44,557 nt of DNA, taken from positions 1 to 44,557 of IMG/VR virus record IMGVR_UViG_3300036791_000398. One strand, given 5' to 3'. Every line of letters begins with the position of its first letter. Position 1 is the first letter of the stretch. Shown here one piece after another: positions 1 through 44,557 of this stretch. The stretch comes from a virus. The translations under genes were made by a program, and so were the position numbers. The notes below the pieces were generated by a model. The model had not been told where the DNA came from and searched no databases. It worked only from the letters and a program-made list of their open reading frames with translations.

Positions 1-1
1 G

Positions 2-205
2 TCGAAGTGGTGCTCACGGCTGCTGACGAACGCCGGCCCGTTCAACGAGCTCCGCCTCGGCTTCCGCGACACGCCACCGGCAGGAGCGCACACCTACAGC
101 GCCCGTGCCTGGTCGGACTCCGCGAACGGCGGCACCGTCAGGGCCGGCGCCGGCGGCCAGAACAACCTGGCGCCCGGCTTCCTGCGGGTGGTGCTCGACA
201 TCTGA
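2..205 (+). CDS. C-terminal end of a tail or baseplate protein (5' truncated)
   Basis: An open frame runs in from the left edge and stops at TGA 203-205, leaving the last 67 residues. The fragment is rich in Gly, Ala and Asn and ends in PGFLRVVLDI. It has no motif I can assign. The stop overlaps the ATG of the gp25-like wedge gene, so it belongs to the same tail operon. Position between a baseplate hub (right edge, if the map is circular) and gp25 suggests a spike or baseplate component, but this is inferred from gene order only. Confidence 0.6.
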   Translation, partial: SKWCSRLLTNAGPFNELRLGFRDTPPAGAHTYSARAWSDSANGGTVRAGAGGQNNLAPGFLRVVLDI

Positions 206-522
206 TGGCCGACGTCCCGCACTTCTCGCTGCCGTTCCGGTTCGGGCCGCCCGCCGCCGTCACCGAGCAGGACTCGCTCGACGAGATCTCCGACTGCTGC
301 CTGGCGATCATGCTCTGCCCGACCACGTTCCGCGTCGAGCTGCCCGAGTTCGGCATCCCCGACCCGACGTTCTCCAGCCCCGAGGTCGACGTCACCGTCA
401 TCCGCGACGCAGTCGAGCGGTGGGAGCCGCGCGCGTCGCTGCAGATCAGCGAACACATCGACCCGCTCGACGAGCTCGTCGCCCGCGTCGACGCGTTCGT
501 CCAGCTACGAGCCGAGGAGTAG
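205..522 (+). CDS. gp25-like baseplate wedge protein (P2 gpW type)
   Basis: A 105-residue protein, the usual size for the gp25/gpW lysozyme-like baseplate wedge family. It has the typical N-terminal lead-in (FSLPFRFGP, then a run of short helices) and the late P-E-F-G-I-P-D segment followed by an acidic end. In contractile tails this subunit joins the J protein to form the wedge around the hub. The ATG overlaps the preceding stop (TGATG), and the J gene starts 4 bases downstream, the canonical W-J-I order. No catalytic residues are expected in this family. Confidence 0.8.
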   Translation: MADVPHFSLPFRFGPPAAVTEQDSLDEISDCCLAIMLCPTTFRVELPEFGIPDPTFSSPEVDVTVIRDAVERWEPRASLQISEHIDPLDELVARVDAFVQLRAEE

Positions 523-525
523 CCG

Positions 526-1698
526 ATGCCGTACATCGACGTCACGATCGAAACCGAGCCGGTCGACCTCGCCGCCGACGCGTTCGGCTACATCGAAGCG
601 CAGGTGCCCGGCTGGCTCCCGTCGCCGGGCAACCTCGAGGCGTGGCTGATCGAGGCGCTGGCGCAGATCGCCGGCGAGCTGCGCGTCCTCGTCGGCCTGG
701 TGCCCGAGGACATCTTCAAGTTCTACGGCGCGACGATCATGGGCATCCCGCCCTACGCCGCGCTCGCCGCCAACGCCACCACCGTCTGGACCGCGATCGA
801 CACCGGCGGCTACACGATCAGCGCCGGCACCGTCGTCGGGATCACGCCACCCGCGTCGCAGGACACCTACGGGTTCCAGGTCACCGCCGACGTTGTGATT
901 CCGGCCGGGCAGACGACCGCGTCGGTGCAGGTCGTGGCGATCCAGCCCGGCGCCGACGCGTCCGGGATCACCGGAACCGTCGCCATGATCGACGTCCTCG
1001 ACTTCATCCAGTCGGTGACGCTCGCCGGCGCCACCACAGGCGGCCAGGACGCCGAGACCGCCGACGCCTACCTGAACCGGCTCTCGGACATGCTGACGCT
1101 GCTGGCGCCGCGGCCGATCCTGCCGAACGACTTCGCAGTCATGGCCCGCACGATGACCCCCGGGGTCGCCCGGGCGTGCGCCGTCGACCTCTACAACCTG
1201 TCGACGCAGACCGGCAACCAGCCGCGCTGCTGCAGCGTCTTCGTCTGCGACCAGAACGGGAACGTCTGCTCGGCCGCCGTCAAGACCGCGTGCCTGTCGC
1301 AGCTCCAGTCGCAACGCGAGATCAACTTCCTCGTCTTCGTCGGCGACCCGACCTACAACCAGATCGACGTCACGTTCCAGGTCGTCAACTACTCCGGGTA
1401 CGACCCGACCGACGTCCAAAACCGCGTCATCGCCGCGCTCACCGACTACCTGCAGCCGTACAACTGGGGGCTGCCGCAGTTCGGCGACAGCGGGTCGGTC
1501 AACTGGATCAACGAGACGACCCTGCGCTACCTCGAGGTCACACAGGTGATCAACAACGTGGCCGGCGTCCGCTACGTCAAGCCCACGACGACGATCGGCA
1601 AGCACGGCGGCGCGATGGGCACCGTCGACGTCGCCCTCACCGGCCAGGCGCCACTCACCCAGCCAGGCACGATCACCGGGACGTCCGGGCTGACGTGA
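526..1698 (+). CDS. Baseplate J-like protein
   Basis: A 390-residue protein at the right length for the baseplate J / gp47 family. The N-terminus (AFGYIEAQVPGWLPSPGN, then a helical stretch) matches the usual J start, with the conserved Y-L-N-R-L motif near residue 185 after a Gly/Ala-rich segment. It forms the arm of the baseplate wedge and is needed for assembly of the contractile tail. It lies between the gp25-like gene and the gpI-like gene; the latter starts inside its stop codon (GTGA overlap), indicating translational coupling. Confidence 0.9.
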   Translation: MPYIDVTIETEPVDLAADAFGYIEAQVPGWLPSPGNLEAWLIEALAQIAGELRVLVGLVPEDIFKFYGATIMGIPPYAALAANATTVWTAIDTGGYTISAGTVVGITPPASQDTYGFQVTADVVIPAGQTTASVQVVAIQPGADASGITGTVAMIDVLDFIQSVTLAGATTGGQDAETADAYLNRLSDMLTLLAPRPILPNDFAVMARTMTPGVARACAVDLYNLSTQTGNQPRCCSVFVCDQNGNVCSAAVKTACLSQLQSQREINFLVFVGDPTYNQIDVTFQVVNYSGYDPTDVQNRVIAALTDYLQPYNWGLPQFGDSGSVNWINETTLRYLEVTQVINNVAGVRYVKPTTTIGKHGGAMGTVDVALTGQAPLTQPGTITGTSGLT

Positions 1699-2378
1699 GC
1701 ACGACGTCGTACACGCCGGTCGGAGGGATGCAGCTCGGCAAGCCGCCGACGCCACCGCCTGTCCCGCCCGGCCTGACGCCGCAGGCGTTCGCCGCCGACC
1801 TGTACCAGGCGCTCGCACCCTTGACCGCCCAGGAGCCCTACAACGGGTTCTCGCTGCTGATCCTCTGCAACGCGATCGGCGTCATGTTCCAGATGGTCGA
1901 CGACTGGGTCCGAGACCAGCCGCAAGGGCCCGGCTGGTCGCTGCTCCTCGACATCAACCGCTGCCCCACCGAAGCGCTCGGGTGGCTCGGCCAGTTCGTC
2001 GGCGTCCGCATCCCAGGCAGCCTCACCGACGCGCAGCAACGCGCCTGGATCCTGTCAATGATCGGGTTCCGCCGCGGCACCCCGGCCGCCATGATCGCCG
2101 CCGTCCAGGCCACCCTGACCGGCACCAAGACCGTCACGCTGGTCGAGCGCGACGGCGACCCGTACGCGCTGACCGTGAAGACGATCGCGGGCGAGACGAC
2201 GCCGGCGACGAGCGCGGCGATCCTGTCGCAGAAACCGGCCGGGATCACGCTCGGCACGACCGGCACCGGCGGCGTGCAGACGTGGGGCACGTTGAAGACG
2301 CGCAACGCGACCTGGGCGGTCGAGCTCGGCAAGTACGGCAACTGGTCGAACGCCCTCTTCGCCATCCCACCCACCTAG
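1695..2378 (+). CDS. Tail protein I (P2 gpI-like)
   Basis: A 227-residue protein starting at GTG 1695 in the stop of the J gene. The central part (LLLDINRCPTEALGWLGQFVGVRIPG, split here only for description) is characteristic of the tail protein I family: an early helix, then P..AL.WLA.Q.GV, then a second helix with RRGTP. In P2 this protein sits at the wedge periphery and links baseplate to tail fibres. Directly downstream is a fibre-type gene, which supports the assignment. The proline-rich N-terminus is a likely flexible lead. Confidence 0.8.
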   Translation: MSTTSYTPVGGMQLGKPPTPPPVPPGLTPQAFAADLYQALAPLTAQEPYNGFSLLILCNAIGVMFQMVDDWVRDQPQGPGWSLLLDINRCPTEALGWLGQFVGVRIPGSLTDAQQRAWILSMIGFRRGTPAAMIAAVQATLTGTKTVTLVERDGDPYALTVKTIAGETTPATSAAILSQKPAGITLGTTGTGGVQTWGTLKTRNATWAVELGKYGNWSNALFAIPPT

Positions 2379-2387
2379 GAGGCTGGA

Positions 2388-2948
2388 ATGCTGACGACCC
2401 CAAACTACGCGCTCCGCTACCCGCAGTCGACCGACCCTGCCGACGGGCCAACCCACATCGGCGACCTGGCGTCCGACGTCGACGGTGTCCTCAAGACGCA
2501 GATCTGGACGCCGCTCGACAACCGCGTCAAGGCGCTCGAGGCGATCGGGCCGCCGGCACCGGCACCGACGACGCAGAACGGCTCCTGGACGCTCGGCGGC
2601 TCCGTCAGCCTCCCGGCCGCCACCTGGACGACGCTGGTGGCGACGCCGTCGCTGGCGAAAGGGACGTGGCTGCTGATCGGCCAGGCGCAGGTGCTCGCCA
2701 CCGACAACTCGAACCCCGGCCACACCAGCTGCCACATCAAGGACACGCAGGTGTGGACGGCGGGCGGCGGCTACCCCGACAGCCGCGCCGGCGAGATGCA
2801 GATCTTCATTCACGCGATCGTCGTCCTTGCCGTCGCCACCGTCGAGCGGTTCGAGGCCTACAACGGCGTCGGCAAGTCGCAGATCATGCCGAACGGCCCG
2901 AACGGAGAGCCGGCCGCGACCAAGCTGTCGTGGATCAAGCTCGCCTAG
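2388..2948 (+). CDS. Tail-fibre-like protein
   Basis: A 186-residue protein preceded by AGGAGG at good spacing. The first 50 residues ([10 protein letters not shown]..., IGDLASDVD) resemble the N-terminal attachment segment of many small phage fibre proteins. The rest is Gly/Ser/Thr/Trp-rich and probably beta-structured. It follows tail protein I, the normal place for a fibre. Its stop overlaps that of a convergent collagen-like gene by 2 bases, so there is no terminator between them. No enzymatic motif was seen. Confidence 0.6.
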
Positions 2949-4150
2949 TAGATCCCGAACCAGAGCATGGATGCGGACGCGCCGAACACCGCCGGGTTCG
3001 GAAGCGCGGCGAGGCTCTGCTGGATTTGCGACGGGGTCGGGGCGTGGCCGACGCCGCCGCCGCCGGACCCGGCCTGGCCGATGCCCGCCCACGACACGGA
3101 CGTCGTTGTGAACACCTGGAAGACGCAGACATAGAACGGGGCGGCCGGCATCGCCAGCGGCGTGACGAGGTTCTTCGACACGTTGCCGACGCCGGGCGGC
3201 GACGCCGAGAAGTCGGCCGTGTTAGCGAGCAGCGCGCTCGTCGCCTGGTCGTAGATCGCAAACTGGAGCAGCGTCAGCCCGGCACCGGCGATGGAGCAGA
3301 TCGCTTCGATCGTGTGGATCGTCGGCAGCCGGGCGCGCTGAGCGGCGGTCGGCTCGAACAGCGAGCCGAGCAGCTGCCCTGACTGCTGGTTGCGCCCGAG
3401 GAAGGCGAGGCCGGGAGGGAACAGCTCGATGCCGCCCTGCGGCTTGCGGTACTCGTCAACGGTGCGGTCGAACCAGCCCGGCTCAGGTGCCGGGCCAGTC
3501 GGCCCTTGCACGCCTTGCGGCCCGGGCGGGCCGGCTGCACCTGTCGGCCCGATCGGCCCTTGCGGGCCGGCTGCGCCGACATCGCCTTTCTGACCCTGCG
3601 GACCCTGCGGACCCGGCGGGCCCTGCGGGCCTTGAGCGCCGGTGCTGCCGGTCGGGCCGACGTTGCCCTGCGGCCCCGGCGGGCCGGTCGTCCCCGTCTG
3701 TCCGGTCGCGCCGTCTGGGCCTTGCGGGCCGTCAGGGCCGACGTCTCCCTGCGGCCCCGGCGGCCCCGGCGGGCCGACGTCTCCTTCCGGGCCGGGCGGC
3801 CCGATCGGGCCGGTGATCATCAGCGGCGGCGTCGCCGACGCGGCGACAGCCTCGTCGAGCTGCGACCGCTGCACCGGAAACGACTCCTGCCGGACGATCG
3901 TGATGCCGCCCTCGCCGCGTGCGGTCGCCCGGTACCAGCCGTACCCGTTGGCGACGACGTAGCGGTACGACCACTCGCCGACTGATGGGTTCGTCAGCTC
4001 GCCGTCCGTCGATGTCCAGGAGAGCTGCTGGCCGTCGGGGCAGATCAGCTCGAACGTCACCGTCTCCGGGTCGGCCGCCACGCCCGACTCGTCTGTGAAC
4101 TGGACCGTGAGAGCGACCTCGTCGCCGATGTCGTACGGCGCTTCCTTCAC
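2945..4150 (-). CDS. Collagen-like fibre/adhesin protein on the opposite strand
   Basis: A 401-residue protein. Residues about 1-110 look like an Ig-type beta domain ([12 protein letters not shown], ending near ESFPVQRS). Then come 36 uninterrupted Gly-X-Y triplets, many of them GPP or GPQ, expected to form a collagen triple helix. The last 170 residues form a Gly/Ala-rich C-terminal domain that would be the receptor-binding head. I chose GTG 4150 because a -10 element (TACACT) ends 7 bases upstream, the same layout as the lysin gene at 8201. It is the only leftward gene in the tail block. Phage collagen-like proteins are known tail or head fibres. Confidence 0.8.
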
Positions 4151-4185
4151 GCGAACGAGTGTACGCGCCAGGCGAACGGGTGTAC
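4151..4185 (-). promoter_or_regulatory. Leaderless promoter with two LexA-like boxes
   Basis: Read leftward, TACACT (4158-4163) lies 7 bases before the GTG at 4150, so transcription would begin at or next to the start codon. Two 12-base boxes, GAACGAGTGTAC (4153-4164) and GAACGGGTGTAC (4174-4185), are spaced exactly 21 bases apart, two helical turns, on the same DNA face. Each differs from the GAAC-N4-GTTC LexA box at one position. One box covers the -10 element, so a bound repressor would block RNA polymerase. Protein identity is inferred. Confidence 0.5.
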
Positions 4186-4216
4186 GATTCGCCGCAACCG
4201 CCCGAGGGGGTCGCTG

Positions 4217-4402
4217 GTGCCAACCGAAGCCGAGCTCAAGGCGGCGGCGAAAGAAGCAGAAGCCGCCGAGAAACAGCGGTTCGACGACTGGAAGAAGCTC
4301 CAGGAGGACGCCGGCCACACCGTCGACGGCGACTCGTTCCAGAACGCCACCGTCAGCACGCTCCCCGAAGGCCCCACGATCGACCTCGAGGTGTCGTCGT
4401 GA
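4217..4402 (+). CDS. Small charged helical protein
   Basis: 61 residues from GTG 4217, preceded by GAGGGGG. The first 35 residues are Ala/Lys/Glu-rich and predicted helical ([20 protein letters not shown]), followed by an acidic tail. It diverges from the collagen-like gene and its stop overlaps the ATG of the next gene (TGATG). I do not recognise a family. Position in the fibre block suggests a fibre chaperone or connector, without direct evidence. Confidence 0.5.
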
Positions 4403-4929
4403 TGGACGCGATCCTGTTCGACAAGGGACTCGACCTGTACGAGCGCTACTGCTACAAGCGCGACTCCGGCCTGATCGTGTCCAGGTTCCGGCCGTTCGAC
4501 GAGCTCGACATGCAAGACCAGCTCGCGTTCGCCGACTTCATCGGCTTCAACGCCGGCCGGATCATCGCCGAGAACTCCGGCTGGCCCGCCTCGTCGAAGT
4601 TCGACCTGTCCACGCGGCCGATCTCGGCCTGTGCGGCCACCGACGCGTACGCCGCCCGGGCGCCGATCACCGGCACCGGCTACGCGCAGGCGACGCAGGC
4701 GACGCCGACCGCAACCGCAGGCACCCTCGGCCAGAAGGCGTTCACCGTGCTGTCGTGGGCGACCGGCGCCGCGACCGACTGGACGAACCCCTGTTCGATC
4801 GTCTGCTCGGACGGGTCGTCGCTGATCGCCGCCTGGAACCTCGTCCCAGGCGGCGCCGCCCAGGTGATGTCGGCCGCGAACACGACGATCAACGTCACCC
4901 CGACGTACCTGCCGACGAACCCGCCGTAA
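4402..4929 (+). CDS. Putative minor tail / fibre protein
   Basis: 175 residues, ATG within the preceding stop. The N-terminal half is hydrophilic and aromatic; residues about 75-130 contain the [12 protein letters not shown] segment that recurs in small phage tail proteins. The C-terminal half is rich in Ala, Thr, Ser, Trp and Cys and probably beta-structured. It precedes two further virion-surface candidates. No enzymatic residues were seen. Confidence 0.6.
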
Positions 4930-4944
4930 CCCCGGTCGGCGCCG

Positions 4945-5643
4945 GTGCCGACCACTAGCTTCTTCCCCAGCACGAACGCGGCGCACGGCAGCGACACCGC
5001 CTTCCAGAACCCGGCCAACGCCTACGCCGACGACGGCGTCTACGCGACGACGACCACGGCGGTCGCCACCTTCGGCGCGATCCTCGGCAACTTCGGCATC
5101 TCGCTGCCGGGCGGCGCCACGATCACCGCCGTCCAGATCGTCGCCAAGGGCTACATCGGCAACGCCGGCCGTCCGGTTGACCTGCACGCGTGCGCCCGCC
5201 TCGCCGGCGTCGACCAGACCGTCCACGACGTCCTCGGCTTCGCCGCCGGCTCCGGCTCGCCGCAGTACGCGACCTTCGACGTCACCGCCGACCGCGCCTG
5301 GGCGGCAGGCGACTTCACGAACGCGAACTTCCAGGTGTCGTTCTGGTGCCGCGTAGCGGGCAGCCTCGGCGTGATCACGAGCATCGACGTCGTCCGCGTC
5401 GACATCACCTACTCGACCGCGGTCACGATCAACACCACGCCGAGCGGCGGCATTGTGCTCGGCGGCGGCCGGTCGTTCCAGCGGGTGCGGACGTTCACCG
5501 CCGGCGGCGGCATCCGGCTCGGCGGCACGACGGTGACGAAGTTCCCCGGCCCGATCAACCTGACCGCCCCGGTCGTGTCGGGGTCGCTCGTCCAGGGGCA
5601 GGTGCTGACCTGCTCGCCCGGCACCTGGCAGCAGGGAAGCTAG
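4945..5643 (+). CDS. Beta-domain tail protein ending in a half Ig-like domain
   Basis: 232 residues from GTG 4945. Residues 1-150 look like a jelly-roll fold (F..GFGI.LP.GATITAV pattern, then alternating strands). Residues about 165-200 hold two copies of the GGIxLGG repeat that dominates the next gene. The last 30 residues (APVVSGSLVQGQVLTCSPGTW) match the first half of an actinobacterial-type Ig-like domain and are then cut by TAG 5641-5643. The missing second half appears 800 bases later inside the next gene. The next gene starts at GTG 5643, in the -1 frame. Confidence 0.65.
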   Translation: MPTTSFFPSTNAAHGSDTAFQNPANAYADDGVYATTTTAVATFGAILGNFGISLPGGATITAVQIVAKGYIGNAGRPVDLHACARLAGVDQTVHDVLGFAAGSGSPQYATFDVTADRAWAAGDFTNANFQVSFWCRVAGSLGVITSIDVVRVDITYSTAVTINTTPSGGIVLGGGRSFQRVRTFTAGGGIRLGGTTVTKFPGPINLTAPVVSGSLVQGQVLTCSPGTWQQGS

Positions 5644-8033
5644 TGGCCGCCCCCGTCGCCCCCGTCCTCGACACCTTCAACCGGGCCAACGGGCCGCTCG
5701 GCGCGAGCTGGGGCGGCACCGTCACCGGCCAGGACTCACCACGGATCGTGTCGAACCGGGCGCAGGCCTCGGGCGTCGATCCGAACCTGTCGGACGCGTA
5801 CTGGCTCGGGTTCACCGCCCGCTCGGCCGAGGTCTACATCGACGGGCTCGGCGTCACCTCCGGGAACCTGTACTTCGCCCTCTACCTCTGCGTCATCAAC
5901 CCGGGCAAGGCGAACTGCTACGGGTTCATGATCGACTCGTCCGACGAGGCGTCGAACCCGGCGCTGACGCTCTACCGGATCGACAACGGCACCGAGACGC
6001 AGGTCTGGCAGTCGGCGTCCGGTGGCCTCAACCCAGGCGACCGGCTGTGGGTTCACGCGCAGGCAGGCACCGGGTCGCCGCCGACGTCGACGACGATCAC
6101 GATCTACGTCAGCCGAGGCGGTGGCGCCTGGACGCTGATGACGACGCAGGTGCTCTCGTACTCGTACCTCGGCTACGTCGGATTCGCGGTCGACCAGTGG
6201 GCAGCCGGCAGCTACGGGCAGTCGTACATCGACAACTTCTACGGGCAGAGCTTCGACGCGATCACGCTCACGTCGACGCCGGCGGGCGGCATCCGTATGG
6301 GCGGCTCGGCCGCGATCGCCAAGACGAAGGCGTACCTGCCGTCGAAGGGCATCGTTCTCGGCGGCAGCAGCACCCGATCGAGGGCGATCGCGGCGTCACC
6401 GTCTGGAGGCCTCGCCTTGGGTGGGTCTGCGGCCACGCTCGTGTCGGGGATCAGCTACGCGTACCAGTGGCAGCGAGACAACCACGGCAACGGCGTGTTC
6501 ACGCCGATCGCCGGCGCGACGACGAACCTGTACACGACGCAGCTCGCCGACATCGGCTGCCAGGTCCGCTGCCAGGTCACCGCCACCGACCTGTCCGGCT
6601 CGAAGGTCGCCGGGTCGAACACCGTCGGGCCCGTCACGCCCGTCGCCACGGTCTGCACGCCCTCGGGTGGGCTGCGCCTCGGCGGCGCCGCGACGGCGAA
6701 CCGGGCGCGGTCGTATCTTCCGGCCGGCGGCGTCATGCTCGGCGGGCAGGCCAGTTCGTCTCGTTTGCTCGTCGCGCCGCTGGCCGGAGGCATCCAACTC
6801 GCAGGCCTGGTCGCCTACCTGCGGACGCTGACCAAGACCGCGAAGAGCGGCATCGTCCTCGGCGGCTCCTGCCAGGTCACACGGCAGCTCATCAAGACGC
6901 TCAGCGGCGGGATCGTGCTCGGCGGCGTCGCCGTCACCAGCAAGTCCGGCATCACCACCGTCGCGCCCCGGGCCGGGATCCAGCTCGGCGGCCACCAGAC
7001 GAACACACGTGCGATCACCTGCCAGCCGAAGGCCGGCATCGTCCTCGGCGGCGACTGCCAGGTCACCCGTGCTGGGGTGCTCGCACCGGTGGGCGGCGTC
7101 CGGCTCGGTGGGACCCGAGCGTACGCACTGATCCGCAACACGGCACGTACGGGCGGGATCGTCCTCGCAGGCGCGTGCGACACGATCATCAACACCGGCC
7201 TGGCGAAGAACCCACGCGGCGGCCTCATCCTCGGCGGCAAGACGCTGATGGCGATCGGCCGGACGCCGACCGGAGGGCTACGCCTCGGCGGCCAGGTCAG
7301 CCGGACAATCCTCCGGGCCTCGGTTCCCGCCGGTGGGCTGCGCCTCGGCGGGACCGCCGCCGAGGCCCGGAGCATCGTCAGCGCGCCGGTCGGCGGCCTG
7401 GTGCTCGGCGGTAGCCAGACGAGCGCGCGGGTGATCGCCAGGCAGCCGAAGGCCGGGATCGTCCTCGGCGGGGCCTGCTCGAGCTCGCGGCTGCTGTCCA
7501 AGGTTCCGGGCGGTGGAATCCGTCTCGCCGGCGGCAACACCACCGCCCGGACGATCGTCTGCTCCCCCTCCGGGGGAATCACCCTCGGCGGCCGGATCTC
7601 TTACGCCACGACGCTGAACCGGCCGGTCAGGGGCGGCATCGTGCTCGGCGGTGCGGTCCGGACCGCAACCAGCCGCCGAGTTTTCGGCGGTGTCCGGCTC
7701 GGCGGCGCCACTACCTGTCTACGACTCGTAGACCGGATCGTCACCGGCGGCATCCGCCTCGCAGGCGGCGTCCGGATCGGCTACGAGCACGCGCCGAAGG
7801 CAGGCATCGTCTTAGGGGGCTACAGCCAGTCCGTGCTGGTGCGCGCCAAGCATCCGGTCGGCGGCATCATTCTCGCCGGCACGGTCGCCGTCGCCAGCCA
7901 CGTGTCGCAGCGCGCGGGCGACGCCGAACTCACCACCATCGCCGCCGACGCGGAACTGACGATCATCGGGGTGGGCGACGCCGACCTGGAGGTCGTCGCC
8001 GTCGACGAGGCGCTCGTCCTGTCGGTGCTGTGA
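5643..8033 (+). CDS. Large repeat adhesin: concanavalin-like domain plus 24 copies of a 20-residue repeat
   Basis: 796 residues, GTG 5643 overlapping the upstream stop. Residues about 8-205 begin LDTFNRANGPLG and fit a concanavalin A/laminin G-type carbohydrate-binding sandwich. From residue 210 onward the motif G-G-I/L/V-x-L-G/A-G recurs 24 times, mostly every 20 residues (a few at 18 or 22), usually with Arg about 6 residues later and Pro just before the next copy. After repeat 3 the second half of an Ig-like domain is embedded (YQWQRD..., ADIGCQVRCQVTAT). The short C-terminus is acidic. Likely a virion fibre; the repeat family is not one I recognise. Confidence 0.65.
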   Translation: MAAPVAPVLDTFNRANGPLGASWGGTVTGQDSPRIVSNRAQASGVDPNLSDAYWLGFTARSAEVYIDGLGVTSGNLYFALYLCVINPGKANCYGFMIDSSDEASNPALTLYRIDNGTETQVWQSASGGLNPGDRLWVHAQAGTGSPPTSTTITIYVSRGGGAWTLMTTQVLSYSYLGYVGFAVDQWAAGSYGQSYIDNFYGQSFDAITLTSTPAGGIRMGGSAAIAKTKAYLPSKGIVLGGSSTRSRAIAASPSGGLALGGSAATLVSGISYAYQWQRDNHGNGVFTPIAGATTNLYTTQLADIGCQVRCQVTATDLSGSKVAGSNTVGPVTPVATVCTPSGGLRLGGAATANRARSYLPAGGVMLGGQASSSRLLVAPLAGGIQLAGLVAYLRTLTKTAKSGIVLGGSCQVTRQLIKTLSGGIVLGGVAVTSKSGITTVAPRAGIQLGGHQTNTRAITCQPKAGIVLGGDCQVTRAGVLAPVGGVRLGGTRAYALIRNTARTGGIVLAGACDTIINTGLAKNPRGGLILGGKTLMAIGRTPTGGLRLGGQVSRTILRASVPAGGLRLGGTAAEARSIVSAPVGGLVLGGSQTSARVIARQPKAGIVLGGACSSSRLLSKVPGGGIRLAGGNTTARTIVCSPSGGITLGGRISYATTLNRPVRGGIVLGGAVRTATSRRVFGGVRLGGATTCLRLVDRIVTGGIRLAGGVRIGYEHAPKAGIVLGGYSQSVLVRAKHPVGGIILAGTVAVASHVSQRAGDAELTTIAADAELTIIGVGDADLEVVAVDEALVLSVL

Positions 8034-8170
8034 CCACCGTCGACGACGTCCTCGTCGCGCTCGTCGGTGGGCTGTTCGTCCTGGCGATCGCGCTCCTCCG
8101 CGTGCAGATCAAGATGCGCGAGCGGATCGCCCGGCTGGAGGGCATCGTCAACCATCAGCGCCCTGGCTAA
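8030..8170 (+). CDS. 46-residue single-span membrane protein, holin candidate
   Basis: GTG 8030 overlaps the previous stop. A hydrophobic segment at about residues 7-24 (VLVALVGGLFVLAIALL) is followed by a charged amphipathic tail (KMRERIARLEGIV) that could form a coiled coil. Its position immediately upstream of two lysin genes fits a holin or haemolysin-type lysis accessory. It is shorter than most holins and has one membrane span, so the role is inferred from context. Confidence 0.5.
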   Translation: MTTVDDVLVALVGGLFVLAIALLRVQIKMRERIARLEGIVNHQRPG

Positions 8171-8200
8171 GTACGCACGTTCGCGCGTACACTCGTTCGC
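8171..8200 (+). promoter_or_regulatory. Leaderless lysin promoter with tandem LexA-like boxes
   Basis: TACACT (8188-8193) ends 7 bases before the ATG at 8201, and the 13 bases up to the start codon are identical to those in front of the collagen-like gene at 4150. The boxes GTACGCACGTTC (8171-8182) and GTACACTCGTTC (8187-8198) are 16 bases apart. There is no Shine-Dalgarno between the -10 and the ATG, supporting leaderless translation, which is common in actinobacteria. Confidence 0.55.
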
Positions 8201-9049
8201 ATGACGGAGTGGTACGAGAAGCCGTATCCGAAGCACTCGAACCCTCCGAGCGTCTCGCTGCCGCGCACCCTGTACGCGCCCCGCCACGACGAGGGCTTCT
8301 ACTCCGGCCCCGACGTCACCGCGATCAAGCGCGCCGTCTCCCGGCTGGGCCGGTGGCCGTGGGACCCGGAGGGGTGGGACGACGGCTACGCCGACACGTT
8401 CGCGTTCGGCACGTCCGGCAACGTCAAGGACACCGGCGTCAAGGGCGTGCAGCGCCAGTCGAAGCTCGACCAGTCCGGCGTCTTCGGCCCGCACACATTC
8501 GAGGTCCTCCGCACCGCCGCGATCCCGCAGGGGCTCCCGCACGCCGGCGAACGCGCGTTCGACGACTACGCGCTCAACCTGCTCAAGAGCTACGACCCCG
8601 GCTACGACGTTCCCAACCTGGGGCCGGTCAGCGCGAACGGCAAGAGCGTCCTCGACCACGACCTGACGCACGCCACCGGAGGGATCCCGCTCTACCCCGC
8701 CTTCGACGATGCCTTCAACCCCGGCACGACGATCATCGCCCCCGAGGCGATCGCGGTGGTGCGCGCGTCGAGCTCCGACCCTGGCGACGCGTTCTACGCC
8801 GAAGGCGACTCGGAGATCAACTACTGGTTCGGGCACCTCGTCTCCGCGCCTGCGGTCGGCACCCGGATCGGGAAGGGCGGCAAGGTCGGTGTCGTCTTGG
8901 ATCACAACCAGGGCGGTGGCCCGCACGTCCACGTCGGCGTCAACGTCGAGCGGCTGTGGGGCAACGGCAAGCAGCTCACGCACCACACGAACTACACGCA
9001 CGGCGCGCCCACGGTCGGGTCGCAGCTCGCGGCCGGACACCCTCTGTGA
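8201..9049 (+). CDS. Endolysin with peptidoglycan-binding-like module and M23-type peptidase domain
   Basis: 282 residues. Residues 21-130 form a module (GPDVTAIKRAVSRLG ... GLPHAGERAFDDYALNL) that is clearly repeated at the C-terminus of the next gene product. Residues about 150-250 fit a zinc metallopeptidase of the M23/LytM family: H157 and D169/D170 as candidate metal ligands, then FGHL, a Gly-rich turn and the HVH motif at 242-244. It should cleave peptide cross-links at lysis. There is no signal peptide, so it needs a holin; tiny membrane proteins flank the pair. Start fixed by the leaderless promoter. Confidence 0.7.
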   Translation: MTEWYEKPYPKHSNPPSVSLPRTLYAPRHDEGFYSGPDVTAIKRAVSRLGRWPWDPEGWDDGYADTFAFGTSGNVKDTGVKGVQRQSKLDQSGVFGPHTFEVLRTAAIPQGLPHAGERAFDDYALNLLKSYDPGYDVPNLGPVSANGKSVLDHDLTHATGGIPLYPAFDDAFNPGTTIIAPEAIAVVRASSSDPGDAFYAEGDSEINYWFGHLVSAPAVGTRIGKGGKVGVVLDHNQGGGPHVHVGVNVERLWGNGKQLTHHTNYTHGAPTVGSQLAAGHPL

Positions 9050-10176
9050 GCAACCCGGAGGAGTGGATCGGGCTCGGCTTCGTCTCGACGGCGGCGAACG
9101 CCGCCCCCGACGTGATCGCCGACATGGGGCCGATCGACGTCGTCTGTCCGCAGATCGCGTTCGGCATGAGCCCACCGGAGAACGACCCTGGCCTCGACGA
9201 CGCGATCGCGTGCATGGGCCGCTGCCTCGAGCTCGGCCTCGACGTCGCCGGCTGGGCCTGGTGCGCGTACCCGGAGCTGGCCTGGGACGAGGCGACCTAC
9301 CACGCCGGCGTCGCGCTCACGCTGGGACTGGAGCGGTTCGTCGCCAACATGGAGGAGCCTTACGACGCGCACGGCAACAGCCAGGACGCGCGCATGTGGG
9401 CGCCCGACCGCTACGCCGACGCGTTCCGGGCGATCGCGCCGCAGGTCGAGCTGGGAGTGACGACGACGCCCAGGTGGGCGAGCTCAGGCAACGAGCTGCG
9501 CGCGGCCGGCGCGACGATCATGCCGCAGGCGTTCACCGGCGAAGTCGCCGAGGCGACGATCCCCGTCTGCGTCGACCACGCCAAGAGCTGGGGCTGGCCA
9601 ACAGACCGGATCCGCCCGCTGGTGCAGGTCTACAAGACGAACGGGCAGCGGCCGGACGCCGCCGTCTACAACGCCGACGCCGCCCTGTACTCGGTCGGGG
9701 TCGTGCCGTACACGCTCGAGCAGGCCTTCGACGGCGAAGGGACGGCGATGATCCGCGAGCTGTCGCCGTCGATCACCCGCCCGCCCGTGACGGCGGCGGT
9801 GAAGCCGCCACCCGACCTGCCGTTCGCCCGGGCGCTGTACCCGCCCGACGCGGCCGCGAAGGGCAAGAAGCCGTCGAAGGACGGCCCCGACGTCGAGGCG
9901 GTCAAGCGCGCGATCAGCCGCGCCGGCTACTGGCGCTGGCAGACGTTCGACCGCGTCTACTCGAACGGGTTCGCGCACGGCCGCTCCGGAGACGGCCCCG
10001 GCATCGAGGGCTTCCAGGCAGACCACGTCCTCGACCCCTCGGTGGCCCCGACCGGCTGGTACGGCTCCGCGAGCCACGAGGCGCTCCGCTGCCACCTGAT
10101 CGCACCAGGGCTACCACACGCCGGCGAGTGGGCGTTCGACGCCTACGCGATCGACCTCTACCGGCAGGCGACGTAG
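9046..10176 (+). CDS. Second lysin: TIM-barrel-like hydrolase plus shared binding module
   Basis: 376 residues, GTG 9046 in the stop of the first lysin. Residues 1-235 resemble a TIM-barrel glycoside hydrolase-like domain, with alternating strands and helices and an acidic cluster (NMEEPYD, 101-107) as possible catalytic residues. After a Pro-rich linker (240-258), residues 260-374 repeat the module of the upstream lysin: GPDVEAVKRAISRAGYW and GLPHAGEWAFDAYAIDLY line up directly. So the pair carries one wall-binding module at opposite ends of two catalytic domains. The glycosidase assignment is moderate. Confidence 0.6.
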   Translation: MSNPEEWIGLGFVSTAANAAPDVIADMGPIDVVCPQIAFGMSPPENDPGLDDAIACMGRCLELGLDVAGWAWCAYPELAWDEATYHAGVALTLGLERFVANMEEPYDAHGNSQDARMWAPDRYADAFRAIAPQVELGVTTTPRWASSGNELRAAGATIMPQAFTGEVAEATIPVCVDHAKSWGWPTDRIRPLVQVYKTNGQRPDAAVYNADAALYSVGVVPYTLEQAFDGEGTAMIRELSPSITRPPVTAAVKPPPDLPFARALYPPDAAAKGKKPSKDGPDVEAVKRAISRAGYWRWQTFDRVYSNGFAHGRSGDGPGIEGFQADHVLDPSVAPTGWYGSASHEALRCHLIAPGLPHAGEWAFDAYAIDLYRQAT

Positions 10177-10180
10177 TGCC

Positions 10181-10273
10181 GTGCTCGCCCTCGCCGTCGC
10201 CCTCGCCTTGCTGGTGCCTGTCCTGATCCTCGTCGCCCTCTGGATCATCTGGCGGCAGCTCACGGACCGGTAG
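10181..10273 (+). CDS. 30-residue hydrophobic peptide, possible second holin/antiholin
   Basis: GTG 10181 opens a frame encoding a single hydrophobic span (LALAVALALLVPVLILVALWI) ending in the charged RQLTDR. It lies 4 bases after the second lysin stop. The size is minimal and no clear Shine-Dalgarno is visible, so it could be spurious; the strongly membrane-like composition right after the lysins is the only support. Confidence 0.35.
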   Translation: MLALAVALALLVPVLILVALWIIWRQLTDR

Positions 10274-10459
10274 ACCAGGTGCCGGAACTGTTTTTCCCGC
10301 ACTTTGCGTGACCTAGCTGGTATCTTTCGAACCTTCACGATCTGTTGCACGCTGGGTGAGCGCAGATCGTTTATACGTTCGGGCTCGCCGCGCAGCTCTC
10401 AGCGACACGGAAGAGTCGGCAGCCAGAGGCCTACCCTGCGGCGGCAAGGAGGCACCAGC

Positions 10460-10888
10460 ATGGCCCGGAGACCCGGCTACGAGGTCGGACGCCTGCTGAC
10501 CGATGCTCTGCACCGGCACCGGCTCACGCCCGCGAAACTCGCCGACACGCTCGGCCACTCAGAAGCGGCGGTACGGCGCTGGCTCCGCGACGCGGTTACA
10601 CCACGCGACGCGCATGCCTACGAGCTCGTCGACCAGCTCGAGCTCGACGTCAGCGAGTTCATGGCCGCGATCGTCCGCGACCGCCAACGCCGCCAGCGAC
10701 ACAGCGACAAGCTCAAGCGCGGAGGCGCGGCGGCGGTCATCTTCACCTGCCTCGCCCTCGGCGGCGGCCTGCACCTGGCGGGCCCGCTCGACCCTGGCCT
10801 CGACGGCAAGCTCCGCGACGGGCACCACCTGTACTCGTTCCCGACCTGGGGCGTCGTCGTCGACGAAAGCGGCGAAAGCGGCCGGTGA
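10460..10888 (+). CDS. Membrane-anchored XRE-type HTH protein
   Basis: 142 residues, ATG 10460 after AAGGAGGC. Residues about 5-62 form a lambda-repressor-like helix-turn-helix (LTPAKLADTLGHSEAAVRRWL). A basic stretch (RDRQRRQRHSDKLKRGG) leads to one transmembrane segment at about 89-107 and a short outer tail. It is the first gene of the lysogeny block, so it is the best candidate immunity regulator, although a membrane-tethered phage repressor would be unusual. It is followed by three small genes in GTGA overlap. Confidence 0.6.
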   Translation: MARRPGYEVGRLLTDALHRHRLTPAKLADTLGHSEAAVRRWLRDAVTPRDAHAYELVDQLELDVSEFMAAIVRDRQRRQRHSDKLKRGGAAAVIFTCLALGGGLHLAGPLDPGLDGKLRDGHHLYSFPTWGVVVDESGESGR

Positions 10889-11097
10889 CCGAGATGACGA
10901 CGGTCGAGGAGGTCGCGGCGCTGCTCGCGCAGAGGTTCGGCAGCCACGTCTACTACCTCGCCCGTTGCGGTCATGTCGCCGAGGCGCCGGCGCCGTCGCG
11001 TGACGCCGAGTTGCAGCTCGGCGGCTCCGTCGAGTGTCCCGAGTGCCATCTGCCGCGTCGGGTGATCGGCTACGTCCCGGTCGAGGACGTCAGGTGA
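10885..11097 (+). CDS. Small putative zinc-ribbon protein
   Basis: 70 residues, GTG 10885 in the preceding stop. It contains a CGH pair (residues 28-30) and a CPECH knuckle (50-54), four possible zinc ligands. The remainder is acidic and without recognisable family. Coupled to the HTH gene upstream and the next small gene, it is probably a regulator or accessory of the lysogeny block, by context only. Confidence 0.5.
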   Translation: MTEMTTVEEVAALLAQRFGSHVYYLARCGHVAEAPAPSRDAELQLGGSVECPECHLPRRVIGYVPVEDVR

Positions 11098-11309
11098 TCG
11101 CTCTTGTGGCCGAGGACCCGTTCGTCCGGCACGCGCGCGACTCCGAGGAGCTGTCGGAGCGGCGGCTCTTCGCCGCTGCCGTGCACGCGAACGGCGGCAT
11201 GATGTTCGTGCCGTTCTCGGCCATGCAGCTCGCGGCGGACGACCGGATCGAGTTCGCCTACCACGCGGTCGAGGGCGGAGTGCTCATCAGCGCGAGGCCG
11301 CGTCCATGA
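11094..11309 (+). CDS. Small protein of unknown function
   Basis: 71 residues, GTG 11094 overlapping the upstream stop. Charged N-terminal helix (ARDSEELSERRLFAAAV) followed by short beta-like segments and a basic end (SARPRP). Nothing identifies a function. It ends 82 bases before the excisionase-like gene; the intervening DNA holds two inverted repeats. Confidence 0.45.
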   Translation: MIALVAEDPFVRHARDSEELSERRLFAAAVHANGGMMFVPFSAMQLAADDRIEFAYHAVEGGVLISARPRP

Positions 11310-11312
11310 ACT

Positions 11313-11392
11313 CCGGGGCTAGGTTCTGCGGCTTGGCCCCGGGGTCGGAGCAGGCTGAGGGCGGGCGCCGCCGGGCGCCCGGCCTGCTCCGA
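11313..11392 (+). repeat. Paired inverted repeats in front of the excisionase-like gene
   Basis: The first repeat is CCGGGGC (11313-11319) with GCCCCGG (11336-11342). The second is an 11-base perfect pair, TCGGAGCAGGC (11345-11355) and GCCTGCTCCGA (11382-11392), enclosing a 7-base inner stem GGGCGCC (11363-11369) / GGCGCCC (11374-11380). The outer arm reaches into the ATG at 11392. No T run follows, so a simple terminator is unlikely; it may be an operator, a cruciform, or a hairpin hiding the start codon. Confidence 0.55.
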
Positions 11393-11637
11393 TGATCCAC
11401 GCCGTCCCGGAGCCGGAGCGCTACGTCGACGCGCGCGAGCTCGCCGCCAGGATGGGCGTCGGCACGACGACGGTCAAGAAGTGGGCGGCCGAGGGGATGC
11501 CGTCGTACACGTGGGGGCTCAGGCGGACGCGCCGCTACCTCGTCAGCGAGTGCATCGAGTGGGCGCTGGCCCGGGAGAGTAGGATCACCCCACCACCAGG
11601 CGGCGCACGAACGTCGCCCGGGCAACCGAAGGAGTAG
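11392..11637 (+). CDS. Excisionase-like HTH protein
   Basis: 81 residues. Residues 11-60 (YVDARELAARMGVGTTTVKKWAAEGMP...TRRYLVSECIEWA) match the MerR-like winged helix of actinobacterial excisionases: DNA-binding helix pair, then a wing, then a short helix. Such proteins bend attachment-site DNA and set the direction of integrase action. It lies 4 bases before the integrase gene. The start codon overlaps the arm of a large inverted repeat. Confidence 0.7.
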   Translation: MIHAVPEPERYVDARELAARMGVGTTTVKKWAAEGMPSYTWGLRRTRRYLVSECIEWALARESRITPPPGGARTSPGQPKE

Positions 11638-11641
11638 TTCG

Positions 11642-12730
11642 ATGCCGCAGCAGCTTCCCTCCGGCCGGTTCCGTGGACGCGTCCGTCACCCGCGCACCGG
11701 CAAGCAACTCAACCCGCGCGCCGTCATCGGCGGCCCGGAGACGTACGACAGCTACGAGGCGTGCAAGGCCGCCGAGACCTCGGCGCGCGACCTGCTGCTC
11801 TCGAACGCCCGCGTCGGCGTTACCGTCTCGGAGTTCTGGCAGCAGTGGACGACCGACCCGTTGTTCCTCAGACCAGCCGCCTCGACGAACATCCACTACC
11901 GGGAGCGCACCGCCAAGTTCGTCGCCAAGCACGGCGACCTGCCGCTGCGGGCGATCGGCGACGAGATCGTCGCCGAGTGGATCAAGGGCGGCAAGAACCT
12001 GAACACGGTCACGGCGCTGCGCGCGTTCTTCAACGACGCAGCCTCCGCGAAGGCCGGCAGGCTCGTCTCGCTCAACCCGTTCGCCAAGCTGGGGCTCCCG
12101 ACGAGCCGAGGCCGCCGCGACACGATGCCGCCCGACGAGGCCTCGCGGGCCGGGCTCGTCCAGTTCGCCGCCGAGCTGACGCCGCCGTCGTTCACCGCCT
12201 TCCTCGACGTCGCCGCCCACGAGGGCATGCGCCCGGGCGAGCTGGACGCGCTGCGCTGGTCGAAGGTCGACTTCCAGGCCGGCACGATCCTCGTCGACGA
12301 GCAGTGGTGCGCGAAGGCCCACGAGTTCACCAGGCCGAAGCACGGCACCGTCCGTACGATCGCGCTGACCGACCCGGCGAAGCGCCGGCTGCTCAACCTG
12401 GCCCGCGAGTCGGAGTTCGTGTTCACCACCCTGCGTGGCACCCACTACCGCCCGACCAGCCGCGTGCACCACTGGAACCGCGTCCGGGCCGCAGCCGGGC
12501 TCGGGAACGTCGCCCTCTACACGTGCACACGGCACTACTTCGGCTGGTACGCCTGGAACGTGCTCGAGCTCGACCCCAGGGACATCGCGCTGCACTTGGG
12601 CCACCAGGACGGCGGCGAGCTCGTCCGCAAGCTGTACGGACACGCCGACGCCGCCCGCGCCCGCACCCGCATCCGCGACGCGTTCCAGACCGCCCCGGCC
12701 GCGCCGGTGCCGATCAGGGTCGCCAGGTGA
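11642..12730 (+). CDS. int: Tyrosine integrase
   Basis: 362 residues, ATG 11642 after AAGGAG. N-terminal arm-binding region (1-55), SAM-like core-binding domain (60-150) and catalytic domain (160-340). Catalytic residues visible: R197 (EGMRPGELDALRW), K233 (PKHGTVRTIAL), R297 and H298 (TCTRHY), H321 (LGHQ) and nucleophile Y332 (LYGH). The usual HxxR box reads TxxR here (T294). The protein would integrate the phage by site-specific recombination; candidate arm-type sites lie downstream at 13438-13674. Confidence 0.9.
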   Translation: MPQQLPSGRFRGRVRHPRTGKQLNPRAVIGGPETYDSYEACKAAETSARDLLLSNARVGVTVSEFWQQWTTDPLFLRPAASTNIHYRERTAKFVAKHGDLPLRAIGDEIVAEWIKGGKNLNTVTALRAFFNDAASAKAGRLVSLNPFAKLGLPTSRGRRDTMPPDEASRAGLVQFAAELTPPSFTAFLDVAAHEGMRPGELDALRWSKVDFQAGTILVDEQWCAKAHEFTRPKHGTVRTIALTDPAKRRLLNLARESEFVFTTLRGTHYRPTSRVHHWNRVRAAAGLGNVALYTCTRHYFGWYAWNVLELDPRDIALHLGHQDGGELVRKLYGHADAARARTRIRDAFQTAPAAPVPIRVAR

Positions 12731-12936
12731 CCGAGGATCCGATCGTGCTGGTGCGCTGGAAGGACGAGGGCGACTTCGGGTTCATCTCCTGCTACCGCCA
12801 GTCCGAGGTCAACGCCGAGCTAGAGCCGACATTCGTCGGTGTCCCGTACGACCCGTTCCGCAAGCAGGAGTACGGGACGCTCGCCGAGGCGCAGGCGCTC
12901 GCCGACGAGCACAACGCCAGCCTGGAGGTGACGTGA
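12727..12936 (+). CDS. Small protein of unknown function
   Basis: 69 residues, GTG 12727 in the integrase stop. Compact mixed alpha/beta composition with several aromatic residues (VRWKDEGDFGFISCYR, FVGVPYDPF) and a final helix. No family recognised. An 11-codon frame (12936-12971) separates it from the next gene and is too short to call. Confidence 0.45.
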   Translation: MTEDPIVLVRWKDEGDFGFISCYRQSEVNAELEPTFVGVPYDPFRKQEYGTLAEAQALADEHNASLEVT

Positions 12937-12967
12937 TGGGAAGGCTTGAGGAGCGCGGGGTCGCCCG

Positions 12968-13480
12968 GTGACAGACGGCCTCGTCTATTCCTGCTCGTAC
13001 CCGGAGGGCAGCCGCGAGGAAGGCGTCTGCCGGATCTGCGGCCGAGCTGGGTCCCTGACGGAGACGCCTCGGCTCTACTGCTGCCGCAAGCACCAGCGGC
13101 GCGCGAAGAACGCGCGGCGGCACCCCGGCTACCAGGGGCCGAAGTTCTCCGGCGAGGGCGTCTGCCTCCACTGCGGCAAGACGTTCCGTCCGAGTCCGAG
13201 GTTCAGGCCGACGTGTGGCGACCCGGCCTGCTGGGAGGCGATGGGCGACCGGGGGTTCTGGCGGTTCCGCCAGGCGGTCAAGTGGCCGCACCCGCTCTCC
13301 TGGCTGGCGGCGAAGCTCAAGCTCGACCCCGACGATCCGCGCCTGCCGGAGGTCGCCAGGGCGCTGGCCGCGAAGGGCCTGCTCGTCGTCTACATCCGCG
13401 CCGACGGGACGGTCGGCGAGGTAGGCAGGCCGAAGGCTGAGACACGCGGTGAGACACAACCAGGCTCTGTGCAGGGATGA
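12968..13480 (+). CDS. Double zinc-finger protein
   Basis: 170 residues from GTG 12968. Two metal-binding clusters: CRIC...CCRKH (residues about 21-43) and CLHC...C...C (about 65-90). Between them is a basic linker. The last 60 residues are helical, with a strand-like LLVVYIRADG segment. Phage proteins of this type are often nucleic-acid binding or transcription accessory factors; the specific role is unknown. Its 3' end contains the first pair of the TGAGACAC repeats of the proposed attP, so coding and recombination sequence overlap. Confidence 0.55.
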   Translation: MTDGLVYSCSYPEGSREEGVCRICGRAGSLTETPRLYCCRKHQRRAKNARRHPGYQGPKFSGEGVCLHCGKTFRPSPRFRPTCGDPACWEAMGDRGFWRFRQAVKWPHPLSWLAAKLKLDPDDPRLPEVARALAAKGLLVVYIRADGTVGEVGRPKAETRGETQPGSVQG

Positions 13481-13674
13481 AGGTCTATCAGGCGCATAGG
13501 AAGGGTGTTAGGGCGCGACCAGTCGCCCGGAGTCGCCAGCGGGCGCCAGGCCGCATCCCGCCTCGGTTTCCACGTGGAATGCCACTGGCATTCCGAGATG
13601 TAGAACTGACCTACGTCTCCAGGCGTTTTCCGTCTCTGAGACACGCCGATGAGACACGCGGGGGTCGTGTCTCA
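13438..13674. other. Candidate attP: arm-type repeats around a palindromic core
   Basis: TGAGACAC occurs at 13438-13445, 13450-13457, 13637-13644 and 13650-13657, and inverted (GTGTCTCA) at 13667-13674: two direct pairs spaced 12 and 13 bases, about 200 bases apart, plus one inverted copy. Between them lies GGAATGCCACTGGCATTCC (13576-13594), a perfect 9-base inverted repeat with one central base, overlapping a second palindrome TTCCACGTGGAA (13568-13579). The stretch 13481-13796 has no convincing gene. Location downstream of int, with arm sites bracketing a symmetric core, is typical of tyrosine integrase attP sites. No bacterial attB was available to confirm. Confidence 0.5.
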
Positions 13675-13796
13675 GGACTGCGCCGCCCGCCGGCGCAGAC
13701 CGTCACCATGCACGTGCGCGAGGAGCTACTCCCTCCGAGCGCCAGGGCCCCCGGGCGATTCGTGTCGTCGCGGGGGCCGACCTCTGAGGCGGCCGG

Positions 13797-14111
13797 GTGA
13801 AGGCGGTCCGGGTCGCCAAGGTCAGGCGCGGCGAGCCGACCGGGCTGCACGCCGTCCACTTGCTGCTCGACCTGGGCCGGACGTACTGCGGCCTGCACGT
13901 CGACGAGCTCCAGGTCGTGGACGAGCTCGACGTCGAGCGGCTGCCCGCCGGCGTCGAGGCGTGCATGGCCTGCGGCCGCGTCCACGAAGGCTGGCCGAGG
14001 GAGATGTCGCCGCCTGCGGAGCGGGTGATCAGCAACCCGGCGCCGGGCCGGTTCCGCAAGGCCGGCCCGCTCAACCACGGCACCCGCAGACGCGGAGGCC
14101 GCCAACTGTGA
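13797..14111 (+). CDS. Zinc-knuckle early protein
   Basis: 104 residues from GTG 13797. TYCGLHVDE (about residues 34-42) and CMACGRVH (59-66) supply a C...CxxC...H ligand set seen in many small actinophage early proteins. The C-terminal 35 residues are basic and Pro-rich. It is the first gene right of the attP region and ends 28 bases before the ParB-like gene. Function unknown; nucleic-acid binding is a guess from the composition. Confidence 0.55.
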   Translation: MKAVRVAKVRRGEPTGLHAVHLLLDLGRTYCGLHVDELQVVDELDVERLPAGVEACMACGRVHEGWPREMSPPAERVISNPAPGRFRKAGPLNHGTRRRGGRQL

Positions 14112-14139
14112 CGTCCACACACCTACCAGGAGGTAGCCC

Positions 14140-15021
14140 ATGACGTCTGTAGCTGAGCGCCGGGCGCGGACAGGAATCCCGCACCCGAAGTGGCGGGTCA
14201 TCAGCAAGAGGTTCCCGATGGACGAGATCCGCTACGAGGTCCTGCACACAGACCTCCTCCGGGTCGCCGGCTATCAGCGTCCTCCCGTGCCGCGGCTCTG
14301 CGCGGCTATCGCCCAAGAGTTCGATCCGCTCCTTGCGGGCACGCTGGTCATCTCCCACCGCGACAACGCGTTCTGGGTCGTCGACGGTCAGCAGCGCCTC
14401 ATCGGCGCACGGTCGGCAGGCCAGGCAAGCCTCGCGTGCCTCGTCGTCGAGGGGCTGACCTACGAGTACGAGGCGCAAGTCTTCGGGCTCCTCAACGACA
14501 AGCGCGTTGCCGTGAGCGCGGTCGCAAAGTTCAAGGCGGCGGTCGAGGGACAGGAGCCGTGGGCGATGGCGATCGTTGGGATCGTGACCAACCGGGGAGG
14601 GATGATTCGCGGCGTCGGCGGCCGAGGCAGCGCGACGGGGATCAAGGCAGTCGATGCGCTCCGCACGATCTATCTGAGGAGCGGTCCCGAGCGGCTCGAC
14701 ATGATCCTGGCCCTGATCGGCGAGGCCTTCGGGGAGCTCTCGGACGTGACCGCGACATCGCGGCTGCTTCGCGGCCTCGAGGTGCTGATCGCGGCCGAGC
14801 ATCCAAAGCTCAACTGGGACCGGTTCACGAAGAAGCTCGCGGCGTCGTCGAACGACGAGATCGACAAGCTCGCGCGCCGGTTCACCGTCAATACGAACAC
14901 GAGCGGCCGGGCGACGTACCTGGCGCTGCTCGAGATCTACAACAAGGGCACCCGGTCGAAGATCGAGCCCAAGGCAAAGATCGTCTTCAAGAAGGAGGAG
15001 TCCGATGAGTGCGGAGACTGA
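14140..15021 (+). CDS. ParB-like nuclease-fold protein (DUF6551 type)
   Basis: 293 residues with AGGAGG 8 bases upstream of ATG. Residues about 38-125 carry the ParB/sulfiredoxin-type core, including VVDGQQRLIGARSAG (the DGxxR box), then a conserved YEYEAQVFGLLNDKR element. The rest is helical, ending in a Lys-rich stretch. Related phage and plasmid proteins use this fold for NTP-dependent DNA binding or nicking. Its 3' end overlaps the SSB-like gene by 17 bases. Codon choice is slightly less G+C-biased than in neighbours, which may mean later arrival. Confidence 0.65.
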   Translation: MTSVAERRARTGIPHPKWRVISKRFPMDEIRYEVLHTDLLRVAGYQRPPVPRLCAAIAQEFDPLLAGTLVISHRDNAFWVVDGQQRLIGARSAGQASLACLVVEGLTYEYEAQVFGLLNDKRVAVSAVAKFKAAVEGQEPWAMAIVGIVTNRGGMIRGVGGRGSATGIKAVDALRTIYLRSGPERLDMILALIGEAFGELSDVTATSRLLRGLEVLIAAEHPKLNWDRFTKKLAASSNDEIDKLARRFTVNTNTSGRATYLALLEIYNKGTRSKIEPKAKIVFKKEESDECGD

Positions 15022-15505
15022 TGAGCTGCGTGAGCGGCAGGGCGATCCGGTGATCGACCCGCGGGTGAAGGCGATGAAGGAGATGGAGGACGCGCTCGAC
15101 CAGGGCAACCCGGAGCCGTGGCAGCCGGACCAGGTCGGCGACCAGATCATCGGCGTCTTCCGCCGCCTGGAGTTCGGCTTCGCCAAGCACGCGGGCCAGA
15201 CGCCGATCGTGATCATCATCAACCCGATCACGAAGGAGGAGCGCTCGGTCTGGCTCCTCCACACCGCTCTTCGCAACAAGGTCGCCAGGTTGGCGCCGCA
15301 GCCCGGCGAGATGATCGCCATCCGCTACCTGGGGCCGGTGAACCCGGAGGGCGGCGGGCTCGCCTACGAGGGCTACGAGGTCAAGGTCGGCCGCACCAGC
15401 GGACGCGAGGTCGACTGGTCGAAGGTCGGCGGCACGGCGCTCGACGAGCAGGGCCAGTGGGAGGCCGAGCACTCCCGCTCCGACGCCGACGACATCCCCT
15501 TCTGA
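15005..15505 (+). CDS. Single-stranded DNA-binding-like protein with SSB tail
   Basis: 166 residues. The middle (residues about 48-130) has the strand pattern of an OB fold: GDQIIGVFRRLEFGF, PIVIIINP, SVWLLHTALRNKV, GEMIAIRYLGP. The C-terminus is acidic and ends DADDIPF, the tail SSB proteins use to dock repair and replication enzymes. The N-terminal 45 residues are charged and helical. It probably coats ssDNA during phage replication. ATG 15005 lies inside the end of the ParB-like gene, with AAGGAGG upstream. Confidence 0.7.
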   Translation: MSAETDELRERQGDPVIDPRVKAMKEMEDALDQGNPEPWQPDQVGDQIIGVFRRLEFGFAKHAGQTPIVIIINPITKEERSVWLLHTALRNKVARLAPQPGEMIAIRYLGPVNPEGGGLAYEGYEVKVGRTSGREVDWSKVGGTALDEQGQWEAEHSRSDADDIPF

Positions 15506-15520
15506 GGAGAGGAGACGCAC

Positions 15521-16201
15521 ATGAACCTGTCCACCGTCGAGATCTCGCGTGCCGGCGCGCGCGGCCGCGCCGCCGAGTACCGCCGCGCCGCCCGCAGCTC
15601 GAGCGATCCGCGTGAGCGGGCCGAGTTCGAGCAGATCGCCCACGCCTACCAGGTCGCCGCCCGCGACGACGTTGCGATCATCTCGCTCACCGAGACGATC
15701 AGGGCGGGCGGCACCGTCGTCCGCACCCGCACCTTCGGACGCGGCGACGACGAGCGCCACGAGAACTACCTCGTCCCCGCCCTGGCGGTGTGCACGTGGC
15801 GGGCGGCGTTCTGCTACTCGAGCGGCGTCCGCGAGGACGGCGCCGTCGAGTTCTCAGACAGTCTCCGACGCCGCTACGACTACCGGTCCGGCCTGATCAC
15901 CGTCCAGGCTGGGTTCGACCTGCCGGCCGGCTTCCAGGCCGGACCACGGCATGTCGCGTCCGACTGGCACGCCTGGACGGCGATGGTGCCGATCGTGCCG
16001 CCGAAGCACCGCCCGCCGCGCGGCCTCGGCGACCGCCTCGTCCTGTGGGAAGCAGACGACTGGACATGGACACGCATGCCCGCGCCGCCCGGCGACCCGG
16101 CGCTCTTGAAGCAGCTCGGCGGCGACCTCTACGCGGTCGAAGCGACCTGGAACCTGACCGACCTCGAACGGCTCGTCCTCAGCGGAAGGCGGCTGCCGTG
16201 A
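15521..16201 (+). CDS. Early protein of unknown function
   Basis: 226 residues, ATG after GGAGAGGAG. An N-terminal helical segment rich in Arg/Ala (residues 1-55) is followed by a mixed domain with many Trp and aromatic residues (WRAAFCYSSG, DWHAWTAMVPIVPPKHRPP, WEADDWTWTRM). No catalytic motif was recognised. It is translationally coupled to the coiled-coil gene downstream (GTGA). Placement between SSB-like and transglycosylase genes gives no clear clue. Confidence 0.5.
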   Translation: MNLSTVEISRAGARGRAAEYRRAARSSSDPRERAEFEQIAHAYQVAARDDVAIISLTETIRAGGTVVRTRTFGRGDDERHENYLVPALAVCTWRAAFCYSSGVREDGAVEFSDSLRRRYDYRSGLITVQAGFDLPAGFQAGPRHVASDWHAWTAMVPIVPPKHRPPRGLGDRLVLWEADDWTWTRMPAPPGDPALLKQLGGDLYAVEATWNLTDLERLVLSGRRLP

Positions 16202-16398
16202 TCGAGCAGGAGCTACGTCTGGAGTCGGCGCGGGAGCGCCGCGACAGCGCACGGGTGGCGGCGCTTCGGGCGACGGAGGAGCTCGCCGACGCGGAGGCCG
16301 AGTTCGTGGAGGCGCTGCTGGAGAAGATGATCGCCGACCTGCTCGAGGTCGCCTCCGAGCTGCCTGACCTTGCCAGCGAGCAGGAGGTGGCGGCATGA
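16198..16398 (+). CDS. Short coiled-coil protein
   Basis: 66 residues from GTG 16198 in the preceding stop. Almost the whole sequence is predicted helix with heptad-like spacing of Leu/Ala and alternating charges (LESARERRDSARVAALRATE, then EALLEKMIADLLEVA). Its end overlaps the ATG of the transglycosylase-like gene. It may be an oligomerising partner of a neighbour; no family is recognised. Confidence 0.5.
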   Translation: MIEQELRLESARERRDSARVAALRATEELADAEAEFVEALLEKMIADLLEVASELPDLASEQEVAA

Positions 16399-16853
16399 CC
16401 TCCAAGCCGTTGGCGCTGATGCTCGCGGTCGCGTTGCTGGCGATGGTGGCGATCGCCGTCATGTGGGAGACGGAGGCGCGAGGCGAGAACTACGGGTCGG
16501 CGACGGTGAAGCAGCAGGCGTTCGCGGAGCGCGCGATCCACGACTGGTTCGATCGGCAGGGCGTCGGCGGGACGATGGAGTGCATCGCCAGCCGCGAGTC
16601 GGGCCTGGCCGCGATCGCCTACAACGACGACGACTGGCCGAGGCAGGGCGTCGCAGGCCTGTTCCAGATCGCCTATCCGTTGTGGACGGCGAACAACCCG
16701 CGCGCGCCGGCGGCGTTCAAGCGGTTCTGGCACTACCGACCGGTGAGCTGGCAGGGCTTCAAGGCCCGCCTCGCCGACCCAGTCCAGTCGATCAGGCTCG
16801 CGTTCATCCTCTACCGCCACTCTGGCCTCGAGCCGTGGGGAGGCGGCTGCTAG
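16395..16853 (+). CDS. Membrane-anchored lytic transglycosylase-like protein
   Basis: 152 residues. Residues 6-23 form a hydrophobic signal anchor (LALMLAVALLAMVAIAVM). Residues about 40-150 show the lysozyme-like pattern: CIASRESGLAAIAYND, where E68 would be the acid of the E-S motif, and GVAGLFQIAYP, the conserved G-L-F-Q-I element; paired Cys may form a disulphide outside the cell. It would cut glycan strands from the outside. It sits among early replication genes rather than lysis genes, which is unexpected; superinfection exclusion or wall remodelling are possible roles. Confidence 0.6.
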   Translation: MTSKPLALMLAVALLAMVAIAVMWETEARGENYGSATVKQQAFAERAIHDWFDRQGVGGTMECIASRESGLAAIAYNDDDWPRQGVAGLFQIAYPLWTANNPRAPAAFKRFWHYRPVSWQGFKARLADPVQSIRLAFILYRHSGLEPWGGGC

Positions 16854-16857
16854 CTGG

Positions 16858-17124
16858 ATGAGCTTCACCGCCCCACCGCTCAAGCCGGGCCGCAGCCCGC
16901 CGCGTCTGTTCGTGACGTCGGGTGCGGAGTGGGACTACGGCCGCAACACGAGCGCCGTCCGTCCGCCCGCACCGGGGGCGCTCAAGCGGGCACTGCAGGC
17001 GCTGGCGGCGCTGCGCGCGCGCGACCCGGCGCTTTACAAGTGGATATCCGATGGACATCCAACCTTGACCGAGGCCGAGCACATCGCCCGCTTCGGAGGC
17101 CCGTACACGCCGAGGAGGCCATGA
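16858..17124 (+). CDS. Small basic protein of unknown function
   Basis: 88 residues. Pro-rich first half, then an Ala/Leu/Arg helix (ALKRALQALAALRARDPALYKWI) and a TLTEAEHIARFG segment. No family recognised. The stop overlaps the ATG of the next gene. Likely an early DNA- or protein-binding accessory. Confidence 0.45.
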   Translation: MSFTAPPLKPGRSPPRLFVTSGAEWDYGRNTSAVRPPAPGALKRALQALAALRARDPALYKWISDGHPTLTEAEHIARFGGPYTPRRP

Positions 17125-17303
17125 GCGCGATGACGCCAGGCACGCGCGTGACGGTCGACGGCAGGCCGGGCCGGGTCGTCAGGGTCGAGCGGAAGACGTA
17201 CGTCGAGCCCAGGTGGAACCGGACGCCGGCGATGATCGTGGTCGACTACGACGACGGCGAGCGCCGGATGGTCACGGCGGCGCGAGTGAAGATCGTCGAC
17301 TGA
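17121..17303 (+). CDS. Small SH3/KOW-like protein
   Basis: 60 residues, ATG after GAGGAGG. The sequence alternates short strands and turns (GTRVTVDGRPGRVVRVERKTY, then AMIVVDYDDGERRMVTAARVKI), typical of a small beta barrel of the SH3 or KOW kind often used in nucleic-acid or protein contacts. Coupled by TGATG to the replication gene downstream. Confidence 0.5.
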   Translation: MSAMTPGTRVTVDGRPGRVVRVERKTYVEPRWNRTPAMIVVDYDDGERRMVTAARVKIVD

Positions 17304-17788
17304 TGGCCAGGCAGCGGTGGATCATCGTCCCGAACTGGGACCGCTTCCAGCACTACAAGGATCGCAACCCGCCCTGGATCAAGAACTACACCGAGCTGCT
17401 CCACGACGACGCCTACCTGGCGCTGTCGTTTCATCAGCGCGGCGTGCTGCATGGGATCTGGCTCGCATACGCGGCAGGTCATCGGCAACTCATCGGCGAC
17501 ACATCGGCACTTCATCGACAGCTCGGCCAGAGAGTGACGACAGCAACACTGATTGCGCTCAACCATGCGGGTTTCATCGAGGTTCGTGCTAGCAAGCCGC
17601 TAGCGTCACGCGCGCGCGCGCGTACGCGCTCGCAAGACGAACTACTACGTAGTTCTAAAGAGGCCGCTAGCGCGACGCGCAGAAGGCGCGCGCCAGCGGC
17701 CAGCCAGAATGGCCCGCCGCCGTGCCCGGAGTGCGGGGTCGGCCAGGGCCTGCACGCGTCCGACTGCTCGAAGGCCGGCATCCGGTGA
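17303..17788 (+). CDS. Phage replisome-organiser-like protein
   Basis: 161 residues. Residues 5-95 match the winged-helix N-domain of phage replication initiators: IVPNWDRFQHYKDRNPPWIKNYTELLHDDAYLAL, then a helix-rich part with RGVLHGIWLAYA. Residues 100-135 are low complexity (Arg/Ala/Ser) and encoded by DNA rich in repeats; the tail carries CPECG...C as half a zinc knuckle. Such proteins bind the origin and load the helicase; the RepA-type helicase is on the leftward operon. As in lambda O, the origin may lie within this gene (17588-17669). Confidence 0.6.
   Translation: MARQRWIIVPNWDRFQHYKDRNPPWIKNYTELLHDDAYLALSFHQRGVLHGIWLAYAAGHRQLIGDTSALHRQLGQRVTTATLIALNHAGFIEVRASKPLASRARARTRSQDELLRSSKEAASATRRRRAPAASQNGPPPCPECGVGQGLHASDCSKAGIR
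17588..17669. other. Origin-like repeat cluster inside the replication gene
   Basis: GCTAGC occurs three times (17588, 17599, 17664), twice within the longer GCCGCTAGCG (17596-17605 and 17661-17670). Between them are 21 bases of strict alternating purine-pyrimidine (17607-17627), able to adopt Z-DNA, and a hairpin GAACTAC-TAC-GTAGTTC (17637-17653) in a locally A+T-rich patch. The encoded peptide here is low complexity, so selection appears to act on the DNA. A phage origin within the initiator gene is known from lambda; activity here is inferred. Confidence 0.4.
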
Positions 17789-17808
17789 CCCGTTGCCGCG
17801 CGCCGCCT

Positions 17809-17837
17809 GAACGTACGTTCGCACGGCTAGCTATGTT
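17809..17837 (+). promoter_or_regulatory. Perfect LexA-type box and -10 upstream of 17867
   Basis: GAACGTACGTTC (17809-17820) is a perfect 12-base palindrome and an exact GAAC-N4-GTTC match to the Gram-positive/actinobacterial LexA (SOS) box. A possible -10, TATGTT (17832-17837), lies 11 bases downstream, putting the box in the -35 region. The gene start at 17867 has a leader containing CTCTCAACGAAAGGG, similar to the leader of the first gene in the leftward operon. Confidence 0.55.
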
Positions 17838-17866
17838 CCGACCACCTCTCAACGAAAGGGATCGAG

Positions 17867-18250
17867 ATGACCGTTCAAGCAGCGAAGCTCGTCAACCGCG
17901 ACGTCTACGAGGTCAGGTACGACGGCGCGTCGGGCGACGGCGTCGCCAAGGTCCGGATGGAGAACCCCGAGACCGAGGACGTGTCGACGACGGAGACGAA
18001 GAACGACGGGGTGTTCACCGTCACCGTCGGCACCGGCTACGAGGGCACCGCCTCGATCGAGATCGCCGACGCGGGCGGCCACCTGATCGACTCCGGCACC
18101 GTCACGTTCGGCGCGGACGCGCCCGACGGAAGCCCGGACGATCCGCACCCGGCCCACCCGATCGTGCTGCCGACGCCGGAGCATCCGATCGCCAACCCGG
18201 ACGCGCCGTACGTCGACCACCGCGACGAGGCCGCGCCCGAGGTCGAGTAA
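17867..18250 (+). CDS. Acidic beta-sandwich-like protein under SOS-type control
   Basis: 127 residues. Residues 1-90 look like an Ig/transthyretin-type sandwich (VFTVTVGTGYEGTASIEIADAGG is the clearest run). The tail is Pro/Asp/His-rich and disordered. No homologue recognised. It stands alone behind its own promoter and LexA-like box, so it may be made early or after DNA damage. The start is fixed by AAAGGG 8 bases upstream of ATG. Confidence 0.55.
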   Translation: MTVQAAKLVNRDVYEVRYDGASGDGVAKVRMENPETEDVSTTETKNDGVFTVTVGTGYEGTASIEIADAGGHLIDSGTVTFGADAPDGSPDDPHPAHPIVLPTPEHPIANPDAPYVDHRDEAAPEVE

Positions 18251-18267
18251 GCGTCCAACGTGTCCGG

Positions 18268-18280
18268 TACGCTCTTGCTC
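18268..18280 (+). promoter_or_regulatory. Leaderless promoter of the small HTH gene
   Basis: TACGCT (18268-18273) lies 7 bases before the ATG at 18281, the same TACnCT-N7-start geometry as at 4150 and 8201, with no Shine-Dalgarno. This geometry favours ATG 18281 over the upstream GTG 18260. Confidence 0.4.
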
Positions 18281-18544
18281 ATGGGACGTCCGCGAAAGAC
18301 ACCGGAGGCCCGCCTCGAGGCGGTGCCGGTTCAGCTGCAGGTCGACCTCCGGGTCGCCTTGCAGAAGTGGAACCGGTCGAGAGCGCAGGCGGACAGGGAC
18401 CTCGACGCGCTCAAGGCGGAGGTCGCGGTCGCGCTCGGCGAGGACGGCGTCTCCGTCCGCGACGTCGCGGCGGTGCTGGGCCTGTCGCCGTCGACGGTGC
18501 AGGAGCTCGTCCGCCCGCACCGAGCCGCTCGCGCAGTGGCCTGA
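18281..18544 (+). CDS. Small helix-turn-helix protein
   Basis: 87 residues. Basic N-terminus (MGRPRKTPEARLEAV), a helical middle, then a sigma-region-4/homeodomain-like helix-turn-helix at about residues 55-78 (VSVRDVAAVLGLSPSTVQELV). Last gene of the rightward early arm; it stops 6 bases before a strong bidirectional hairpin. It may regulate the early region. Confidence 0.6.
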   Translation: MGRPRKTPEARLEAVPVQLQVDLRVALQKWNRSRAQADRDLDALKAEVAVALGEDGVSVRDVAAVLGLSPSTVQELVRPHRAARAVA

Positions 18545-18549
18545 TGACC

Positions 18550-18586
18550 AAAAAAAAGCCCCCGCGACCCGAAGGTCGCGGGGGCT
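18550..18586 (-). terminator. Intrinsic terminator of the leftward operon
   Basis: AGCCCCCGCGACC (18557-18569), loop CGAA, GGTCGCGGGGGCT (18574-18586): a perfect 13-base G+C-rich stem. Eight A residues (18550-18557) lie on its left, giving a U run for leftward transcripts. It sits between convergent gene sets and may also stop rightward RNA, though the T-rich part there is poor. Confidence 0.85.
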
Positions 18587-18606
18587 GCTTCTGCCACGGT
18601 CGTAGG

Positions 18607-19053
18607 TTACTTCTCGCCTTCGGGGAGCTTCTCCCGGTTGATGATGAACCGGAACGACCAGTACTTGTAGCCGTCGACGTGCAGATACTTGTACTTGTAG
18701 AACGTCTTGCCGTGGTCGGACGAGAACTCGGCCGTGTAGCCCTCCGTCCGGATCAGGTTCCGGAACCAGTCGTGCCACGCCGTCGGCGGCGGCATCGTCT
18801 TGCCGGCGACCGCCTGGCCGCGCACGGTGTACTCGTGCGGGATATGCGCGTAGCGGTCGCTGGTCGTGGCCTTCCAGCCCGCCGTGGCGATGAACTCCCT
18901 GGCCCCGCCCGGCGGCACGTCAGGCGGGTCGAACCGGACGATCTCGACGCCGGCGCGCTTCGCCGCCGCCTCGATCCTCTTCGCCATCTCCTCGTCCTCC
19001 GTGTCCGCGACGAGCCAGACGTTCTTGAGCCCAGGCATCCGCCAGCGCGTCAC
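18607..19053 (-). CDS. Protein of unknown function, last in leftward operon
   Basis: 148 residues, GTG 19053 in the stop of the preceding gene. An N-terminal part (VWLVADTEDEEMAKRIEAAAKRAGVEIVRFDPP) looks like a small Rossmann-type or TOPRIM-like fragment; the second half is aromatic and basic (TAWHDWFRNLIRTEGY, KTFYKYKYLHVDGYKYWSF). No motif fixes the function. It ends 21 bases from the terminator. Confidence 0.5.
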   Translation of the reverse strand: MTRWRMPGLKNVWLVADTEDEEMAKRIEAAAKRAGVEIVRFDPPDVPPGGAREFIATAGWKATTSDRYAHIPHEYTVRGQAVAGKTMPPPTAWHDWFRNLIRTEGYTAEFSSDHGKTFYKYKYLHVDGYKYWSFRFIINREKLPEGEK

Positions 19054-19442
19054 GACGTCACCTGGCACTCGGCCCGCAGGTCTTCCGGGTCGCTGATGCC
19101 GAGCCAGAAGCACACGGCGTCGCCGGACTCGGCGTCGTCGAGGACGAGCTCGGGCCCGGCCTCCAGCTCGTAGAAGCGGCCGACCACGAACACCTGCTCG
19201 GCCGGCACCACGGCGCGGGCCACGGTCGGGTAGCGGCGCTCATGCCTGCCTGCCGCGATCCTGACGCGGTCAGCCCACGTCTTCATGTTCACCGCCCCGT
19301 AGCGGTTGCCCTCGTAGTCGATCACCACCTGCTCCCCGAACGGCCCGCTCTTGTCGCCGACAGGCGAGCCGACGACCCCGGACTTCGGCAGGATCAGGTC
19401 GACCAGCTCCGGCATCGGAATATAGACCGCGACCGTGCTCAT
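19050..19442 (-). CDS. Small protein of unknown function
   Basis: 130 residues from ATG 19442 (overlapping the upstream stop). It is largely beta-structured: VVIDYEGNRYGAVNMKTWADRV, then a Tyr/Val-rich segment and an acidic part before the end. Possibly a small barrel domain. It is coupled on both sides in the leftward operon; no function can be assigned. Confidence 0.5.
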   Translation of the reverse strand: MSTVAVYIPMPELVDLILPKSGVVGSPVGDKSGPFGEQVVIDYEGNRYGAVNMKTWADRVRIAAGRHERRYPTVARAVVPAEQVFVVGRFYELEAGPELVLDDAESGDAVCFWLGISDPEDLRAECQVTS

Positions 19443-19960
19443 CGCAGCATCCCCTCGACCACGTCGCGGAGATTGACGACGGCCGCCTTGAACGCGACCC
19501 TCGCCCTGACGACGGCGCGAGTGGCCTCGACGAGCGGATCGCCCGAGTAGTCGTCGTCCAGCTCGATCTCGGTCTCCTCCTCGAGCAGCTCGGGCAGCGG
19601 CGGCGGCAGCTCGGCCTTCGTCGCGGCCGACGGGAGCGGCTCGTCGACCGGCCGCTCGGCCTTGCCGTTGCGGTGCTCTTCGCAGAGGCCGGCGTACATG
19701 CCGTAGCGGTTCGCCTCTTCGCCGCAGACACGGCACGGCACGGTCTTGCCGCGCGCGGCCATGCGTTCCGATTGCTTCACGTCGACCTCCTGGTGGTCGT
19801 GGGGTAGCTGTCCGTTCTCGTCTTCGAAGTCGGCGAGCGGAACGCCGCGCTCGGCGGCGTTCCGCATCGCGTTCGACTCGACGGCCATGCCGTCCATCGC
19901 CAACTCAAGGTGCTGCTCGTCTGCGTCGACGATGTCGAGCAGGTCGCGTTCCAAGGTCAC
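19439..19960 (-). CDS. Zinc-knuckle protein downstream of the ligase
   Basis: 173 residues from GTG 19960 with AGGAGG upstream. The N-terminal half is acidic and helical with several His (DADEQHLELAMDGM). CRVCGEEA...CEEH (about residues 78-98) is a zinc-knuckle. A Pro/Glu linker leads to a C-terminal helix (ATRAVVRARVAFKAAVVNL). The start overlaps the ligase stop. It might be an end-joining accessory by location; that is inference. Confidence 0.5.
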   Translation of the reverse strand: MTLERDLLDIVDADEQHLELAMDGMAVESNAMRNAAERGVPLADFEDENGQLPHDHQEVDVKQSERMAARGKTVPCRVCGEEANRYGMYAGLCEEHRNGKAERPVDEPLPSAATKAELPPPLPELLEEETEIELDDDYSGDPLVEATRAVVRARVAFKAAVVNLRDVVEGMLR

Positions 19961-21156
19961 GATTCCCTCCTGACCTCGGAAGCTTTCTTGTCGGTTCGGA
20001 TCCCGAGCAGCGCCGGGTGCCAGAGGCATCCGTCCGCTGTCCACCGCTGGAACTGAACCTGCACGACCACCAGCGGCTTGACCCAGGTGATCGTCTTGAG
20101 CTCCGTCCGGCCGAAGCCGCCGGTTGCGATCGGAGCCTGGTCGGTCGACGCGATCCGCGTGAACGACTCCCACAGGTTGTAGTCGCCGCCCGTGCCGACC
20201 GAGCCGGTGTAGACGAGCTCGCCGTCGTCGTGCACGGCCAGGAGCAGCGACCCGGCGGCGCCGGCGCGCTTGCCCTCGCCGGGTCTCCACCCGACGACGA
20301 CGAACTCCTGCTCGTTGCGGACCTTGACCTTGATCCACTCGCTTGAGCGCTTGCCCTCCTGATACCGCGACGAGCGCCGCTTGGCGACGAGGCCTTCGAG
20401 GCCCTGGTCGCGGCACATCTCAAGCAGCGCCTGCCCGTCAGCGAACGACGGCGACACCGACACCGACTTGAGCGGGTTCGCGTTCATCAGGAAGTCGAGC
20501 GCCTCCCGCCTGACCGACCACGGCGTGCCACGCAGGTCGTGGCCGTCGAGCTCGACCAGGTCGAAGAGCACGAACGCCGCGTTGCCGTTCGCCTTGATCA
20601 GGTCGCCGAACGACGAGTGCCCTGCCTGATCGAGGACGCAGATCTCGCCGTCGACGATGCAGTTCGGCAGGCCCGCGAGCTGCTTGGCCAGGTGCGGGAA
20701 CTGCTGGCCGTACTGCGTCGTGCCGGCCCGGCTCTGCATCGTCACCTGACCGTCGATCACGGTGGCGATGCACCGGTAGCCGTCCCACTTGACCTCGTAC
20801 ACCCAGTCGTCGCCGGACGGGACGTCGCCGTTCGAGGCGAGCATCGCGCCGACCTGGCGAGCGACCGTGACCGTGTTCCCGGCGATCACGCCGGGCTGGA
20901 CGCCCTCATCGCTGATCACCATCACCGGCACGCTGGTCGACCACAGGTCGGCCCAGTCAACGACGGCGACGCCCAACTCGCGCGCCTTGTCCGTCTTGAC
21001 CCTGCCCACCTTCGCACCGACCACCAGCACGTCGGTGCTGGCGCTGACCGCCGACTGCACGATCGCACCTGCCTCGCGGAGCTTCGTCTCCGCTGTCGCG
21101 CGTGACTCGCCGGCGATCACGCCGGTGACGACCACACGCCGTCCAGACAGCTCCAT
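19957..21156 (-). CDS. ATP-dependent DNA ligase with N-terminal BRCT domain
   Basis: 399 residues, ATG 21156 after GGGAGGC. Residues 1-73 form a BRCT domain (GRRVVVTGVIAGESRATAETK ... VDWADLW, broken here for length). Residues 105-275 are the LigD-type nucleotidyltransferase: motif I KWDGYR with the AMP-accepting K123, FVLFDLVELDG (196-206), EGLVAKR (254-260) and WIKVK (274-278). Residues 280-390 fit the OB domain. It would seal double-strand breaks with Ku, encoded upstream in the same operon. Bacterial LigD usually fuses the ligase to polymerase and nuclease domains; here these are absent and BRCT, normally on NAD-dependent ligase, is present. Confidence 0.85.
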   Translation of the reverse strand: MELSGRRVVVTGVIAGESRATAETKLREAGAIVQSAVSASTDVLVVGAKVGRVKTDKARELGVAVVDWADLWSTSVPVMVISDEGVQPGVIAGNTVTVARQVGAMLASNGDVPSGDDWVYEVKWDGYRCIATVIDGQVTMQSRAGTTQYGQQFPHLAKQLAGLPNCIVDGEICVLDQAGHSSFGDLIKANGNAAFVLFDLVELDGHDLRGTPWSVRREALDFLMNANPLKSVSVSPSFADGQALLEMCRDQGLEGLVAKRRSSRYQEGKRSSEWIKVKVRNEQEFVVVGWRPGEGKRAGAAGSLLLAVHDDGELVYTGSVGTGGDYNLWESFTRIASTDQAPIATGGFGRTELKTITWVKPLVVVQVQFQRWTADGCLWHPALLGIRTDKKASEVRRES

Positions 21157-21171
21157 CGCTGCCTCCCTTCG

Positions 21172-21240
21172 GTTGAGTCCCTGGAATCGGAGCCGGACGG
21201 CTCCCGCCACTCGCAAAGCTGCGACTCGCAACCTTGCGAG
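21172..21240 (-). promoter_or_regulatory. Two-hairpin leader element, ligase copy
   Basis: Reading leftward: hairpin CTCGCAA/TTGCGAG (21225-21240), hairpin GGAGCC/GGCTCC (21189-21204), then TTCCAGGGACTCAAC (21172-21186), a Shine-Dalgarno and the ATG at 21156. The same order occurs before the Ku and helicase genes with different stem sequences. Confidence 0.65.
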
Positions 21241-21250
21241 GGCGGCAACG

Positions 21251-21427
21251 TCAGGCTGAGGCCGTGATCTCGACCTCGAGCTTCTTGCCGGGCGCCCAGC
21301 CGAGCTCGGCCAGCGCGCCCTTGCGGACGTACAGGCTGCCGATCTTCGGCTCGGCGAGGCCGGTCACGACCTCGTCGAACTTGAACGTGCCCTTCGTCTC
21401 CTTCGCTTCCTCGAACACGATCTTCAT
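21251..21427 (-). CDS. 58-residue phage protein between ligase and SSB-tail gene
   Basis: ATG 21427 overlaps the stop of the preceding gene (TGATG). Two short strands flank a GSLYVRKGALAELG segment, a pattern I have seen in small conserved actinophage early proteins but cannot name. The beta-rich form and the LEVEIT end suggest a small barrel. Co-transcribed with Ku and ligase. Confidence 0.55.
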   Translation of the reverse strand: MKIVFEEAKETKGTFKFDEVVTGLAEPKIGSLYVRKGALAELGWAPGKKLEVEITASA

Positions 21428-21666
21428 CAGAACGGGACCTCCTTGTCGTTGGTGTCATCGAACACTCCGTCGAAGTACTCGTCGACTCCGTCGGTTACGA
21501 GCCGCAACGGCTCGGCCTTTCGTGACGCGATCGCGTCGTCGAGCGGTGGCAGGAGCCGCAGATGCGGCTCCTGCCTGACCTGCTCGACCGGCAGCCGCAG
21601 GAACCTCGCCAGGTCGCGGAGCAGCTCGCCGTTCAGAGCGACGTCGCGGACGAACTCGTCGCTCAC
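21427..21666 (-). CDS. 79-residue protein with SSB-like acidic tail
   Basis: GTG 21666 lies in the Ku stop codon. Residues 1-45 are helical (VALNGELLRDLARFLRLPVEQVRQ). The C-terminus is acidic and ends DDTNDKEVPF, resembling the SSB tail (acidic run, then I/V-P-F) that recruits repair enzymes. No OB fold is present, so it is not an SSB itself. Placement between Ku and ligase suggests a docking peptide for end-joining or a decoy for SSB partners; this is inference. Confidence 0.55.
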   Translation of the reverse strand: MSDEFVRDVALNGELLRDLARFLRLPVEQVRQEPHLRLLPPLDDAIASRKAEPLRLVTDGVDEYFDGVFDDTNDKEVPF

Positions 21667-22508
21667 GCCGCCACCTTCTTCCGCGGCTTCGCCTTCGGCT
21701 TCGGCGCGGCCGCCTCGACGCTCGCCTGCAACGCTGCGAGCAGGTCGACGACCGGCGCGGCCTCGGGCTCGTCCGCGACGACCGGTGCCGGGAGTCCCTG
21801 CGCCGCCGCCTCGATCGCCGCGACCAGCCGCTCGTTGTACTCGTCGGTCACGTCGCTGAGGTCGACGTCCGAGGCGAGCGTGCCGAGCAGCTGCTCGGCC
21901 ATGTTCAGCTCGGCCTCGCTCGGGTCGGGCCGCTGGTCGAGCCCGGTCTTGACCAGGCCGACGTCGTTCCACGACACGTTCGCGTCGTAGGTGAGGACGT
22001 CCGCGACCAGCGTCTCGGTCGCCTGCGACCACCGGATCGCCACGACCCGCGTTGACGTGGTCAGGACGGTCGTGCCGACCAGCGCCTTGCCTGTCTGCTG
22101 GAGCAGGCGGGCGAGGAGGTCGTGTGCCGCGACGACCGTGTCGTTCTCGTCCTGCGGCCACACGACGTACGACTTCTCGAAGTAGAGCGGGTCGATCGAG
22201 CCGATGTCGACGAAGCCGGTCAGCTTCAACTGGCCGTCACGCGACGACTTGAAGTCGCTGCGGTCGACGCCGGTCACCATCCGGCCCTCGTACTCGAACC
22301 CGGTCTCGATGCCCTCGGCGACGTCGCCGCTGACCGTGCAGTGGTTCTGCTGCTTGACCGGCTCGTGGTGGCACGAGCAGACGCGCCTGCCGCCGACCGC
22401 CGTGGAGCGGATCAGCGGCGCGATCTTCACCGGCACGTTCACCAGACCGACGCTGATCGTCAGCCCGGTCCCGCGCGCCGGCGCGGGGTACTTGGCCTTG
22501 CTAGGCAT
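21663..22508 (-). CDS. ku: Ku homologue (bacterial/phage type)
   Basis: 281 residues, typical for prokaryotic Ku. The N-terminus (GTGLTISVGLVNVPVKI) is the standard first strand and the body carries the barrel-forming segments (EYEGRMVTGVDRSDF, IGSIDPLYFEKSYVVWP). A CSCHHE...C cluster (about residues 43-57) may bind zinc. The C-terminus is Pro/Lys/Ala-rich (KPKAKPRKK), like the DNA-binding tails of actinobacterial Ku. Ku ring dimers hold broken DNA ends and recruit ligase. Start: ATG 22508 with AAGGAGG and the two-hairpin leader. Confidence 0.9.
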   Translation of the reverse strand: MPSKAKYPAPARGTGLTISVGLVNVPVKIAPLIRSTAVGGRRVCSCHHEPVKQQNHCTVSGDVAEGIETGFEYEGRMVTGVDRSDFKSSRDGQLKLTGFVDIGSIDPLYFEKSYVVWPQDENDTVVAAHDLLARLLQQTGKALVGTTVLTTSTRVVAIRWSQATETLVADVLTYDANVSWNDVGLVKTGLDQRPDPSEAELNMAEQLLGTLASDVDLSDVTDEYNERLVAAIEAAAQGLPAPVVADEPEAAPVVDLLAALQASVEAAAPKPKAKPRKKVAA

Positions 22509-22521
22509 CGCTGCCTCCTTC

Positions 22522-22563
22522 GTGAGTCCCTGGAACCCCTTGCGGGGATGGAGCGGTCGCTCC
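22522..22563 (-). promoter_or_regulatory. Two-hairpin leader element, Ku copy
   Basis: Reading leftward: hairpin GGAGCG/CGCTCC (22550-22563), hairpin CCCC/GGGG with loop GCAA (22536-22547), then TTCCAGGGACTCAC (22522-22535), AAGGAGGCAGCG and the ATG at 22508. Confidence 0.65.
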
Positions 22564-22599
22564 GGGTGCCGCCCCTGTCCGGGGCGGACACCGCAACGA

Positions 22600-22779
22600 C
22601 TACGCCTCGTTCTGGAAGTACAACGCGAGCGTCGCGTGGGCGGTGGCGACGGTCGCGTGCGCCGTCTTCCCCGCCGCAACGAACTGGTTCTTCATCCGGC
22701 GCTCATCCAGTTGCTTCGCCTCGGCCAGCGCTTCGGCCGCGAGGCGGGCGTGCTCTGCTGCGAGCTCCCGGTTCGTCAT
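22600..22779 (-). CDS. 59-residue helical protein
   Basis: ATG 22779 overlaps the upstream stop (ATGA). The sequence is nearly all helix, Ala/Glu/Lys-rich (LAAEHARLAAEALAEAKQLD), ending ATLALYFQNEA. No family recognised. It precedes the Ku leader by about 37 bases. Confidence 0.5.
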   Translation of the reverse strand: MTNRELAAEHARLAAEALAEAKQLDERRMKNQFVAAGKTAHATVATAHATLALYFQNEA

Positions 22780-22904
22780 GCTGGCACCTTCTCCGGCTCG
22801 ACCGGCACTTCGACCGGCGTCGGCTCCTCGACGGGAGCGTCCGGTGCGAACGGGTCTTCGAGCGGCTCCACGATGATCGCGGGCTTCGGCTCTCCGATCT
22901 CCAT
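22776..22904 (-). CDS. 42-residue acidic Pro-rich peptide
   Basis: ATG 22904. Composition is dominated by Pro, Glu and Val (PVEEPTPVEVPVEPEKVP), so it is probably unstructured. It is called because it is a clean in-frame gap filler with ATGA coupling to the next gene and G+C-rich third positions. Function unknown. Confidence 0.45.
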   Translation of the reverse strand: MEIGEPKPAIIVEPLEDPFAPDAPVEEPTPVEVPVEPEKVPA

Positions 22905-22910
22905 GTTGAC

Positions 22911-23399
22911 CTACCTTCCTCCGAGCGCTCTGCGGCGCTCGGCTTCGCTGAACAGGAAGCCGACCGTGACGTCGACGTTGTAGGCGTCGGCCAGCGGCTC
23001 GGCGTATTGCCAGTACTCGTACGGGACGATCAGCCGCTTGATGCGGCCCTTCTCGGCCTTCCAGCCTTGCGTGCCTTCGATCACCTTCCCGGCGAACGCG
23101 ACCTCGCCGATCGCGTGGATCGCGTTGTCGCCGTAGGCGCCGTAGGCGAGCGAGACCAGGTGCTCCCTGGTCTTCGCGGCGTACAGGCCGCAGGAGCAGC
23201 TCTCGACCGGAAGGTCGTGCGTGTGTCCTCGCGGGCAGCGGGCGACGAACCACCGCTTCGTCGGCCAGATCGCGTCGTCGTGACCAACCGAGCTGGCGGC
23301 GTTGATGCTCATCAGCCTGGGGACGCGGAGCGACCCGACGATCTGCCAGGCCCTCCACCCGAGCATCTCCCCGATGAAGTCAGGAGCGCGGTCATTCAT
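22911..23399 (-). CDS. Conserved-looking actinophage protein with zinc-like cluster
   Basis: 162 residues, ATG 23399 overlapping the helicase gene end by 8 bases. The segment CPRGHTHDLPVESCSCGLYAA (about residues 55-75) offers C, H, H, C, C ligands. It starts APDFIGEMLGWRAW. I believe similar proteins occur in other actinobacterial phages but cannot name a function. The C-terminal half is mixed alpha/beta. Confidence 0.55.
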   Translation of the reverse strand: MNDRAPDFIGEMLGWRAWQIVGSLRVPRLMSINAASSVGHDDAIWPTKRWFVARCPRGHTHDLPVESCSCGLYAAKTREHLVSLAYGAYGDNAIHAIGEVAFAGKVIEGTQGWKAEKGRIKRLIVPYEYWQYAEPLADAYNVDVTVGFLFSEAERRRALGGR

Positions 23400-24558
23400 C
23401 GCCGTCTTCCTCCAGCGGGTCGTCGACCGTGCCGGCGGCGTCGATCGCGGCCAGCACGTCCTCGACCGTCATCTGCCCTTCCTCGATCTTCACCCCGGCC
23501 TGAGCGGCCAGGGCGCCGACCTTCAAGGCCGGGTGCGCGCTCGGCAGCGACCAAAAGTAGTCGCGGCCCTTGCCGAACCCGCGGTGCTGCTCGCGCTTCT
23601 CGATGCCGAGCTTGTCGGCGGCGCGGCGGATCGTCCGCCACGCGATGCCGTCCTCGTCGGCCTTCTTGCGGACGTCGTCGGCGTGGAGCTCGCCGAACAT
23701 CAGGAGCGACGTCAGCCACTCGCTGGCGACGGCGCGCTTGGTCGGGTCGACGTCCTTGCCCGCGTTCGTGCCCTCCTCGAGGATCTTGTGAGGCGGCACT
23801 TCCGACAGCGGGTCGAGCAGGTCGAGCTTGGCGATCTCGGTGACCTCGCCGTCGATCTCGGTCTCGACGAGGTCGAAGCTGAACGTCATCGAGCCTTCCT
23901 CCGACACGTTCGACTTCGCCGCTGCCAGCACGCGCTCGTCCGGGTCGTCGACGTTCTTGCCGAACAGGTAGACGACGCGGCAGTTGGCCATGAACCCCGA
24001 GCCGCCGCCGAGGACGGCGTCGAGGGCGTGGCCCTTCTTCGATGCGCCCTTGCGGGTGTGGTGGAGCGCCACGATCGCCAGGCCCGTGCGTTCGCACAGC
24101 TCGGTGATCGGGCGGATCTTCGCGCGGCTCTCAGCGATCGCCCTCGGCAAGTGCGCCGACAGCGGGTCGATGATCAGCAGCGTGATGTTGAGCGCCCTGA
24201 CCATCGTCTCAAGCTGAGCGATGCCCTCGGGCGTGCCCAGCTCGGGCGTCCAGAAGTGGATCTTGCTCAGGTCGGCTCCCGCAACGCGGAGGCGCGGCCT
24301 GGTCGTTGCGCCGCGCAGGTCCTCGACGTTCGAGAACAGCACGGACTCGCCCTGCTGGCTGACGTGAGCCGCCAGCCAGGCGGTGAACAGCGACTTGCCC
24401 TGGCCAGGTCGGCCAGCGACCATCGAGATCATCGAGCGCGGGATGCGCTGGTCGACGACCCACTCGACGCGCTCTTCCACCGTGTCCTGTGCGAGCTGGT
24501 GATCGTCGGGCATCTTGTGTGCAGGCGCCTTCGGCGCCGGCTTCTTGCGAGCAGCCAT
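23392..24558 (-). CDS. RepA-type replicative helicase/ATPase (AAA_25)
   Basis: 388 residues, ATG 24558 after AGGAGGC. RecA-like ATPase: Walker A GRPGQGKS (49-56), Walker B LLIIDPLSAH with D131, and a sensor-type ALHHTRKG segment. The order and spacing match RepA/gp41-type hexameric helicases used by plasmids and phages. The C-terminal 130 residues contain a winged-helix-like part (ADDVRKKADEDGIAWRTIRR). It would unwind DNA at the phage origin; the partner organiser is at 17303. The two-hairpin leader precedes it. Confidence 0.85.
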   Translation of the reverse strand: MAARKKPAPKAPAHKMPDDHQLAQDTVEERVEWVVDQRIPRSMISMVAGRPGQGKSLFTAWLAAHVSQQGESVLFSNVEDLRGATTRPRLRVAGADLSKIHFWTPELGTPEGIAQLETMVRALNITLLIIDPLSAHLPRAIAESRAKIRPITELCERTGLAIVALHHTRKGASKKGHALDAVLGGGSGFMANCRVVYLFGKNVDDPDERVLAAAKSNVSEEGSMTFSFDLVETEIDGEVTEIAKLDLLDPLSEVPPHKILEEGTNAGKDVDPTKRAVASEWLTSLLMFGELHADDVRKKADEDGIAWRTIRRAADKLGIEKREQHRGFGKGRDYFWSLPSAHPALKVGALAAQAGVKIEEGQMTVEDVLAAIDAAGTVDDPLEEDGDE

Positions 24559-24573
24559 TGCTGCCTCCTGTCT

Positions 24574-24629
24574 GTTGAGTCCCTGGAATCGGTGCTTCGA
24601 GCACCAGGCCGCCCGCCGTTACGCGGGCG
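24574..24629 (-). promoter_or_regulatory. Two-hairpin leader element, helicase copy
   Basis: Reading leftward: hairpin CGCCCGC/GCGGGCG (24610-24629), hairpin GGTGCT/AGCACC with loop CGA (24591-24605), TTCCAGGGACTCAAC (24574-24588), AGGAGGCAGCA and ATG 24558. Confidence 0.65.
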
Positions 24630-24635
24630 TCCCTG

Positions 24636-24914
24636 CTACTCGGGTAGAGCGTCGATCCCGGCGTCCGTCAGGTGGTAGCCGTCGCGTTCCTTGACGACCA
24701 ACCCACGGTTGGCGAGTGCATAGAGTGCGCGGCCGATCTGCTGCCGCGTCATCGTCTCGCCGTCTTCGGAGCCGACCAGGTTCGTCTCGATCATGGTCGG
24801 CGTCCAGCCCATCGACTGCGGTGCGAGGCAGAACGTGAACAGCACGCTCTGCCAGCGGCGGTTGATCGTCCGCTTCCAGCCGCCCGGCTTGGTGGCGAAG
24901 TAGAGGTCTCTCAC
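24636..24914 (-). CDS. Winged-helix protein
   Basis: 92 residues from GTG 24914 in the stop of the preceding gene. Residues about 35-90 form a winged helix (MTRQQIGRALYALANRGLVVKERDGYHLTDAG). Probably a DNA-binding early regulator. It precedes the helicase leader by a short gap. Confidence 0.55.
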   Translation of the reverse strand: MRDLYFATKPGGWKRTINRRWQSVLFTFCLAPQSMGWTPTMIETNLVGSEDGETMTRQQIGRALYALANRGLVVKERDGYHLTDAGIDALPE

Positions 24915-25279
24915 GCGGCCTGCTTGGCGACTGCGGCGTTGACGCGCTCGATGATCGCCCCGGCGACCTGGTCGACGTTCTCGTCGGTCAGACGGAACGC
25001 CTCCCACTCGCGGTTCCAGCTCCGGGCGGCCTTGTGGTCGCCCTTCTGCCGCTCGTTGCCCTTGCCGTCCGTCTTCGTGCGGCGACGGTCGACGCGGGTC
25101 ACGCGCGTGCCGTTGTTGATGAAGGCGACGACCTCGTCGCCGACCTTGACCTGCCACGGCTCGACGTTCGGGTTGACGTCGATGTCGCCGTCCGCGCCTT
25201 CGACGACCAGCTTGAGCATGTTCTCGACTCGGTCGAGGGCGGTCATCGGGACGAGCGGCGTTGCGGTGCTTGCAGACAT
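24911..25279 (-). CDS. First gene of the leftward operon, unknown function
   Basis: 122 residues, ATG 25279 with AAAGGAG upstream. An N-terminal helix leads into strands (PWQVKVGDEVVAFINNGTRVTRVDRRR), then a basic loop and a C-terminal helix (ENVDQVAGAIIERVNAAVAK). It may be a small DNA-binding protein. Its leader carries two hairpins and CTCTCAACGAAAGGAG, a relaxed version of the repeated leader. Confidence 0.5.
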   Translation of the reverse strand: MSASTATPLVPMTALDRVENMLKLVVEGADGDIDVNPNVEPWQVKVGDEVVAFINNGTRVTRVDRRRTKTDGKGNERQKGDHKAARSWNREWEAFRLTDENVDQVAGAIIERVNAAVAKQAA

Positions 25280-25293
25280 CGTCTGCTCCTTTC

Positions 25294-25350
25294 GTTGAGA
25301 GGGAGTCGCGGGTTGCGAACTCCGCGAGCGCCGGCCGCAGTCGACGCTCG
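25294..25350 (-). promoter_or_regulatory. Related leader before the first leftward gene
   Basis: Reading leftward: hairpin with arms CGAGCG/CGCTCG, hairpin with arms CGCGG/CCGCG, then ACTCCCTCTCAACG (about 25293-25306), AAAGGAG and ATG 25279. The TTCCAGGG part is not conserved, so this copy is degenerate. Confidence 0.4.
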
Positions 25351-25677
25351 CGCAGCTCGCGCTGCGCGGAAAGCCCAAGGAGGCGACCCCGTTGCGGTTC
25401 CACCCGCCGAATCGTCGCCTCCTCTATGCCATCCGTGTGAACAGCGCCCGTCTTGAGCCAGCCCGCTATGCCAAGCTGATCGCGGCCCGGGCGCCTTCAC
25501 ACCAGCCGGGATAGACCGACTGGCGGGCGGGGACCTTCCGCGAACTGTTCACCGAATGATTCGTCTGACGGCTGGCGGCTCGATCTACTGAGGCTCTGAT
25601 GAATCCCTCGCTCCAACGGAGTCCGGGGCACTCTGCGCCGTCTGACTATGTTCTCGCTTTCCCTCTTTCCTACCTAC

Positions 25678-25706
25678 ATTCTAACACATAGCTGTCCAAC
25701 AAGCAA
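25678..25706 (-). promoter_or_regulatory. Leftward sigma70-type promoter
   Basis: Read leftward: TTGCTT (25701-25706), 17-base spacer, TAGAAT (25678-25683), a near-consensus pair in an A+T-rich pocket. It would drive the leftward operon with a leader of about 390 bases. The interval 25280-25896 holds no convincing gene; it contains this promoter, the inverted repeat at 25687-25731 and that at 25826-25880. Confidence 0.6.
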
Positions 25707-25731
25707 GACAACTAGGAAGTGGCCAGCTATG
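25687..25731. repeat. Operator-like inverted repeat over the leftward promoter
   Basis: CATAGCTGTCC (25687-25697) pairs with GGCCAGCTATG (25721-25731): 10 of 11 positions match. The left arm falls in the promoter spacer and the right arm just upstream of the -35, so a dimeric or looping repressor bound here would block the promoter. Confidence 0.45.
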
Positions 25732-25825
25732 ACGGGCGCCCGCAATCAAGCCGAAACCGCCCGGTCAGACGAGGCCTCGCTAGCTGGGCGGCTCCGCACA
25801 CTTACTGGCACTGTACGATGCCGGG

Positions 25826-25880
25826 CGCGGGTCGGTCGTGGTTGAGTCCCTGGAAAGACGCTGCCTCCGGCCGACCCGCG
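25826..25880. repeat. Long inverted repeat with a leader-repeat copy in its loop
   Basis: CGCGGGTCGG (25826-25835) and CCGACCCGCG (25871-25880) are perfect 10-base arms. The 35-base loop contains GTTGAGTCCCTGGAA (25841-25855), the same 15-mer found in the leaders of ligase and helicase, but here no leftward gene follows. Confidence 0.6.
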
Positions 25881-25884
25881 TGCG

Positions 25885-25896
25885 TACTCTCCATAG
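25885..25896 (+). promoter_or_regulatory. Leaderless promoter of the small basic gene
   Basis: TACTCT (25885-25890) lies 6 bases before ATG 25897 and no Shine-Dalgarno is visible, the fourth example of a TACnCT element directly abutting a start codon. It could start the rightward late operon. Confidence 0.4.
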
Positions 25897-26007
25897 ATGG
25901 CCAGGGGCAAGCTGAGCAACTTCGGCTCGAAGAAGGCGGCGCCGTTCCAGAAGGGCGGCAAGCGCCGACCACCGTCGACGTCGAAGGCCACCAGCAAGAA
26001 GAAGTGA
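25897..26007 (+). CDS. 36-residue Lys-rich basic protein
   Basis: Start at ATG 25897 and stop overlapping the HNH gene GTG. Composition is Lys/Gly/Ser/Pro (KKAAPFQKGGKRRPPSTSK), likely a disordered nucleic-acid-binding peptide. First gene of the rightward packaging block. No family recognised. Confidence 0.45.
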   Translation: MARGKLSNFGSKKAAPFQKGGKRRPPSTSKATSKKK

Positions 26008-26444
26008 AGCGGCGCGTCACCGTGCGGCTCTGCTCTGAGCCGGGCTGTGGTGAAGTGCTGGTGGGCGGGCGTGCTGAATGCGAGCAGCATCGCCAGGCCG
26101 GTAGGTCGGGCACGCCTGGCTACGGTCGACGCTGGCGCCGGATCAGGGACGCCTACATGCGAGAGCACCCCATGTGCGAGCGCTGCCCTGCCGTCGCCGT
26201 CGACGTGCACCATCGGGACAGTCAGCACCCGTCGGCGCCCGCCGCGAATAGATGGTCGAACCTGGAGAGCCTGTGTCGTTCATGCCATCGACGCGCAACC
26301 GAAGACGAGCGACGAGCGCGCGGTCGGGCTGGCGTGCGTGACGAAAAACTAGGGGGCTACCCTCGAAGTGGCGAAGAGGAGAGCAAGCTGACACGAGACA
26401 GGTCGAGGAAATTCACGCCAACCCAAGGGGGTATGACACCGTGA
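26004..26444 (+). CDS. HNH endonuclease
   Basis: 146 residues from GTG 26004. A first zinc pair (CSEPGC, C..H) is followed by HPMCERC, then the HNH core: VDVHHRD, SNLESLC and CRSCHRRAT give the H...N...H triad with four Cys for zinc. Phage HNH proteins next to terminase commonly assist DNA packaging; it precedes the ParB/methyltransferase cassette and the terminase genes. The last 45 residues are basic. Confidence 0.8.
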   Translation: MKRRVTVRLCSEPGCGEVLVGGRAECEQHRQAGRSGTPGYGRRWRRIRDAYMREHPMCERCPAVAVDVHHRDSQHPSAPAANRWSNLESLCRSCHRRATEDERRARGRAGVRDEKLGGYPRSGEEESKLTRDRSRKFTPTQGGMTP

Positions 26445-27184
26445 AGCTGGGCGCGAAGCACGCAGCGAGCGAGCAGACCGAGGCACCCGACGAGCAGACC
26501 GAGGCACCCGACGAGCAGACCGAAGCACCGGACGAGCAGGAGCCGGGCACCGAGCCCGAGGTCGACCCGGAAGCAGCGGCGACCTGGGAGTCGCGGATCG
26601 TCGGCCACGACAACGTGCCGCCCGACCAGCTCGTCGCCAACCAGCACAACTGGCGGCTGCACCCGCAGCACCAGGCCGAGGCGGTCAAGGAGGCGATGAC
26701 GCGGGTCGGGTGGATCCGGCCGGTCATCGTCAACCGTCGTTCGGGCCAGCTCGTCGACGGCCACCTGCGTGTCGCGCTCGCGCTCGATCGCGGCGAGGCC
26801 ACCGTGCCGGTCGACTACGTCGACCTGAGCGAAGACCAGGAGCGGGTCGCGCTCGTCACGCTCGACCCGACGTCGGCGCAAGCGGGCACCGACGAAGGCC
26901 AGCTCCGGTCGCTGCTCTCCGTGCTCAACGGGTCGTTCGACGTCGCGCTGCAGAAGGTCATGGACGACCTGGGCCGCGACACCAGCCGCACGATGCCGCC
27001 GGCGCCGACGCAGGCCGACATCGAGCGCGGCGCGGACGAGCTCGCCGCGAAGTTCCAGGCGCGGTCGACCGAGATGCTCGACGTGATCTGCCCGCACTGT
27101 GCCGGTGAGTTCGCCGTCAACCTGACCGAGATGAAGCACACCCGCGAGGCAGACGCCGACGAGGTTGAGCCGGTCGAGGCGTGA
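26441..27184 (+). CDS. ParB-like protein opening the modification cassette
   Basis: 247 residues. Residues 6-35 are a threefold tandem EQTEAPD repeat encoded by 21-base DNA repeats, a flexible acidic arm. Residues about 58-150 carry the ParB fold: DQLVANQHNWRLHPQ, then VDGHLRVALAL (the DGxxR box). CPHC near residue 227 is a half zinc knuckle. ParB-like proteins before methyltransferases and terminase are frequent in actinophages. The stop overlaps the next gene. Confidence 0.7.
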   Translation: MKLGAKHAASEQTEAPDEQTEAPDEQTEAPDEQEPGTEPEVDPEAAATWESRIVGHDNVPPDQLVANQHNWRLHPQHQAEAVKEAMTRVGWIRPVIVNRRSGQLVDGHLRVALALDRGEATVPVDYVDLSEDQERVALVTLDPTSAQAGTDEGQLRSLLSVLNGSFDVALQKVMDDLGRDTSRTMPPAPTQADIERGADELAAKFQARSTEMLDVICPHCAGEFAVNLTEMKHTREADADEVEPVEA

Positions 27185-27789
27185 CCGCGTACCACTCCGC
27201 GTTGGCGGGCGGCCAGGTCGAGGACGCCGAGCCGTGCGACTACTGGTCGGACGATCGCGGCCTCGTGGCGTTCGTGCACGACGCGTTCGCGCCGCTACCA
27301 GGCGAGTACCAGGCGTGCGACCTGCTGTGGGTCGAGCCGCCGTGGCGGCGTGGCTTCCCGGTGTTCGAGGAGCGGGCAGGCAGCTCCAACCCTGGCCGGA
27401 GCTGGTCGGGGCTGATCTACGCGATGAGCCGCCACCTGCTCGCGCTGCAGGTGCCGACCGTGATCGTGTCGGGTCTTGAGGGCCAGCGGTTCCTGCCGGT
27501 TCCGGGCCGGGTCACGTCGTGCCGGCTGCACGGCGCGCAGGCGTGGCTGAGCCTCTACCACGACGTCGAGCGGCAGGCAGGGCTGGGTCGGCTGCTGACC
27601 GCCGACCTGTCGACGACGGCGACGCTCGAGCTGCTGGCCGACCACTTCGACTGCGTCGGCGACTCGTGCTGCGGCTACGGGCAGGCCGGCTACGCGTTCG
27701 CCCGGGCGGGCAAGCGGTTCGTGCTCTCCGACTTCAACGCGAACTGCATCGGCTACATCGCCAAGCACGCGCCAGACTGGCATCCGTGA
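27181..27789 (+). CDS. Methyltransferase-like protein with EPPW motif
   Basis: 202 residues. LLWVEPPWRR (49-57) resembles the D/N-P-P-F/W/Y catalytic box of amino-methyltransferases but starts with Glu. DSCCGYGQAGYAFARAGKRFVL (161-182) is the glycine-rich SAM-binding motif followed by an acidic residue (SDFNANC). The catalytic box precedes the SAM motif, as in circularly permuted N6-adenine enzymes. Paralogue of the next gene; the Glu change could reduce or abolish catalysis. Confidence 0.6.
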   Translation: MTAYHSALAGGQVEDAEPCDYWSDDRGLVAFVHDAFAPLPGEYQACDLLWVEPPWRRGFPVFEERAGSSNPGRSWSGLIYAMSRHLLALQVPTVIVSGLEGQRFLPVPGRVTSCRLHGAQAWLSLYHDVERQAGLGRLLTADLSTTATLELLADHFDCVGDSCCGYGQAGYAFARAGKRFVLSDFNANCIGYIAKHAPDWHP

Positions 27790-28415
27790 CGGCGAACCCG
27801 TGGGACTACGGCGAGGAGGGCCTGCGCTACCCGGTCAACCCCGGCGAGACGTGGGCGCTCCTCAAGCACACGTTCGCCTGCAGGTCTCTGCTCGACGGCG
27901 GCATCCGCCTCGACGTTGACCTGGTCTACACCGACCCGCCGTGGCAGCAAGGCAACGTCAACGCGTTCCGGACGAAGGCCGGTCTGCCGCACGCCGACCA
28001 TCACTGGCTCGACCTGTACCGTCGCGTGGTCGAGCTCGCCGCCGGCGCCCCGCTCTGGCTCGAGGGCGGCCGCAAGCAGGCGGCCCAGGTGCGGACGGTG
28101 CTGCCGGGCCCGATCATCGCCACGTTCGACATCACCTACTACCGCAAGCACCCGTGTGTCCTGCACTACTCGGGGCCTGTCCCGCCGCCGTGCGACCCGA
28201 CGGGCCTGGACGACGAGCACACGCCCGGGTTCGTGCTCTCCAGCTACCCGGCCGGTGTCGTCGCCGACCTGTGCGCCGGTCGCGGCCTGACCTCACGGTG
28301 CGCCCACCGGCGCGGCTGGCGGTCGATCAACGTGGAGCTGAACCCGAAGCGGACGAGCGCCGCCCTGTCCCGCCTCGCCGACGTCACCGGCGTGCAGCCC
28401 GAGCGGGTCGCGTGA
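27786..28415 (+). CDS. DNA/RNA amino-methyltransferase-like protein with DPPW motif
   Basis: 209 residues from GTG 27786. VYTDPPWQQG (48-56) gives the canonical DPPW box, and DLCAGRG (161-167) with INVELNPKR gives SAM motifs I and II. Same order and spacing as the preceding EPPW protein, so the two are paralogues. It may methylate adenine or cytosine amino groups in phage DNA; specificity is unknown. It is coupled to the PAPS-reductase-like gene. Confidence 0.65.
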   Translation: MTANPWDYGEEGLRYPVNPGETWALLKHTFACRSLLDGGIRLDVDLVYTDPPWQQGNVNAFRTKAGLPHADHHWLDLYRRVVELAAGAPLWLEGGRKQAAQVRTVLPGPIIATFDITYYRKHPCVLHYSGPVPPPCDPTGLDDEHTPGFVLSSYPAGVVADLCAGRGLTSRCAHRRGWRSINVELNPKRTSAALSRLADVTGVQPERVA

Positions 28416-29578
28416 CCGATCCGCAGGCACGCAAGCCGACCGGGCTGGGGATGCGCGTGTACGAGAACCGGTCGGTCCGCGACGCCGCCTATGACCGGAT
28501 CGAGTGGATCTTCCGCGAGTTCCCGTCGGTGATGGTCAACGTGTCGGGCGGCAAGGACTCGACCGTGCTGCTCAAGATCGCGCTCGACGTCGCCGCCGAG
28601 TTGAAGCGGCTGCCGGTGAAGGTGTACTGGCTCGACCAGGAGGCCGAGTGGCAGTCCACCGTCGACATCGTGCGGGAGTGGATGCACCGAGACGACGTCG
28701 ACCCGGTCTGGCTGCAGGTGCCGTTTCGGATCTTCAACGCGAGCTCGCAGATCGACCACTGGCTCCTCGCCTGGGACCCGGCAGCGTCCGAGCGCTGGGT
28801 GCACCCGCAAGACCCGCTGTCGTACAAGCTCAACCGGTACGGCACCGACCGGTTCCACAAGCTCTTCAACGCGGCGCTGGAGCGGCACCTGGGGCGCGGC
28901 AAGGCGGCCGGGATCTCCGGGGTGCGGTGCGAGGAGTCGCCGACGCGCCGGCTCGGCCTGACCTCGAACGCCGCATACAAGTGGGTGACGTGGGGCCGGT
29001 CGTCGAACCCAAAGCTCCACCACTACGCGTTCTACCCGCTCTACGACTGGTTCGGCACCGACGTCTGGAAGTTCATCCACGACGAGGGCCTGACTTATAG
29101 CCGCCATTACGACCAGCTCTACCAGCACGGCTCGCCGATGCGGCTGATGCGCGTCTCGAACCTCCATCACGAGACGGCGGTCAGGAGCCTGTTCCAGCTC
29201 CAGGAGATCGAGCCGGACACGTACGAGCGCCTGGTCGCCAGGATCGGCGGCATCGACATGGCCGGGAAGCTCGGCCTCGACGACTACTTCCCGGACGAGC
29301 TGCCGTTCATGTTCAAGTCGTGGCTTGAGTACCGCGAGCACCTGCTCGACACGCTCGTCGACGACGACTACCGGCCGGCGCTCCGGCGCCTGTTCGCTCA
29401 GGTCGATCGGGGTCTGCCGCCTGGGTTCCGGCAGACTGCCCGCTTCACGCAGGTGCGGTCGATCCTCACCTGTGACTGGGAAGGCGCGAAGCTGGAGTCC
29501 TGGTACAACTCGCCGCAGGTCTGGAAGGAGCGGAAAGCGTGGCAAGAGCGGAAACGCTCGGCGCTCGGAACGACCTGA
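28412..29578 (+). CDS. PAPS-reductase-family PP-loop protein (IbrA-like)
   Basis: 388 residues. SGGKDS (45-50) is the PP-loop of the ATP-pyrophosphatase/PAPS reductase superfamily; GISGVRCEESPTRR and a YPLYDWFGTDVWKFI region follow, as in the DUF3440/IbrA group found in phages. These enzymes adenylate or thiolate a substrate; relatives (DndC) act in DNA phosphorothioation. GTG start overlaps the methyltransferase stop. The partner ParB-like gene overlaps its 3' end by 40 bases. Confidence 0.75.
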   Translation: MTDPQARKPTGLGMRVYENRSVRDAAYDRIEWIFREFPSVMVNVSGGKDSTVLLKIALDVAAELKRLPVKVYWLDQEAEWQSTVDIVREWMHRDDVDPVWLQVPFRIFNASSQIDHWLLAWDPAASERWVHPQDPLSYKLNRYGTDRFHKLFNAALERHLGRGKAAGISGVRCEESPTRRLGLTSNAAYKWVTWGRSSNPKLHHYAFYPLYDWFGTDVWKFIHDEGLTYSRHYDQLYQHGSPMRLMRVSNLHHETAVRSLFQLQEIEPDTYERLVARIGGIDMAGKLGLDDYFPDELPFMFKSWLEYREHLLDTLVDDDYRPALRRLFAQVDRGLPPGFRQTARFTQVRSILTCDWEGAKLESWYNSPQVWKERKAWQERKRSALGTT

Positions 29579-30180
29579 CGGACGCCCAGCCGGTCTCGGA
29601 CGTGCGCTGGGTCCCGCTCGAGCTGGTCGAGGCGAACGACTACAACCCGAACAAGGTCGCGGCGAACGAACTGCGGCTCCTCTACCACTCGATCATGCAG
29701 GACGGCTACACGCAGCCGGTCGTGACGATCTACGACGCGGCACGCGACGTGTACGTGATCGTGGACGGGTTCCACCGCTGGCTCGTGATGAAGCGCAACG
29801 CCGACGTCCGCGCGATGACCGGAGGCCTGCTGCCGGTCGTCGTCTTGGACAAGCCGCTCGCCGACCGCATGGCGTCGACCGTCCGCCACAACCGCGCGCG
29901 CGGCAAGCACTCGGTCGCCGGCATGAGCACGATCGTGTTCGGGATGCTCGACTCCGGCATGACCGACGCGGAGGTCTGCTCCGAGCTCGGCCTGGAGCCG
30001 GACGAGCTCCTCCGGCTCAAGCACATCACCGGCTTCTCCAAGCTGTTCGCCGACACCGAGTACAACCGGGCCTGGCAGACGCGGAGGATGATCCAGCTTC
30101 GGCGCGACTGGGAGATCAACAACGCCGAGAGGATCGAGGCGGACGAGCGCTCGCGCGACCCTCGGGTGAATGGAAGCTAG
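29539..30180 (+). CDS. IbrB-like ParB-fold protein
   Basis: 213 residues from GTG 29539, with AAGGAG upstream. NDYNPNKVAANELRLL and VIVDGFHRW (74-82) are the ParB-like core with the DGxxR box; the HNRARGKHS and helical HTH-like segment follow. Coupling to a PAPS-reductase-like gene reproduces the IbrA/IbrB pair known from prophages. It ends near the small terminase gene. Confidence 0.75.
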   Translation: MARAETLGARNDLTDAQPVSDVRWVPLELVEANDYNPNKVAANELRLLYHSIMQDGYTQPVVTIYDAARDVYVIVDGFHRWLVMKRNADVRAMTGGLLPVVVLDKPLADRMASTVRHNRARGKHSVAGMSTIVFGMLDSGMTDAEVCSELGLEPDELLRLKHITGFSKLFADTEYNRAWQTRRMIQLRRDWEINNAERIEADERSRDPRVNGS

Positions 30181-30988
30181 CCCGGCACAGTGCTCGTCGC
30201 TGACCAAGCGCGGCGAGCGGTGCAAGAACCGGGCCTCGATCGACGGCCTCTGCGTGCGCCACGCGACCCGTGAGGGGTCGGTGTTCTCGCAGGAGCGCGC
30301 CGTCCACCTGGCCGCCGTGATCTCGGCCGGCAACTCGACCGCCGTCGCGCTCCGGGTCTGCGGGATCAGCAAGACGACGTTCCAGAACTGGATGCGCCGC
30401 GGCGGCCGGGGCGAGTCCCCGTACGAGGCGTTCCGCCTCGACATCCAGCGTGCCCGGGCGTCGGCCGAGGCCAGGCACGTCACGCAGGTCGCGGCGGCTG
30501 CCGTCGACGACTGGCGCGCGGCGTCGTACATGCTCGACCGGCAGCTTCGCCGCCGAGACGACGTCGAGGACGAAGCCACCGAGGACACGTCCGACCTGGC
30601 CGCAGAAGTGGCCGCGTCGGCGGCTGAGGAGGCCAGGAGGACGCTGACGGCGATCGGGGAGGACTCGGAGCTGTCGGAGGGCGCGATCGACCGCTACGTG
30701 GCCGCTGTCGTCGTCTGGAAGATGCTGGAGGCGGGCTGGGTCAAGCTCGGCCGCCCCGCGACGACGCTCGGAGGCGCCACCGGCCTGAGCCAGGTCGCGC
30801 ACCCGCTGATCGGCCAGATGGCGGCCGCCAGGCGGGAGTGCGCCGAGCTGGGCGCGGCGATCGGCCTCGATGTCCGCAGCCGCCTGCGGCTCAACCGCCG
30901 AGTCGGCGCCGGCAGACCGGCAGGCGCGGCGTCGGCGCTCGACCGGTCGCAGCCGCCGATGCGGCTCGTCAAGGGCGGCGCTGAGTGA
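30170..30988 (+). CDS. Small terminase subunit with extra zinc finger and HTH
   Basis: 272 residues. C8, C18, C28 and H31 form a zinc finger (CSSLTKRGERC, LCVRH). Residues 40-95 are a terminase-small-type HTH (AVALRVCGISKTTFQNWM). Residues 150-250 resemble P27-family small terminase (ELSEGAIDRYVAAVVVWK). It would recognise the packaging site and guide the large subunit, two genes on. The three-part architecture is unusual. Overlaps the upstream gene. Confidence 0.65.
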   Translation: MEASPAQCSSLTKRGERCKNRASIDGLCVRHATREGSVFSQERAVHLAAVISAGNSTAVALRVCGISKTTFQNWMRRGGRGESPYEAFRLDIQRARASAEARHVTQVAAAAVDDWRAASYMLDRQLRRRDDVEDEATEDTSDLAAEVAASAAEEARRTLTAIGEDSELSEGAIDRYVAAVVVWKMLEAGWVKLGRPATTLGGATGLSQVAHPLIGQMAAARRECAELGAAIGLDVRSRLRLNRRVGAGRPAGAASALDRSQPPMRLVKGGAE

Positions 30989-31221
30989 TCGACGACGCCG
31001 AGCAGGAGATGATCCACGAGGCGCTGCAGGCGCATCTCGGTCTGGACGAGGGCGAGGTGCTGACCGGCTGGATCGTGGTCTACGAGCACCAGACGGCAGG
31101 CGACAAGGCGGCTGCCGGGCACGTCTATGGCCCGGCTGGGATGACGACGTGGCGTGCGCTTGGCCTCGCCGAGTGGGCGGCGCGGTTCACACTCGCCCCG
31201 GATCAGGAGGACGACGCGTGA
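30985..31221 (+). CDS. Small protein between terminase subunits
   Basis: 78 residues from GTG 30985. Acidic, with GEVLTGWIVVYEHQ and GLAEWAARFTLAP segments. Small genes of this type sit in front of terminase in many actinophages; function unknown. Stop overlaps the large terminase GTG. Confidence 0.55.
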   Translation: MIDDAEQEMIHEALQAHLGLDEGEVLTGWIVVYEHQTAGDKAAAGHVYGPAGMTTWRALGLAEWAARFTLAPDQEDDA

Positions 31222-32729
31222 CCGTCACCGAGTACGAGCCGGTCAGGTGGCGGCCGTACTCGCACGGCACGCGGGCGGTGCACTTCGCCTGGTGGTGCCG
31301 TGAGCACTGCATCCAGAGCGTGGGCCAGTTCGCGGCGAAGCCGCTGCGGCTGGAGCGGTGGCAGCTCGAGATGATGGGTGAGGCGCTGGCCGAGACGGAG
31401 GAGCAGCAGACGTACTGGATCACGAGCGTCCTGGTGATCCCGAAGAAGAACGGGAAGACGTCGCTGCTGGCGGCGTTCGGCCTGTACCACCTGATCGAGG
31501 ACGAGGGCAACCCGGAGATCCTCCTGGCGGCCGCCACCGACCGGCAGGCCGGCAGGTTGTTCGACACGGCGGTCCGGTTCGTGAAGCGGAACCCGTGGCT
31601 CGCCGCGCAGCTCGTCGTCCGGGAGCAGTCCGGTGTGATCGCGCGCGCCGACGGGTTCGGCAGCCTGATCCGCATCTCGGCGGATTCCGGGGCGGCTTCC
31701 GGTTACGGGCCCTCACTTGTGGTCGCGGACGAGCTCGCCGACTGGGGCACGCCACGCCGGCGCCGTACCTGGGCGAACATCGCCACCGCCGGCGCGATGA
31801 TCCGCGACACCGTCCACGTGTTCATCATCTCGACGGCCGGGGAGCCGACCGAGCGGGTCAACGGGCTGCTGGGCCAGATGATCGACCGCAACGAGCTCGA
31901 CGGCGACGTCGAGCGCGTCCACCGCGCCCTGACGATCTCGCGGAACCATCCGGGCAAGACGCTGATCTACAACTACGACGCCCGCACGCTCGACCCGTAC
32001 GACATGGACGCGATCAAGGCCGCGAACCCGGCGTCGTGGGTGACGAGGGAGCGGCTGCTGGAGACCGCGAACTCGCCGGCGCTGACGCACGGCCGGTTCC
32101 TGCAACTCCACGGCTGCGTCTGGACGACGGCCGAGGGCAGCCTGCTCGAGCTGGAGGACTGGCGCAACGTCGCCGTCGAGGCGAAGCTGGCCGAGCACGA
32201 CCCGGTCACGCTCGGGTTCCGGGGCGCCGACACCTGCGCCCTGGTCGCGTGCCGCCGCTCAGACAGCGTCCTGTTCCTGCTTGAGGAGTGGCAGCCGGCC
32301 CGCGACGAGCTCGTCGACCCCGAGGACGTCGACGACGCGGTGCTGGCCGCGATCGGCACCTACCAGGTCGCGGCGCTGTTCGCGTCGGCGACACCGGAGT
32401 ACGCGACCCTGGTCGATTCGTGGCGGAAGGTGCTCGGCACCCGCCGGGTCGTGGACGTGCCGGTCGAGCGGCCGTCGCCGCGGACGGCGTCGATCGTGCA
32501 GCGGTTCCGCGCCGACGTGCTGCAGGAGCGGCTGCACAACTCGGGCGACCGCAGGCTGGACGCGGCGATCGCCGGCGCCAGGATCGCCCGCAGCCGAAAC
32601 CAGCCCTACGTCGTCTCCGACGAGCGCCAGGACACGCCGGTGTCCGGCTGCCACGCGGCGATGCTGGCCTGGGAGGCGAACATCATTTCTCCCGCATACA
32701 CGCGAAAAACTGGATACTCCTTCCTGTAG
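31218..32729 (+). CDS. terL: Terminase large subunit
   Basis: 503 residues, GTG 31218 after AGGAGG. ATPase: Walker A-like IPKKNGKTS (74-82) and Walker B LVVADE (167-172) with the adjacent coupling region. The nuclease half contains spaced acidic residues (GFRGADTCALVA near 330 and later Asp). This motor packages DNA into the prohead. The upstream small subunit and the portal immediately downstream confirm the role. Confidence 0.9.
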   Translation: MTVTEYEPVRWRPYSHGTRAVHFAWWCREHCIQSVGQFAAKPLRLERWQLEMMGEALAETEEQQTYWITSVLVIPKKNGKTSLLAAFGLYHLIEDEGNPEILLAAATDRQAGRLFDTAVRFVKRNPWLAAQLVVREQSGVIARADGFGSLIRISADSGAASGYGPSLVVADELADWGTPRRRRTWANIATAGAMIRDTVHVFIISTAGEPTERVNGLLGQMIDRNELDGDVERVHRALTISRNHPGKTLIYNYDARTLDPYDMDAIKAANPASWVTRERLLETANSPALTHGRFLQLHGCVWTTAEGSLLELEDWRNVAVEAKLAEHDPVTLGFRGADTCALVACRRSDSVLFLLEEWQPARDELVDPEDVDDAVLAAIGTYQVAALFASATPEYATLVDSWRKVLGTRRVVDVPVERPSPRTASIVQRFRADVLQERLHNSGDRRLDAAIAGARIARSRNQPYVVSDERQDTPVSGCHAAMLAWEANIISPAYTRKTGYSFL

Positions 32730-32736
32730 CGAACGA

Positions 32737-34269
32737 ATGAGCACATACCTGGCACCCCCGAGACCACCGCGGGTCGAGGAGCGAACGCCAGATGACTGGC
32801 TGAACATCCTGCTCGCGCAGCTCAGGGTGCAAGCAGCCGCCGCAGAGGTCTACGAGGCGTACTACGACGGTCGACATCCGCTCCAGTTCGCCACGTCCAA
32901 GTTCCGGGAGGCGTTCGGCACCCTGTTCGGCGCGTTCGCCGACAACTGGTGCCAGATCGTCGTCGACGCGCCCGTCGAGCGGTTGAAGATCGTCGGGTTC
33001 TCGAAGAGCGGCGCCGCGAACGACGCCGCCTGGCAGATCTGGCAGGACAACGCGCTCGACACCGAGTCGGTGATCGCGCACACGGAGGCCGGAAAGTGCG
33101 GCGAGTCGTTCCTGCTCGTCGACCCGAACGACGGCGAGCCGAAGATCACGGTCGAGCACTCCGGCCAGATGGTCGTGATCCGCGACCCGGGCAACCGCCG
33201 CGAGCGCCTGGCCGCGTTGAAGCGGTGGCTCGGAGACGACGGCTACATCAACGTCAACCTGTACCTGTCCGACCTGGTGATCAAGTTCGAGTCGTCGCTG
33301 CCTGCCGTGGCCGGCAACGACGGCGACAAGGTGACGCCCGACAACGTCGAGTGGGTGCCGGTCGACGCGATCACCAACCCGCTCGGCGTCGTACCGGTGA
33401 TCCCGCTGGAGAACAAGCCGGGTCTGATGAGCGGCGGCCACTCCGACCTCGAGCCCGCGATCCCGCTCCAGAACGCCGTCAACAAGATCTGCACCGACAT
33501 GATCGTCGCGTCCGAGTACGGCGCCTTCCGTCAACGCGCGCTGACCGGCGTCGACCTGCCGAAGGACCCGGACACCGGCGAGGTCAACCCGGCCGTGCAG
33601 CTCAAGGCGACGATGTCGCGCCTGTGGAACTTCGAGGAGGACACCGCCCGCATCTGGGACCTGAACCCGACCGACCTGAACAACTACGTCCACTCGATCG
33701 AGCTTCTGATCCAGCACCTGGCGGCGCAGACACGGACGCCGCCCCACTACCTGCTCGGCCAGGTGATCAACGCCTCGGGTGACGCGCTGATCGCGGCCGA
33801 GGCCGGGCTGACGACGAAGTGCAAGGCGAAGATCCTGTTCTTCTCCGACGCCTGGGAGGAAGCAATGGCACTCGCGCTCGGCGTGGCCGACGTCGGCCCC
33901 AGCAGCGTCGAGCAGGCCGACCTCGAGGCGATCTGGGACAACCCCGAACGGGTGCCGCCCGGCGTGATCGTCGACGCCTGCGTCAAGAAGAAAGCACTTG
34001 GAGTGCCTTTGCCGATCCTGTGGCGCGAGATGGGCTACACGCCGGAGCAGATCGCCGAGATGGAGAAGATCGAGGAGGCCAAGGCCGAGGAGCAGCTCGC
34101 CCTGGTCGCCGCCTACGAGGACGCGAAAGCGAGGCTCACCCTCGCCGGGCAGCCGCCCCAGCCCGGGCAGGAGCAGACGCCTGCCGCCAGCACACCACCG
34201 AAGCCTGGAGGCCCGACGCCGCCACCGACGCCGCCGCCTCCACCACCGTCCAAACCGACAGGGGGATAG
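32737..34269 (+). CDS. Portal protein (SPP1 gp6-like)
   Basis: 510 residues. Typical portal order: helical N-terminus, a core with FGAFADNWCQIVVDAPVERL, crown/stem helices (NAVNKICTDMIVA), QTRTPPHYLLGQ, and a helical end. The last 45 residues are Pro/Gly-rich. Twelve copies form the channel at the capsid vertex. A 7-base gap separates it from terminase; scaffold follows without a gap. Confidence 0.85.
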   Translation: MSTYLAPPRPPRVEERTPDDWLNILLAQLRVQAAAAEVYEAYYDGRHPLQFATSKFREAFGTLFGAFADNWCQIVVDAPVERLKIVGFSKSGAANDAAWQIWQDNALDTESVIAHTEAGKCGESFLLVDPNDGEPKITVEHSGQMVVIRDPGNRRERLAALKRWLGDDGYINVNLYLSDLVIKFESSLPAVAGNDGDKVTPDNVEWVPVDAITNPLGVVPVIPLENKPGLMSGGHSDLEPAIPLQNAVNKICTDMIVASEYGAFRQRALTGVDLPKDPDTGEVNPAVQLKATMSRLWNFEEDTARIWDLNPTDLNNYVHSIELLIQHLAAQTRTPPHYLLGQVINASGDALIAAEAGLTTKCKAKILFFSDAWEEAMALALGVADVGPSSVEQADLEAIWDNPERVPPGVIVDACVKKKALGVPLPILWREMGYTPEQIAEMEKIEEAKAEEQLALVAAYEDAKARLTLAGQPPQPGQEQTPAASTPPKPGGPTPPPTPPPPPPSKPTGG

Positions 34270-34815
34270 ATGGCAGAACCATCACCCACCGAGCCGCCCG
34301 AGGGCCAGGAGCCCGAGGAGCTGGAGGGCAAGAAGCCCGCCGTCGCCGCCGAGCCGGCCACCGAGCCGGAACCGGAGGCGAAGACGTACCCGGAGTCGTA
34401 CGTTCGGCAGCTACGCGCCGAGCTGGGCACCCGCCGCAAGAGTGAGGCCGAGGCCCTGGAGAAGCTCCAGGAGATCGAGGACGCCAACAAGTCGGAGCAC
34501 CAGAAGGCGATCGCGCGGGCCGAGAAGGCCGAGAGAGAGCGCGATGAGGTGATGACCGGCTTGCTGCGCCACGAAGTCGCTGCCGAGCACGGCCTCGAGA
34601 AGTGGGCGTCGTTCTTGCATGGCTCGACACGTGAGGAGATGGAGCACCGGGCCGAGGAGCTCACAGGCCTGCTCGCCGAACAACAGACACCGGTGACGAC
34701 CCGATCCGCCAGCTTCGACGGCGGAGCGCGCGTCCCGGCCCCACAGTCGGGGAAGCCCGAAGAGGAGCACAACGACTTCCTCATGCGGGCGCTCGGTCGC
34801 GCGCCCAACCGGTAG
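34270..34815 (+). CDS. Capsid scaffold protein
   Basis: 181 residues. Pro/Glu-rich N-terminal arm, a long charged coiled coil (about 45-115, KSEAEALEKLQEIEDANK), and a C-terminal FLMRALGRAP segment that probably contacts the shell. This composition and its place between portal and capsid genes are classic for scaffolds. Followed by a stem-loop. Confidence 0.7.
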   Translation: MAEPSPTEPPEGQEPEELEGKKPAVAAEPATEPEPEAKTYPESYVRQLRAELGTRRKSEAEALEKLQEIEDANKSEHQKAIARAEKAERERDEVMTGLLRHEVAAEHGLEKWASFLHGSTREEMEHRAEELTGLLAEQQTPVTTRSASFDGGARVPAPQSGKPEEEHNDFLMRALGRAPNR

Positions 34816-34816
34816 C

Positions 34817-34835
34817 GCCCGCCCGGAGGGCGGGC
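34817..34835 (+). repeat. Stem-loop between scaffold and capsid genes
   Basis: GCCCGCCC, loop GGA, GGGCGGGC: a perfect 8-base stem directly after the scaffold stop. There is no T run, so it more likely marks an RNA processing or stability site that lets capsid mRNA exceed scaffold mRNA; inference. Confidence 0.5.
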
Positions 34836-34851
34836 AGAAAGGGACGCGAAC

Positions 34852-35787
34852 ATGGCGAACCGAATCCCGCTCTCTGAGGGCATCCCACAGGCTGGTGGTT
34901 TTCTACTCCCGCCTGAGCAAGGGCAGCTCCTCGTCAACGGCATCCTGATCGAGGCCGGCGCGATCGCGCTCGCCGGCGACGCCCGCGCCACGTCGGCGAT
35001 CAAGACGAACTTTCCGATCTGGCTCGGCCAGCCGACCGCAGGGCCGGTCGGTGAAGGAGCAGCGAAGCCTGCGACCGGCGCCGAGTTCGCGCAGGCGGTC
35101 CTGAACATCAAGAAATTCGCCACGATCATTCTCTTCACCGACGAGATGCTCCAGGACGTTCAGATGGGTGATCTGAACGTGCTAATCGACTCGGGAATCC
35201 GGACCGCATTGAACGACGCGATCGACGCGCACGCGGTCGGCCTCGTCCGTGGCGTGCCGGTCACGAGCGTGTTCGACTCGACGCTGGCCGCGACGACGGC
35301 CCAGGTCGAGTACGACCAGACGAAGCCGGACGCGCTGCAGAAGACGATCTCGGCCGGGATGGGCGTCCTCGAAGGCAACGGGTACGGCGGCGTCGGCAGC
35401 ATGGGCGTCCTGCTCGGCTTCGGGTTCGCTCAGGTCCTCCGCGACGCCCGGTCGACGCTCGACCCGTCCATGCCGATCTACGGGGCCGGCACCGGCCGCG
35501 ACCCGCTCTACGGCCTGACGGCGAACGTGTCGACGAACCTGACCGTCGCCGGCGCCGCGCCGGCCGCCGGGGACATCCTCGGCTTCGTCGTGCACCGGCC
35601 GAACATCCACGTCCGCATCCGCAACGACGTGCTCCTGACGACGTCGAGCGAGGCGACCGTGAACGACGGCACCACCGACCGCAAGCTGTTCCAGGAGGAC
35701 CTGACCGCCGTCCGCTACGAGACCAGGCTCGCGTTCATGATCCACGACATCAACCGGGCGGTCGTCGCAATCGTCAACAAGGTCTGA
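34852..35787 (+). CDS. Major capsid protein, HK97 fold
   Basis: 311 residues. N-terminal segment, then the spine-helix and P-domain strands (FATIILFTDEMLQDVQMGDL) and an A-domain (GVLLGFGFAQVLRDARS). The end RLAFMIHDINRAVVAIVNK is typical. The ATG has AAAGGGA upstream. It forms the icosahedral shell. Confidence 0.85.
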   Translation: MANRIPLSEGIPQAGGFLLPPEQGQLLVNGILIEAGAIALAGDARATSAIKTNFPIWLGQPTAGPVGEGAAKPATGAEFAQAVLNIKKFATIILFTDEMLQDVQMGDLNVLIDSGIRTALNDAIDAHAVGLVRGVPVTSVFDSTLAATTAQVEYDQTKPDALQKTISAGMGVLEGNGYGGVGSMGVLLGFGFAQVLRDARSTLDPSMPIYGAGTGRDPLYGLTANVSTNLTVAGAAPAAGDILGFVVHRPNIHVRIRNDVLLTTSSEATVNDGTTDRKLFQEDLTAVRYETRLAFMIHDINRAVVAIVNKV

Positions 35788-35827
35788 TCCACGATCCATG
35801 AATCGAAGATCGACGAGGAGGTAGGAG

Positions 35828-36046
35828 TTGCCACCGACACCGAAGGCCACAACGCTCGAGCATCCGGATCCGTCGTCGCCGCTGTCTGAGCACGCGACGA
35901 AGCAACCCGACCCGGACGCGCCGACCGACCTGAACCCGCCGGACGGGCCGCACATCCAGGAGATCCGCGGCGACCCGTCGCAGATCGCCGCGATCGAGGC
36001 GAAGAAGGCGAAGGAGACCGAGAAGGCCGAGAAGGTCGAGGCCTGA
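35828..36046 (+). CDS. Small Pro/Asp-rich protein
   Basis: 72 residues from a TTG start 6 bases after GGAGGTAGGAG. The first half is Pro/Asp-rich and disordered, the second is a Lys/Glu helix (EAKKAKETEKAEKVEA). It may decorate the capsid or act in assembly. The TTG call rests on the ribosome-binding site and frame only. Confidence 0.5.
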   Translation: MPPTPKATTLEHPDPSSPLSEHATKQPDPDAPTDLNPPDGPHIQEIRGDPSQIAAIEAKKAKETEKAEKVEA

Positions 36047-36050
36047 CGAC

Positions 36051-36269
36051 GTGCCGCTGCCCGATCCCACGTCCCGGCCAGTCCAGGCTCCGCTCGGGGC
36101 TGGGATCGGGCTGCGCTTCAACTACCACTGGAGGACCGCGATGCCGAACTGGCCCGCGAACTGGTGGCAGCGTGACCTCGACGACCCGGTCGAGTGGGAC
36201 ACGACGTCGGTCGCGGGGCTGCCGTTCATGACCGACCGGATGATGCGACTCCCGGACGCGCCGCCATGA
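36051..36269 (+). CDS. Small protein after the capsid gene
   Basis: 72 residues from GTG 36051. Trp-rich middle (NWPANWWQRDLDDP). It ends overlapping the ATG of the head-tail adaptor. No family recognised; virion-related by location. Confidence 0.45.
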   Translation: MPLPDPTSRPVQAPLGAGIGLRFNYHWRTAMPNWPANWWQRDLDDPVEWDTTSVAGLPFMTDRMMRLPDAPP

Positions 36270-36751
36270 CCGCCACCGGCCAGCCGCAAGGGGTGAAGGC
36301 TCCGGCAGGTGTGCGGCCCTCGGTCGACGACGTCGCCTTGCTGATCAGGGCGAGGACGAAGGACTCGTCCGGGAACGAGGTCGGCACGTTCGACGACGAC
36401 ACCCGGCCGACCGAAACCCAGGTCGAGTCGCAGATCGACAAGTCGGTCGCGTTGATCCTGATCCGGCTGCCGCCGGTCGAGCAGCTCCCGCCCGAGCTCG
36501 TCCCGGCGATCTCGGCCGTCGTCGCATTGGAGGCGGCGTGCAAGATCGAGAAGTCGTACTACCCCGAGCAGGTCCGCACCGACCGCTCGGCTCACGCCCA
36601 GCTGTACGCCGAGTTCCTCGCCGACCTGGAGGCGCTGGTCTTGAAGGCCGAACAGACCGTGGCGGGCGTGTACGGCGCGAGCAAGATCGGGATGATCCCG
36701 GTCGAGTCGTGGACGATGATGCCGCAGACGTCGATCGTGTGGTCGCCGTGA
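36266..36751 (+). CDS. Head-tail adaptor (gp6-like)
   Basis: 161 residues. Helical: SVDDVALLIRARTKDSSG, then VESQIDKSVALIL and AVVALEAACKIEKSYYPEQV, as in phage adaptors that sit below the portal. It occupies the correct place between capsid and tail-completion genes. Coupled by GTGA to the next gene. Confidence 0.65.
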   Translation: MTATGQPQGVKAPAGVRPSVDDVALLIRARTKDSSGNEVGTFDDDTRPTETQVESQIDKSVALILIRLPPVEQLPPELVPAISAVVALEAACKIEKSYYPEQVRTDRSAHAQLYAEFLADLEALVLKAEQTVAGVYGASKIGMIPVESWTMMPQTSIVWSP

Positions 36752-37185
36752 AGCTTGACGTCGAGGTCAAGGGCATGGCGCAGGCGGTCGCCGGCATCGA
36801 GGGGCTCGCTATCCGCTCTCGTAGCCTGGGGCCGCTCGCGCGCGGGTTCGCTGACATCGTGAACCGCTCAGTCGGCTTGCGGTTCCAGTCGAAAGGGCAG
36901 GGTTCCTGGCCGCCCTTGTCGCCGGACACGCTGCGGCAGCGGAAGGGCGGCGGCGACCAGATGCTGGTCGACTCGGGCGAGCTGCGCTCGGCGCTGACGC
37001 ACCAGAGGGCGGAGGCCACCCTCGACGAGTTGCGGGCCTCGCCGGCGCCGGAGGTGCCGTACGCGCGGTTCGTCAACTACGGCACCGTGAACATGCCTGC
37101 CCGCAAGCTGGTGGAGCTGCGCTTCAGCGAGAAGCGGGAGGTCGCACGGCTCGTCTCCGAGTACGTCACGAAGGGCAAGACGTGA
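36748..37185 (+). CDS. Tail completion / virion morphogenesis protein (HK97 gp10 / gpS type)
   Basis: 145 residues from GTG 36748. GQGSWPPLSPDTLRQRK, then DQMLVDSGELRSALT and PYARFVNYGTVNMPAR are characteristic of the gpS/gp10 group. It helps join head and tail. Overlaps the tail terminator gene. Confidence 0.75.
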   Translation: MKLDVEVKGMAQAVAGIEGLAIRSRSLGPLARGFADIVNRSVGLRFQSKGQGSWPPLSPDTLRQRKGGGDQMLVDSGELRSALTHQRAEATLDELRASPAPEVPYARFVNYGTVNMPARKLVELRFSEKREVARLVSEYVTKGKT

Positions 37186-37853
37186 GCACGGCCGAGGCGC
37201 TCGACACGATCTTCGGCCGGATCGTCACCGGCGCCGACGTCGAGGACTGGGTGTTCGCCTGCCTGCAGACGTGGTCGTGCACGTATCTGGCCGAGGTCGA
37301 GCGCCAGCACGGCATCACGCCGGGCACCTTGCCGGACGTGCGGGCGTGGGTGCCGACGCATACGTTCGACAAGTGGCCGGAAGACCAGGTGCCTGCCGTG
37401 TTCGTGATCAACACCGGACTGGCCGAGCGGCCGGTGAAGGGCGGCGACGGCGCGTTCTACGTCCGCTGGCAGATGCAGATCGGCGTGCTGACGTCGGCGA
37501 GGACGGAGGCGCAGGCGCACAAGCTCGCGCAGCTCTACCTGGCCGCCCACCGGGTGCTGCTGCTCCAGCGTCCGTCCCTGGACGGGATGGCGGACGGAAC
37601 GGAGTGGATCGGCGAGGGCGACATGCCCTTGAACTTCGACGACACCCGCACGCTCGCCGCCAGGGTCGGCACGTTCGTCGTCACCGTCGACCGGGTCTGC
37701 TTCGCCAACCAAGGGCCGGTCACACCGGCCGAGCCGCTGGTGCCTTGCACCGACCCGTGGCCTCAGTGGTCGACGGCGCAGCTCGTCGAGATCGAGGTCG
37801 ACAACATCGGCATCACTGACCCGATGCCAAGTCCCACCGAAAGGAGTGAGTGA
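37182..37853 (+). CDS. Tail terminator-like protein
   Basis: 223 residues from GTG 37182. Core AVFVINTG..., VRWQMQIGVLTSARTEAQAHKLAQLYLAAHRV is typical of tail terminators, which cap the tail tube. Located exactly between tail completion and sheath genes. Confidence 0.65.
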   Translation: MSTAEALDTIFGRIVTGADVEDWVFACLQTWSCTYLAEVERQHGITPGTLPDVRAWVPTHTFDKWPEDQVPAVFVINTGLAERPVKGGDGAFYVRWQMQIGVLTSARTEAQAHKLAQLYLAAHRVLLLQRPSLDGMADGTEWIGEGDMPLNFDDTRTLAARVGTFVVTVDRVCFANQGPVTPAEPLVPCTDPWPQWSTAQLVEIEVDNIGITDPMPSPTERSE

Positions 37854-39070
37854 TGCCAAGGCCAGGCTGGGACGTCCTCTCCAGGACGGCCCCTGTTCCG
37901 CCCGCAGTCCCGACCGACACGAGCTGCTGGTTCGTGTCCGGCGCCACCGCGATCGGCCCGGTCGTGCCGACGCTGATCCAGTCGCTCGACCAGTACGTCG
38001 CGGTGTTCGGGGCCCGCACCGGCGGCGCACCGTTGTACGACGCCGCCGACGTGTTCTTCCGGGAAGGCGGCGCGAAGCTGTGGGTGTCCGCGATCCCGAC
38101 GACGCCGAGCATGCTCTACGAGGCGGAGGCGGAGCCGCAGGCGTCGAAGAAGGCGAAGGACGCTCCGGCCGACGACGCGGAGGTCTCGCCGGTGGCGGTG
38201 ACGCCGGCGCAGCTCACGGCCGCGCTCGACCTGTTCGTCGACTCGTACGGGCCCGGCCAGGTGTCGTGCCCCGGCTCGGTCGACCCGACCGTCAACCACT
38301 ACCTGCTCCAGCACGCGATGGACCACAACCGGGTCGCGTTGCTGGAGTCGCCGCCTGGCGCGGACGCCCCGACGCTGATCTCGTTCGCGGCGGCGTACAA
38401 GGTCGACGTCGGCGCGGTCCGTGCGGCGCTGTTCGCGCCGCTCGGGATCTTCCCCGGCGTCGCCAGCGGCACCACCAGGTCGATCGGGTGGACGGCGGTC
38501 GTGGCCGGGTGCATCGCCCGCAACGAGGGCCGTGGCCTGAACCCGAACATCCCGGCGGCCGGGGTGAACGGCGCGTCGACGTTCGCGCTCGACGTCGAGA
38601 AGCGCTTCATCGACACCGACTACACGAACCTGAACGCGAACTCGATCGACATGGCCCAGTACCGGTGGGGCGCGCTGGAGACGTTTGGGTGGCGCACCTT
38701 GGCAGACCCGGTCGCGCAGGCCGCCTGGTGGAGCCTCGGCTACGCCCGGCTGCGGATGGCGATCGAGGCGGAGGCCGGCGCCGTCGCGGAGCGGTACGTG
38801 TTCGCGGAGATCGACGGTCGTGGCCTGACGATCGCCGACTTCGGCAACGACCTGCGGGCGATCCTCGTCCCGTTCTACGAGGCCGGGGCCCTGTACGGCG
38901 CCACCGCCGACGACGCGTTCCAGGTCAACGTCGGCCCGGCCGTGAACACACCGGCGACGATCGCCAACGGCGAGCTCCACGCGGTGCTCGAAGTGCGGAT
39001 GAGCCCGTTCACGGAGTACGTCGAGATCGACATCGTGAAGGTGGCAACGACCCAGGCGATCGCCGCCTGA
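37853..39070 (+). CDS. Tail sheath protein
   Basis: 405 residues from ATG 37853 (AAGGAG upstream; GTG 37850 is possible). The sequence shows sheath features: SWFVSGATAIGP-type start (here CWFVSGA), a GIFPGVASGTTRSIGW region, an inserted Ala/Asp domain (about 85-110) and the C-terminal AERYVFAEIDGRGLTIADFGNDL, ending in the FTEYVEIDIVK strand. The presence of sheath, tube and gp25/J proves a contractile tail. Confidence 0.8.
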   Translation: MPRPGWDVLSRTAPVPPAVPTDTSCWFVSGATAIGPVVPTLIQSLDQYVAVFGARTGGAPLYDAADVFFREGGAKLWVSAIPTTPSMLYEAEAEPQASKKAKDAPADDAEVSPVAVTPAQLTAALDLFVDSYGPGQVSCPGSVDPTVNHYLLQHAMDHNRVALLESPPGADAPTLISFAAAYKVDVGAVRAALFAPLGIFPGVASGTTRSIGWTAVVAGCIARNEGRGLNPNIPAAGVNGASTFALDVEKRFIDTDYTNLNANSIDMAQYRWGALETFGWRTLADPVAQAAWWSLGYARLRMAIEAEAGAVAERYVFAEIDGRGLTIADFGNDLRAILVPFYEAGALYGATADDAFQVNVGPAVNTPATIANGELHAVLEVRMSPFTEYVEIDIVKVATTQAIAA

Positions 39071-39093
39071 GACAGGAAGGGAGGTAGCGCGCG

Positions 39094-39501
39094 ATGCGCG
39101 AGGACAACTTTCGCGTCACCGTCGTCGTCGACGGCACTGACCTCGGCGTGTGGGACAAGTGCTCAGGCGGTGAGGTCGACTCGGACGAGACGCGGTACAG
39201 GCCGGGCGGGATGGCGCCGCCGATCTCGCTCGGCGGGCAGATCCTGGTCGCCAACGTGATCGTCAGCCGCATGTTCGACCAGATCCGTGACGGCGCGATC
39301 GCTCACTGGCTGATCGGCAAGTCAGGCCGCGGCTCGATCGTCGTCAAGAAGCAGCCGCTCGACATCGACGGGAACGCGCAGGGCAGGGCGTTCACGTACA
39401 CCGGCAAGCTCAAGAAGGTGGCGCCACCGCCGCACGACTCGGAGTCGTCTGCGGTCGCCATGTTCGAGCTGGAGATGGTGCCGGCAGGGACGGTGGCCTG
39501 A
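39094..39501 (+). CDS. Tail tube protein
   Basis: 135 residues. Short beta-rich protein directly after the sheath (FRVTVVVDGTDLGVWDKCSGG, ending VAMFELEMVPAG), the position and size of contractile tube subunits. AGGGAGG precedes the ATG. The stop overlaps the chaperone ATG. Confidence 0.75.
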   Translation: MREDNFRVTVVVDGTDLGVWDKCSGGEVDSDETRYRPGGMAPPISLGGQILVANVIVSRMFDQIRDGAIAHWLIGKSGRGSIVVKKQPLDIDGNAQGRAFTYTGKLKKVAPPPHDSESSAVAMFELEMVPAGTVA

Positions 39502-40028
39502 TGGACGACCACCTCGAGGAGCTCGTCGTCGAAGAGCGGGTGACGTCGCCGGTGCTGGCGGCGATCCGGGCCGAGCGCGACAAGGCGGCGGAACGGCACG
39601 TCTACGACCTGGACGTGCCCGGGTACGGCGGCCTGCTCGTGATCCGGATGGGGCCGATCGGCGGCAACAACGCCACCAAGCTCAGGGACAGGTGGACGGC
39701 GTCGAAGGACCCGAACAAGGACTTCAACCTGAACGCGGACACGATCATCGCCGCCTGCCGCGAAGTCCTCGGCCGCCCGTCGCCGCTGGAGGCGTTGCAG
39801 CCGCTGGCGCCGGACCCGCTGATCATCGACTCGGAGCTCGCCGACACGCTCCAGCTGCAGATCGACACCATCGACGGCGCGATGCCGACGGCCCGGCAGG
39901 TGCTGCGGGCGCTGTTCTCGGCCGCCCACGACCCGGACCTGGCGATCGGCGTCGCCGGCGGCGAGTTCATGCAGTGGCTCGCGTCGGCGGACGAGCAGGT
40001 CAGTGAGGAGGCGCTGGGGGAATCCTGA
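39501..40028 (+). CDS. Tail assembly chaperone, short form
   Basis: 175 residues. Helical and acidic with a small beta core (LLVIRMGPIGGNN). It precedes tape measure and ends in a slippery G run, as expected for the short member (gpG-like) of the frameshifted chaperone pair. Confidence 0.7.
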   Translation: MDDHLEELVVEERVTSPVLAAIRAERDKAAERHVYDLDVPGYGGLLVIRMGPIGGNNATKLRDRWTASKDPNKDFNLNADTIIAACREVLGRPSPLEALQPLAPDPLIIDSELADTLQLQIDTIDGAMPTARQVLRALFSAAHDPDLAIGVAGGEFMQWLASADEQVSEEALGES

Positions 40029-40225
40029 GCGGACCCGGTGTCTCGGCGGCGGCGCAGCTGATCGTGCTCGGCCTGCCCGGGCTCCGCTACATCGAGACAG
40101 CGGACGAGGAGGAACAGCTGATGCTCCGGGCAGTCGGGATGCGGGCGTTCGAGTTCGCTGACCAGATGCAACAGAACCTGGCGACGCACATCGCCAACGC
40201 GTTCGTGAAGGCCCGCCTTGGCTGA
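39501..40225 (+). CDS. Tail assembly chaperone, -1 frameshift product
   Basis: At GGGGGAA (40016-40022), just before the TGA at 40026, a -1 slip continues the frame to TGA 40223-40225, adding about 68 residues (GPGVSAAAQLIVLGLPGLRY ... ATHIANAFVKARLG). The extension frame has no start of its own near its beginning and occupies the gap up to the tape measure. This is the lambda G/GT arrangement. Confidence 0.65.
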
Positions 40226-42032
40226 TTACGTCGACGTCATCCTGCGGCTGCTCCAGGCCCGCCAGTTCGAGTCAGACGCGTCGAAGGCGTCGAAGGCGAT
40301 CGGCGGCGTCGGCACCGCCGCCGAGAAGTCCGGCAAGCAGGCCGGCATCTCCTGGAAGTCGGTGGCGAAGTGGGGCGGCGGCGCGGCCGCGATCTACGGC
40401 GCCACCCGGTTTATGAAGGGCGCGATGCAGACGACCGAGGACCTCGGCAAGTCGACGCTCGCGTTGAACCGGACGACCGGCATGTCGATCAAGACGTCGT
40501 CGGAGTGGGCGGCGGTCTTGAAGACGCGCAACCTGAACACGACGGGCTTCCAGCGCGGCATGGTCGTGCTGTCGAAGCAGATGGTGAAGTCGACCACCGA
40601 CCAGGCCAAGTACGGGACGGCGGTCAAGGGTCTGAACCAGCAGCTCATCGACGTCGAGCGCCAGGGCGGCAAGGGCGCCGCGACGCAGATGATGTCGATC
40701 TCGAAGCAGTTGACGGCGCAGAAGGGCCACGCCGCTGACGCGGTCAAGATCTGGCGGCAGCTCGGCGTGTCGATGGACGACGTTCGCAAGGGCAACGTCC
40801 AGCAGGTGCTCCTGGAGGTCTCGGACGGGCTGTCGAAGATGAAGAACCCGGCTGAGCGGGCGGTGCTGACGCAGAAGCTGTTCTCGCGTTCCGGGCTGGA
40901 CTTGGCGCCGGTGCTTTACAAGGGCTCGGCGGCGATCAAGGACCAGTTGAACATGGCGAACAAGTACGGGCTGGCGATGTCGGGCAAGAACGCGAAGGCG
41001 ATCCAGAAGTCGATCGCCGACCAGCGCGAGATGAAGATGGCCTACATGGGCGTGCAGGTGTCGCTCGGGAAGGCGTTGCTGCCGGTGATGCTCGCCATCG
41101 AGCAGATCATCCTCAAGATCACCAACATCATGCAGCCGTTCATCCAGAACGGCTACCTCGTGAAGGGGCTGATCCTCGGCCTCGTCACCGCGTTTCTCGC
41201 CTTCAAGGCCGTGATGATCGCCGCCCAGATCGCCACAGCCGCCGAGACGCTCGGACTGACGGAGCTGGACGCGGCGATGCTCCTGAACCCGATCGGCCTC
41301 GTGATCGTGGCGATCGTCGCGCTCGTCGCCGCGTTCGTGATCCTCTGGAAGAAGTCCGCGACGTTCCGCGACATGGTCTACGCCGTCTGGCACGCCCTGG
41401 AGTGGGCGTTCGATTGGGCGAAGCAGAACTGGCCGCTTTTGGTCGGGATCCTGGGGGGCCCGTTCGGGCTCGCGGCCGCCTACATCATCACCCACTGGGG
41501 CCAGGTCAAGCAGGTGATCTTCGAGGTGTGGAACTGGATCAAGAAGAACTGGCCGCTGCTGGTCGCCATCCTCGGCGGCCCGTTCGCGCTGGCGATCGAG
41601 CAGATCATCACCCACTGGGACACGCTCAAGAAGGCTGTCGGCAAAGCGATCGACTGGATCATCGGGAAGATCAAGACGCTGCTGCACCTGATCACCGGCA
41701 TCCCCGACAAGCTCACCGGCCTGGCCAAGAAGATCCCCGGCGTCGGGACGGCGCTGTCGGTCGCTGGGAAGGTCGGCCACTACGCCAACCCGCTCAACTG
41801 GTTCGGGCAGGCGGGCGGCATCGTCCCGTACCCGGGCGGCCGCGTCCTCGTCGGCGAGGCCGGCCCGGAGATCATCCGTCTGCCGCCCGCCGCCGTCGTG
41901 CATCCGTTGCCGAACGCCGGCGCCGCCGGGCTCGCCGGCGAGTTCACCGTCCGGGTGCCGGTGTTCCTCGACCGCCGCCAGATCGCCGAGGCGGTCGGGT
42001 CGTTCACCGCCGACAAGCTGGCGCGCCGCTGA
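40218..42032 (+). CDS. Tape measure protein
   Basis: 604 residues from TTG 40218, overlapping the frameshift product. Long helical N-half with many Lys/Ala, two hydrophobic segments (about 315-375) and an internal duplication: NWPLLVGILGGPFGLA and NWPLLVAILGGPFALA, each followed by an ITHW segment. The length implies a relatively short tail. The TTG is supported by the typical ADYVDVILRLL start. Confidence 0.85.
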   Translation: MADYVDVILRLLQARQFESDASKASKAIGGVGTAAEKSGKQAGISWKSVAKWGGGAAAIYGATRFMKGAMQTTEDLGKSTLALNRTTGMSIKTSSEWAAVLKTRNLNTTGFQRGMVVLSKQMVKSTTDQAKYGTAVKGLNQQLIDVERQGGKGAATQMMSISKQLTAQKGHAADAVKIWRQLGVSMDDVRKGNVQQVLLEVSDGLSKMKNPAERAVLTQKLFSRSGLDLAPVLYKGSAAIKDQLNMANKYGLAMSGKNAKAIQKSIADQREMKMAYMGVQVSLGKALLPVMLAIEQIILKITNIMQPFIQNGYLVKGLILGLVTAFLAFKAVMIAAQIATAAETLGLTELDAAMLLNPIGLVIVAIVALVAAFVILWKKSATFRDMVYAVWHALEWAFDWAKQNWPLLVGILGGPFGLAAAYIITHWGQVKQVIFEVWNWIKKNWPLLVAILGGPFALAIEQIITHWDTLKKAVGKAIDWIIGKIKTLLHLITGIPDKLTGLAKKIPGVGTALSVAGKVGHYANPLNWFGQAGGIVPYPGGRVLVGEAGPEIIRLPPAAVVHPLPNAGAAGLAGEFTVRVPVFLDRRQIAEAVGSFTADKLARR

Positions 42033-42793
42033 TGGCGACGTTGGCGCCGCCGCCTGTCGGGTACGTCCGCGTGTCGACGACCGACCCGCCGATGCGGGTG
42101 CTGGCCCGGCTGTGGTCTGACCCGGTCGCGGTCGAGGCCGGCTACGGCGGCTGGATCGAGGTCACCAGGCCCCGCAAGTCGCCGTTGACGACGTGGCAGG
42201 CGTCGCCGGGTCTCAGGTTGCAGTTGCCGATCCTCCTCGACGAGTGGACGGCGCAGACGTCGGTGGAGAAGCAGATCGCCGACGTCGAGTTGATGGGCCG
42301 CCCGGTCGCGTCGAACGGGAACCCGCCGATCGTGACGGTGCAGGCCCGTGGCGGCCACGTCCCGTACCAGTCGCGCAAGTGGGTGATCGACACGCTCGCG
42401 TTCGGCGACGCGCTGACGAACACGTCCGGGAACCGGGTGCGGCAGCAGATCACGCTGCATCTGCTCGAGTACGTCGAGGACGTGTACCTGGCCGAGCAGT
42501 CGGCGGCGCAGCGTGAGCGGGCGAAGGCGGCGGCGTCGAAGAGCTCGCCTGGGTCGTCGAAGAAGCGGGCGCCGTCGAAGGGCGGCGCCGCCGGCAAGAG
42601 CGGCAGCAAGAGCGCTGCCCAGTTCGCGTCGGGGCCGCTGCTTCCGACCTACCCGTTCGGGGCGGGCGAAAGCCTGGTCAGGGTCGCGGCCCGGGAGCTC
42701 GGCGACGCGACCCGCTGGCCCGAGCTCGCCGACCTGAACGGTCTGCGTGACCCGCGCGCGGTGCCGTTCGGGCAGGTGATCCGGCTGCCGTGA
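42032..42793 (+). CDS. LysM-containing tail/baseplate protein
   Basis: 253 residues. N-terminal 150 residues form a beta-rich domain (YGGWIEVTRPRKSPLTTW, HLLEYVEDVYLA). A Lys/Ser/Ala linker leads to a C-terminal LysM domain (ESLVRVAARELGDATRWPEL). Such proteins link tube and hub in contractile tails (gp53-like). Overlaps both neighbours. Confidence 0.75.
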   Translation: MATLAPPPVGYVRVSTTDPPMRVLARLWSDPVAVEAGYGGWIEVTRPRKSPLTTWQASPGLRLQLPILLDEWTAQTSVEKQIADVELMGRPVASNGNPPIVTVQARGGHVPYQSRKWVIDTLAFGDALTNTSGNRVRQQITLHLLEYVEDVYLAEQSAAQRERAKAAASKSSPGSSKKRAPSKGGAAGKSGSKSAAQFASGPLLPTYPFGAGESLVRVAARELGDATRWPELADLNGLRDPRAVPFGQVIRLP

Positions 42794-44557
42794 GCATCGC
42801 GCCGCTCGCCGCCGCGCCGCCACCTGAGATCGACCTCGACATCCAGAAGGTCGTCCTCACCCTCGTCAACCGCAAGATCAAGGGGTTGGACGCACGCGTC
42901 GACGCGAGCCTGGTCGACGGGCAGGTGGACCGGACGATGCAGGGCGCGTCGACGATGACGATGGTGCTCCACGACCCCGACCGGATCCTGCTCAACTCCG
43001 GCATGTTCGAGTACGTGATCGAGGTCCAACTCGACCGGTTCTCCTTCCGGCTGGTGCAGGTCGTCAAGCAGGGCGACGACCTGACGTGCACGTTCGAGGA
43101 CCGCGTCGTCTCCTGGCTGCGTGAGGGCACCACACCCCGGAAGGCATCCCGGACGGCGATGACCAGGGCGGAGTTCGCGTACTCGCTGGTGCGCGAGATC
43201 AAGAAGGGCGGCGGCATCGACTTCTACTGCCCGGAGCTCCACGTCCGCCAGCCGATCGCCAAAGCGGCGCAGAAGCAGTCGGCGACGACCAGGAAGGCGA
43301 ACCGCGACCCGGGCGTCAGCCGGGCCGCCTCGGGGCTGACGGTCAAGGGCGCGAAGGCCACGTCGTCGCAGATCCGCTACGCCGAACGCGCCCTGGACGT
43401 GGCCCGGTCGCTGAACGCGCCGGTCAAGGCGCAGCTCGCGCTGATCGAGGCGTGCATCGTCGAGAGCCTGCTGTCGAACCTCGCCGGCGGCACCCTCGAC
43501 AGCGCCGGCATCTTGCAGGTGCGCGCGTCGACGGCCGGCCCGATGGGGATCTCGAACATGGACGTCGAGGCGTGCTGCAACGCGTTCCTGACCAAGGGCT
43601 TCTCCGGCAACGGCGGCGCGATCAGCCTGGCCAGGTCGAGCCCAGGCATGAGCGCGGGCCAGATCGCACAGGCGGTGCAGGGCTCCGCCTACCCGGGCCG
43701 CTACGACCAGGCACAGGCCGAAGCACAGGCGTTCCTCGACGCCTACCAGGGCACCGACATCTCGGGCGGCGCGAGCTCGTCGCAGGCGTCGACGGTGATC
43801 GTCCCGTACCAGTTCCAGCGCGGCGGCACCGCCGCCGGCGCGACGGCGAAGGCGAAGGAGTCGACGTGGGACTGCATCCAGCGCCTGGCTCAGGAGGTCA
43901 ACTGGGCGTGCTTCGTGTCGGAAAACGTCTGCTACTTCATCTCAGAACCGGAGCTGATCAAGGCGAAGCCGTCGATGATCATCTCGGAGCAGACGCCCGG
44001 CGTCAGCGTGGTCGACTTCGACATCGACCACGGCAAGGTCCGAGACATCGTCACCGTCCACGCCCGCGCCTCCAGGTGGATCGCCGCACCCGGAGCAGTC
44101 GTCGTGATCGAGAACTGCGGCCCTGCAGACGGACGCTGGCTCGTGCAGGACATGACCCGCAGCCTGTTCGACGCGGACACGACGATCACGATGCAGCGGG
44201 CGACGCAACCGCTGCCGGAACCAGCCCCGTCGACGACAACGGTGTCGGCGACGTCGAAGACGGCGATCGCGCAGGCGGCGCTGTCGGGCGACGTGTGCTC
44301 GCAGGTGCTCCAGGCGGCGCAGGCGCTGGCGGCGAAGCGGTTCCCGTACGTGTGGGACGGCGGCCACGCGAGCGCCGGCACGGCCGACACCGGGGCGCCG
44401 GGGCCCGGCTACACCGGCCACACGGTCGGGTTCGACTGCTCCGGGTCGACCGGGGCGGTGCTCGCCGCTGTCGGGCTCGGGTTCAAGCCTGGCGACTCGG
44501 TGCCAGACTCCGGGACGATGGCGAGGTCATGGGGCGAGGCGGGCGAAGGGCAGTGCC
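42790..44557 (+). CDS. Baseplate hub (gpD-like) with two muralytic domains, 3' truncated
   Basis: 589 residues to the edge, GTG 42790. Residues 1-150 and about 355-470 resemble the late control D / hub fold. Residues 215-330 look like an inserted lysozyme-like domain (LALIEACIVESLLSN, with E225). Residues from 520 onward are NlpC/P60-like: HTVGFDCSGSTGAVL with catalytic C550; the His and third residue lie beyond the window. The hub would puncture and digest the host wall on contraction. Confidence 0.75.
   Translation, partial: MSIAPLAAAPPPEIDLDIQKVVLTLVNRKIKGLDARVDASLVDGQVDRTMQGASTMTMVLHDPDRILLNSGMFEYVIEVQLDRFSFRLVQVVKQGDDLTCTFEDRVVSWLREGTTPRKASRTAMTRAEFAYSLVREIKKGGGIDFYCPELHVRQPIAKAAQKQSATTRKANRDPGVSRAASGLTVKGAKATSSQIRYAERALDVARSLNAPVKAQLALIEACIVESLLSNLAGGTLDSAGILQVRASTAGPMGISNMDVEACCNAFLTKGFSGNGGAISLARSSPGMSAGQIAQAVQGSAYPGRYDQAQAEAQAFLDAYQGTDISGGASSSQASTVIVPYQFQRGGTAAGATAKAKESTWDCIQRLAQEVNWACFVSENVCYFISEPELIKAKPSMIISEQTPGVSVVDFDIDHGKVRDIVTVHARASRWIAAPGAVVVIENCGPADGRWLVQDMTRSLFDADTTITMQRATQPLPEPAPSTTTVSATSKTAIAQAALSGDVCSQVLQAAQALAAKRFPYVWDGGHASAGTADTGAPGPGYTGHTVGFDCSGSTGAVLAAVGLGFKPGDSVPDSGTMARSWGEAGEGQC

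Follow-up and report, generated by a model that had tools for sequence, protein, structure and literature searches.

The stretch of DNA analysed here (the window) is an entire IMG/VR record of 44,557 bases from a soil phage, in which a gene for the Ku protein is found in one operon with genes for an ATP-dependent DNA ligase of the LigD LIG type and a helicase of the RepA/DnaB type. The gene content also includes tail sheath, tube, tape measure, baseplate wedge, portal, capsid, terminase and a tyrosine integrase. The phage is contractile-tailed and, since it has an integrase, probably temperate. The host is probably an actinobacterium, as indicated by the GC content of 69% and by the portal, terminase and sheath proteins, whose nearest matches are in phages of Actinomycetota. 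No prophage was found in 84,980 species genomes in two scans using TerL and the MCP as queries.

The operon is transcribed leftward, in the order helicase, 162-aa protein, 59-aa ORF, Ku, two small ORFs and ligase. The features of the region are as follows.

18557..25378, minus strand: leftward operon (same-strand gene run with high GC3; terminator-like hairpin at its end)
25843..25855, minus strand: fourth copy of the 13-bp leader TTCCAGGGACTCA, upstream of the whole operon and with no visible gene start (exact repeat search)
24576..24588, minus strand: 13-bp leader TTCCAGGGACTCA before the helicase start (exact repeat search)
23392..24558, minus strand: RecA-fold helicase-like ATPase, 388 aa, AAA_25 / DnaB_C-like (Pfam AAA_25 8.5e-17; PHROG primase/helicase 1.8e-10)
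22911..23399, minus strand: 162-aa protein, overlapping the helicase stop (conserved neighbour in the phage family)
22600..22779, minus strand: 59-aa ORF, flanked by the 162-aa gene and Ku (read from the sequence)
22523..22535, minus strand: 13-bp leader TTCCAGGGACTCA before the Ku start (exact repeat search)
21663..22508, minus strand: Ku, 281 aa, with core, minimal C-terminal motif and short basic tail (Pfam, PHROG, PDB, Foldseek)
21427..21666, minus strand: 79-aa ORF, its GTG overlapping the Ku stop (GTGA; sequence)
21251..21427, minus strand: 58-aa small protein (relatives in the related phages G019, 58% identity, and G023, 50%, there downstream of the ligase)
21174..21186, minus strand: 13-bp leader TTCCAGGGACTCA before the ligase start (exact repeat search)
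19957..21156, minus strand: ATP-dependent ligase, 399 aa, with N-terminal BRCT, linker, and LigD-type nucleotidyltransferase and OB domains (Pfam, NCBIfam, PDB)
20941..21150, minus strand: BRCT domain, ligase residues 3-73 (Pfam, NAD-ligase models, PDB)
20323..20814, minus strand: adenylation domain core of the ligase (PF01068, 1e-27)
18557..18586, minus strand: terminator-like hairpin with a 13-bp stem and a T-rich tail (end of the operon)

The original prediction that Ku, ligase and helicase share an operon agrees with this same-strand gene run. The 162-aa protein has no family match in Pfam or PHROG, and no homologue was found for the 79-aa ORF. A look-alike of the 59-aa ORF is found elsewhere in G023 (L046:8545-8817). 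The Ku and ligase genes have no recognisable nuclease or other repair gene as a neighbour.

There are four exact copies of TTCCAGGGACTCA in the window, all on the minus strand in the operon region; no further site was found when up to two mismatches were allowed (0.58 expected), and four copies were reached in none of 100 shuffles. The helicase, Ku and ligase genes each have one copy immediately 5' of the ribosome-binding site, and no other gene is preceded by one. The leaders of these genes also have GGAGGCAGC in common. TTCCAGGGACTCA marks out helicase, Ku and ligase as a single expression group. The element is absent from the family relatives; cluster K mycobacteriophages have start-associated sequences that are similarly arranged but differ in sequence (PMC3203893). 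Hairpins before the three elements are no more stable than those of shuffled sequence (z -0.3 to -1.3), and a consensus scan identified no sigma-70 promoter. A hairpin scan of the region gave 4 hairpins against 3.8 expected, that at the operon end having by far the longest stem.

The Ku ORF extends from an ATG at 22508, with a strong Shine-Dalgarno sequence (GGAGG), to a stop at 21663. As had been predicted, it codes for a clear Ku: the protein is matched by the Pfam Ku family (8e-20, 72 bits, cut-off 25), by the PHROG ‘Ku-like DNA end binding’ (9e-31) and by Ku in the PDB (1.6e-19), and its AlphaFold model resembles Ku of M. tuberculosis and B. subtilis (Foldseek 2.6e-16). It falls below the cut-off of the NCBIfam bacterial-Ku equivalog TIGR02772 (129.2 bits, cut-off 150) and thus, judged by these scores, is a divergent Ku that belongs to the broader family but not to the curated equivalog. 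In a tree, the Ku proteins of the phage family and of the contig G024 form a clade of their own with support of 100/100. At the C-terminus the PDB alignment reveals a motif, D255-L-L-A-A-L-Q-A-S-V264, in common with M. tuberculosis Ku, and the pattern D-L-[LM]-A-A-L-x-A-S-[VL] is kept in nearly all of the 15 phage Ku proteins compared (that of the window and 14 others). In B. subtilis and M. tuberculosis the minimal Ku C-terminus recruits LigD, whereas the Ku core acts on and stimulates the LIG domain, even when LIG is expressed alone (PMC13201618). Following that study, the motif in the window Ku is assigned as a putative LigD-recruiting motif.

The ligase ORF as listed opens with a TTG at 21231 and stops at 19957, but the start is likely to be the ATG at 21156, behind GGGAGG. 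The protein is matched by Pfam DNA_ligase_A_M (1.5e-25) and DNA_ligase_A_C (1e-17), and it passes TIGR02779, NHEJ_ligase_lig, in NCBIfam (250.7 bits, cut-off 227.75). Residues 98-399 make up a LigD-family LIG domain, the closest solved structure being the LIG domain of M. tuberculosis LigD (2e-53). The protein retains every nucleotidyltransferase motif from I to V, together with R-x-D-K at its C-terminus (K123 in KWDG, D169-G170-E171, F198-D199, E254-G255, K259, K276/K278, R387-x-D389-K390). The POL domain of LigD (PF21686) is absent from G000, G019, G022, G023, G014, G001, G024 and G025, with a positive result for the B. subtilis control, and the PE domain (PF13298) is absent from seven records comprising the phage and relatives. 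PE is not needed in every LigD, for example that of B. subtilis. The ‘LigD-type ligase’ predicted at this locus thus belongs to the LigD LIG family but is not a LigD, a full LigD being ruled out by the absence of both POL and PE.

The N-terminus of the ligase carries a BRCT domain, which did not figure in the original prediction. Pfam BRCT is matched (8.2e-7; 21.4 bits against a cut-off of 21.3), BRCT models of NAD-dependent ligases give about 1e-12 to 2e-12 and PHROG 1.5e-13; in the PDB it is matched by LigA (1.5e-7) and the RFC1 BRCT (7e-6). The secondary structure, E-H-E-E-H-E-H, comes from an AlphaFold model of low confidence (pLDDT 35-56) and serves as support only. The RFC1 BRCT binds 5'-phosphorylated DNA, and since T11, R19 and K54/K57 of the ligase align with residues of the same kinds (T, R and K) in RFC1, binding of 5'-phosphate ends by the ligase BRCT can be put as a reasonable guess only. 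The domain is absent from all other phage ligases examined, and the ligases of G019, G022 and G023 begin directly at LIG; the fusion seems to be confined to this phage. A Rhodococcus plasmid ligase looked alignable with the BRCT, but its upstream gene has no BRCT and the candidate was rejected.

In the phage family, helicase, ~162-aa protein, Ku and ligase follow one another in this order in all four members in which the region is sequenced (the window, G019, G022 and G023). The latter three are more distant relatives, with 67-74% identity to the window in the MCP and 45-47% in the sheath; within the module, identity is 34-35% for the helicase, 43-45% for the 162-aa protein, 33-35% for Ku and 46-48% for the ligase. 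The stop codon of Ku and the ATG of the ligase overlap in G019 (TGATG), while in the window two small genes lie between them. In the three relatives the module has the same direction as the virion genes and is located upstream of the terminase genes; relative to these it is inverted in the window. The closest relative, G014 (82-86% DNA identity), is no test of the conservation of the pair, because its contig is without exactly 19830-26387 of the window. Given that gene order is kept in four of four members, the pairing of Ku and ligase is, on this comparative evidence, not accidental.

Outside the family, Ku with a nearby ligase is also encoded by G001 (95 kb) and G025 (96 kb), two unrelated viral contigs, neither of which recognisably belongs to the family. 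Among catalogued phages, the matches to Ku are practically all mycobacteriophages, in which no LigD-type ligase was found in those tested, and the matches to the ligase (among 60 of 93 records listed) come from phages of Bacillus, Vibrio, Rhizobium and others, with Ku in 0 of 19 ligase-bearing phage records. Ku-only, ligase-only and paired phages therefore all exist, although paired phages are over-represented in this count, some having been found with the ligase as query. Single-protein scans of IMG/VR recovered no relative with Ku and one with the ligase; alignments were needed to detect relatives. Of two faecal sequences labelled ‘Bacteriophage sp.’, the Ku-bearing MT838252 has genes that look chromosomal and was left out of the phage count, and MT838835 served as a ligase sequence only. 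Phage Ku is already known, but the literature searched yielded no account of a phage that has Ku and ligase together, nor of a phage Ku conserved as a pair with an NHEJ-family ligase of the phage's own.

We suggest that the phage encodes a minimal, polymerase-free NHEJ module, which most likely joins the ends of its own genome soon after injection, a reading to which we give an even chance. That Ku and the ligase act together is rather probable, and circularisation of the genome as the main use is a more tentative proposition. Ku, as a ring-shaped homodimer, would slide onto and bridge double-stranded DNA ends and would recruit the phage LIG-type ligase through its core and C-terminal motif, the ligase then sealing the nicks. 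As neither a polymerase nor a phosphoesterase is supplied, the ends would have to fit already, i.e. be short and cohesive, or blunt and 5'-phosphorylated. The acquired LigA/RFC1-type BRCT may add binding of DNA ends (5'-phosphate) or of proteins. Being made with the replication helicase, the module would join phage DNA ends soon after injection, and could also mend breaks. In its favour we count the intact ligase motifs and LigD-LIG family membership, the Ku fold with its C-terminal motif, the kept gene order, the shared leader, the independent pairs in G001 and G025, the published stimulation of an isolated LIG domain by the Ku core, the precedent of Corndog and the phiC31-like TerL; against it we count the circular-looking contigs, the retention of the pair beside strongly diverged terminases, the two genes between Ku and ligase, the score of Ku below the NCBIfam equivalog cut-off and the possible use of host LigD by Ku.

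Circularisation seems the likeliest use, both from the parallel with Corndog and because the TerL proteins of the window and of G023 are nearest to the terminase of phiC31, a cos phage. Against this use, contigs of the family read as circles: G014 bridges the ends of the window, where ~0.9 kb is missing, and the ends of G023 share a 123-bp repeat of the kind that circular assemblies typically give. Such contigs would fit circular, concatemeric or permuted DNA and so leave a serious rival, in which Ku and ligase mend double-strand breaks in infecting phage DNA, made by restriction enzymes, CRISPR, other defences or collapsed replication forks, and circularisation is done otherwise. The window terminase is only 26-28% identical to those of G019, G022 and G023 while Ku and ligase are kept, so the presence of the pair does not follow one packaging module; this retention speaks for break repair, as do the room left for terminally redundant DNA and the adjoining replication helicase. 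We nevertheless consider break repair somewhat unlikely as the explanation, since phiC31-type terminases suggest unique cohesive ends, few kinds of breaks could be restored by end joining without a polymerase, and nothing beside the pair could be recognised as a nuclease or another repair gene.

A bolder form of the proposal is a self-sufficient machine, in which Ku and a LIG-only ligase would circularise phage genomes with no need of a host NHEJ protein. The BRCT grafted onto the ligase of this phage would have assumed the 5'-phosphate end recognition that the absent polymerase domain provides elsewhere, a convergence with the eukaryotic plan of Ku plus a BRCT-ligase; we regard this as unlikely. 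The window Ku could also have host LigD as its partner. If labour were divided in this way, the recruitment of host LigD by phage Ku would follow the example of Omega and Corndog, leaving the phage ligase as a separate sealer of replication nicks. The LigD-recruiting motif is indeed kept in Ku, and phages with only one of the genes show that each is useful alone; the ligase, however, falls in the NHEJ-LIG family and not in a replicative ligase family, Ku and ligase are closely linked, with start/stop overlap in relatives, and both have the 13-bp leader, which makes this division quite improbable. A service to the lysogen, in which host DNA would be repaired under stress, or a role of Ku as an end shield like Gam of Mu with the ligase incidental, would suit a probably temperate phage with an integrase but is very improbable for genes conserved as a pair in a replication operon with a helicase, which is not a typical position for cargo.

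Some bacterial viruses thus seem to bring a whole end-joining system rather than borrow half of it from the host, phage Ku having previously been known only as a half-machine dependent on host LigD. A conserved Ku-ligase pair would allow DNA to be circularised or mended in hosts without NHEJ. A survey of about 3,000 actinobacteriophages reported no NHEJ components (PMC7719229); the content of uncultivated phages is not described by that survey. The pair consists of small, testable end-joining proteins, with which the driving of a stand-alone LIG domain by a Ku core in nature, and the contribution of a BRCT to an end-joining ligase, can now be addressed.

The original observation is confirmed and its interpretation supported in part; the comparison drawn there with Omega and Corndog is apt (PMC4351075, PMC3706429, PMC7719229). 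Like the window, these phages and their relatives in mycobacteriophage clusters J and O have a bacterial-type Ku, and circularisation by NHEJ has been proposed for them; unlike the window, they have no LigD-type ligase in the records searched. Omega and Corndog are reported to use host LigD (PMC4351075; PMC7719229, citing Pitcher 2006), and Corndog, whose DNA has a 4-base 3' extension, seems to rely on NHEJ aided by its own Ku for circularisation (PMC4351075). Bacterial NHEJ with Ku and LigD (M. tuberculosis, B. subtilis, P. aeruginosa) has the same Ku core and C-terminal motif and the same LIG family, but the phage is without POL and PE domains and has a BRCT instead. The module resembles the ‘nonconventional’ LIG-only class of NHEJ (PMC7719229). 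Rhizobial temperate phages (phiLM21, PPF1 and others) have a stand-alone LIG-type ligase 34-37% identical to that of the window; in contrast to the window, their ligase is without BRCT and Ku is found in none of the 19 records. The BRCT domains of LigA and RFC1 match that of the window in sequence, but here the domain is fused to an ATP-dependent NHEJ ligase. An ATP-dependent ligase fused to BRCT that works with Ku is known in eukaryotes as DNA ligase IV, whose BRCT is tandem, C-terminal and binds XRCC4, whereas the phage ligase has one N-terminal BRCT of the LigA/RFC1 type; the likeness between the two is one of analogy only.

The Ku closest to that of the window phage (44-45%) is found on G024, a 100-kb virus contig (L061, IMGVR_UViG_3300037071_003200) in which no ligase was detected. 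The window Ku is nearer to this protein than to the Ku proteins of its own phage family, which suggests that Ku has been exchanged between phages. Close to their N-termini, the four family Ku proteins have in common a C-x2-H ... C pattern that could be a metal site:

22338-22379, Ku residues 44-57, with C44, H47 and C57 in the window phage

A further Ku-bearing record, MT838252.1 (L003), is labelled 'Bacteriophage sp.' and is probably bacterial DNA. It contains chromosomal-looking genes, by eye those for Ku, a formamidopyrimidine-glycosylase-like protein and a ClpC-like protein.

With respect to the virion genes, the helicase-Ku-ligase segment of the window (18557-25378) has the opposite orientation to that seen in three more distant family members (G019, G022 and G023). 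A 13-bp element, TTCCAGGGACTCA, resembles a start-associated sequence, with three of its four exact copies preceding gene starts:

21174-21186, 22523-22535, 24576-24588 and 25843-25855, minus strand

Also found together in this one small phage genome are:

27941-29578, phosphoadenosine-phosphosulfate-reductase-like protein
14140-15021, 26441-27184 and 29539-30180, three ParB-like genes

The window sequence reads as a circle opened artificially at positions 1 and 44557. About 0.9 kb is missing between these ends, and the junction is covered by the closest relative, G014 (L029-L031).

The terminase subunits (30170-32729) share only 26-36% identity with their counterparts in G019, G022 and G023, whereas portal and capsid reach 55-74%; apparently, the packaging module either has been exchanged or changes fast. 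Between the terminase subunits lies a short ORF:

30985-31221, 78-aa ORF (26735-26974 in G014)

With 89% DNA identity, this ORF occupies a different position in G014 and looks like a small mobile gene.
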